Origin: a virus | DNA length: 34,042 nucleotides | IMG/VR virus record: IMGVR_UViG_3300022188_000032 | Coordinates: 1 to 34,042 of that record | Direction: 5' to 3' (one strand) | Shown here: positions 1 to 34,042 of the stretch, piece after piece | Layout: each line of letters starts with the position of its first letter | How positions within the stretch are numbered: position 1 is the first letter of the stretch | The notes under the pieces: generated by a model | Told to the model about the DNA's origin: nothing | Databases searched by the model: none | What the model saw: the letters and a program-made list of their open reading frames with translations, nothing else | Made by a program: the position numbers and the translations under genes

Positions 1-390
1 GAGACTAGAAGAGAATACCTTTATTCTTTACGTATTGCTGGTCTTAGTTATAGTGATATCAGAAATAGGCTTTTTGAAGAGAAAAACACCAGATATAGTT
101 TTGAAAGAATCAAACGATTGATTGCCGAACACATCGAAATTCATAATATTGTAGAACCTTTTGAAAATATTATATATTTAGAGTTATCAAGAATTGATGA
201 AGCAATAAAGGCCATCAATTCCGAAGTAAAACAGGGTAATGTATATGCCATTGATAGGCTATTGAAACTGCTTGACAGAAGAGCCAAATATTTAGGTCTT
301 GACAAGCCAATCAAACAGGAAATGAAAACTACAAATAAAGTTATTGTAATAGGTGGTGACGAATTTGAGCACGACAATCAATCTAACTAA
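1..390 (+). CDS. terS: Terminase small subunit, 3' part (5' end lies at 33719 across the circle junction)
   Basis: The reading frame is open from base 1, and its first 13 codons lie at 33719-33757 at the other end of the window, giving a 142-residue protein once circularised. The N-terminal part (REYLYSLRIAGLSYSDIRN...) looks like a helix-turn-helix DNA-binding domain, as expected for the subunit that recognises the packaging site. The rest is helical, as in TerS oligomerisation regions. The call rests mainly on position, directly upstream of and overlapping the large terminase gene, on size, and on the HTH-like N-terminus. There is no catalytic motif to see. Two bases differ from the repeated copy at the window end (positions 6 and 159); both are silent third-codon-position changes. 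Confidence 0.75.
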   Translation, partial: ETRREYLYSLRIAGLSYSDIRNRLFEEKNTRYSFERIKRLIAEHIEIHNIVEPFENIIYLELSRIDEAIKAINSEVKQGNVYAIDRLLKLLDRRAKYLGLDKPIKQEMKTTNKVIVIGGDEFEHDNQSN

Positions 391-1585
391 CATAAAAACT
401 AAATTTAATACTGCTTTCATACCACTTATAAAAAACAGGTCAAGAAATCTTATTTTACGTGGTGGTGCTGGTTCGAGCAAGTCTTATTTTTGCATCCAGA
501 AGATGATTTTGAGGTGCCTGTTAGCACAGAATAAAAACTACATACATAAGTTCATGTGTTTGAGAAAAACATCACCAGCAGCCAGAAAAAGTGTATTTCC
601 ATTGATACAAGAAATTATCTCTGCTTGGTGTTTAACCCCACTTATTAAAAAAAACATCACTGATATGTCATTTACATTTCCTGATGGTAGTTCTATTTTT
701 TGTGGTGGCCTTGATGATGAAAACAAATTAAAATCAATACAAGGTCTAACAGGTATCTTTCTTGAAGAATGCAATGATTTCAAACAAGCTGATTATGTCC
801 AAGCCAATTTAAGATTAAGGGGTTGTTTTGAAGACTACTTTCAAATACTTTTAGCATTCAACCCCGTATCAAAAAGAAACTGGGTTTACAGGTATTTTTA
901 TACACAAGAACAACCAGATACCACATATCATACCTCTACATACATTGATAACAAATGGATTGATGACAACTATAAAAAGACCTTATTGGCACTGAAAGAA
1001 CAAGACCCTTCATTTTATAAGATTTTTTGTTTAGGTGAATGGGGTGAAACCAGACAAAATATTATCTATAATAAATATAATATTATCAATGACTTACCAT
1101 GTGATATAGAAGGGTATGGGATAGATTTTGGATTTGATACTACTGCACTTGTTGGTATATCAAAAATAGAAAATGATATATATTTGCATGAGATAGGATA
1201 CTGGCATAAAAAAACAAATTCTGATATTATAAAACTTTTAAATGATTTGAATATCCCAAAAAACAAAGTTATTATAGCTGATAGTGCTGAACCAGACAGG
1301 ATTTTAGAAATCAAAAGAGCTGGGTTTCAAATTAAAAAAGCAAACAAAAATAAAGGTAGTGTTTTAAATGGCATAGATTTTGTTTTAAGGCATAACTTAC
1401 ATATCACTGAAGGTTCAACAACTCTTTTGGATGAAATTGGTAATTATGCATGGGCTTTAGATAAAAATAATATATCAAAAGATGAGCCTGTTAAATTTAA
1501 AGACCATTTGATGGATGCCTTAAGATACTATATATATACAATATATTATAAACAAAAAAACAAATTAAGGGTGTTTGAACTATGA
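353..1585 (+). CDS. terL: Terminase large subunit (ATPase and nuclease)
   Basis: This is the motor that pumps DNA into the prohead and cuts it. Numbered from the GTG at 353, the ATPase domain shows a Walker A-like GGAGSSKS at about residues 37-44 and a Walker B-like IFLEE near residue 134. The C-terminal RNase H-like nuclease domain shows GIDFGFD near 256-262, DSAEPDR near 310 and DHLMDALRY near 384, which supply the usual acidic metal ligands. At about 410 residues it is typical of the compact PBSX/Terminase_3-type enzymes. It overlaps the small subunit by 38 bases. Start choice is uncertain: GTG codons at 353 and 356 lie inside an AGGTGG element, which is better placed to serve the in-frame TTG at 365 (MSTTINLTN...). 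The stop overlaps the portal start. Confidence 0.95.
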   Translation: MVTNLSTTINLTNIKTKFNTAFIPLIKNRSRNLILRGGAGSSKSYFCIQKMILRCLLAQNKNYIHKFMCLRKTSPAARKSVFPLIQEIISAWCLTPLIKKNITDMSFTFPDGSSIFCGGLDDENKLKSIQGLTGIFLEECNDFKQADYVQANLRLRGCFEDYFQILLAFNPVSKRNWVYRYFYTQEQPDTTYHTSTYIDNKWIDDNYKKTLLALKEQDPSFYKIFCLGEWGETRQNIIYNKYNIINDLPCDIEGYGIDFGFDTTALVGISKIENDIYLHEIGYWHKKTNSDIIKLLNDLNIPKNKVIIADSAEPDRILEIKRAGFQIKKANKNKGSVLNGIDFVLRHNLHITEGSTTLLDEIGNYAWALDKNNISKDEPVKFKDHLMDALRYYIYTIYYKQKNKLRVFEL

Positions 1586-3492
1586 TAAATTTTCTGAAAT
1601 ATTTTTTCAAACCAAAAAAGAAAACAGTCGAAGATATTTTTTTTATGAATCTAAATGATACTTCGAATAATATAACAAAACCATACACGCAACATAATGT
1701 TATTTTTACTGCAATAAATAGGATTGCAAAAACAGCCAGTGGGATACCATTGGTATTTGTTGATGGGAATGGCGCACCAGTTGAAGATTATGAGCTATAC
1801 AACTTGTTTCATGATTCTGCCACGCTAACTGAAGGCATATCAACTTTTCTAAATTTGAAAGGGGAAAGCTTCATATATCATCCCCAATCAACTGGGCAGC
1901 AGGTAGGCATCAAGACCTTACCATCTTTTTTACAACTCATAGCACCAAGTCTGTTAAAAGAAATTGTTGATGGTTCTGGGGTTTTGATTGGATGGAGATA
2001 TAACGACAAAACAAATTTAGGCCTCGAAGAAATAACCCAGATAAAAAACTACCATCCATACAATCTATACAGAGGTTGTAGTCCAATTGAAGCCAGTAAA
2101 CTAACACTTGATGCTGATTATTCTGCGCAACTTTTTAACAGAGATTTCTTTAATAACAGTTGTCAACCTGATAGCATCATAATGTTAGATAAAGAAGCCG
2201 AATATGACCCAGAAGCCATGAAAATACTGAAAAAACAGATACTTGCAAACCATCAAGGTGCTGGAAAACAACATCTACCTTTGATTTTACAGGGTGGTTC
2301 TGAATGGAAAACGTTATCTGTTAGTCAGAAAGATATGGACTTTTTAGAAACAAGAAAGTTTTTAAGAAGTGATTTATTAGCCCTTTTTGGTGTGCCTAAT
2401 TTTGTTGCTGGTTATGATTTAGATACAATCAATAGAGCAACTGCTGATGCAGCTTATAGATTATTTTATACTTCAAACATTATGCCTTTACTACATAAGG
2501 TTGAATTTACTATCAATAACACCATTTTGAAAAGTCATAAGAACAAAATCAAGTTTGACTTTTCCGAAATTGATTGTTTGAAAAGAAGCATGTCTGAAAG
2601 GGTTGCAGATGCTGATAAGCTTATGAAAATTGGGTTTTCAAGGGATGAGGTTAATAAGAGATTTAACTTGGGTTTTGATGACAATGTAGATAACAATAGA
2701 TATTATCCCATGAATTTAATATCTTCTGATGATATGGGTTATTCTGAACCAGAAAAAGCACCAGAAAAAAAAACGACTAAATCAACTAAATCAAAATATA
2801 GAAGAAATTACTTATTACAAGCAAGAAAAAATGAAAGAAAGTTCAAAAAATTTATTATAAGTGAATTTAATTATCAAGAGAAAAAGATATTGAAAACTCT
2901 TAAAAATAAGAGTAAAAATTATAAGAGTTATATGGATATATATCAAGAAATCAAGGACTTAAAAAAAGAACTTGATGCACATTTAACAAAAGGGTCTATA
3001 CCATATTTTACTGAAATTAATGATGGTGCTCAAAATATGGCTTTGAATGCTGTTGGTTCTGAATCTGTCGTAGCACTTGATATGAAACTTATAAAGTCTA
3101 AAGCAAACAAGATAACACAGTGTAATGATACTACTTTTGATGATATAAGAAAAACAATTTACAATGGATATAACGAGGGTGAAAGTATTGATATGATAGG
3201 GGAAAGGATACAAAAAGTTTTCAATACTTGCACAACTTCAAGAAGCATAACAATAGCACGCACTGAATCATGTAATATGATGTCCCAGTCAACTTTCAAT
3301 ATTTATAAGACAGAAGGTGTGGAAAAAAAACAGTGGGTAGGTGGGACACGAGAGAGCCATGCAGCACAAGATGGTGATATCATTAAGATAAATGAGGTTT
3401 TTTCAAATGGTTTACAATTCCCCGGAGACCCTTCCGGTCCACCAGAAGAAGTTATTAATTGCACTTGTTGTATAAGCCCTTTAATTGATTAA
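1582..3492 (+). CDS. Portal protein fused to a C-terminal MuF-like head morphogenesis domain
   Basis: Residues about 1-400 resemble HK97-family portal proteins, the dodecameric ring at the packaging vertex; typical segments are QHNVIFTAINRIAKTASGIP near the N-terminus and the ATADAAYRLFYTSNIMPLL region. After a basic, Lys-rich linker (about residues 390-470), the C-terminal 140 residues match the Mu gpF/SPP1 gp7-type minor head domain: IARTES, then W.GG...HA..DG, then NGLQFPGDPSGPPEE and a terminal NCTCC. These two functions are usually encoded by adjacent genes; here the frame is uninterrupted over 636 residues. It overlaps terL by four bases and is followed closely by the protease. The alternative, a portal with an unrelated tail extension, is unlikely given the MuF signature residues. 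Confidence 0.9.
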   Translation: MINFLKYFFKPKKKTVEDIFFMNLNDTSNNITKPYTQHNVIFTAINRIAKTASGIPLVFVDGNGAPVEDYELYNLFHDSATLTEGISTFLNLKGESFIYHPQSTGQQVGIKTLPSFLQLIAPSLLKEIVDGSGVLIGWRYNDKTNLGLEEITQIKNYHPYNLYRGCSPIEASKLTLDADYSAQLFNRDFFNNSCQPDSIIMLDKEAEYDPEAMKILKKQILANHQGAGKQHLPLILQGGSEWKTLSVSQKDMDFLETRKFLRSDLLALFGVPNFVAGYDLDTINRATADAAYRLFYTSNIMPLLHKVEFTINNTILKSHKNKIKFDFSEIDCLKRSMSERVADADKLMKIGFSRDEVNKRFNLGFDDNVDNNRYYPMNLISSDDMGYSEPEKAPEKKTTKSTKSKYRRNYLLQARKNERKFKKFIISEFNYQEKKILKTLKNKSKNYKSYMDIYQEIKDLKKELDAHLTKGSIPYFTEINDGAQNMALNAVGSESVVALDMKLIKSKANKITQCNDTTFDDIRKTIYNGYNEGESIDMIGERIQKVFNTCTTSRSITIARTESCNMMSQSTFNIYKTEGVEKKQWVGGTRESHAAQDGDIIKINEVFSNGLQFPGDPSGPPEEVINCTCCISPLID

Positions 3493-3506
3493 TAAAAAGG
3501 AATATT

Positions 3507-4142
3507 ATGAAAATATCAAAGTATTTTACGGATACAAAAATAAAAACAGAGAACAGAACAATAGAAATGATTGGTTCAAACGAGACCTTGGATAGAGATA
3601 AAGAAGTTATCTTGATGTCTGCATGGGATTTAAAGAATTTTAAAACAAACCCTGTTGTCTTATTGAATCATCAATCATGGGATTTACCAATTGCTAAGTG
3701 TGATAAGGTATGGAAATCAAAGGGTAATTTGATGTTTAAGATAAAATTCCCTGATGAAGGGGTATCCCAATTATCTGATACAGTATTTGATTTGTATAAA
3801 AATGGTTTTATGAGTGCATCAAGTGTGGGTTTCATGGCAGATTACAAATCAATTGTATGGGGAGACCCCAGTAAAGGTGAACCAGCAGCAACTTATAAGT
3901 CAGTGGAATTATTAGAGTTATCACTTTGTAGTATAGGATGCAATCCCACTGCTTTGGCAACAGGTAAATCTATCTTAAATGATAAGGATTATGAAAACCT
4001 GTCTAAATTTGAAACTGAAATCCCATCACATGTTGATAGTAAATTTAATGAGTTTATGAAAGCACTAAAAAATGAAATAGATACAAATGAAAAAAATAAA
4101 CAAAATTATTTTAAGGGTTTATGTGATGTTTGTGGAAAATAA
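3507..4142 (+). CDS. Prohead maturation protease (HK97 family, U35-type)
   Basis: This serine protease cleaves the capsid scaffold region during head maturation. The fold is recognisable from the N-terminal strand segment with LDRDKEVI, the catalytic-His context NHQSWDLPIAK (His at about residue 55) and the Ser region SASSVGF (about 103-108), followed by the ELLELSLCSIGCNPTA segment that normally follows in this family. Length (211 residues) and position between portal and major capsid are typical. A good AAGG Shine-Dalgarno precedes the ATG. The C-terminal 50 residues are charged and could be the self-cleaved tail; that part is inference. Confidence 0.93.
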   Translation: MKISKYFTDTKIKTENRTIEMIGSNETLDRDKEVILMSAWDLKNFKTNPVVLLNHQSWDLPIAKCDKVWKSKGNLMFKIKFPDEGVSQLSDTVFDLYKNGFMSASSVGFMADYKSIVWGDPSKGEPAATYKSVELLELSLCSIGCNPTALATGKSILNDKDYENLSKFETEIPSHVDSKFNEFMKALKNEIDTNEKNKQNYFKGLCDVCGK

Positions 4143-4217
4143 CACTAAATAGTTATAACAGTTTAGAAAATAAAAATGAAAATAAAAAATAAAAAATAAA
4201 AAAGGATGGAAATTATT
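4143..4217 (+). promoter_or_regulatory. A-rich leader of the major capsid gene
   Basis: This 75-base gap before the capsid start is almost pure A/T, with repeated AAAATAAA units, and ends in AAAGGATGG, a Shine-Dalgarno lying 11 bases before the ATG at 4218. A long unstructured A-rich leader would favour ribosome loading on the most heavily translated head gene. No sigma70 promoter was convincing here. Confidence 0.4.
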
Positions 4218-5378
4218 ATGGATTATAAAGACGAACTCAAGGGAATCATGAAAGAAATGATGACCGAAACTAACACTGAAAAGATGGCAGAAAAAGAAGA
4301 ATTGCTTGCAAAATCACTTGAAGCCAATGCAGAGTTGAAAGCACAGGTTGAAAAGTTAAGTGCAGCACCAGCCCAAAAGGTAATAGTGCCTGTTTCTGAT
4401 ACATCTGGTAAGATAGTGCCTGTTGAACTTTATAAGGGTTATAACCTTAAAAATCAGGGTATGGAACTTTCTATCAAAGATGAAGACAAAAAAGAACGTA
4501 TAGCAAAGTTTATGGTTGATGTAATTAAGGCAACTGTTAATGAGACTACGGATGCACAGGGTGGTTATTTAGTCCCAGAAGATTTTGAAAATACTATCCT
4601 GGCTTTTACGAGACTGAATTCTGTTGCAATGAATGAATGTAGTGTTATCAATATGTCCCGAGAAGTGTTAAAAATACCTGCTGAAAATGCACATCTTTCT
4701 GTTGCATGGGAATCTGAGCAAGGTGATGCAGACCAGTCAGAGCCAACTTTTGCTATGAGAACTCTTACAGCAAAAAGACTTTCTGCTAAATCTCACGTAA
4801 CTGGTGAGTTTTTAGATGATTCTGCTGTTGATATTGTATCTTATTTAACTGCTGATTTTGCGGAAGCCATTGGACAGGAATTAGATGCGCAAGTGTTTAC
4901 CGGAACCACATTTACTAATTCTGTTTTACCAAATGCTGCCTTAGATGTCCAACTTGCTGGGGCTTATACTACAATCGATCATGAGGATTTCAGTTTGGCA
5001 CTTTCAAAATTGGATGACAGAAAAATAGTTAATGCTAAATGGTATATGAATGCTGGTATTAAACACTATATTAGACTTCTTGCTGATGCTTCAAACAGAC
5101 TCATCTACGCAACCCCAGGTGGTTCAATTCCTTCAACTATTTATGAAATACCTGTTAAAGATGTGCCTAAAATAGTTAGTGCTCCTTCAACAGATGTGCC
5201 TTTTATAGTTCTTGGAAATATGAAAAATTATCTTTTAGGAAAAAGAATGGGAATGACTATTAAAAATGATCCTTATACTCTTATGGGTTCTAATATCGTA
5301 AGATTTATATGCCATAGTAGATGGGATGGTTGTATTGCAAATAATGGTTTCTGCACAATAACAACTGCTGCTGCTTAA
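4218..5378 (+). CDS. Major capsid protein, HK97 fold, with N-terminal coiled-coil scaffold domain
   Basis: This is the shell subunit. Residues about 1-60 form a charged helical region (KDELKGIMKEMMTE..., EELLAKSLEANAELKAQVEKL) typical of the HK97 delta/scaffold domain that the protease removes. The mature fold starts near VNETTDAQGGYLVPEDFENTI, the hallmark entry into the HK97 N-arm. Later segments VAWESEQGDADQSEPTF and FAEAIGQELDAQVFTG are also typical. An ATG also exists at 4206, but it sits on top of the only Shine-Dalgarno (AAAGG), so the ATG at 4218 is preferred. A stable hairpin without a U tract follows the gene. Confidence 0.95.
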   Translation: MDYKDELKGIMKEMMTETNTEKMAEKEELLAKSLEANAELKAQVEKLSAAPAQKVIVPVSDTSGKIVPVELYKGYNLKNQGMELSIKDEDKKERIAKFMVDVIKATVNETTDAQGGYLVPEDFENTILAFTRLNSVAMNECSVINMSREVLKIPAENAHLSVAWESEQGDADQSEPTFAMRTLTAKRLSAKSHVTGEFLDDSAVDIVSYLTADFAEAIGQELDAQVFTGTTFTNSVLPNAALDVQLAGAYTTIDHEDFSLALSKLDDRKIVNAKWYMNAGIKHYIRLLADASNRLIYATPGGSIPSTIYEIPVKDVPKIVSAPSTDVPFIVLGNMKNYLLGKRMGMTIKNDPYTLMGSNIVRFICHSRWDGCIANNGFCTITTAAA

Positions 5379-5397
5379 TAAGTAAATTTTAAATTAA

Positions 5398-5425
5398 ATG
5401 GGTGGTATTTAAATATATCACCCAT
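5398..5425 (+). promoter_or_regulatory. Hairpin directly after the major capsid gene
   Basis: ATGGGTGGTAT and ATATCACCCAT can pair over 11 positions (one G-U) around a 6-base AT loop. No U-run follows, so it is not a strong intrinsic terminator. It may be a 3' mRNA stabiliser, a processing site or a weak attenuator that sets capsid output above the downstream connector genes. Confidence 0.6.
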
Positions 5426-5446
5426 ATCTTAAATAAGGGGTTTTGA

Positions 5447-5998
5447 ATGCTTTGTACAATTGATAACATATTGAATTATTTGAATATTAAGAATTTATCA
5501 CCATCTGATATAGACCTCTTAAATGATTTGATAGTAAGAGTCTCTGCTGAAATCAATCTTTTTTGTCATAGGACTTTTGAGGTATCAAGTTATGGACAAT
5601 ATATTGATGGTAATGGGACAAACCACTTATTTGTAGGTGCTTATCCAATTATTTCAATTGATAGTATTTATATATCAGATTATATGGTTGAAGATGCTAC
5701 AACCCTTATTGATAGTGATGATTACATGGTTTTTGACAGAGATATCCAAAAGAAATATGGGGTTTGGTCTAAGGGTGAAAATAATATTTTAGTAAATTAT
5801 TCTGCTGGTTATGTTGAAATACCACATCCAATAGTTCAAGTTTGTATCGAAGAAACTGGTAGAAAATATAAGCATAGATTGGATTTTGATGTTATATCAA
5901 AGAGTTCGAAAGATGGTAATACAACATTTGTTGAAAAAGGGTTTTTGAAAAAGAATTTGTTAGTAATGAAAGCTTATAAAACAAGGTCTATTTCATAA
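5447..5998 (+). CDS. Head-tail connector protein (HK97 gp6-like / adaptor)
   Basis: This 183-residue protein sits just after the capsid gene, where gp6-like adaptors are found. They form the ring below the portal. The N-terminal helical part (LNDLIVRVSAEINLFCHRTFE) and following segments (YGQYIDGNGTNHLFVGAYPIISIDSIYIS, NILVNYSAGY.EIPHPIVQVCIE) match the pattern of the gp6/gp15-type connector family: an N-terminal helical pair, a beta region with a conserved YPI, and a C-terminal helix following P.P.....C. The last base overlaps the next ATG (TAATG), indicating translational coupling. Confidence 0.8.
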   Translation: MLCTIDNILNYLNIKNLSPSDIDLLNDLIVRVSAEINLFCHRTFEVSSYGQYIDGNGTNHLFVGAYPIISIDSIYISDYMVEDATTLIDSDDYMVFDRDIQKKYGVWSKGENNILVNYSAGYVEIPHPIVQVCIEETGRKYKHRLDFDVISKSSKDGNTTFVEKGFLKKNLLVMKAYKTRSIS

Positions 5999-6345
5999 TG
6001 AAAAGATTTATTGAGATTACAAACAAACCGAATCTGTTAAAATCACCAAATATCTTAAGAAGTAAGGTTTTAAAAGGTATGAAACAAGGCATGTTAAAAG
6101 CAGAAGCAACAACAAAAAAGTCATTTGGTAAACCAGGGATGTTAGGTGTTATTACAGGTAATTTGAGAAGGTCAATAAATTCAAGGGTTTATACATCAAA
6201 TGATACTATCATTGGTGCTATCGGAACAAATGTATCATATGGTAGAACACATGAATTAGGCAAGAAACCCTTTTTAAAACCAGCACTTGAAGTAGAAAAT
6301 GAATTTATTATTAACAAAATAAAAGAATATATTACTAAAAAATAA
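5998..6345 (+). CDS. HK97 gp10-like neck / head-tail joining protein
   Basis: A 115-residue basic protein with the family pattern TGNLRRSI, then IGAIGTNVSYGRTHELG, then KPFLKPALE. This is characteristic of the HK97 gp10-like group of neck proteins that sit between adaptor and tail terminator. It starts within the stop of the connector gene and is followed after a short gap by the tail terminator, which is the canonical order. It acts in virion assembly; no enzymatic residues are expected. Confidence 0.85.
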   Translation: MKRFIEITNKPNLLKSPNILRSKVLKGMKQGMLKAEATTKKSFGKPGMLGVITGNLRRSINSRVYTSNDTIIGAIGTNVSYGRTHELGKKPFLKPALEVENEFIINKIKEYITKK

Positions 6346-6354
6346 GGGGACAAG

Positions 6355-6774
6355 ATGGACAGAAACACCTTAGTTATTGATTTGATTGATGAAATGAAAA
6401 CTGAAATCACAACAGGAAATTCAAATTATAAGAGTGGATTTGTTGATATTTTAAGAGGTGTTTATACGGAAGCTGAAATTAACAATTACCCTGCATTATG
6501 TGTTTCTGCATTTAGAGATACCATCATAACATCATTTTCTTCAAGCGAAACAAGAGATATTTCAATATTGTTATACGGTTTTGCTGATACAACAACAGAT
6601 ATCTATGACTTAATACATGATGTAGAATATTTTTTGTTAAATGATTATAGTTTGAGCAACGAAACTTCTTTTGATGTTATAAATATAATTGAGGCACAAG
6701 GTGAAATGACTGAATCAAGTTATTTTGATATAGAAATAAAAATACGGTATAGTCAAAACATACCACAAATATAA
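6355..6774 (+). CDS. Tail terminator-like protein
   Basis: This 139-residue protein lies between the gp10-like neck gene and the tail tube gene, the standard place of the tail terminator (lambda U-type) that caps the tube and joins it to the head. The sequence shows an N-terminal helix (NTLVIDLIDEMKTEI), a central YPALCVSAFRDTI strand region and an ISILLYGFADTTTDIYDLIHDVEYFLL helix, in line with the alpha/beta fold of this family. Assignment is by size, order and general pattern rather than by a sharp motif. The Shine-Dalgarno is AAGGGGA. Confidence 0.7.
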   Translation: MDRNTLVIDLIDEMKTEITTGNSNYKSGFVDILRGVYTEAEINNYPALCVSAFRDTIITSFSSSETRDISILLYGFADTTTDIYDLIHDVEYFLLNDYSLSNETSFDVINIIEAQGEMTESSYFDIEIKIRYSQNIPQI

Positions 6775-6784
6775 GGATAAAATT

Positions 6785-7207
6785 ATGAGTATTTTGATAG
6801 GAAGAAATGCAAAGGTTGTTGTTGGTAGTGCAACCATAGCAGAATTAAGCGAGTGGAGTTTAAATCAAGAAGCACCTTTGTTAACAGCAGAAGTGTTCGG
6901 AACCACACATACGAAGGTTGGTGGGGTTGGTCTCATTTCTGCTGCTGGGTCAGTTTCTGGGTTTCAGGCAAGTGATGACACGACTGGACAAGATATCATT
7001 GAAGCAGCAGTTCAAAATTCAACTTCAAATGCAACATTCAAATTATATGTTGATGCCACTAACTATTACACATCTGATACAACCACTGATTCTGATGCAA
7101 CCTGTTATTTTTCTAATTGGTCTATCACTGTTGTGTCCCAAGAAATCAATAAAATATCATTTGATTATCAATTTTCTGGTCCGATTCATAAAACAGATGG
7201 TTTATAA
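6785..7207 (+). CDS. Major tail tube protein
   Basis: A 140-residue, beta-rich, Thr/Ser-rich protein with few charged residues, as expected for hexameric tube subunits. It starts MSILIGRNAKVVVGSATIAELSEWSL and has alternating strand patterns (GLISAAGSVSGF, CYFSNWSITVV, ISFDYQFSG). It lies just upstream of the frameshifting chaperone pair, as the tube gene does in lambda-like tails. A hairpin follows immediately, like the one after the capsid gene, fitting a need for high expression. Confidence 0.8.
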   Translation: MSILIGRNAKVVVGSATIAELSEWSLNQEAPLLTAEVFGTTHTKVGGVGLISAAGSVSGFQASDDTTGQDIIEAAVQNSTSNATFKLYVDATNYYTSDTTTDSDATCYFSNWSITVVSQEINKISFDYQFSGPIHKTDGL

Positions 7208-7218
7208 TAGATAAAATC

Positions 7219-7244
7219 AAGGGTGTCTTTTGATTGATGCCCTT
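7219..7244 (+). promoter_or_regulatory. Hairpin directly after the tail tube gene
   Basis: AAGGGTGTC pairs with GATGCCCTT over nine positions (two G-U pairs) with an 8-base loop. Only a short TTTT overlaps its end, so at most it is a partial terminator. It lies between the tube gene and the AAGGAGAT Shine-Dalgarno of the chaperone gene. It mirrors the hairpin after the capsid gene. Confidence 0.55.
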
Positions 7245-7260
7245 TTAAAAGGAGATATAT

Positions 7261-7551
7261 ATGAAAATATTAAGAGTTGATAACCCCATTTGGTATGATT
7301 TTAATGATAATGTATCATTTAGTTTGAAACCATGCAATTTTTCAACCATGGAAAATAGTAATACTTTATTTGATGCTTTCGGTAATTCTATTATAGATTG
7401 GAAAGGGCTTACTGATGAAAATGATAAAAATTTTGAGTGCACTGATGAAAATAAAAAATATTTGTTTGATTATTCTGAAGAGATTCGTAATTTTGTATTT
7501 GAGATTTTAAATACATTGAGTCAAAATAATATTATTGAAAAAAAAACTTAA
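7261..7551 (+). CDS. Tail assembly chaperone, G-like (zero-frame product)
   Basis: This 96-residue acidic protein lies between the tube and tape measure genes, the conserved place of the lambda gpG-type chaperone that coats the tape measure during tail assembly. It has a strong AAGGAGAT Shine-Dalgarno. Its 3' end carries a run of nine A residues (7538-7546) decoded as Lys-Lys, followed by Thr and a stop. Ribosomes that slip back one base there enter the open frame that continues to 7844. No sequence motif alone identifies it; the call rests on position, size and the frameshift arrangement. Confidence 0.8.
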   Translation: MKILRVDNPIWYDFNDNVSFSLKPCNFSTMENSNTLFDAFGNSIIDWKGLTDENDKNFECTDENKKYLFDYSEEIRNFVFEILNTLSQNNIIEKKT

Positions 7552-7844
7552 GTGAGTTAGCAAAATGGTATTTTAGTAGTGATACTTTGACATGTGAGCA
7601 ATGTAAAAAAATAGTTTCAACACCAGATTGTAAGAATTGTAAGATGCCAAAACCACTATCAAATAATCTATATCTTATTGATATTGTTAATAAATTCATA
7701 AACATATTGTTAACTTTCAATGGTATTAGTGCTGATGGTATTCGATTGGTTCAAGAAAACACAGAAATAACAGACCCTTTCTTTTTAGAGAAAATAGTAT
7801 ATTATCTAAGCGAAATCTTAAGGATTCAAAATGGCAAAAAATAA
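7539..7844 (+). CDS. T-like extension of the tail chaperone, made by -1 frameshift (G-T fusion)
   Basis: This frame is open from the slippery A run and has no good ATG or Shine-Dalgarno of its own, so it is best read as the second half of a G-T fusion of about 194 residues starting at 7261. After a -1 slip on A-AAA-AAA (7539-7545), translation continues NLSELAKWYFSSDTLTCEQC. It carries two Cys pairs (CEQC and CKNC within the first 40 residues), a pattern seen in other T-like chaperone domains, then a helical C-terminus. It overlaps the tape measure start by 14 bases, so the two are probably translationally coupled. Confidence 0.8.
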   Translation, partial: KKNLSELAKWYFSSDTLTCEQCKKIVSTPDCKNCKMPKPLSNNLYLIDIVNKFINILLTFNGISADGIRLVQENTEITDPFFLEKIVYYLSEILRIQNGKK

Positions 7845-9846
7845 TATTGAAATGCAGTTAGAGATTGATTCAAAAGGGTCAATCTCTACATTGAAAAAAG
7901 TAGATAGAAAAGTTGAAGATATTGGTCGTTCGGCTAATAAAAGTTCAAGTGGAATGAGCAATTTGACAAGTTCTTTCAAAGGTATGATTGGACCGATGTT
8001 GGGGATTGGTGCTGCTGTTGGTGGATTTATGATTCTTAAAAACACTCTTAATGGTATGATTGATGAGGGTGATCGCTTACATAAATTAAGTTATAATTTG
8101 AATATGACTACTGATGCAATTCAGGGATTGGAATTCGCTGCTGGCCAGGCTGGATTAACAACTGCTGAATTTGACAAATCAATGTTAACTATGAGTCGTA
8201 GAATTGCATTTGCAAAAGAGGGAACTGGAGCAGCGGCATCTGCTTTTAAAAGGCTGGGTGTTAATGTTAAAGAATTGAATAAGTTATCAACTGATGACCA
8301 GTTAAAATATTTGGCTGATAAGCTCAATACTGTTGAGTCAAAAGCTTCGAGAGGGGCACTTCAATTTGAAATATTTGGTTTGGCTGGACAAAAAATGGGT
8401 AATATGCTGGGTGATGGGTCTGCTGGATTAGAAAATTTAACAGACCAGTTTGACGCACTCGGTAAAAAAATGAGTAAAGAGCAGATAGAAAACGCTGCTG
8501 CTTACAAGGATGCAATTGGTGAACTGGATGTTGTATTTACTAACTTTACAAATTCTCTGGCACCAGTTATACCATTGTTAACAAAAATGACAAATGGTAT
8601 GCAAACATTGTTAGATATGACAAATACAATTCTCACAACTGATGAAGAACCCACAGTTTTTATCAAAACAGCAGAACAAATTCATGCTGCACAAAAAGAA
8701 GTTGTTAATTTACAAAAAAAGGTCGATCAATTTAGTAAGAAACCACTTCATTTCAAAACATCACTAACAAAATATAACAGAGAACTGAAAGAAGCACAGG
8801 AAAAACTTGATAAACTAATACAAACAAATTCTACAAAAGAAGTAGAAGTGAAATCAAAGGCTTACAAGTCAAAGACACTCGATCAAGCACCTGATTCTAA
8901 AAATACAGATACATTAAAAAAGGAAATTGCTGATAAGAAAAAGCACAATACCTTTTTATTAGAACAGGAAAGGTTATTACAAGCACAGAAATCATCATTG
9001 TTAAAAAGGTCAACAGCAGAAAATTTTAGTTTGACACATACAAGACAAGAAACAGAACTTGAAGAATTAAGATTACATCATGAACAAATGTTATTACAAT
9101 ATGATGAATTGGGGTTAAATAAATTACAAATTCAAGAGAATTATGCCTTAAAACAAAAAGAAATTAATGACAGATACAAAGAAGAACCAAAAACATTAGA
9201 ATTAGATTCTTTGATAGGTGGTGTTGAAGGGGAAAAACCTGATTTTATGAAAGATAGTCTTGGAATTGATGAAAATTTCAAAGAAAATTTTCAATCCAAT
9301 GTTGCATCTCCATTACAAACCTTTTTTACAAGTATTGCTGATGGTTCAGCTACAGCAAAAGATGCATTCAAAAGTATGGTGGGTAGTATGTTAGGTATGA
9401 TACAGAAATTATGTGCTGAATTGCTCGTTACTATTGTATTAAAAAAGATTGCTGGTTTGTTGGGTGGTGCTTCTGGGACTGCCAATAGTGCTTCAAATGC
9501 AACTGGTTCTTTAGCTGGTAGTTCAGGCGGTTTTTCTTCTGGTATGTCAAGCCAGACACCAATGATGGCCGCTGGTGGTATTGTGGGTAAATCTTCAGGT
9601 GGTTCTTTGATTAACATAGGTGAGGGAGGCCAAAATGAGGCTGTTGTCCCCTTACCCAATGGCCGTTCAATTCCAATTGATATGCCAAAACAAAATTCTG
9701 GTGGTGTTGTAATAAATAATAATATCACAGTTGAAAATAAAACAAATGATGAGGGATTGAAAATATCACAAATGATATCAAGTAAAATAAGAGAATCACT
9801 TTTAAAAGAAAAAAGACACGGGGGTTTGTTATATGCAACTACCTAA
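7831..9846 (+). CDS. Tape measure protein
   Basis: This 671-residue protein sets tail length. By the usual rule of about 0.15 nm per residue it predicts a tail near 100 nm. The N-terminus is a long helical region (IEMQLEIDSKGSISTLKKVDRKVEDIG), followed by a hydrophobic stretch (MIGPMLGIGAAVGGFMIL, about residues 50-70), then an LSYNLNMTTDAIQGLEFAAGQAGL segment common in lambda H-type proteins. The middle is coiled-coil (about 280-460). The C-terminus has a second hydrophobic helix, a Gly/Ser-rich stretch and AAGGIV...INIGEGGQNEAVVPLPNG, a conserved ending of this family. It overlaps both neighbours by 14 bases. Confidence 0.93.
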   Translation: MAKNNIEMQLEIDSKGSISTLKKVDRKVEDIGRSANKSSSGMSNLTSSFKGMIGPMLGIGAAVGGFMILKNTLNGMIDEGDRLHKLSYNLNMTTDAIQGLEFAAGQAGLTTAEFDKSMLTMSRRIAFAKEGTGAAASAFKRLGVNVKELNKLSTDDQLKYLADKLNTVESKASRGALQFEIFGLAGQKMGNMLGDGSAGLENLTDQFDALGKKMSKEQIENAAAYKDAIGELDVVFTNFTNSLAPVIPLLTKMTNGMQTLLDMTNTILTTDEEPTVFIKTAEQIHAAQKEVVNLQKKVDQFSKKPLHFKTSLTKYNRELKEAQEKLDKLIQTNSTKEVEVKSKAYKSKTLDQAPDSKNTDTLKKEIADKKKHNTFLLEQERLLQAQKSSLLKRSTAENFSLTHTRQETELEELRLHHEQMLLQYDELGLNKLQIQENYALKQKEINDRYKEEPKTLELDSLIGGVEGEKPDFMKDSLGIDENFKENFQSNVASPLQTFFTSIADGSATAKDAFKSMVGSMLGMIQKLCAELLVTIVLKKIAGLLGGASGTANSASNATGSLAGSSGGFSSGMSSQTPMMAAGGIVGKSSGGSLINIGEGGQNEAVVPLPNGRSIPIDMPKQNSGGVVINNNITVENKTNDEGLKISQMISSKIRESLLKEKRHGGLLYATT

Positions 9847-10168
9847 TATTACATACGATTATGGGATACAATTAAGTGTTAAGCCAAGAGTATTAATGGC
9901 TGAATTAGGGGATGGCTACCAGCAGCGAGCTGCTGATGGAATCAATACCATGAGAGAATCATGGAATTTAACATGGAAAAACAGACTGAATGCTGATATC
10001 AAAACACTAACTGATTTTTTTGAATTAAATAGCGGATTTATCTCTTTTGAATGGACAGCACCTTATAAAACAGAAAAGAAGTATATATGTTCTGATTGGT
10101 CTGTAAACAATGACAACCCACTTACTTCAAGCCTTACAGCATCTTTTCAACAAGTCTTTGAATTTTAA
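9833..10168 (+). CDS. M: Minor tail protein M-like (tail tip)
   Basis: This 111-residue protein matches the lambda gpM pattern: GYQQRAADGINTMRESWNLTW, then LTDFFELNSGFISFEWTAP and an ending F.QVFEF. gpM belongs to the tail tip baseplate (the distal-tail-like layer). It overlaps the tape measure gene by 14 bases and is followed by the L-like gene, in lambda order. Confidence 0.9.
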   Translation: MQLPNITYDYGIQLSVKPRVLMAELGDGYQQRAADGINTMRESWNLTWKNRLNADIKTLTDFFELNSGFISFEWTAPYKTEKKYICSDWSVNNDNPLTSSLTASFQQVFEF

Positions 10169-10180
10169 AAAAGGAGACAA

Positions 10181-10891
10181 ATGACATATAATAGTAAATT
10201 ATCTCAAGATATACAAAACCCAGCAGTCGGAAAATTAATAAAACTTTATATTATAGATGCAACTTCTTTAGGGGCTGTATCAAAATGGCATTTTTGCGAA
10301 TATATCGATGATGGCTCAGCCCTTGTTTTCAATAATAATACATATATCCCCATACCACTTCAAATAGAAGGTGAGCAACAAAGCGCAGTTGGTGTTTTAC
10401 CCAGACCTCTGATATCCTTATCAAATGTAAACAATACCATCGCTTCTGAAATTGAACTTTATAATGACCTGATTGGAGCGACAGTTGAAGTTTTTCAAAC
10501 CCTATATAAGTATGTGGACGGACAACCAGAAGCTGATAATTCTGCTGTTTTTCCAAAACGAAGATATATTATCAATTCAAAAAAATTGCAAAACAAAGAA
10601 ATCATACAATTTGAATTGAGAAATATGGTTGATATTGAGGGTTTACAACTACCGAAAAGAAAAATTATAAGAGATTATTGCAATAGAACTTATAGAGTGT
10701 TTCAAAATGGTTCCTTTGTATATGGGAATTGCCCTTACAATGGTTCAAATTATTTTGATAAAGATGGTAATATTACTACAATTGAAAATGATTATTGTGC
10801 TCGTAAGTTATCTGATTGTAGGTTGCGATACCCTAATAATTCTGATAGTTTACCCACCTGGGCTTGTCCAATGGTCGCAAGAAACAGATAA
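10181..10891 (+). CDS. L: Minor tail protein L-like, with the four-Cys iron-sulfur signature
   Basis: A 236-residue homologue of lambda gpL, a tail tip protein. The N-terminal domain carries LSQDIQNPAVGKLIKLYIID and VLPRPLISLSN, conserved in the family. The C-terminal domain holds four well-spaced Cys (about residues 167, 184, 206 and 213) in the contexts DYCNRTY, GNCPY, DYCARK and DCRLRYPNN, where gpL-type proteins bind a [4Fe-4S] cluster. A clear AAGGAGA Shine-Dalgarno lies 8 bases before the ATG. Gene order M-L-K supports the call. Confidence 0.9.
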   Translation: MTYNSKLSQDIQNPAVGKLIKLYIIDATSLGAVSKWHFCEYIDDGSALVFNNNTYIPIPLQIEGEQQSAVGVLPRPLISLSNVNNTIASEIELYNDLIGATVEVFQTLYKYVDGQPEADNSAVFPKRRYIINSKKLQNKEIIQFELRNMVDIEGLQLPKRKIIRDYCNRTYRVFQNGSFVYGNCPYNGSNYFDKDGNITTIENDYCARKLSDCRLRYPNNSDSLPTWACPMVARNR

Positions 10892-10900
10892 GGATACCAT

Positions 10901-11563
10901 ATGAACATTGAAACAAAGATTCTTCAACATGCATTTGCTGATACAACAAAAGAGAGTTGTGGTCTTATCCTTTCAAATGGCACTTTTATCCCTTGTAAAA
11001 ATATATCTGACACCCCAGAATCCAATTTTAAAATAGATGGTAGAATTTATATTAAATATTACAATAATATCAAGTATATATTTCATTCTCATATAAACCA
11101 TAGACATCTTTCAAAAGCAGATATGGAACTATCAAAAAGAACTCAAACCCCCTTATGCATTTGTTTTATTGATACAAAACAAATTTATTATACAAACAAA
11201 ACATACCCTTTACTAAAAAGACCTTTCATCCATGGATTGTTTGACTGTTATTCTTTAGTGAGAGATTATTACAAACAAAAAATGAAAATCAAATTATCCA
11301 ATTATTCAAGGGAGTTAGGGTGGTGGGAGACTGATGAAAACCTTATTGAAAATTCTATGAATAAAAAACATTGGGTTGAAATAGATGATATGAATGCAGG
11401 TGATGTGATATGTTTTGCTGTTAGAAGTGAATTTATGAATCATTTGGGTCTATATATTGGTAATAATAAAATGATTCATCACCCATATGACAAACTTTCA
11501 TGTGAGGTTGATTTGAATAAATACAGACCATATATCAAAAGGATAGTGAGATATGAGAGATAG
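10901..11563 (+). CDS. K: Tail assembly protein K-like: JAB/MPN peptidase plus NlpC/P60 hydrolase
   Basis: Two domains are visible in 220 residues. The N-terminal JAB/MPN domain has the Glu in KESCG (residue 18) and a HSH...S..D metal site (His62, His64, Asp74). The C-terminal NlpC/P60 domain has the catalytic Cys116 in GLFDCYSLV, His181 in NHLGLYIG and a further IHHP motif. This is the lambda gpK architecture; it probably acts in tip maturation and local peptidoglycan cutting during DNA entry. As no other wall hydrolase is recognised in the genome, this is the only visible peptidoglycan-active domain. It overlaps the I-like gene by 11 bases. Confidence 0.9.
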   Translation: MNIETKILQHAFADTTKESCGLILSNGTFIPCKNISDTPESNFKIDGRIYIKYYNNIKYIFHSHINHRHLSKADMELSKRTQTPLCICFIDTKQIYYTNKTYPLLKRPFIHGLFDCYSLVRDYYKQKMKIKLSNYSRELGWWETDENLIENSMNKKHWVEIDDMNAGDVICFAVRSEFMNHLGLYIGNNKMIHHPYDKLSCEVDLNKYRPYIKRIVRYER

Positions 11564-12074
11564 AAACAAAATTTTTTTACATGGCAATTTATCATCTGAG
11601 GGGAAACAAGAGATTCTACTTGCTGGAAATTCAATATTTTCAATCATTCAAGATTTAAGATACAATCATGGTAGATTGTTTTCATATTTAAACAACCATC
11701 CATTTGATATATTTCAAGGTGATACACTTGAAGGGTCTGATATTGTTGAGTATTCAGAAGTTAATGAAAAATGGTCAACCCCACAAACCATACATTTTGT
11801 TGAAAAGATTGAGGGTAGTGGTTTAGACCCCATATCCTGGATGTTTATAATTTGTATGGTAATCTCTACTGCTATGACTGTTTATACGCTTAGGAATATG
11901 CCTTCCTTAGATATGAATGATTCGTCAGAAGATGAGGAAACAAAAGGGAGCTTCTTTTTCAAAAATACGGTCAATTCAATTGAACAAGGTGGTCCGGTGC
12001 CCTTAGTCTATGGACAATTTAGAGTGGGTTCAACAGTTATTGGTAGTTCAATAAGAAATGAAGAGGTGATATAA
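11553..12074 (+). CDS. I: Tail assembly protein I-like
   Basis: This 173-residue protein has the gpI ending NSIEQGGPVPLVYGQFRVGSTVI, a strongly conserved signature, and a hydrophobic helix at about residues 93-112 (SWMFIICMVISTAMTVYTL), also typical. The N-terminal part is a ubiquitin-like beta-grasp region in this family. It lies between K and J, overlapping K by 11 bases; its final base overlaps the region just before the J start. gpI is needed for tip assembly and is thought not to stay in the finished lambda tail. Confidence 0.9.
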   Translation: MRDRNKIFLHGNLSSEGKQEILLAGNSIFSIIQDLRYNHGRLFSYLNNHPFDIFQGDTLEGSDIVEYSEVNEKWSTPQTIHFVEKIEGSGLDPISWMFIICMVISTAMTVYTLRNMPSLDMNDSSEDEETKGSFFFKNTVNSIEQGGPVPLVYGQFRVGSTVIGSSIRNEEVI

Positions 12075-15000
12075 TGTCAACTGGTAAACCGAGAGAGGAT
12101 TCAAACAGCCTTATAAGTAATAGCCAAGCCATTGTTTTGGATTTATTATCTGAAGGTGAAATTGAGGGTTTAGCAGACGGAAATAATTCTATTTTTTTTA
12201 ATGGTGTTTCTTTGAATGATGGTAATTTTTCTGGTGTAGAACATACAATGAAAACAGGGGGTTCTGGTGATACATTCCCAGCCGGATTTTCTGATAGTGC
12301 ACCCACCATGTATTCTGTAAATCAACAACTATTATTTGACATTCCCGTTTCAAGAAGTATTACAAATTTAGATGTTGATGATATTTGCGTCACAATTAGA
12401 TGCCCTCGTATGATCGAACAAGATAACAAAGGTAATTTACTGGGTTCAAGGGTTGAAACCAGAGTTTATATCAATGACATACACGTAACTGATATCATAA
12501 TAGATGGTAAATGCACAAGTCAATATCAAAGAACAACCAGAATCAACAATTTATCCTCAATATCTCCCGGCCCATGGACACTAAAACTAAAAAGGCTTAC
12601 AGGTGATAGCCAATCAAGTAAAATAGCAAATGATAGTTTTTTTCAATATTATGAAACAATCATAAATGAAAAAATTCTGTATTGTGATAGTGCTGTTATG
12701 AGTTTATCCTTTTCGGCCCAACAATTTGGGGACAAATTGCCCAAAAGAGATTTTGAGATAAAGGGAATACTGGTAAATTATCCTAATAATTATGACCCTT
12801 TTTTAAGAAGTTATACTGGGAATTGGGATGGTATCACATTTTCAAAAGGATGGGTAGACAACCCAGTTTGGATATATTTGGATATTTTAACAAATGATAG
12901 ATATGGATGTGGTATATCACTTGAAGACATTGATATCTGGACTTTTTATAACATATCGCAATATTGTGATGGGTCTGTTTCTGATGGTTGGAATGGAATG
13001 GAACCCAGGTTTAGATGTAATATGTTGTTGAATACGACAGAAGATGCCCTAAAAGCCCTCTCTTTTATTGCTGATTGTATGAGATGTAAGGTTTGTGATA
13101 TCAATGGACAAGCCAGTTTATTACTTGATTATCCTCAAGATGTTTGCCAAATAATTACAAATAGTGATGTTATAAATGGGGAATTTAACTATGCTGGGAC
13201 TCAAATAAAAGACAGATTTACTTCTGTTAACGTTCAATGGAATGACCCAACAGATAATTACAAAACAGCCATTGAAGTTGTTGAATCAAGTGAGGGTGTT
13301 TTGAAATACGGTTGGAATGAAACCACTTCAGTTGCATATGGTTGCACTTCAAGAAGTCAGGCCATAAGACATGGTAGATATATTTTATACACCCAATTAC
13401 AAGAATACGAAAGGGTCTCTTTTAAGGCAAGTTTTAGTCAAATGCAACTTACGGTTGGTGATATAGTCATTATAAATGATGATTTTAACACTCTGAAAGA
13501 ATTACAGGGTAAATGTATCACTGGAACAACAACCAGCCTAACTCTTGACAGGGAAATCAATCTCGAGGCTGGTAAAAGTTATACATGTGTTTATAAATTG
13601 CCTTGTAGAACTGATGAAAATGACCCTTCAAGTGGTATCAAGAGAATCACGGTTTTAAATAGTTCTGGTTTAACAAATGAACTTGTTTTTTCTCCTGTTC
13701 AAATAAATGAAATAGCAACACCCAACGCCCTGTTTTCATTGAATAGTTCTACCTTAGATGAAAAATTATTTAAAATTCAAAGTATCTCAATTGCAGATGA
13801 TAATACAACTTTAGATATAGTTGGTATGGTCTATGATGAAAACAAGCATACATATATTGATTCTGGAATTGATTTTAACGAATATCATTATACTGATGCA
13901 TCCCAGGGACTTATCATACCCCCATCAAACATATCAACTGAAGAATACAGCTATATGATAGGGCAATCAAATGTTTTTGGTATGCTTATTGGTTGGGAAC
14001 ATTCTGAAGATACAAGAGTTGAATATTACGAGATACAAAGCAAAAGTTCAACTGGTGCTTGGGAAAATGAAGGTTCAACACAACAAAATAGTTATAAAAT
14101 ATTGGATGTTGATGCTGGTTCTTATCAATATAGGGTAAGAGCCAGAACCATAAGCGAAGCGAGTGTATGGATTACAACAACTGATATTGATATCAGTGCA
14201 GACCCTGATAAGTTATCTGCTGTAAGTAATTTAACTGTTTTAGGTGGTTCGACTACAGAATTTGATGGTAAGGATTGTGAAATTGTATGGGATTATGACT
14301 TTGAAGCTCGTTTTAAAGAATATTTTATTGAAGTCTATAAGGGTGCTGTATTACAAAGAAGTGAGGTATGTGTCCAAAAATCATTCATTTATACATATTT
14401 GATGAACGAGACAGATGGTGTTATTTCAAGAGATTTAAATTTTAAGGTTTATGTGAGAGATGTATATGACAAACTATCTGACCCAGCAAATCTAACCGTC
14501 TCAAACCCAGCACCTGATATGAGTGGAACTTACCCAATTATTACTAATCTTTTCAAAGGGTTAAAAATAAACTGGTCAAATATAGCACCAGCAGATAATG
14601 ACCTTGATAAGTATGTGATTTTATTAGATAAAAATACAAATCCCACCACAGAAATTGCAACTGTTTCAAGTGAGACTACGAATTGGGTCGAGGTAGATTT
14701 AGAAGGTGAAGAAACATACTATGTAAAGATAGTGCCTTATGACATTTTTGGTATTGGTGTATCAAGTTCTGCTGGAAATGGGGAACCACTTAAATTGCAA
14801 GCCATTGATATTGGTTTTGAGTTATCAGCCAGTATAAATATGAGTGATAGTGATTCAAATTCAGAAACAACCTTGAGTAGATTATATGATGGTAATAAGC
14901 TTTCAAATGGTGTTTCATATAGTATAAGTGGAACTAATAAATATGTAGAATATGCATATGCAGTAGAAGATATTATAAATGATTTAACATTTTGGGTCAA

Positions 15001-16582
15001 TTCAAGCAATGTAAGAATGTATGTATCGATCAAAAGAGAAGAAGCAGACCCTTGGACTTATTTTAAAGCAGAACCAGACCATACATTAGATAGTGATGGT
15101 AAAATGTTATTAGCATCAAGTCAAAGTGATGCATCAAGTAATTATTTTCAATGTTCAAATGGTATTAATAGATGCCTTTTTCCAGAACAAAGTGTCGCTA
15201 GATATTGTAGAATTTGGTTTACTGGTAATTATAGTTTTTCATTGTATGAGCTTAGATTTACACGTGAAATCATCGCAGAACAGGTTGTATGTGATAGACT
15301 TGATGCCCTTTCAGCAAACCTTGGGGTTATATCAAGTGGTATGTTAATGAGTTCAAATTATGGTGCTGGACAAGGGACATTATTTGATTTAGATAACTCA
15401 ACTTTAAAATTAGGTGGTAGTTCAAACCCAAAACTAAAATATGAAAATGGTAATCTTAATATAAGAGGTTCAATAACTATTGATAGTGGTGATGGGTATG
15501 GGAATCTAAGTGATAAACCATCAAATTTAAGTGGTATCAATTCAACTGAAGGTAATAAATTGAGTGGAATTGCAAATGGTGCTGACGTAACAGGTAGCAA
15601 CACTGCCTTAGATGCCTTAAATTATTGGGGGAATCCAATTGGAACAAATTATACGAGCGCAAAATGCACTGACCCAAATGCAGATGCAACAGCAGAAAAT
15701 ACTTCTTTAGATGCCTTGAATTACACTGGAAATCCAATTGGAACAAATTATACGAGCGCAAAATGCACAGACCCAAATGCAGATGCAACAGCAGAAAATA
15801 CTTCTTTGAATACAACAAATGTAGGTAGCACAGCAGCATCAACTATTTCAAATTGGGGAACCCCAGGCCAAACAACTATAAATGGTGGTGTTATAGCAAC
15901 TGAATCTATTTATGGTAATTCAATTATGGTAAATTCTTTCAATGGAAACAGGGTGTTAGCAAATACCATTTATGGTGTCCATATCCATGGAGCATCAATC
16001 GAAGCAAACCATATAGTCTCAAATCAAATTCAAACTCAACATCTAACTGCTGGATGCGTAACTGCTGATAAAATAACAACTGGTGAAATAATCACACAAA
16101 CAGCCCAGATAAGAGATGCAACCATCAAAACAGCACACATTGAAAATTATTCTGTAACGAAATCACAGGGTTATAACTATGTCCCACCAAATGATATCTT
16201 TCTACCTTATTCAAACCAACAACAAGGTGAAGGGTCTTGGGTTTACTTGTATCAACAGTGGTTTTTTCCATCACATTGGGGTGAAAACATAACAAGTAAA
16301 TTCACAGTTCAAGGTATAGCTGTAATTGAGGGTTATAATATGGTTGATGCACATATTGTTATTGTAGACCCTTTGGGTAGTAGAACATTTTCTGGTAGGG
16401 TTCTTGTTGAGCATGACCAAGACAAATATACTTCTGTTTCAATACCAATATTTCATGCATTTGATTACAATCCATGGCAATCAAGTTTTAAGATATCAAT
16501 GTATGGTTTTACAGAACATCAGGGTATACCCATACCAAAATTAAAAAATAGTTCAATGTTTACTCTACAAACTTTAAAATAA
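12074..16582 (+). CDS. J: Central tail tip / host specificity protein J-like
   Basis: The 1502-residue protein starts with NSQAIVLDLLSEGEIEGLADG, the signature of gpJ-type central tip proteins. The first 600 residues carry the hub domains shared with lambda J (CGISLEDIDIWTFYNISQYCD and similar). Fibronectin III-like modules follow at about 610-930 (IGWEHSEDTRVEYYEIQSKS..., YQYRVRAR). A C-terminal receptor-facing part contains two almost identical 33-residue repeats (about 1180-1245, 99 bp period at 15611-15808), then a beta-helix-like run (GVHIHGASIEANHIVSNQI...) and a terminal beta domain. It is presumably a main host-range determinant, sharing that role with the two fibre-like genes downstream. 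Confidence 0.92.
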   Translation: MSTGKPREDSNSLISNSQAIVLDLLSEGEIEGLADGNNSIFFNGVSLNDGNFSGVEHTMKTGGSGDTFPAGFSDSAPTMYSVNQQLLFDIPVSRSITNLDVDDICVTIRCPRMIEQDNKGNLLGSRVETRVYINDIHVTDIIIDGKCTSQYQRTTRINNLSSISPGPWTLKLKRLTGDSQSSKIANDSFFQYYETIINEKILYCDSAVMSLSFSAQQFGDKLPKRDFEIKGILVNYPNNYDPFLRSYTGNWDGITFSKGWVDNPVWIYLDILTNDRYGCGISLEDIDIWTFYNISQYCDGSVSDGWNGMEPRFRCNMLLNTTEDALKALSFIADCMRCKVCDINGQASLLLDYPQDVCQIITNSDVINGEFNYAGTQIKDRFTSVNVQWNDPTDNYKTAIEVVESSEGVLKYGWNETTSVAYGCTSRSQAIRHGRYILYTQLQEYERVSFKASFSQMQLTVGDIVIINDDFNTLKELQGKCITGTTTSLTLDREINLEAGKSYTCVYKLPCRTDENDPSSGIKRITVLNSSGLTNELVFSPVQINEIATPNALFSLNSSTLDEKLFKIQSISIADDNTTLDIVGMVYDENKHTYIDSGIDFNEYHYTDASQGLIIPPSNISTEEYSYMIGQSNVFGMLIGWEHSEDTRVEYYEIQSKSSTGAWENEGSTQQNSYKILDVDAGSYQYRVRARTISEASVWITTTDIDISADPDKLSAVSNLTVLGGSTTEFDGKDCEIVWDYDFEARFKEYFIEVYKGAVLQRSEVCVQKSFIYTYLMNETDGVISRDLNFKVYVRDVYDKLSDPANLTVSNPAPDMSGTYPIITNLFKGLKINWSNIAPADNDLDKYVILLDKNTNPTTEIATVSSETTNWVEVDLEGEETYYVKIVPYDIFGIGVSSSAGNGEPLKLQAIDIGFELSASINMSDSDSNSETTLSRLYDGNKLSNGVSYSISGTNKYVEYAYAVEDIINDLTFWVNSSNVRMYVSIKREEADPWTYFKAEPDHTLDSDGKMLLASSQSDASSNYFQCSNGINRCLFPEQSVARYCRIWFTGNYSFSLYELRFTREIIAEQVVCDRLDALSANLGVISSGMLMSSNYGAGQGTLFDLDNSTLKLGGSSNPKLKYENGNLNIRGSITIDSGDGYGNLSDKPSNLSGINSTEGNKLSGIANGADVTGSNTALDALNYWGNPIGTNYTSAKCTDPNADATAENTSLDALNYTGNPIGTNYTSAKCTDPNADATAENTSLNTTNVGSTAASTISNWGTPGQTTINGGVIATESIYGNSIMVNSFNGNRVLANTIYGVHIHGASIEANHIVSNQIQTQHLTAGCVTADKITTGEIITQTAQIRDATIKTAHIENYSVTKSQGYNYVPPNDIFLPYSNQQQGEGSWVYLYQQWFFPSHWGENITSKFTVQGIAVIEGYNMVDAHIVIVDPLGSRTFSGRVLVEHDQDKYTSVSIPIFHAFDYNPWQSSFKISMYGFTEHQGIPIPKLKNSSMFTLQTLK
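15611..15808 (+). repeat. Two tandem 99-bp repeats inside the J-like gene
   Basis: Units 15611-15709 and 15710-15808 are nearly identical in their last 80 bases (one internal change, C-T-G-A-C versus C-A-G-A-C). They encode 33-residue units containing GNPIGTNYTSAKC and NADATAENTSL. The period is a multiple of three, so copy number can change without breaking the frame. A partial related unit lies just upstream (DVTGSNTALDALNY). Confidence 0.9.
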
Positions 16583-16595
16583 AGGATATATTTCA

Positions 16596-16964
16596 ATGGT
16601 TTATACTATATATAATACAAATACTGGTAGGATTCATGGGTATGGTTCTTGTTCTTTTGAAAATGAAATCCATTTAGATGAAAATGAGAGTTATATTTTA
16701 GAATCAAAAGGTGATGGTAATCTATTTTATGTTTTAGATGGCAAAATAACAGGGTGCACACCCTCCCCCATTTCTTTTGATATTTCAGAAGGATTGATAA
16801 CGATTAACAAGATACCTGAACATTCAAATATTATGATAAATGGTTGTAGTATTGAATGGGATGATGAGCTTGAGCTTGAACATGATGGTTCTTATAATAT
16901 CAATATTAGGATAGATTCAATAGAACATTTTCCAATAGAGAAGGTGATTTTATGCGAAGAATAA
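16596..16964 (+). CDS. Small structural protein of unknown function after J
   Basis: A 122-residue, acidic, probably all-beta protein (YTIYNTNTGRIHGYGSCSF, YILESKGDGNLFYVLDGKI, GLITINKIPEHSNIMINGCS). It has a clear AAAGGA Shine-Dalgarno. It lies between the J-like gene and the first large fibre-like gene, so it is probably an accessory tail tip or fibre-associated protein. I do not recognise a named family; short proteins of this kind are common next to tail tip genes of lambda-like phages. Its stop overlaps the start of a 42-residue gene. Confidence 0.7.
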   Translation: MVYTIYNTNTGRIHGYGSCSFENEIHLDENESYILESKGDGNLFYVLDGKITGCTPSPISFDISEGLITINKIPEHSNIMINGCSIEWDDELELEHDGSYNINIRIDSIEHFPIEKVILCEE

Positions 16965-17080
16965 AAATAAATGATTTACCTTTCAAAAAAGTTAAAAATG
17001 AAATGAAACAAATAAAAAAAGAACTGGATGAACTTAAAAAACAAATTCAAAAGGTGAAAGATGTCAATAACAATAAGTAA
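16952..17080 (+). CDS. 42-residue Lys-rich coiled-coil protein
   Basis: This short gene begins at an ATG preceded by AAGGTGA, overlaps the previous gene by 13 bases and overlaps the next start (17061) by 20 bases, so it fills the gap exactly. The product (MRRIKINDLPFKKVKNEMKQ...) has a short N-terminal strand, then a regular heptad-like helix with alternating Lys and hydrophobic residues up to KKQIQKVKDV. The tight packing and good ribosome site argue that it is real. It could be a small trimerisation or chaperone peptide for the fibre-like protein that follows; that role is inference. Confidence 0.65.
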   Translation: MRRIKINDLPFKKVKNEMKQIKKELDELKKQIQKVKDVNNNK

Positions 17081-20000
17081 TTCAACCACTTTCAATGATA
17101 CAACCAGTTATGTTTCTGTATGTGCCTTAAGTGAAACCAAAATTGTAATTGCTTATAGAGATATAAGTGGTTCAAATTATGGCACTGCAATTGTAGGTGA
17201 TATAGCAAATAATATTATAACATTTGGTAGCGAACAAGTGTTTAGTATGGATGAAGTCCAACATGTTAATATTGTAAGCATATCAAGCACTAAATTTGTT
17301 ATAGTATATCAAAATAAGGCTTCTTGGGATTACAAGGGGACATCAATAAGTGGCACAGTTTCAGGCACTACAATAACATATGGTAGTGAAACATTTTTTA
17401 ACAATGCAAGCACAAATGCAATTGATTCAATAAAGTTAGATACAGATAAGTTTGTTGTTTCATTCAAAGACCAGGGGAGTGGTTCCGTTGGTAAATGTGT
17501 TATAGGGACATTATCAGGGACTTCAATTTCTTATGGTTCAGAATACACTTTTAGTAATTCATACATACATTATTCAAGTGTATGTGCCTTAGATACAACA
17601 CATTTTGTTGTATGTGCTAAAGACTTTGATGGGTCTGTATATCATGGTGTTAGTTTTGTTGGAACAGTATCAGGCACTTCAATTTCTTATGGTTCAGAAC
17701 AAGAATTTTACTCAAGTGATGATATAGAATACATTCATACGTGTGCCTTAGATTCAAACCATATTGCAATTATATTTAGAAAAGGGAGTCAGTATGGTTC
17801 TTGTTATATTGGAACTGTTTCAGGAAATACAATTTCATATGGAACCAGAAATGACTATAAAACAACTTCAATAAATTCTCAAAGCCTTTGTATGATGGAT
17901 TCTGAAACCATCATAGTTGCATTCAATGATGTTGCTGGTTCTGGTTATGTTTCTGTTTTAAAAGGAACTGTTAGTGGTAATAGTGTTTCTTTTGACGATG
18001 AAACAGTAGTTGATGAAACAAGTATTTCAAGTAGTGGTGTGATAGCCAGAAATGCAGATAGTTTTATAGTAGGGTTCTCACCTCAAACAACTGGAAAAGC
18101 AAGAGTGGGAACCATTGTAGGTGTTTTACCACCAACTAAATATGTTTTTAATGCAGATACTACAGAATATATTCAAACAACAAGACAAAGTGATACCAAA
18201 TTTATAATAAACTATGCTCATGATGGATATGGAAAATGTAAAGTTGCTGATATTTCAAGTGGTGTGATAACATATGCTGACCAATACATTTTTAACTTAG
18301 AAACAACAAGTGAGATAAAAACAGATTTTCTTGATACCACTTCAAGTGTTTGTGTGTGGCTGGATGATAACACCAGTTATTTATCATGTAATATTCAAAT
18401 AAGAACTGATGATGACCTGATTTGTGGTATGCGGCAGTATATAAGCACTGTAAATACAGATAATATAAGTGTTTGTTCAATGGGTTCTGCCGCCTTTGTT
18501 TCTGCATATAATATTGGTGCTGGTAAAGCAATATATTGTCAAAGGGTTGAATACACTATAAATAAAGGGGTTGTTGCTGAATTTTCATCAAATGATGTTT
18601 CTGCAGTAGATGTTTGTATGATAAGCGAAACAAAATTTCTTGTTGCATACAAAGATACTACAGGCAAATGTAAAATAGGTGATATTTCAGGCACTTCAAT
18701 AACATTTGGTTCTGAATATATTTTTAACAATGCATCAACTGATAACATAGTTTGTGTGTCATATGATTCAACTCATGTGGTGATTGGTTTCAAAGATAGT
18801 GATACATATGGCAAAAGTATTATTTGTTCTGTAAGTGGGACTGTGGTTTCTTTTGCATCAAAACAAGCATTTACTGATGTCAAAATAGATAATCTATCAA
18901 TTGATATCTTAGATTCAACATATTTTTTATTTTCATATTCAAGAGATACATCAAATGAAGGGTATAACACTTTAGGGACAATTTCATCAAATGTAATAAC
19001 ATATGGTGATGAAAAAGTATTCAATGAGGGGACTACTGGTTGCACTTCAACATGCGTATTTGACTATAATACATTCATAACAGCATTTAAAGATTGTGAT
19101 GTTTCTGACCATGGGACATGCACCCAGTATGATATAGATGGTCTCGTAAAACTCTGTTTGATAGATGAAACAATTGATTTTGATACCTCAACTGGAATCA
19201 ATAATATATTTGATATGACTGATGATTTGAATTTAACTGATATTGTCAATATGTTATGTCAAGTGTTGTTAACAGATGATTTAAATTTAACAGATAGCAT
19301 GTTGAAAAGTTTTTATATAAGCCTTACTGAAAGTTTCAACTTCAATGAAATTATTGATACCTTACAAGAAATAAATGTGAGTGAAAATATCAATTATACT
19401 GATTTGATAGAAAATACCAATTATATCAATATGTTTGATGGTTTTGAGTTGAATGAAAGCATCAATTTTACCATTTCTTTGATAGTCTCCGAAGTCATTA
19501 ATGCAATTGATACCATACAAACAAGCAATCAAGTCTTGTTAAGTGAACTAATTACTTTTAGTGCTGAAGTAAAACAGTTAAGATATATTTTACTAAATGA
19601 CTCAATTGAGTTGATTAGTAATATTGGTTTTGATAGCATTATCAATATATTAGATACCATTGGATTACTTGATAACACTACAATAAGTAATATATTTGGT
19701 ATTTTGGATGTCTTGGGTGTTAGTGATACAATTGAAAGAAAAATATTTATAACTGTAATTGATAATATTGGTTTACTCGATACATTTGTTAATAACACAA
19801 TTCTGGAAATTCAGGATACTATAAATTCAAATGACCATATTTGCAATATTTTAACAAATAGTGATTTATTTGATAGTTTGGGTGTTAATGATAACATTGA
19901 TTTGAATATGCTTCTGAACATCCAGGATGCCATGCTGTTGGTAGATAATTTACACTTGAGACCTATCATAAGAGTTGATGAAATAATTGCACTGTCATCT

Positions 20001-20639
20001 GTTTTAAGCATATCAAAGAGGTTTTTAAAATTTATCAATGAGATAATAACATTTGGTTGTAATATTGGTGTGGGACAGATAATTAATGTGCTTGAGGTTG
20101 TTGATTTTCAAGATGTTAGTAATGTTTTAGTAAAAATTGTATTAGATGAACAAATAGTCTATAGTGATTTATGTAATATTATAAATAGTTTAGAGTTGGT
20201 TGATGGGTTTAATATTACAGAAGAACTAAGAACAAGTGTGCTGATGTCTTTGTCAGATGGATTGGGTATTAGTGAAATTCTGAATATATTTAAGTCAATC
20301 ATAGTATCTGATAATTTAAATACAAATACAAACATAGAAATTTCAAATGATTTCAATATATTAGAAAATATTTTGTTAAACGATAACTTTAATCTGCAAA
20401 ATATCATAAATATCATAGATAATATAGATACAAATGATACAACTTCATTTGAAAGATTAATAAACATCACGGATGGTATTACAAGTAATGAGAATATAAC
20501 TTTATCTAATGTATTCAGTATGTTAGAAGATATTATATTGAACTCTGATTTAGATTTAACTGATGAAACAGGTAAATTTATAATGCTGTTTGAAGGTAAA
20601 TTGAAACAATTATATTTTAGTGCGAGGGAGGACGTATAG
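17061..20639 (+). CDS. Large fibre-like protein: two seven-bladed propellers on an 18-residue-repeat shaft
   Basis: The 1192-residue product has two parts. Residues 1 to about 690 contain 14 repeats of about 50 residues, each with a pattern like SVCALDTTHFVVCAKD followed by GTVSGTSISYGSE. Fourteen copies fit two consecutive seven-bladed beta-propellers, with a break near residues 350-360 (VLPPTKY). From about 700 to 1172 there are about 25 tandem repeats of almost strict 18-residue length (for example DLNLTDIVNMLCQVLLTD), with hydrophobics at fixed positions and a D/E at positions 6 and 18. The extreme C-terminus (KLKQLYFSAREDV) resembles that of the protein at 21080. The position after J and the architecture suggest a receptor-binding side or tip fibre. 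Its AAGGTGA Shine-Dalgarno lies within the preceding small gene. Confidence 0.8.
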   Translation: MSITISNSTTFNDTTSYVSVCALSETKIVIAYRDISGSNYGTAIVGDIANNIITFGSEQVFSMDEVQHVNIVSISSTKFVIVYQNKASWDYKGTSISGTVSGTTITYGSETFFNNASTNAIDSIKLDTDKFVVSFKDQGSGSVGKCVIGTLSGTSISYGSEYTFSNSYIHYSSVCALDTTHFVVCAKDFDGSVYHGVSFVGTVSGTSISYGSEQEFYSSDDIEYIHTCALDSNHIAIIFRKGSQYGSCYIGTVSGNTISYGTRNDYKTTSINSQSLCMMDSETIIVAFNDVAGSGYVSVLKGTVSGNSVSFDDETVVDETSISSSGVIARNADSFIVGFSPQTTGKARVGTIVGVLPPTKYVFNADTTEYIQTTRQSDTKFIINYAHDGYGKCKVADISSGVITYADQYIFNLETTSEIKTDFLDTTSSVCVWLDDNTSYLSCNIQIRTDDDLICGMRQYISTVNTDNISVCSMGSAAFVSAYNIGAGKAIYCQRVEYTINKGVVAEFSSNDVSAVDVCMISETKFLVAYKDTTGKCKIGDISGTSITFGSEYIFNNASTDNIVCVSYDSTHVVIGFKDSDTYGKSIICSVSGTVVSFASKQAFTDVKIDNLSIDILDSTYFLFSYSRDTSNEGYNTLGTISSNVITYGDEKVFNEGTTGCTSTCVFDYNTFITAFKDCDVSDHGTCTQYDIDGLVKLCLIDETIDFDTSTGINNIFDMTDDLNLTDIVNMLCQVLLTDDLNLTDSMLKSFYISLTESFNFNEIIDTLQEINVSENINYTDLIENTNYINMFDGFELNESINFTISLIVSEVINAIDTIQTSNQVLLSELITFSAEVKQLRYILLNDSIELISNIGFDSIINILDTIGLLDNTTISNIFGILDVLGVSDTIERKIFITVIDNIGLLDTFVNNTILEIQDTINSNDHICNILTNSDLFDSLGVNDNIDLNMLLNIQDAMLLVDNLHLRPIIRVDEIIALSSVLSISKRFLKFINEIITFGCNIGVGQIINVLEVVDFQDVSNVLVKIVLDEQIVYSDLCNIINSLELVDGFNITEELRTSVLMSLSDGLGISEILNIFKSIIVSDNLNTNTNIEISNDFNILENILLNDNFNLQNIINIIDNIDTNDTTSFERLINITDGITSNENITLSNVFSMLEDIILNSDLDLTDETGKFIMLFEGKLKQLYFSAREDV
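19150..20575 (+). repeat. Diverged 54-bp (18-codon) repeats encoding the shaft of the first fibre-like protein
   Basis: Split every 18 codons, the translation gives aligned units such as TIGLLDNTTISNIFGILD, VLGVSDTIERKIFITVID, NIGLLDTFVNNTILEIQD and GLGISEILNIFKSIIVSD. Only two or three units depart from 18 residues (19 or 20). The DNA copies have diverged, unlike those in the second fibre-like gene, so this array looks older. Confidence 0.85.
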
Positions 20640-21073
20640 TGAATAAAAGTGAATTAATAGCTGATATTACAAGTCAATATCACAGTGTTGGTCAACCATT
20701 TGAAATGAAAACAAGTTGTATGTCTGGATTTGATAACAGTGAGAACATCAAAATGTATAACATATCAACTTATACAACGGAAAATGATATCATGAGTCAA
20801 GGTTCTGTAAATTTTTATGTTAGTGATGAAGGATTGGGGACAGAAGAAGCTTATTATACCTTAAATTACAATGTGTTTGAAGGCAAGTTAAAAGATAAAA
20901 TGGCTTCAATGATATCTGATGAAACAATTTTAACTGGTTCTGTGGAGTCATTTGATGAAGCAGGAAAATATGGTATTATACAAGGCTTTGTTTTAAGTGA
21001 TAACAGAGTGAGTGAAGTAAAATACTTTGTATACACCGTTAATGATGTTTTAACAGCAAACCTGATGTCATAA
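20639..21073 (+). CDS. Unknown protein between the two fibre-like genes
   Basis: A 144-residue protein starting at GTG 20639, which overlaps the TAG of the preceding gene; a strong GGGAGGACG Shine-Dalgarno supports this start. The sequence looks mixed alpha/beta (SELIADITSQYHSVGQPFEMKTS..., GSVNFYVSDEGLGTEEAYYTLNY..., GIIQGFVLSDNRVSEVKYFVYT). No known family is evident. Lying between two proteins that share a shaft and C-terminal motif, it may be a fibre adaptor, connector or assembly factor; that is inferred from position only. Confidence 0.7.
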   Translation: MNKSELIADITSQYHSVGQPFEMKTSCMSGFDNSENIKMYNISTYTTENDIMSQGSVNFYVSDEGLGTEEAYYTLNYNVFEGKLKDKMASMISDETILTGSVESFDEAGKYGIIQGFVLSDNRVSEVKYFVYTVNDVLTANLMS

Positions 21074-21079
21074 GGTGAT

Positions 21080-23533
21080 TTGATGACCTTTTCAATAGAA
21101 CAAGAAGTTTTTCCGAATGATTTAAACGCAAATGATTTGTTTGGGTATAATGTAGATATCAATAATGGCACTATGATTGTTGGTGCTTATCAACATAATA
21201 CAGATGGTATAAGTGATAAGGGTGCTGTATATGTGTTTGTTGAAGATGAAAATCACGACTGGACTTTTCAACAAAAATTATCAAGTAGTTATTCAACTGC
21301 AAATCAAGTCATAGGTAAATATTGTAGAATATCAGGTGATTATATTGTTTCTTGTAATTATGAAACTTGGGATGGTTCAACTGATGGTGTCATTGTTTGG
21401 AAAAGAACAGGAGCAACATGGACATATTCACAACTTATAATGTGGAATTCTGATAAATTAAGTGATGCAGTTGCTATTGATGGGGGATATGTTGTTATCA
21501 GTGCTAAAAACAGAACCATTAATAGTTTGGGTGCTGTGGGTGATGCCTTAGTATATAAACATAATGGAACATCATTCATATATCAATCACAATTACCCAC
21601 CACTGACATAGTTGCAGATAGACAGTATGGAAAGTGGGTTGATATTTCTGGGGAAAGGGCTGCTGTGGGTTGCACTTATTGGGATGGTATACATAAGGGG
21701 CATGTCCATATTTTCAAAAAAAATGGAACCACATGGACTCTGGAACAGGTTATCCATAACCCTGACAGTAATATTCAGACATTTGGTGAGTCGTTTTGTA
21801 TTGATGGTGAAACCATTGTTATTGGTGCTAAGAGGTCAACTGTAAATGGTATTATAAAAGCAGGTGCTGCTTTAGTTTACAAACTGGTTGATGGCACATG
21901 GACGTATCAACAAACACTCACAGAAACAACCACAAGAGAAAATAATTATTTTGGTGTTTCAGTTCATATAAGAGGGGATAAATGTTTGGTCGCAACACCT
22001 TATGATAAGGATGTTGGTGGTTCTTCCCAGGGTGGTGCTGTAAATGTTTATAAATTAGAAGGCGAAACATGGGTGTTAAAACAAAGAATATTTGACCCTG
22101 GAACACCTTCAGCAGATTATTTTGGTTATTCTTGTGCAATTACAGATGGTTATAATGGGTCTACAAATATCAATATTGGTGCTGCTTACGAGGATTCACA
22201 TGGTGGTAATGCTGGAACCAGTTATATCTATAGAGAGAGTGAGATTACATTACCAGATACCATATTATCAAGCACAGATACAATAATTGATAACATAATG
22301 AGTATGTTAGAGTCATTAAACCTAACAGACAATACAATCTTAACAAATATAGCAAAAATTGTAGCTGATGTTTTGAATCTAACAGATACCCTTTCTTCTT
22401 TTAGTAATATATTCAATATGTTAGACACCATAACAACAAACAGCACCATCAATATCAATAACATTTTTAACATACTGGAATCATTACATTTAACAGATAT
22501 AATAAACATAACTGGACTTACAAGTGTATTTGACACACTTAATATTACAGATAATTTAACAATTTCAAATATTTTCAGTATGTTAGATGCCATATCATTT
22601 GCTGATATAGTTGATGTTATAAAAGAGATTGTAAAATATATAACAGATGCATTAAATCTAACAGATAATTTAACATTATCTAATATATTCAGTATGTTAG
22701 AAGAAATTAATCTAACAGATGATATCACTATCAATAACATTTTTAACATACTGGAATCATTACATTTAACAGATATAATAAACAGCAGCACCATAATGAG
22801 TGTATTAGAATCACTTAATATTACAGATACAACAAATATAAGTAATATTTTCAACATGTTAGACAGTATATCTCTTGTTGATTTATTTGATATAAATTAT
22901 CTGATATCACTTGTTGATAGCTTAAATTTTGATGATTCTACAACAATTTCAAACATTTTTAACATACTGGAATCATTACATTTAACAGAAGATACAACAA
23001 TTTCAAACATTTTAAATGTGTTAGATGTCATATCATTTGCTGATATCACAAATGTTATAAAAGAAATTGTAAAATATATCACAGATACCTTGAATTTAAC
23101 AAGTGATATCAATATAAGTAATATTTTCAACATGTTAGATGATATCAATATCAATGATATCATTGATATTATAATTGATGTTATATTCAAACATATTTCT
23201 GAAAGTTTAAACCTGACTGATGATACAAGTATAAGTGGTATTTTAAATGTGTTAGATAATATTTCTCTTGCTGACACCACAACAATAAACAATATATTTT
23301 CAATTTTAGATGAAATTTCTACCACAGATATACTAAATATAATTAGTAGTTTAAATATAAATGATTTTATATACAACACAGAGGATATTGAGATTCAAAA
23401 TGCGCTGAATCTGTTTGATAGCTTGAGTATAAATGATTTACTATCACTGAACCCAGATGATATAATTATAAGAAGCATATTTAGTGCGGATATCAAAGAT
23501 TTCTACTTTAGTGCAAAAATTAGAGGTGATTAA
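21080..23533 (+). CDS. Second fibre-like protein: FG-GAP-like seven-bladed propeller on an 18-residue-repeat shaft
   Basis: The first 390 of 817 residues contain seven FG-GAP/integrin-like blades (LFGYNVDINNGTMIVGAY..., YFGVSVHIRGDKCLVATPY...), most ending in a strand like VYKLVDGTWTYQQTL. This is a different propeller family from that of the first fibre-like protein. Residues about 395-797 are about 22 repeats of 18 residues (SLNITDTTNISNIFNMLD type), with occasional 20-21-residue units containing EIVKYITD. The C-terminus (DIKDFYFSAKIRGD) matches the other fibre. Many 54-bp DNA units are nearly identical, so the shaft has expanded recently. The likely role is a receptor-binding or accessory fibre. 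The start has an AAGGTGAT Shine-Dalgarno. Confidence 0.8.
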   Translation: MMTFSIEQEVFPNDLNANDLFGYNVDINNGTMIVGAYQHNTDGISDKGAVYVFVEDENHDWTFQQKLSSSYSTANQVIGKYCRISGDYIVSCNYETWDGSTDGVIVWKRTGATWTYSQLIMWNSDKLSDAVAIDGGYVVISAKNRTINSLGAVGDALVYKHNGTSFIYQSQLPTTDIVADRQYGKWVDISGERAAVGCTYWDGIHKGHVHIFKKNGTTWTLEQVIHNPDSNIQTFGESFCIDGETIVIGAKRSTVNGIIKAGAALVYKLVDGTWTYQQTLTETTTRENNYFGVSVHIRGDKCLVATPYDKDVGGSSQGGAVNVYKLEGETWVLKQRIFDPGTPSADYFGYSCAITDGYNGSTNINIGAAYEDSHGGNAGTSYIYRESEITLPDTILSSTDTIIDNIMSMLESLNLTDNTILTNIAKIVADVLNLTDTLSSFSNIFNMLDTITTNSTININNIFNILESLHLTDIINITGLTSVFDTLNITDNLTISNIFSMLDAISFADIVDVIKEIVKYITDALNLTDNLTLSNIFSMLEEINLTDDITINNIFNILESLHLTDIINSSTIMSVLESLNITDTTNISNIFNMLDSISLVDLFDINYLISLVDSLNFDDSTTISNIFNILESLHLTEDTTISNILNVLDVISFADITNVIKEIVKYITDTLNLTSDINISNIFNMLDDININDIIDIIIDVIFKHISESLNLTDDTSISGILNVLDNISLADTTTINNIFSILDEISTTDILNIISSLNINDFIYNTEDIEIQNALNLFDSLSINDLLSLNPDDIIIRSIFSADIKDFYFSAKIRGD
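22264..23470 (+). repeat. Recently expanded 54-bp repeats encoding the second fibre shaft
   Basis: A 36-base stretch (ACATTTTTAACATACTGG...) occurs identically at 22461, 22737 and 22953. The last two are 216 bases apart, exactly four units; the first two are 276 apart, five units plus two extra codons. A longer module containing CATATCATTTGCTGATAT recurs at 22591 and 23029 (438 bases apart). Higher-order duplication of multi-unit blocks is the simplest explanation. The array keeps the reading frame throughout. Confidence 0.9.
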
Positions 23534-23671
23534 ATGAAAGAAAAATTCGGAATGAACGATCAAATTTCAATTGAACGATCAAATGAAACAAGTAATAAAG
23601 ATAAAGTGCTGATTAATTTATTATTACAACTTTTAAAAATAACTTTAACAAAAAAATTAAAAAAAGGATAA
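23534..23671 (+). CDS. 45-residue small protein
   Basis: This short gene starts 1 base after the stop of the second fibre-like gene, with AGAGGTGAT as Shine-Dalgarno, and stops 6 bases before the next start. The product has a polar N-terminal half and a C-terminal amphipathic-to-hydrophobic segment (VLINLLLQLLKITLT) followed by a Lys cluster. That could be a short helix or a single membrane-associated segment. No family is recognised. Its fit in the operon and its ribosome site support it as real. Confidence 0.55.
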   Translation: MKEKFGMNDQISIERSNETSNKDKVLINLLLQLLKITLTKKLKKG

Positions 23672-23677
23672 AATATT

Positions 23678-24160
23678 ATGAATACAGATTTAAAACTTTG
23701 GAAAACAGAATGGAAGATTGAAAAATATGCAAGTGAAATAGATTTTAAAAATGGTGTTTGTTTTGAAACAAACACAATTTCTGGAAATATTGGTTTGAAT
23801 GAGGGTCTGCAACTTGTAGGTGATTTAATGATCGGGGAAAGTGGAACCCCTTATAACAATACAAATGCTTATATTGGAGTCGGTGAAAGCACTACAGCAG
23901 CAGCGGCCACTGATACTGGTTTGTTGGGTTCTACGTTAACTTATAAAGGCATGGAGTCAGGATACCCATCAAGAACAGACCAGACGATCACTTTTAGGAG
24001 TGAGTTCGGTGCGAACGATGCAAATTATAGTTGGCAGGAATTTTCTTTAAGTAATTCTGATTCAAACTCCGGCGTCAATATTAACCGCAAAACGTCAAAC
24101 CAGGGATTGAAAGTAATTGAGCAAATATGGACGCTAAACTTAACAATTACACTTAGTTAA
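23678..24160 (+). CDS. Conserved phage structural-type protein of unknown function
   Basis: A 160-residue beta-rich protein with a layout I have seen in phage structural genes near tail fibres: a GENE-start region, then NAYIGVGESTTAAAATDTGLLG, MESGYPSRTDQTITFRSEFGANDANYSWQEFSLSNS and a final NRKTSNQGLKVIEQIWTLNLTITLS. The terminal pattern (Lys/W/L alternation) suggests a strand that completes a beta-sandwich. Codon use in the middle is less AT-rich than in its neighbours (GCAGCAGCGGCC, GGCGTC), hinting at a different origin. A decoration or tail-tip accessory role is possible; no biochemical function can be assigned. Confidence 0.7.
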   Translation: MNTDLKLWKTEWKIEKYASEIDFKNGVCFETNTISGNIGLNEGLQLVGDLMIGESGTPYNNTNAYIGVGESTTAAAATDTGLLGSTLTYKGMESGYPSRTDQTITFRSEFGANDANYSWQEFSLSNSDSNSGVNINRKTSNQGLKVIEQIWTLNLTITLS

Positions 24161-24173
24161 GGGGGTTTTTGAA

Positions 24174-24377
24174 ATGGATGTTTCAACAGAACTTATCATA
24201 AAGAGCCTGGATACCATTAACAAAAAACTTGATCGGTTGAGTGATAACTTGCGAGATTGCCAGAAAGTGAGATTACAGTGTGTTAAAGAGAATTCCAAAA
24301 CTTTTTTAGAAAAGAAAACATTCTTTGTTGCTGTTGGTCTTGTTTTCACTGCCTTAACAACTGTATTGTTTATTTAA
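24174..24377 (+). CDS. Small coiled-coil membrane protein (XhlA/holin-like candidate)
   Basis: The 67-residue product has an amphipathic helix with heptad pattern (ELIIKSLDTINKKLDRLSDNLRDCQK) followed by one C-terminal membrane segment (TFFVAVGLVFTALTTVLFI, about 49-67). This layout resembles the haemolysin XhlA group, found in phage lysis modules. It is the last rightward gene of the late operon, a common place for lysis genes. No endolysin lies beside it, so a lysis role is plausible but not shown. A GGGGG-rich Shine-Dalgarno precedes the ATG. Confidence 0.65.
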   Translation: MDVSTELIIKSLDTINKKLDRLSDNLRDCQKVRLQCVKENSKTFLEKKTFFVAVGLVFTALTTVLFI

Positions 24378-24384
24378 AATAATC

Positions 24385-24413
24385 TTGAAAATAATCTTGA
24401 AACACTATATACT
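24385..24413 (+). promoter_or_regulatory. Sigma70-like promoter of the candidate small RNA
   Basis: TTGAAA (24385-24390), a 17-base spacer and TATACT (24408-24413). The expected start is A24420, at the foot of a hairpin. No open reading frame with a ribosome site follows before the terminator-like hairpin, so the product would be non-coding. Confidence 0.65.
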
Positions 24414-24419
24414 ATCAAT

Positions 24420-24516
24420 ATGAAGTAAGAAATTGCTTCAGCCTGTTGTTTTATCTCCTGGGATGCCATTCTGGGTAAGGGAATTGTCCTTTACTTGGAG
24501 TGGCATTTTTATTTTT
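24420..24516 (+). ncRNA. Candidate small RNA with anti-Shine-Dalgarno segment complementary to the early leaders
   Basis: The predicted transcript is about 95 bases. Its 5' hairpin pairs 24421-24428 with 24433-24440 around a GAAA tetraloop (8 bp, one G-U). A single-stranded stretch of about 22 bases follows (24441-24462). The 3' structure is an outer stem ATGCCATTC/GAGTGGCAT (24463-24471 with 24498-24506) and an inner 8-bp stem (GTAAGGGA/TCCTTTAC) with an ATTG loop, then a U-rich tail. The single-stranded part, TGTTGTTTTATCTCCT (24444-24459), can pair with AGGGGATAA plus CAACA of the early leaders, covering Shine-Dalgarno and start codon with a 2-base bulge. It could equally be just the late-operon terminator with an upstream hairpin; the dedicated promoter favours an RNA gene. 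Confidence 0.5.
24463..24516 (+). terminator. Intrinsic terminator of the late operon / small RNA
   Basis: A bipartite hairpin: outer 9-bp stem (24463-24471 with 24498-24506, one G-U), inner 8-bp stem (24474-24481 with 24486-24493, one G-U), then TTTTTATTTTT. It lies between the last rightward late gene and the convergent leftward nuclease gene, where a terminator is needed. Confidence 0.8.
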
Positions 24517-24562
24517 AACTAATCACAAATCAAGTCATAACAATCCATTTATACCTTTTAAT

Positions 24563-25114
24563 TTATACAAAAACACCAGCCTGTTTCAAACCAAGAAGTC
24601 TCTTTATAACATCAGGCGTTACAGCATCAAAAAATTCTTTCATGTTAAAAACATATATCCCTTCATCCTTTGTTTGAACCATAAAATAATTTAATGTCTC
24701 AACATTGTTTGATAGCATATTAAAAGTATCACAACCAATAACAACTATAGTTGGTTGTCTATCCTGTTTATAAATCAACAAAGGTTCCTTACCCCCTTTC
24801 AAAGCATCATCCTTGCATTGTTCCCAAAATTTCAAAAGTTCATTTGATTTAGAGTTCTTTTTAAAAAACTTAAAAAAATTGAATGATGGATACCCACACT
24901 TAATCTCAATCGAAAACAGGTCTGTTAAAAATTCACTTTCCCCTTTCAAAGCAACAATATCACCAGTAATATCTGGGTTCTGTATCCCACCAATACCCCC
25001 AGAAGATGGACTTCTCCAATACATATAAGGCTTCTCCTTGCCTGATACCCATTTTGTTAAATATTTTGCAATATCCCTTTCAAACCCACTACCCTTTCCT
25101 TTCCCCTTAGCCAT
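24563..25114 (-). CDS. PD-(D/E)XK-type nuclease, the only leftward gene
   Basis: The 183-residue product starts MAKGKGKGSGFERDIAKYL. The ATG at 25114 is chosen because GAGGGAG lies just upstream; a longer frame to 25159 has no ribosome site. A PD-(D/E)XK core is visible: Glu12 in the first helix, Asp52 in NPDITGDIVAL, then Glu70-x-Lys72 in FSIEIKCGYP. This resembles Holliday-junction resolvase/restriction-like phage nucleases, which act in recombination, packaging-related DNA processing or host DNA breakdown. It is transcribed leftward from the intergenic region at 25115-25282, divergent from the early promoter array and convergent with the late operon. Confidence 0.8.
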   Translation of the reverse strand: MAKGKGKGSGFERDIAKYLTKWVSGKEKPYMYWRSPSSGGIGGIQNPDITGDIVALKGESEFLTDLFSIEIKCGYPSFNFFKFFKKNSKSNELLKFWEQCKDDALKGGKEPLLIYKQDRQPTIVVIGCDTFNMLSNNVETLNYFMVQTKDEGIYVFNMKEFFDAVTPDVIKRLLGLKQAGVFV

Positions 25115-25282
25115 TTTATTCTCCCTCAAACGTATGATGGGTGTGCTCAACACACACAATCACACCCAGTTAAACTATCTTTTCTTTCCCATATCATGAC
25201 ATACAATTCAAATAGAACCCCTTAGAATGGATATATCTATAAGTTATTGATATGATTAGATAAAATTAATTTAAAATAGTGC

Positions 25283-25311
25283 TTGCATATCAAAATGCCT
25301 TATGTTATAAT
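25283..25311 (+). promoter_or_regulatory. Early promoter copy 1
   Basis: TTGCAT, 17-base spacer, TATAAT with extended -10 (TGT before it), then GCTTTTA. Unlike the other copies it has no start codon within 70 bases; the next gene begins at 25449. It is either a tandem promoter for that gene or the remains of a cassette whose gene was lost. Confidence 0.8.
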
Positions 25312-25383
25312 GCTTTTATTCAATTGAGTTCATATCTATATATCTTTCTTTCTAAAAAAATTAACAAATATATGAAATAAAGC

Positions 25384-25412
25384 TTGCAATCAAAAACACC
25401 ATATGGTATAAT
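25384..25412 (+). promoter_or_regulatory. Early promoter copy 2
   Basis: TTGCAA, 17-base spacer, TATAAT with extended -10 (TGG). The spacer end plus -10 forms the palindrome ACCATATGGT. It is followed by the shared leader GCTTTTAAACAATCAAAC and AACAAAGGGGATAACAAA, then ATG at 25449. Confidence 0.85.
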
Positions 25413-25448
25413 GCTTTTAAACAATCAAACAACAAAGGGGATAACAAA

Positions 25449-26144
25449 ATGCCAAACAAAGAAATAGCTTACTACAACAACATCATGAAAGCAAGATTAG
25501 AAATAAGTGAAGAAGAAGGAGGATATTATTACTGGGATGTAGTTGCTGATTTGATAGGAGATGGCCTGTTGGTTCATTTTGATTCTGATGAAGAACATCC
25601 AGACAAAGTAGAGTATACAGAGGAAGCTGATTGTTTTTCAGTTGAATATACTTGGAAGCCAGGATATTTAAAATGCACAGAATTATTAATGGATGAAATT
25701 GATGAAGAAGAGAAGCAAGAAGAGAAAAAAAGAAAAATACTATTTGACTTCAAAAACACCATATGTTATAATGCTTTTAAATCAAATCAAACACAACCAA
25801 CAACAAAAGGGGATATCAAAATGAAAAATAAAAAACAATTAAAAAAACAAATGAAAAAAGTTGGGGTATTTAATTTTATAGATGTTTTTACCGGAGAAAA
25901 AAGAACAACTACTAAAAAATGCCAGAAAGCAACACAAGGTAAGAAAATCATTGTTAGCAATAAATTGGAAATATATGTTGATAATAAAGGATATAAGGCA
26001 GTGCCCACTGATAAATTTTACTTCTTTGATACAGATACAGAAAGAGACCAAATATTAAAAGGGTTAGCTTTTGTTGTTGAAAATAAATACTTGTTTTGGA
26101 ATGAGAACGATCAAGAATATATTATCCCAGGATTAAGAAAATAG
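25449..26144 (+). CDS. Unknown acidic early protein, read through an internal promoter into a second gene
   Basis: The open frame encodes 231 residues. The first ~99 (MPNKEIAYYNNIMKARLEIS...) are acidic, ending in an EEEKQEEKKRK cluster; no family recognised. The frame then runs without a stop through a full early promoter and leader (25744-25820), whose translation is DFKNTICYNAFKSNQTQ and PTTKGDIK. It continues in frame into a sequence that has its own ATG (25821) and Shine-Dalgarno. Thus the upstream gene seems to have lost its stop and become fused to the next cassette, giving a long 231-residue protein plus a separate 107-residue protein from the internal promoter. A frameshift or sequencing change near 25735 is an alternative. 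Confidence 0.7.
   Translation: MPNKEIAYYNNIMKARLEISEEEGGYYYWDVVADLIGDGLLVHFDSDEEHPDKVEYTEEADCFSVEYTWKPGYLKCTELLMDEIDEEEKQEEKKRKILFDFKNTICYNAFKSNQTQPTTKGDIKMKNKKQLKKQMKKVGVFNFIDVFTGEKRTTTKKCQKATQGKKIIVSNKLEIYVDNKGYKAVPTDKFYFFDTDTERDQILKGLAFVVENKYLFWNENDQEYIIPGLRK
25744..25772 (+). promoter_or_regulatory. Early promoter copy 3 (inside an open frame)
   Basis: TTGACT, 17-base spacer (nearly the same as copy 2), TATAAT with extended -10 (TGT), then GCTTTTAAATC and a leader ending AAAAGGGGATATCAAA before ATG 25821. It is wholly contained in the upstream open reading frame. Confidence 0.85.
25821..26144 (+). CDS. Unknown basic early protein (107 residues), internal start
   Basis: Start at ATG 25821, preceded by an early promoter copy and AAAGGGGAT Shine-Dalgarno; the frame is shared with the upstream gene. 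The N-terminus is Lys-rich (MKNKKQLKKQMKKVGVFNF), followed by a beta-rich part (KIIVSNKLEIYVDNKGYKAV) and a C-terminal ENKYLFWNENDQEYIIPGL. The family is unknown. It is probably expressed at once after infection, as are the other promoter-cassette genes. Its TAG stop lies one base before the -35 region of the next promoter. Confidence 0.7.
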   Translation: MKNKKQLKKQMKKVGVFNFIDVFTGEKRTTTKKCQKATQGKKIIVSNKLEIYVDNKGYKAVPTDKFYFFDTDTERDQILKGLAFVVENKYLFWNENDQEYIIPGLRK

Positions 26145-26145
26145 T

Positions 26146-26174
26146 TTGCAATCAAATCTGCCTTATGGTATAAT
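26146..26174 (+). promoter_or_regulatory. Early promoter copy 4
   Basis: TTGCAA, 17-base spacer, TATAAT with extended -10 (TGG), directly after the stop codon of the previous gene. The leader GCTTTTAAACAATCAAACAA then CAAAGGGGATAACAAC leads to ATG 26211. Confidence 0.85.
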
Positions 26175-26210
26175 GCTTTTAAACAATCAAACAACAAAGG
26201 GGATAACAAC

Positions 26211-26690
26211 ATGGAAGCAGTATCAGTTAACTTATTTTTAGCTCAAGGAAAACATAATGGTTTACGTATAGCCGAGATAACTAACTGGTCTGGTAAGGCC
26301 ATAGCAGCACCAAGGTCAGAAATATCAAAAGATGAATTCAACAAACAAGGAGTGTATATTTTAACAGGTATTGACCCAGAAACAAATAAAAAAACAATTT
26401 ATATAGGGGAATCTGAAAATATATCAAATCATTTAGATAATGTTCTTTTAAATGAGGATTCTTGGAATAATATTACTGCATTTGTTTCAAAATATGAGAA
26501 TTTTACACATTCAGAATTAAAATATCTCAAGGAAAATCTGGTTCAATTAGTTAATAATGACAATTCAACTGTTATGAATGTAGTAAACAATAATGTTGAA
26601 ATATCAGAATCCTCTGCAAGTATAATGGATGGTTATCTTGAAAAATGTTTATTAATATTACCTGTTTTAGGTATTGTAGATTTTATTTAA
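26211..26690 (+). CDS. GIY-YIG domain protein (possibly with a degenerate active site)
   Basis: The 159-residue product begins VNLFLAQGKHNGLRIAEITNWSG, then APRSEI, GVYILTG (about 47-53) and IYIGESENI (63-71), and ends LEKCLLILPVLGI. This order matches the stand-alone GIY-YIG proteins that have a short N-terminal LFL.G...GLR.....NW.G segment. GIY-YIG enzymes cut DNA using the two Tyr, an Arg after YIG and a later Glu. Here the usual Arg after YIGE is not apparent (NISNHLDN) and the YLE.RL helix reads YLKENL, so activity may be lost or altered. It is expressed from its own early promoter; a role in attacking host DNA or blocking a host nuclease is possible but inferred. Confidence 0.75.
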   Translation: MEAVSVNLFLAQGKHNGLRIAEITNWSGKAIAAPRSEISKDEFNKQGVYILTGIDPETNKKTIYIGESENISNHLDNVLLNEDSWNNITAFVSKYENFTHSELKYLKENLVQLVNNDNSTVMNVVNNNVEISESSASIMDGYLEKCLLILPVLGIVDFI

Positions 26691-26698
26691 ATAAATGC

Positions 26699-26727
26699 TT
26701 GACCCTATATGATGAAAATGGTATACT
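26699..26727 (+). promoter_or_regulatory. Early promoter copy 5
   Basis: TTGACC, 17-base spacer ending GAAAATGG, TATACT with extended -10 (TGG), then GCCTTTAAACAATCAAAC and the shared Shine-Dalgarno leader to ATG 26764. This copy and copy 6 form a subtype with the spacer CTATATGATGAAAATGG. Confidence 0.85.
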
Positions 26728-26763
26728 GCCTTTAAACAATCAAACAACAAAGGGGATAACAAC

Positions 26764-27147
26764 ATGGTCAGACATTATAAAACAGATGACAAAATACTTT
26801 GTAATACAAAAGCAAAAAAGATTGTATTTACAGAAATAAAAGTAGACGTAACTTGTAAGAAATGTTTGAAGAAACTTTCACCAACTCCAAAGAAAGTTAA
26901 AGAGAAAAAACCATTTCAAGATATATTTACACCAGATTGTATTACAGAAGAACTATTGAAATTTATACCAATCAAACAAGGGGATAAAATACTTGAGCCC
27001 ACAGCAGGCACAGGAAACATGGCAGAAGTATTGTTAAAACAAGTAAGTGCCCAGGGCATCAGTATAAACTTGACATGTAATGAAATTCAAAAGAAACATT
27101 CAGATGTATTAAAAAAAAGATTATCAAAATATGGTAAAATAGTTTGA
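26764..27147 (+). CDS. Cys-motif N-terminal module fused to a truncated adenine-methyltransferase domain
   Basis: Residues 1-38 (MVRHYKTDDKILCNTKAKK..., VTCKKCLKKL) carry three Cys that may form a small zinc-binding module, and are nearly identical to the start of the next gene. Residues about 55-127 match the beginning of an N6-adenine methyltransferase: FTPDCITEELLKFIP, then SAM motif I LEPTAGTGN (about 77-85) and NLTCNEIQKK. The catalytic NPPY/NPPF motif is absent because the gene ends at residue 127; the TGA stop lies inside the -35 hexamer of the next promoter. It is therefore a methyltransferase fragment, perhaps a SAM-binding decoy or simply decaying. Confidence 0.75.
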   Translation: MVRHYKTDDKILCNTKAKKIVFTEIKVDVTCKKCLKKLSPTPKKVKEKKPFQDIFTPDCITEELLKFIPIKQGDKILEPTAGTGNMAEVLLKQVSAQGISINLTCNEIQKKHSDVLKKRLSKYGKIV

Positions 27148-27172
27148 CTCTATATGATGAAAATGGTATACT
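27144..27172 (+). promoter_or_regulatory. Early promoter copy 6
   Basis: TTGACT, 17-base spacer CTATATGATGAAAATGG (identical to copy 5), TATACT. Its -35 hexamer supplies the TGA stop of the preceding gene. The leader with AAAGGGGATAATAAC leads to ATG 27210. Confidence 0.85.
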
Positions 27173-27209
27173 GCTTTTAAATCAATCAAACAACAAAGGG
27201 GATAATAAC

Positions 27210-27638
27210 ATGGTTAGACACTTTAAAGAAAATGATAAAATACTTTGTAATACCAAAGGAAAAAAGATTGTCTTTACAGAAATAAAAGCAGACGTAACTT
27301 GTAAGAAATGTTTTAAGAAATTAAATGAGTCAAAGCATTTCAGATATTTCAAAGAGTTCTTAAAAGGAGATTTGATGGGTCAAACAAAGGGATTTTGGGC
27401 AATGAAGCAATGCAAATCCCATGATGAAGCACCAGTTAGAGCATATATTACAGGTTCAAAGGATGCTTACTACTACTGCTGGTATATCAAAAACAGGCCA
27501 GAAATGAGAAAAAAGATAAAAGTATCAAAATTTGCATTAGAATTTTGCCAGAATGTAGATGATGACCCAGAAGTAGCCAAGAATATTACAGACTCAAAGG
27601 ATAGGATGATATATGAAGCTACTAAAAAAAGATGTTAG
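27210..27638 (+). CDS. Unknown early protein sharing the Cys-motif N-terminal module
   Basis: Start at ATG 27210, after the shared leader; an upstream in-frame ATG (27144 frame) lies inside the promoter and is rejected. Residues 1-38 (MVRHFKENDKILCNTKGKK..., VTCKKCFKKL) duplicate the previous gene's N-terminus. The rest (SKHFRYFKEFLKG, FWAMKQCKSHDEAPVRAYIT, DAYYYCWYIKNRPEMRKKI, LEFCQNVDDDPEV) is unique and I cannot place it. A strong terminator follows. It may be a host-takeover protein, by analogy with other early phage genes; that is inference. Confidence 0.75.
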   Translation: MVRHFKENDKILCNTKGKKIVFTEIKADVTCKKCFKKLNESKHFRYFKEFLKGDLMGQTKGFWAMKQCKSHDEAPVRAYITGSKDAYYYCWYIKNRPEMRKKIKVSKFALEFCQNVDDDPEVAKNITDSKDRMIYEATKKRC

Positions 27639-27652
27639 ATAAACACTATATT

Positions 27653-27692
27653 AAAAAAAAAGGGGGTATCAGAAATGGTATCCCTTTTTTTT
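27653..27692. terminator. Strong bidirectional intrinsic terminator after the early cassette genes
   Basis: A run of nine A, then GGGGTATCA, a GAAA loop, TGGTATCCC and eight T. The stem is nine pairs (two G-U) flanked by A/T that extend it. It separates the cassette block from promoter copy 7. Confidence 0.9.
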
Positions 27693-27748
27693 GTTTAAAA
27701 AAAGAATTCAATCTATATCATAAACACCTTAAAAAGATTGAATATTAC

Positions 27749-27777
27749 TTGATTTTCAAAATGCTATATGTTATAAT
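27749..27777 (+). promoter_or_regulatory. Early promoter copy 7
   Basis: TTGATT, 17-base spacer, TATAAT with extended -10 (TGT), then GCTTTTTATGG. Its leader differs from the others in the middle but ends with the shared ACAAAGGGGATATCAG before ATG 27830. Confidence 0.85.
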
Positions 27778-27829
27778 GCTTTTTATGGTTGTCAATTAAG
27801 ATATACCATATAAACAAAGGGGATATCAG

Positions 27830-28222
27830 ATGAATGAAACAATATCAGAACTGTATATAAAATATGATATAGACAATATTTTATTAGAAACAGAGTTAAA
27901 AAAAATTATTAAACACACACTGGATTTTAATATGCTAAGAGCAAATAATAACTATGAACTTTCACAAATAAACATCATCCATGATAAAAAAAGTGGGGAG
28001 AAGCTTATATTTTATCAAAGCAAAGGAATAAAGACAATAACTGCTATCAAAGAAGGATACTTGGCACAAGATGGGGAATTAATTTCAATTAAGAAATTGA
28101 TGAATATACATCAATTAAGATTAGAATTCTTTACAAATATATGTGAAATGTTAAATCAGTTATATCAAATGAGAATTGATGGATATAACAATAACAATAT
28201 AAATAATAATAAGAGACTATAA
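27830..28222 (+). CDS. Unknown early protein before the putative origin
   Basis: A 130-residue protein with its own early-type promoter and AAAGGGGAT Shine-Dalgarno. The N-terminal half is helical (ISELYIKYDIDNILLETELKKIIKHTLDF), the centre is a beta segment (LSQINIIHDKKSGEKLIFYQ), the C-terminal helix LRLEFFTNICEMLNQLYQM follows, and it ends in an Asn-rich tail (NNNNINNN). No family recognised. The place next to the candidate origin might suggest a replication or control role, but nothing in the sequence shows it. Confidence 0.7.
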   Translation: MNETISELYIKYDIDNILLETELKKIIKHTLDFNMLRANNNYELSQINIIHDKKSGEKLIFYQSKGIKTITAIKEGYLAQDGELISIKKLMNIHQLRLEFFTNICEMLNQLYQMRIDGYNNNNINNNKRL

Positions 28223-28241
28223 GTCCTTTATTACTTTATTA

Positions 28242-28277
28242 ACACACATGGAGACCCCCTTTATCCCCCATGTGTGT
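28242..28277. repeat. Hairpin 1 of the non-coding region
   Basis: Perfect 10-bp inverted repeat ACACACATGG/CCATGTGTGT. The loop is C-rich (two runs of five C around TTTAT) and complementary, with one mismatch over 15 bases, to the G-rich loop of hairpin 2. Confidence 0.9.
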
Positions 28278-28345
28278 ATTATAACTATTATAACTATCCT
28301 TATATTATTAAAGGACTAACCACTAAAGTAATTAAAAGTAATAAG

Positions 28346-28385
28346 GCAGTGTGTGGGGGATTAAGGGGGCACCTCCACACACTGC
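28346..28385. repeat. Hairpin 2 of the non-coding region
   Basis: Perfect 11-bp inverted repeat GCAGTGTGTGG/CCACACACTGC. The loop contains GGGGGATTAAGGGGG, the near-complement of the loop of hairpin 1; the two hairpins look like an inverted duplication. Confidence 0.9.
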
Positions 28386-28452
28386 ACTATAATGTATTAA
28401 GGGATTAAGGGTATAATACCATAATAACTATTATATCTTATAACTATCATTA

Positions 28453-28477
28453 ACACACCCTCCTTGGGGGAGTGTGT
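28453..28477. repeat. Hairpin 3 of the non-coding region
   Basis: ACACAC pairs with GTGTGT, extended after a C-A mismatch by CTCC with GGGG-type pairs, around a short TTG loop. It shares the ATTAACACACC entry with hairpin 1. Confidence 0.75.
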
Positions 28478-28567
28478 ATGACAATAAGTCTATAATACTA
28501 TAATACCATAATAACTATAAGAGTATTCTTATTAATAATAGAAAGAGCTACATAGAATTTCAATGTT

Positions 28568-28713
28568 TTGTTATTATCACCATATCTGATATAGTAAATT
28601 AATCAAATGTATCTACTTTTTGATAGAAATCAACAAGGCATACTCCACCAGAAAAGTAATGATTTATTTTATTTTTATTTAAAATATATTTTATTGTTTC
28701 TATCTGCTATAAT
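28568..28713 (+). promoter_or_regulatory. Promoter candidates for the replication genes
   Basis: Two sigma70-like elements lie in the right half of the non-coding region. The first is TTGTTA (28568-28573), 16 bases, TATAGT (28590-28595) with extended -10 TG. The second is TATAAT (28708-28713) with extended -10 (TGC) and only a weak -35. Neither carries the repeated early leader, so replication genes appear to be controlled separately. Confidence 0.5.
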
Positions 28714-28841
28714 AGTTAAATAGAGATTAAGAGTATATACTTATAAGTATTCTTAATGATATCAATGACTTATGACTTATATTGATTTAAATAATTATTA
28801 TACTATATAATATTAAGAAAACAAAAAGGAGATATATTAAC

Positions 28842-30278
28842 ATGATAACTTATTTACAATATTTTGATATCAATGGTGATAAGCAATACTTTGATAAGGA
28901 TGATTGTTCTCGGGTAATTGATAAAAATACAATAACAAATTATGTTATCAATACCTCAACACCAGAATTTGATAATTTGCTTGAAACTATTTTTAATAAT
29001 TTTTTTGTTGAATTTGAAAATTATAAGAAGACACAGAAAATTTATCTTAACTCAAGTAATGCTGTGAATGCAAAAAATAAATTGATTTATATTTCAGGTA
29101 TCACTGCGGTTATTCTATCAGCCTTAAAAACACATGTATTTAAAACAGAATTTGGTGTTTTTATAAAAAGGTCAACTCAAGCTTATAACAAAGAAATATT
29201 GGCATCAAAAACAAAGAAAAAGACAAAACCAACACCACTTTATGAAAAGGGTTTTAAATTCAATCAAATGATACCAGTATTTGATATTTTAAATGATTTA
29301 AAATACATCAAAATGTATGTTGGATATAACAATAAAATAACTGCAAATAAAAAGTTCACCTGTTTTTCAAATTATTACCCTACAGACAAATTAATTAAAC
29401 TATTTGAAAAAACACCTTTACCCAAGCTTATTACCCCAGTGGAATATACTAAACCATTGAAATCATTGATAAAAGAACCTGTAATTTTGAGAGATAATGA
29501 CAAAAATGATATGAAAATATTAAAATCATCTGAAATTGTTAAACCAATGATAAGGTTTTTAGATAAGTTCAACAAATTTATGAAAAAAGCAAAAATATCA
29601 CATGTTCAAAACATGTTTCAATGGAGACATAAAACAATAAGACTACATAGAGTGTTTAACAATTCAAGCTGGTCTAAAGGTGGTAGATTCTATGGTGCTT
29701 ATCAATCTGAAAATAACCAAAACAACCAACGGCAAAACATTCTTATCAATGGTGAAAAAACAATTGAAATAGATTATCAAAACATGCATCCCAGAATGTT
29801 ATATCATTTGAACGGTATCAATCCATTGGGTGATTTGTATTTGATTGACAGACCAGAAGACAGAAATCACTGGAAAATGTTTTTTCAATTTGCTTTGAAT
29901 TGCAAAAGTGAATTATTAACAGAAAATGCACTACATCAATATTTTTATAAGAAAAACAAACATAAAAAAGAAACTGATAAAATAGTAAATCCTTTTGAAA
30001 AGAGATTCGGTGATGACTGGAAAAAGGTTATTATATCACAGATGAAAACAAAATACAATGATATCAAACATGAGTTGTTTTGTAATGGGGGAAGTAAACT
30101 ACAGAATTTAGATAGTAAAATCATGAAAAACGCACTTGAACTACTCATGAAAGAGGGGATTTTTGCCATACCTTTTCATGATTCTATAGTGGTTCAAAAA
30201 AAACATGAAGTCAAGTTAAGGTCTATTATGATGGGTTGTTATTACGATACAATGAAATATTTTCCAGTTTTAAAGTAA
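28842..30278 (+). CDS. Replication protein with family-A DNA polymerase-like palm motifs
   Basis: The 478-residue product has a strong AAGGAGAT Shine-Dalgarno. The C-terminal half matches a phage/plasmid family with WSKGGRFYGAYQ (about 280-290), then INGEKTIEIDYQNMHPRML (motif A-like, Asp at about 311) and near the end GIFAIPFHDSIVV (motif C-like, His-Asp at about 446-447). The spacing of an acidic beta strand DYxxxHPR and a HDS strand recalls motifs A and C of family A polymerases, but a standard fingers O-helix (KxxxxxxxYG) and a 3'-5' exonuclease domain are not seen. The N-terminal 250 residues are unassigned and Lys-rich. Together with the following primase and helicase it probably copies or primes phage DNA; this is inferred. 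Confidence 0.65.
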   Translation: MITYLQYFDINGDKQYFDKDDCSRVIDKNTITNYVINTSTPEFDNLLETIFNNFFVEFENYKKTQKIYLNSSNAVNAKNKLIYISGITAVILSALKTHVFKTEFGVFIKRSTQAYNKEILASKTKKKTKPTPLYEKGFKFNQMIPVFDILNDLKYIKMYVGYNNKITANKKFTCFSNYYPTDKLIKLFEKTPLPKLITPVEYTKPLKSLIKEPVILRDNDKNDMKILKSSEIVKPMIRFLDKFNKFMKKAKISHVQNMFQWRHKTIRLHRVFNNSSWSKGGRFYGAYQSENNQNNQRQNILINGEKTIEIDYQNMHPRMLYHLNGINPLGDLYLIDRPEDRNHWKMFFQFALNCKSELLTENALHQYFYKKNKHKKETDKIVNPFEKRFGDDWKKVIISQMKTKYNDIKHELFCNGGSKLQNLDSKIMKNALELLMKEGIFAIPFHDSIVVQKKHEVKLRSIMMGCYYDTMKYFPVLK

Positions 30279-30327
30279 GCTGGTATGGGTTATGCAAGTA
30301 TATAATATTAAAAAGGAGGTGAGCTAT

Positions 30328-31317
30328 TTGAATTTTGACCCAAATATAATAGATGGGATGATGCATTCATATTGTAGTCTTGTTAACAAAACCCATAGTG
30401 GATATATGTCAAGATGTCCTTTTTGTGGTGGTTCAACAAAGCATAGTCATAGGTTATCTTTTGCGCTTAACTATCTGCCCAATGAAAATATATGGTTATA
30501 TGGTTGTTGGAGGGCAGGGTGCCTTGTGAAAGGTAATATCTATGGGTTGTATATGCATCTTTCTTCATGTAATTTCAAAACTGCTAAAAATGCACTTGAA
30601 ACCCAGAATACAATCATTTTAAAAAGAAAACAGCCTGTTGTTAAAAAAGGTAATATCAATGATACCTTTTTAAAAGAAGATTGCTTGTGCATTGATTCTG
30701 TTGACCTGGGTATCATACAAAAAAAGTATTACAGAAAGTTAATCCATTTTCTGATTGACAGAAAATTGATAGGTAATGAAATTTATATTGCTTATAAGGG
30801 AAAATATAAAAATAGAATCATTTTGCCAGTGTTTGAAAAGGGTAAGCTTGTATACTTCCAAGCCAGAGCACTTTCAAATGATGTTGAACCAAAATATAAG
30901 AACCCTTTTGTTGATAAGAAGGGTATACTTCCTTATGCTGAATCATTTCAGAGTGGTGGGTTGATTGTTATTACCGAAGGATTGATTGATGCCATGTCTT
31001 TTGAAGGTGCTGCTACAAGCTGTTTAGGGGCTTCTATCAGTAAAGAGTTTATTAAAAAATTATTAAAATTTAAACCATCTAAGATAGTGATAGTGTTAGA
31101 TAATGATGCTCCCGGTAAAAATAGTTTAATAAAAACAATAAATAGGCTGGTTTTTATTGATGATATAGTGTATTATTACACAATGCCTGATGAACACAAG
31201 CACATTAAAGATTTGAATGAATTGAAAATAAAAGCAAATAAAAAAATAACTGAAAATTTTATATTAAATAATATTAAAACAGGTTTTGAAATAAAAAAGG
31301 AGATATTATATGGATAA
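30328..31317 (+). CDS. DnaG-like primase: zinc ribbon plus TOPRIM
   Basis: Start placed at TTG 30328, because a full AAGGAGGTGA (30313-30322) lies 5 bases upstream; the in-frame ATG at 30292 has no comparable site. The N-terminal zinc ribbon has Cys30 and Cys33 in RCPFCGG and Cys60 and Cys65 in GCWRAGC. The TOPRIM domain shows Glu217 in VITEGLIDAMS, then Asp258 and Asp260 in VLDNDAPGK and a KDLNEL motif, the metal-binding residues of primases. At 329 residues it is compact, lacking a helicase domain, which is encoded by the next gene (overlap of 8 bases). It makes primers for the replication fork. Confidence 0.9.
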   Translation: MNFDPNIIDGMMHSYCSLVNKTHSGYMSRCPFCGGSTKHSHRLSFALNYLPNENIWLYGCWRAGCLVKGNIYGLYMHLSSCNFKTAKNALETQNTIILKRKQPVVKKGNINDTFLKEDCLCIDSVDLGIIQKKYYRKLIHFLIDRKLIGNEIYIAYKGKYKNRIILPVFEKGKLVYFQARALSNDVEPKYKNPFVDKKGILPYAESFQSGGLIVITEGLIDAMSFEGAATSCLGASISKEFIKKLLKFKPSKIVIVLDNDAPGKNSLIKTINRLVFIDDIVYYYTMPDEHKHIKDLNELKIKANKKITENFILNNIKTGFEIKKEILYG

Positions 31318-32773
31318 AGAAAAGTTTTTCATAAAAACTATTCTTGAGAAAACAGAAAAATGCACCAGTTTTTTAAAATATATTGATGGTGATTCTTTTT
31401 CAAAGGATGATGTGGTTTCTGGGTTGTATACAAAATTGCAATCATATCATAAAAAGAGTAAATCAATCCCCTCTATAGATGACTTAAAATTGTTGGGTGA
31501 ATTAACAGTTGATGAAACTACATTTTTTGAGGATAAGATTTTTAAAACAAAAATGGGTGATGCTGGTCATGATAGAGTTATTGACATCATGAAAGGCTTT
31601 GAAAAGGCTGATAATGATGAAAAATTAACTATAAAAGTAAAAAATAATATTGAAAATAATAATCATCATTTACTTTCTGATGATTTGAGTGCCTACACCA
31701 TAAGACAAAATGAAAATTCTGTTGATTTTAGTTTTAAGGATGTTTTTTGGGATGAAGAAGCTATTATAAAGGCATATGATTCAATATCTAATAAATGTAT
31801 ACCATCATATTTTCCCATCATAGATGATGCAATAGTTGGTTTTGAAAATAAAACCATCACTGTTATTTTTGCTGGGACTGGTGTTGGAAAGAGCCAGTTG
31901 ATGTTTAATTTTGCCACCAGACAAGTATTAAATGGCAAGAATATATTATTTTTCAGTTTAGAAGTAATTGAGGATGATTGTATCAAACGGTTTAATTCAA
32001 TCAGGTCAAATATACCACTTGACACCTCAATCCCTGGGACACAACAGGCTGTTATTGATTATGTGAATGAAAACAAACCCAAATTAGAACCTTTCAGTGG
32101 TAAGTTTTTACTTAAAACTTTTTTTGAAAAGAAAATGAATAGTAATTTTATAACAAGCCAAATAAAAGAAGTTATTGAAACCCTTTCTAAAGAAAATAAA
32201 ATCTTGGATTGTGTATATGTTGATTACTTCGGTAAGCTTGAACCAAATGCTGGTAATGGTGATGGGCAATTATATCAGAATGGCAAAGCTGCAATCGAAG
32301 AACTAAGGGGTGTTGCCATTGAATTTGATTTGCCGATAATAACAGCTTGCCAGTTAAATAGAGGTAGTATTAATAAACCATTGACAGAAATAAATCTTTC
32401 AAATGCTGCGGAATCAGTGGGTATAGCACAAACAAGTGATTGTTCTTTCATTTTAGGAAGAGAACCAGAAATACAGAATTTTCAACATGAAATACATTTG
32501 AAATTTGAAAAATTAAGAAATAGAACATTTCAATATGATATGGACACCATAAGCACAATCTATTTTGATATAGCATCAATGAAATATTATGATTATTCCG
32601 AATATGAGCGATGGATGGATGATTGTAATATATCTGGTGGTAGACCAGTATTTGAACAGGAAGAAACTGAAGCAAAACCAAAAAGAAAATCAAAAAGAAA
32701 ACCAGAAAAACAAGAAAAACAAGACGAAAGTTTATCAGAAAAAATAAAACGACAACAAAAGGAGCATAAATAA
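31310..32773 (+). CDS. DnaB-like replicative helicase
   Basis: A 487-residue RecA-fold helicase. It carries Walker A GTGVGKS (about 189-195), FFSLEV after it (the DnaB-type FSLEM element), Walker B VYVDYFGKL (Asp at about 305) and a TACQLNRG motif (the DnaB H3-like sensor), then an arginine-finger-type region (KLRNRTFQYD). The N-terminal 150 residues are poorly conserved. The C-terminal 40 residues are very Lys/Glu-rich and probably disordered. It is translated from an AAGGAGAT site inside the primase gene. It unwinds DNA ahead of the fork, with the primase as likely partner. Confidence 0.92.
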   Translation: MDKEKFFIKTILEKTEKCTSFLKYIDGDSFSKDDVVSGLYTKLQSYHKKSKSIPSIDDLKLLGELTVDETTFFEDKIFKTKMGDAGHDRVIDIMKGFEKADNDEKLTIKVKNNIENNNHHLLSDDLSAYTIRQNENSVDFSFKDVFWDEEAIIKAYDSISNKCIPSYFPIIDDAIVGFENKTITVIFAGTGVGKSQLMFNFATRQVLNGKNILFFSLEVIEDDCIKRFNSIRSNIPLDTSIPGTQQAVIDYVNENKPKLEPFSGKFLLKTFFEKKMNSNFITSQIKEVIETLSKENKILDCVYVDYFGKLEPNAGNGDGQLYQNGKAAIEELRGVAIEFDLPIITACQLNRGSINKPLTEINLSNAAESVGIAQTSDCSFILGREPEIQNFQHEIHLKFEKLRNRTFQYDMDTISTIYFDIASMKYYDYSEYERWMDDCNISGGRPVFEQEETEAKPKRKSKRKPEKQEKQDESLSEKIKRQQKEHK

Positions 32774-33016
32774 ATGAACACAAAACAACAGTTTGATGAA
32801 AGAAAACCAGCAGAAGAAATTTTAGATAGAAGAATCAGGGCAGCCTTTTTACGTAGCGATAACAAGAATGAAACATTGGATTATTTAACCGAAAAACTAA
32901 TAAATATATATTTAGAAACCAGTAAAATAAAAACAGTTATATTATCTGAATTGAGTGAGGATGAACTAATTGAATTAGTAAAATTACCAAGAAATCCATT
33001 GATTAATTACATATAA
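32774..33016 (+). CDS. Small unknown protein after the helicase
   Basis: An 80-residue, mostly helical charged protein (FDERKPAEEILDRRIRAAFL, ETLDYLTEKLINIYLE, LSEDELIELVKLPRNPLI). AAGGAG lies within the end of the helicase gene. Co-transcribed with replication genes, it may be a helicase or polymerase accessory factor; no family recognised. Confidence 0.65.
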   Translation: MNTKQQFDERKPAEEILDRRIRAAFLRSDNKNETLDYLTEKLINIYLETSKIKTVILSELSEDELIELVKLPRNPLINYI

Positions 33017-33028
33017 AGGAGATAACAA

Positions 33029-33193
33029 ATGACATATAATAATACAAAACAATATGTATTTAACAAACTAATTGATGTGATATTAAAAGAATTTAAGCAA
33101 GAACATTTTCATAGTGAGATTGTTGACAAAAAAATGGCCGAATTAAAAGCACTTAAACTGAATAGATTGAGTAAAAAAACACTAAATAAGTAA
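33029..33193 (+). CDS. 54-residue basic helical protein
   Basis: This short gene starts at ATG 33029 with a perfect AAAGGAGAT Shine-Dalgarno 5 bases upstream, 12 bases after the previous stop. The product is Lys-rich and helical (YVFNKLIDVILKEFKQEHF, then DKKMAELKALKLNRLSKKT). It closes the replication operon; a terminator follows. Family unknown. Confidence 0.65.
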   Translation: MTYNNTKQYVFNKLIDVILKEFKQEHFHSEIVDKKMAELKALKLNRLSKKTLNK

Positions 33194-33221
33194 TGAAAGG
33201 ATGTTAAAAGCATTTATGTAA

Positions 33222-33255
33222 GGGGGTTATCATTAATTTGATACCCCCCTTTTTT
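33222..33255 (+). terminator. Intrinsic terminator closing the replication operon
   Basis: GGGGGTTATCA and TGATACCCCCC pair with one internal mismatch (five G-C pairs at the base, five at the top) around a TTAATT loop, followed by six T. It separates the replication block from the late operon. Confidence 0.9.
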
Positions 33256-33383
33256 ATTGGGTGGAGCCATTTTGTTGATACCAACAAATTGGTTTATTTT
33301 CAAAATATTTATTTTAAAATAAAATATTTTACTATATAAAGATGAAAGTAATTTCTTAATAATATTTAACATAGGAAAAACCA
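33256..33383 (+). promoter_or_regulatory. Probable late-operon control region with two dyads
   Basis: This gap after the terminator precedes the first late gene. It holds a perfect 18-base dyad TTTGTTGATACCAACAAA (33271-33288), which looks like a protein-binding operator, and an AT-only inverted repeat at 33302-33330 with arms of 14-15 bases differing by one base. A weak -10-like TATATA/TATAAA follows near 33333-33340. AGGAAA precedes ATG 33384. No standard -35 is clear, so an activator-dependent late promoter is possible. Confidence 0.55.
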
Positions 33384-33719
33384 ATGGACTTCAAAGGTAA
33401 TGACCATATAAAAATACAAACCAATACAATCAAAAATTTGTATGGGTTCCATTTTGCACCAGCAGAAAGTATTGAACAAAGGGGAGCCATACCCTACGGA
33501 AGACAGGTTCAATCTGCCACTGTGATTTGCACTAAATTGGGTGAAACTATAACAGACTTGATTGATTCTTATATGACAGTGGCTGATGATACTGTAATGA
33601 TAAAACTATCTTATCCCACTGAAGGTAATGGATATTACAATTTAACTTTCACGTTGACTTTAGATGACGGTTCAGTTTATGAGTATGATTTTACTAATAG
33701 AATAAGGGTTCAAGACTAA
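33384..33719 (+). CDS. Small Ig-like phage protein, first gene of the late operon
   Basis: A 111-residue beta-rich protein. The second half (SATVICTKLGETITDLI, then DDTVMIKLSYPTEGNGYYNLTFTLTLDDGSVYEYDF) reads like an immunoglobulin-type sandwich with the G.Y.LTFT.T...G motif found in small phage head-associated proteins. It overlaps the terminase small subunit start (TAATG). A decoration or head-accessory role is possible; the function is not known. Confidence 0.65.
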   Translation: MDFKGNDHIKIQTNTIKNLYGFHFAPAESIEQRGAIPYGRQVQSATVICTKLGETITDLIDSYMTVADDTVMIKLSYPTEGNGYYNLTFTLTLDDGSVYEYDFTNRIRVQD

Positions 33720-34042
33720 TGCCATTTCTCAAAAAACCACATTTAAATGATTCAGAAGAGACCAGAAGAGAATACCTTTATTCTTTACGTATTGCTGGTC
33801 TTAGTTATAGTGATATCAGAAATAGGCTTTTTGAAGAGAAAAACACCAGATATAGTTTTGAAAGAATCAAACGATTGATTGCCGAACACATCGAAATTCA
33901 TAATATTGTAGAACCATTTGAAAATATTATATATTTAGAGTTATCAAGAATTGATGAAGCAATAAAGGCCATCAATTCCGAAGTAAAACAGGGTAATGTA
34001 TATGCCATTGATAGGCTATTGAAACTGCTTGACAGAAGAGCC
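33719..34042 (+). CDS. terS: Terminase small subunit, 5' part (continues at window position 286)
   Basis: Start at ATG 33719, coupled to the previous stop through TAATG. It reads MPFLKKPHLNDSEETRREYL and runs off the window end. Bases 33758-34042 repeat 1-285. With the window-start copy it makes a 142-residue protein. The start and upstream context are visible only here. Confidence 0.8.
   Translation, partial: MPFLKKPHLNDSEETRREYLYSLRIAGLSYSDIRNRLFEEKNTRYSFERIKRLIAEHIEIHNIVEPFENIIYLELSRIDEAIKAINSEVKQGNVYAIDRLLKLLDRRA
33758..34042 (+). repeat. Terminal overlap with positions 1-285
   Basis: The two ends align over 285 bases with two substitutions (6 T versus 33763 C; 159 T versus 33916 A), both silent in the small terminase gene. 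This is the signature of a circular or circularly permuted genome written with an overlap. Confidence 0.92.

Follow-up and report, generated by a model that had tools for sequence, protein, structure and literature searches.

The switch of phages from replication to assembly is governed mostly by transcription factors and, in T4, also by proteins that target early mRNAs. In bacteria, many small RNAs that carry a C-rich or CU-rich seed act chiefly on host mRNAs; the anti-Shine-Dalgarno (anti-SD) RNAs RsaE/RoxS and FsrA, which are chromosomal and have host metabolic targets, pair a single-stranded C- or CU-rich seed with SD regions. In T4, RegA and RegB repress or inactivate early mRNAs at their initiation regions, RegB by cutting the SD motif GGAG (PMC3014915). 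Phage-derived small RNAs, reviewed in 2025, include trans-acting RNAs that target the host or a single phage gene, and the sar and c4 RNAs, which block ant initiation (PMC12197685). The part of this review available to us describes no phage RNA aimed at an SD common to a class of the phage's own genes (PMC12197685). In Cluster K mycobacteriophages, Start-Associated Sequences, a repeated SD-containing motif by start codons, occur in the non-structural half only; the available portion of that report suggests an RNA or protein partner and leaves their function open (PMC3203893).

Here we investigated a candidate phage small RNA gene at positions 24420-24516 of the IMG/VR virus record IMGVR_UViG_3300022188_000032, an unclassified bacterial virus. 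The window we analysed is the whole record, 34,042 bases with a G+C content of 31%. Its structural genes run rightward from the terminase (353) to ~24377. A minus-strand gene encoding a PDDEXK/RusA-like endonuclease (24563-25114) opposes this block and adjoins the candidate RNA locus, and the right arm runs rightward from 25449, with small genes and a DnaB-like helicase (31310). Judged from gene content, the right-arm genes would be early and the structural genes late. Right after the last structural-side gene, we observed two tandem copies of AATAATCTTGAAA (24377-24403), which yield two TTGAAA hexamers, only the first of which is correctly spaced from TATACT.

The first-pass annotation of this locus described a sigma-70-like promoter, a 5' hairpin with a GAAA loop, an unpaired segment and a terminator-like double hairpin with a U tail, with no reading frame. 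The promoter-like site is present on the plus strand (24385..24413; TTGAAA at 24385-24390, a 17-nt spacer and TATACT at 24408-24413; 10 of 12 matches), with an expected transcript start at ~24420 and without the extended -10 TG found in the promoters of the right-arm array. However, in this A+T-rich genome such sites are no more frequent than in shuffled sequence (86 in 12000-24600 vs 83 +/- 10.5), and the promoter is therefore not significant alone; the plus strand has 0.94 sites per kb that match at 10 or more of the 12 positions. The 5' hairpin (UGAAGUAA-GAAA-UUGCUUCA, 24420..24440, plus strand) has 8 bp and a stability of -7.0 kcal/mol, equalled by only 56 of the 68,044 20-mers of the genome. 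It is followed by the unpaired stretch GCCUGUUGUUUUAUCUCCUG (24441..24460, plus strand), which carries the anti-SD octamer UAUCUCCU at 24452-24459. The predicted fold leaves ~18 bases open between the two hairpins; exposing them is predicted to cost 0.3-0.9 kcal/mol, and opening the segment 24444-24459 only 0.34 kcal/mol. Both the hairpin and the open segment thus agree with the initial description.

The terminator (24460..24516, plus strand) is strong and has a U tail, UUUUUAUUUUU, but folds as one 22-bp stem with a 4-nt loop rather than as a double hairpin. No other 51-mer of the window, on either strand, folds as stably. As a whole, the RNA 24418-24516 folds at -38.4 kcal/mol, compared with -20.4 +/- 2.9 for its shuffles (z -6.1), none of which equals it. 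The absence of a reading frame was upheld: the element holds no credible frame, its only ATG frame being the two-codon ATG AAG TAA at 24419. As anatomy, a small RNA gene with an anti-SD stretch predicted to be accessible is well supported. Several other identities were rejected. The element has no Rfam match at the gathering score (three weak sub-threshold matches were to unrelated families), and no tRNA or tmRNA was detected. It is not a bidirectional terminator, as a U tail is missing beyond the stem on the minus strand, nor an attenuator of the downstream gene, which sits on the opposite strand.

The position of the element also fits a plain intrinsic terminator with the 3' untranslated end of the structural operon, in which the promoter, hairpin and octamer would be fortuitous or mRNA-stabilising. 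The last structural-side gene stops at 24377, and the terminator stem starts 83 nt further on, ahead of the minus-strand PDDEXK/RusA-like gene, and the chance density of promoter-like sites is in line with this explanation. As no terminator-like site intervenes between the last structural-side gene and the element, the structural mRNA may itself end in this RNA. What a plain terminator would not account for is that the rare 5' hairpin and the promoter-like site stand in register upstream of it.

We next considered what the open stretch could pair with. The octamer UAUCUCCU is the complement of AGGAGATA, and the motif AGGRGATA lies no more than 20 nt ahead of 9 of the 13 right-arm starts, as opposed to 1 of the 23 structural-side starts (Fisher p 6.6e-5). 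The complement of this motif, TATCYCCT, occurs once on the plus strand, at 24452, exactly within the open stretch, which again speaks against a plain terminator. The AGGAGATA sites listed earlier for the 7252, 28825, 31300 and 33017 regions were recovered at 7250, 28827, 31298 and 33017, and all are SD sites. When leaders were ranked by net energy (raw pairing with the opening of the target charged), the best of all predicted targets, all on the plus strand, was the SD of gene 33029 (33017..33031, AGGAGATAACAAATG; net -14.0 kcal/mol), where nine successive bases, AGGAGATAA, are complementary to the RNA. Genes 26211 and 26764 of the array came next, followed by the SD of gene 28842 (28827..28844, AGGAGATATATTAACATG; net -12.1 kcal/mol), the structural-side gene 6355 (net -11.6 kcal/mol), the SD of the DnaB-like helicase gene 31310 (31298..31312, AGGAGATATTATATG; net -10.5 kcal/mol), gene 27210 and then the other three array leaders. 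This ranking points to the right-arm SD class, and not the shared array leader, as the predicted target set. The suspicion that specificity may be broader was also justified, since pairing for the structural-side genes 6355, 7261 and 10181 is on a par with that for several right-arm genes.

Mean net pairing was -9.5 for right-arm leaders vs -5.0 for structural leaders (Mann-Whitney p 0.0014). A 16S tail of the E. coli type, used as a control, gave no separation between them (-5.24 vs -5.23). Among 4,211 random 18-mers of the genome, from which the antisense of leaders was left out, two reached the right-arm mean, five the preference for the right arm and 11 the six-leader array mean. Composition-matched shuffles of the RNA segment are the more conservative control; out of 150, the corresponding counts were two, three and four. 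The octamer accounts for all of the pairing signal in these shuffle tests. Overall, the RNA is more complementary to the non-structural SD motif of the phage itself than expected by chance. That such shuffles reach the pairing score at a rate of 1-3% is nevertheless a point for the plain terminator. We regard a late-operon terminator with a fortuitous anti-SD as about as likely as the small RNA reading, and as a serious contender that falls somewhat short of an even chance.

The motif itself calls for further caution. Phages commonly use AGGAGATA as a strong SD (the leader of T7 gene 10, for instance, carries AAGGAGATATACAT), and a chance or host-directed anti-SD would therefore look alike. 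A trans-acting phage small RNA that works chiefly on host mRNAs, with the phage SD match as a by-product, would have the same anatomy, and AGGAG-type SDs are general; host mRNA is the target of known phage small RNAs such as PreS (PMC12197685). However, the octamer reaches past the core that is complementary to 16S and separates the right arm of the phage itself from the structural genes, and we consider a mainly host-directed RNA improbable.

The first-pass annotation had placed the target in the leader shared by an array of early genes, to which the RNA would bind through nine pairs and then, past 2 bulged nt of the small RNA, five further pairs, with CAACA, ending on the A of the start codon. 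The predicted hybrids show this very geometry at the SD and start of genes 26211 (26198..26213, AGGGGATAACAACATG; duplex -18.9, net -13.2 kcal/mol) and 26764 (26751..26766, AGGGGATAACAACATG; duplex -20.3, net -12.6 kcal/mol), both on the plus strand. Together with gene 27210 (27197..27212, plus strand, AGGGGATAATAACATG; duplex -19.1, net -9.3 kcal/mol), these are the three best raw duplexes among the 36 phage leaders. The SDs of gene 25449 (25436..25451; net -7.4 kcal/mol), internal start 25821 (25808..25823; net -8.8 kcal/mol) and gene 27830 (27818..27832; net -7.3 kcal/mol), also on the plus strand, are weaker predicted targets, as had been noted. The start regions of 26764 and 27210 are duplicated (90% identical over 144 nt), and the top duplexes of the array thus represent about two independent cases. 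In a wider scan against the leader of 26764 alone, the RNA segment took rank 14 among sites that do not overlap; its raw pairing with this one leader is thus not exceptional.

Of 150 flank shuffles that kept UAUCUCCU, 74 equalled or beat the pairing with the six-leader array, and 32 did so when only the three best leaders were considered. Since such shuffles pair equally well, the CAACA arm carries no signal, and we rejected the UGUUG/CAACA arm as a specificity determinant. CAACA is absent from three array members. The bases conserved across the array, AAACAAAGGGGATA, lie in and upstream of the SD, in part where the RNA would not pair, and the CAACA partner is variable, which argues against the shared array leader as the target. 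Compared with shuffled controls, then, the right-arm complementarity exceeds chance but the added CAACA arm does not.

The array conservation may have another origin, in which the shared right-arm SD and leader are the operator of a phage protein (RegA-like or RegB-like) or a duplicated strong ribosome-binding module, unrelated to 24420-24516. Indeed, the conservation continues 5' of the SD into bases that the RNA leaves unpaired, the array is built from duplicated promoter-leader modules, and in T4 RegA and RegB act on the initiation regions of early genes (PMC3014915). Yet no RegA or RegB homologue was matched among the window proteins scanned (two sets of ten, part of the window's set), and the complementary octamer would be left unexplained; we hold this explanation to be very improbable.

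The right arm showed several further features. Across 25269-27832, near-identical modules of promoter (TTGnnn-17-TATAAT with an extended TG) and leader (CAAACAACAAAGGGGATA) stand before each small right-arm gene, and a spare copy of the array promoter at ~25283-25313 has no gene directly after it. A 231-codon frame (25449-26144) crosses an internal array promoter and leader in frame into the 25821 start, with a KGDIKM junction, as if two array genes had fused with the internal promoter and SD retained. Genes 26764 and 27210 (26764-27320) have a CxxC-containing N-terminus in common and diverge afterwards. A second strong terminator-like hairpin lies within the array at 27650-27695 (an A-run, GGGGGUAUC/GGUAUCCC and a U-run; z -5.8); it is apparently bidirectional and was not picked up by a simple terminator scan. 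Finally, the intergenic region 28225-28480 contains three hairpins with GTGTG-type stems, where the first loop (CCCCCTTTATCCCCC, from ~28255) matches the reverse complement of the second (GGGGGATTAAGGGGG) at 14 of 15 positions; this may be a replication origin or a kissing-loop RNA.

DNA and protein searches of phage records, IMG/VR and species genomes, collections that may lack near records, recovered no relatives near enough to reveal the element. A search with the last large structural-side protein led to 44 loci, mostly at ~40% identity, and the terminase to eight loci at 33-45% identity, all too distant. Queries with the endonuclease, helicase, GIY-YIG-like and phrog_4756 proteins gave relatives that were too distant, or none. 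Downstream of 11 distant relatives of the 23678 protein, other genes follow and no similar element was found. The exact core had one match in other viruses, in a coding-looking stretch of a 210-kb contig, which we judged to be chance, and the leader sequence had 29 and 5 matches, none with a promoter-leader array.

Our tentative reading, which we consider possible though short of an even chance, is that the locus encodes a phage small RNA that occludes right-arm SD sites and arises from a promoter of its own, from the 3' end of the late mRNA, or both. Positions 24420-24516 would give rise to a stable RNA of ~97 nt, transcribed from its own sigma-70-like promoter and/or released from the structural-operon mRNA as its 3' end, given that no terminator-like site separates it from the last structural-side gene. 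The capping 5' hairpin and the very stable terminator would leave ~18 bases open, and the UAUCUCCU borne there would pair in trans with AGGRGATA, the SD of most right-arm (early, replication) genes. Such pairing would block 30S binding and lower right-arm translation, and repression might set in as structural-gene transcription climbs. The late shut-off proposed by the first-pass annotation lacks support: the promoter-like site is of the ordinary sigma-70 type, which leaves transcription running on from the structural operon upstream as the sole pointer to late timing. In all, the accessible anti-SD anatomy and the complementarity to the phage's own SDs survive from the proposed trans-acting shut-off RNA, but the array-leader target, the late timing and full specificity are not supported. 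The bolder idea, that a phage RNA regulates the whole non-structural class through the class-marking SD octamer AGGRGATA, as a counterpart of RegA/RegB shut-off, seems to us rather unlikely. If true, a single RNA keyed to a class-specific SD motif would be a simple alternative to protein switches and a concrete partner for the unexplained start-associated repeats of other phages; the idea gives testable predictions for one octamer.

Compared with described systems, the candidate resembles lambda PreS and VP882 VpdS, which, in the available part of the review, are phage-encoded, short and base-pairing, PreS having a similar length of ~88 nt (PMC12197685). PreS, however, targets host dnaN, whereas the predicted targets of the candidate are many of the phage's own non-structural genes (PMC12197685). 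P22 sar and P1/P7 c4 are likewise phage RNAs that block translation initiation on phage mRNA, c4 at the ribosome-binding site, but are described as acting on a single gene (ant), whereas the candidate would act on many genes in trans through a short octamer. With RsaE/RoxS and FsrA the candidate would share an open seed directed at SD regions, but it is phage-encoded, and it has no Rfam match. With RegA and RegB it would share the principle of one factor for many early mRNAs, although these are proteins and the candidate is an RNA. The Start-Associated Sequences differ in sequence (GGGATAGGAGCCC), and the available portion of that report describes no complementary phage RNA (PMC3203893). If our reading holds, the novelty may lie in one RNA aimed at the SD class of the phage's own non-structural genes.

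Follow-up and report, generated by a model that had tools for sequence, protein, structure and literature searches.

Near-identical putative promoter-leader cassettes precede a run of small genes in a 34-kb tailed phage genome

Seven near-identical sigma70-type promoters lie on one strand inside 2.5 kb of a viral genome. Six of them are followed by a leader, rich in A and C and for the most part unstructured, that carries AAAGGGGAT and leads to an ATG. The analysis confirmed the array; judged from its sequence, the best reading is that of functional promoter cassettes. We consider it highly probable that these are promoter-leader cassettes for the host RNA polymerase, driving small accessory genes of a tailed phage. 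The window, i.e. the whole stretch of DNA analysed, is the entire virus record of 34,042 bases, with a G+C content of 31%.

The two ends of the record (1-285 and 33758-34042) repeat each other, with 283 of 285 positions identical. Since the ends overlap by 285 bases, the genome is very likely complete at about 33.76 kb, and it is probably circularly permuted or terminally redundant. The encoded proteins include terminase, portal, capsid, tape measure, and, for the tail, lambda-like proteins with a J-like central fibre among them, which points to a Gram-negative host. Replication genes occupy 28.8-32.8 kb. Ahead of them is a 620-bp AT-rich non-coding stretch with several inverted repeats (28222-28842), which is a candidate replication origin or terminator region. 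In Pfam scans none of the proteins searched was recognised as an integrase, a repressor, or a phage RNA polymerase, and both an Rfam scan and a tRNA scan were empty. The predicted features of the array region are as follows.

25283-25311, + strand: promoter P1, TTGCAT-N17-TATAAT with extended -10, then GCTTTT
25384-25412, + strand: promoter P2, TTGCAA-N17-TATAAT
25419-25448, + strand: P2 leader, predicted 30-nt A/C-rich 5' UTR with AAAGGGG Shine-Dalgarno
25449-26144, + strand: gene 1 frame, a 97-aa head, 27 residues of unit P3, and the 107-aa gene 2, with no internal stop
25744-25772, + strand: promoter P3, TTGACT-N17-TATAAT, within the gene 1 open frame
25779-25820, + strand: P3 leader, 42 nt, a longer variant
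25821-26144, + strand: gene 2, 107 aa and pI 9.7 if begun at its own ATG
26146-26174, + strand: promoter P4, TTGCAA-N17-TATAAT, beginning 1 nt past the gene 2 stop
26181-26210, + strand: P4 leader
26211-26690, + strand: gene 3, 159 aa, phrog_12629 (E 4e-30)
26699-26727, + strand: promoter P5, TTGACC-N17-TATACT, second spacer type
26734-26763, + strand: P5 leader, 28 nt the same as P2 and P4
26764-27147, + strand: gene 4, Cys-containing head and DNA-methyltransferase fragment
27144-27172, + strand: promoter P6, TTGACT-N17-TATACT
27179-27209, + strand: P6 leader
27210-27638, + strand: gene 5, 142 aa
27655-27692, + strand: intrinsic terminator, stem of -18.4 kcal/mol, then a T run
27749-27777, + strand: promoter P7, TTGATT-N17-TATAAT, downstream of the terminator
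27784-27829, + strand: P7 leader, diverged, with a 5' hairpin before AAAGGGGAT
27830-28222, + strand: gene 6, 130 aa, no family

All seven promoters named in the preliminary description (25283, 25384, 25744, 26146, 26699, 27144, and 27749) were found. On the + strand of the window the pattern TTGN17TGNTATAMT has seven matches, all of them within the array, and on the - strand it has one; a first-order Markov model gave a chance expectation of about 0.2 per window, and no more than 2 came up in any of 200 simulations. When each unit was scored with a profile made from the other six, scores were 26-41 bits per unit, compared with at most 15.5 bits for the best other site in the genome. Furthermore, every one of the six occurrences of AAAGGGGAT in the window belongs to an array leader. 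Two scripts, one comparing the upstream regions of genes and the other comparing promoter candidates, gave for this window a group of 5 (at most 2 in shuffles) and a group of 6 (at most 3 in shuffles), respectively. The region holds several near-copies of one promoter, each ahead of a small gene, that are more alike than chance would give. A loose sigma70 scan returned 117 matches where 97 were expected, as might be anticipated if the units were chance promoter look-alikes in an AT-rich genome; this explanation is refuted by the strict pattern and the profile scores, which lie far beyond chance, and by the leaders, which repeat too, and its probability is negligible. The six promoters listed by the sigma70 scan match the consensus at 10-11 of 12 positions.

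The promoter anatomy given in the preliminary description (TTG-type -35, 17 bases, extended -10 TG) was borne out in all seven copies, in which TATAAT or TATACT is followed by GCYTTT. Hexamer spacing is 17 bp throughout, inside the 16-18 bp range. Positions unchanged across the seven aligned units are TTG, one spacer A, ATG before the -10, TATA-T, and GC-TTT; P5 has GCCTTT instead of GCTTTT. The leader, described as shared, is present in six units, while P1 (25283) has neither a leader nor an ATG of its own and is a tandem promoter 101 bp upstream of P2. The ATG had been placed about 37 bases on, a distance that proved not to be constant: counted from where the -10 ends, it is 36, 48, 36, 36, 37, and 52 bases in P2 to P7. 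From -35 to ATG, four of the six units measure 65-66 nt. A cassette of about 65-80 bp nearly fills the gap between two genes, with unit starts at 1, 8, and -4 nt relative to the upstream stop codon.

Assuming a transcription start 7 nt past the -10, predicted 5' UTRs are 30-46 nt long. The A/C-rich leaders of P2 to P6 fold at 0 to -2.3 kcal/mol, and that of P7 carries its 5' hairpin (-8.7 kcal/mol) ahead of the shared motif; the P3 and P7 leaders are diverged. At all six start sites the pairing between Shine-Dalgarno and 16S tail lies in the range of -7.8 to -8.9 kcal/mol, a strength that is ordinary for this genome.

Past the -10, P2 and P4 are identical over 33 nt and P5 differs at one position, while the spacers of these three promoters differ at 5-10 of 14 positions. 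Such leader identity despite spacer divergence suggests that the leader either is under strong selection or was evened out by gene conversion, and part of the likeness may stem from recent copying instead of selection. One spacer type is found in five of the seven promoters; P5 and P6, which share 95% identity over 38 nt, have a second, wholly different type. The repeats might alternatively be operators, with a phage regulator binding the conserved spacer and GC-TTT and controlling all genes together. The invariance of GC-TTT past the -10, outside the sigma70 consensus, would fit this, as would the predominance of one spacer type, but in P5 and P6 the spacer is wholly different with all else kept, and neither a repressor nor an integrase was recognised in the scanned proteins. 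We regard an operator array as distinctly unlikely.

Genes 1 and 2 form a single open frame across P3, as unit P3 has no stop in that frame, so that an acidic 97-aa head (pI 4.3) is joined through 27 residues from the promoter and leader to a basic 107-aa tail. The two genes may truly be fused, a stop codon may have been lost, or the assembly may be in error; structure prediction for the 231-aa frame was uninformative, with a mean pLDDT of 31. Gene 3 has weak GIY-YIG similarity, below cut-off. In gene 4 the Cys-containing head of about 38 aa is joined to a methyltransferase part with the motif I region only, and the gene's TGA stop sits inside the -35 of P6. The first 38 codons of gene 5 are paralogous to gene 4, after which the two are unrelated. 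Since similarity between P5 and P6 continues 38 codons into the genes and then stops, we read the two units as a duplication that took in 38 codons of a gene. Several of the small genes have no family, and a takeover or accessory role for them is suggested by analogy.

These features also fit a reading in which the units act chiefly as modules for recombination, in the manner of the promoter early stem-loop elements (PeSLs) of T4-type phages, providing short stretches of homology between genes by which small genes are exchanged, and carrying promoter function along. The units mark exact gene borders, the P5/P6 duplication took in a piece of a gene, the methyltransferase of gene 4 is truncated and ends in the next unit, and spacers and leaders form mosaics. 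However, conservation peaks exactly at the promoter and ribosome-binding positions, no stem-loop is common to the units, and no second genome with the same units but different genes was found. Recombination as the main function is a possibility to be taken seriously, although we think it somewhat improbable.

Under the preferred reading, that of promoter-leader cassettes, the phage would rely on the host RNA polymerase. Each cassette would begin with a strong sigma70 promoter of the extended -10 type, followed by a short leader rich in A and C and by a Shine-Dalgarno that ends at the start codon. Because the cassette fills almost the whole intergenic gap, any small gene placed after it would gain its own strong start of transcription and translation. 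It had been proposed that every small gene forms a transcription unit of its own, which the sequence does not support: genes 1 and 2 share an open frame across P3, and the only strong intrinsic terminator on the + strand in 25.0-28.9 kb is the one at 27655-27692, past the sixth promoter. P1 to P6 should consequently read through one another, giving nested, co-terminal transcripts that end at 27692, with P7 as a separate unit, and downstream genes would be read from several promoters. Early expression is plausible. Cassette copies would be kept alike by recombination or duplication within the genome, and the same events would yield mosaics in which two spacer types are found with one leader. 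We infer recombination as the homogenising process.

Mycobacteriophages, SPO1, and halovirus HF2 already show this arrangement; the novelty here lies in the sequence, in the tight promoter-plus-leader unit in a small phage, and in the hints that such cassettes remodel neighbouring genes. The preliminary description had set the array apart from mycobacteriophage repeats on the grounds that here the repeat includes a complete promoter. This distinction does not hold, as in cluster K phages SigA-like -35 and -10 boxes are part of the extended repeats (ESAS) (PMC11373665). In agreement with this, Adephagia units read directly comprise -35, -10, leader, SAS, and ATG over about 67 nt, close to the -35 to ATG distance of most units here. 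As in the present array, cluster K ESAS/SAS repeats stand directly before the start codons of small genes, and within the ESAS the -35 and -10 boxes of a promoter lie 17-18 bp apart, with a conserved stretch for ribosome binding after it. In contrast, the ESAS includes a 17-bp imperfect inverted repeat around its promoter, none being seen on reading the aligned units here, the SAS also occurs alone, and sites in Adephagia are scattered over the right part of the genome. The sequences are unrelated; the leaders of this array carry AAAGGGGATAACA and not the cluster K start-associated 13-mer GGGATAGGAGCCC. Comparison of upstream regions found groups in Adephagia, SPO1, and this window, and comparison of promoters found groups in SPO1 and this window, Adephagia giving no promoter candidates because its -10 boxes depart from consensus.

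Similar to the array described here, SPO1 has ten near-identical sigma70-type promoters with a 17-bp spacer and TG before the -10, ahead of small genes, but in our comparison its common stretch consists of the promoter and immediate surroundings, the longest ending short of the start codon. Genes of the SPO1 takeover module are mostly small and early, and their promoters and ribosome-binding sites are those of genes with high expression (PMC6873191). In halovirus HF2, 58-bp repeats between genes carry promoters, as proven by reporters (PMC8707807), and resemble the present units as intergenic repeats with promoters; unlike these, they are archaeal promoters upstream of early-middle gene modules. 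PeSLs, as cited in PMC4503421, are likewise early promoter cassettes that recur where genes meet in shuffled regions, but in them the promoter is paired with a stem-loop. The present array has one terminator and no common stem-loop, and with the leaders of P2 to P6 essentially unstructured it lacks the PeSL combination of early promoter and conserved stem-loop.

A search of 2.9 million viral contigs brought up no close relative that carries this array. Exact unit patterns occurred there in 48 and 8 stretches, and none of the 48 records with the promoter pattern has more than two copies; the combined -10 and leader pattern gave one chance match in viral contigs and two in bacterial genomes. Queries with the primase, terminase, tail protein J, and the 28842-30278 protein retrieved only distant terminase relatives at up to about 45% identity, and a terminase-alignment scan of genome contigs yielded no relative. 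Among 18 terminase-related viral contigs (whole or partial), two, G058 and G061, have arrays of their own with different, private sequences.

In G058 (L173, minus strand), near-identical promoters TTGACAAACTAAAATAAATATGTTATAAT lie ahead of small genes at 7195, 7931, 9584, and 14478. G061 has five near-identical promoters TTGACATATTGCAATCTTTATATTATGAT (L176 741; L177 11961, 13257, 13942, and 18171). Other kinds of repeat were also seen. In G050 (L194), three genes at 2423, 4473, and 5784 stand behind a long common repeat with a palindrome (ACAATTATATAGC...ATATAATTG) that has no sigma70 promoter match. In G060 (L175, minus strand), a common leader of the AAAAAAGAAAGAGAGTAAATAAA-ATG type precedes five start codons (1902, 2355, 3747, 6494, and 18776); having no promoter, it is by its sequence a start-associated repeat of the translation-only sort. 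A further candidate, L053, was dropped since it has two convincing promoter-like sites only and no clear array.

The duplication, the truncated gene, and the translated unit are hints that cassettes reshape the genes between them. More speculatively, and in our estimation rather improbably, a genome-private, homogenised cassette may capture and swap genes and also be translated, as at P3, where a long fused protein and, by way of the internal promoter, a short one would result, with distant relatives having cassettes of their own. If true, this would imply rapid concerted evolution of early promoters. The array adds a compact and clear case from a 34-kb phage to a known arrangement, and the private arrays in two of the terminase-related contigs suggest that phages repeatedly homogenise their own promoters. 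Promoter repeats alone could then serve to find the takeover and counter-defence genes of unknown phages.
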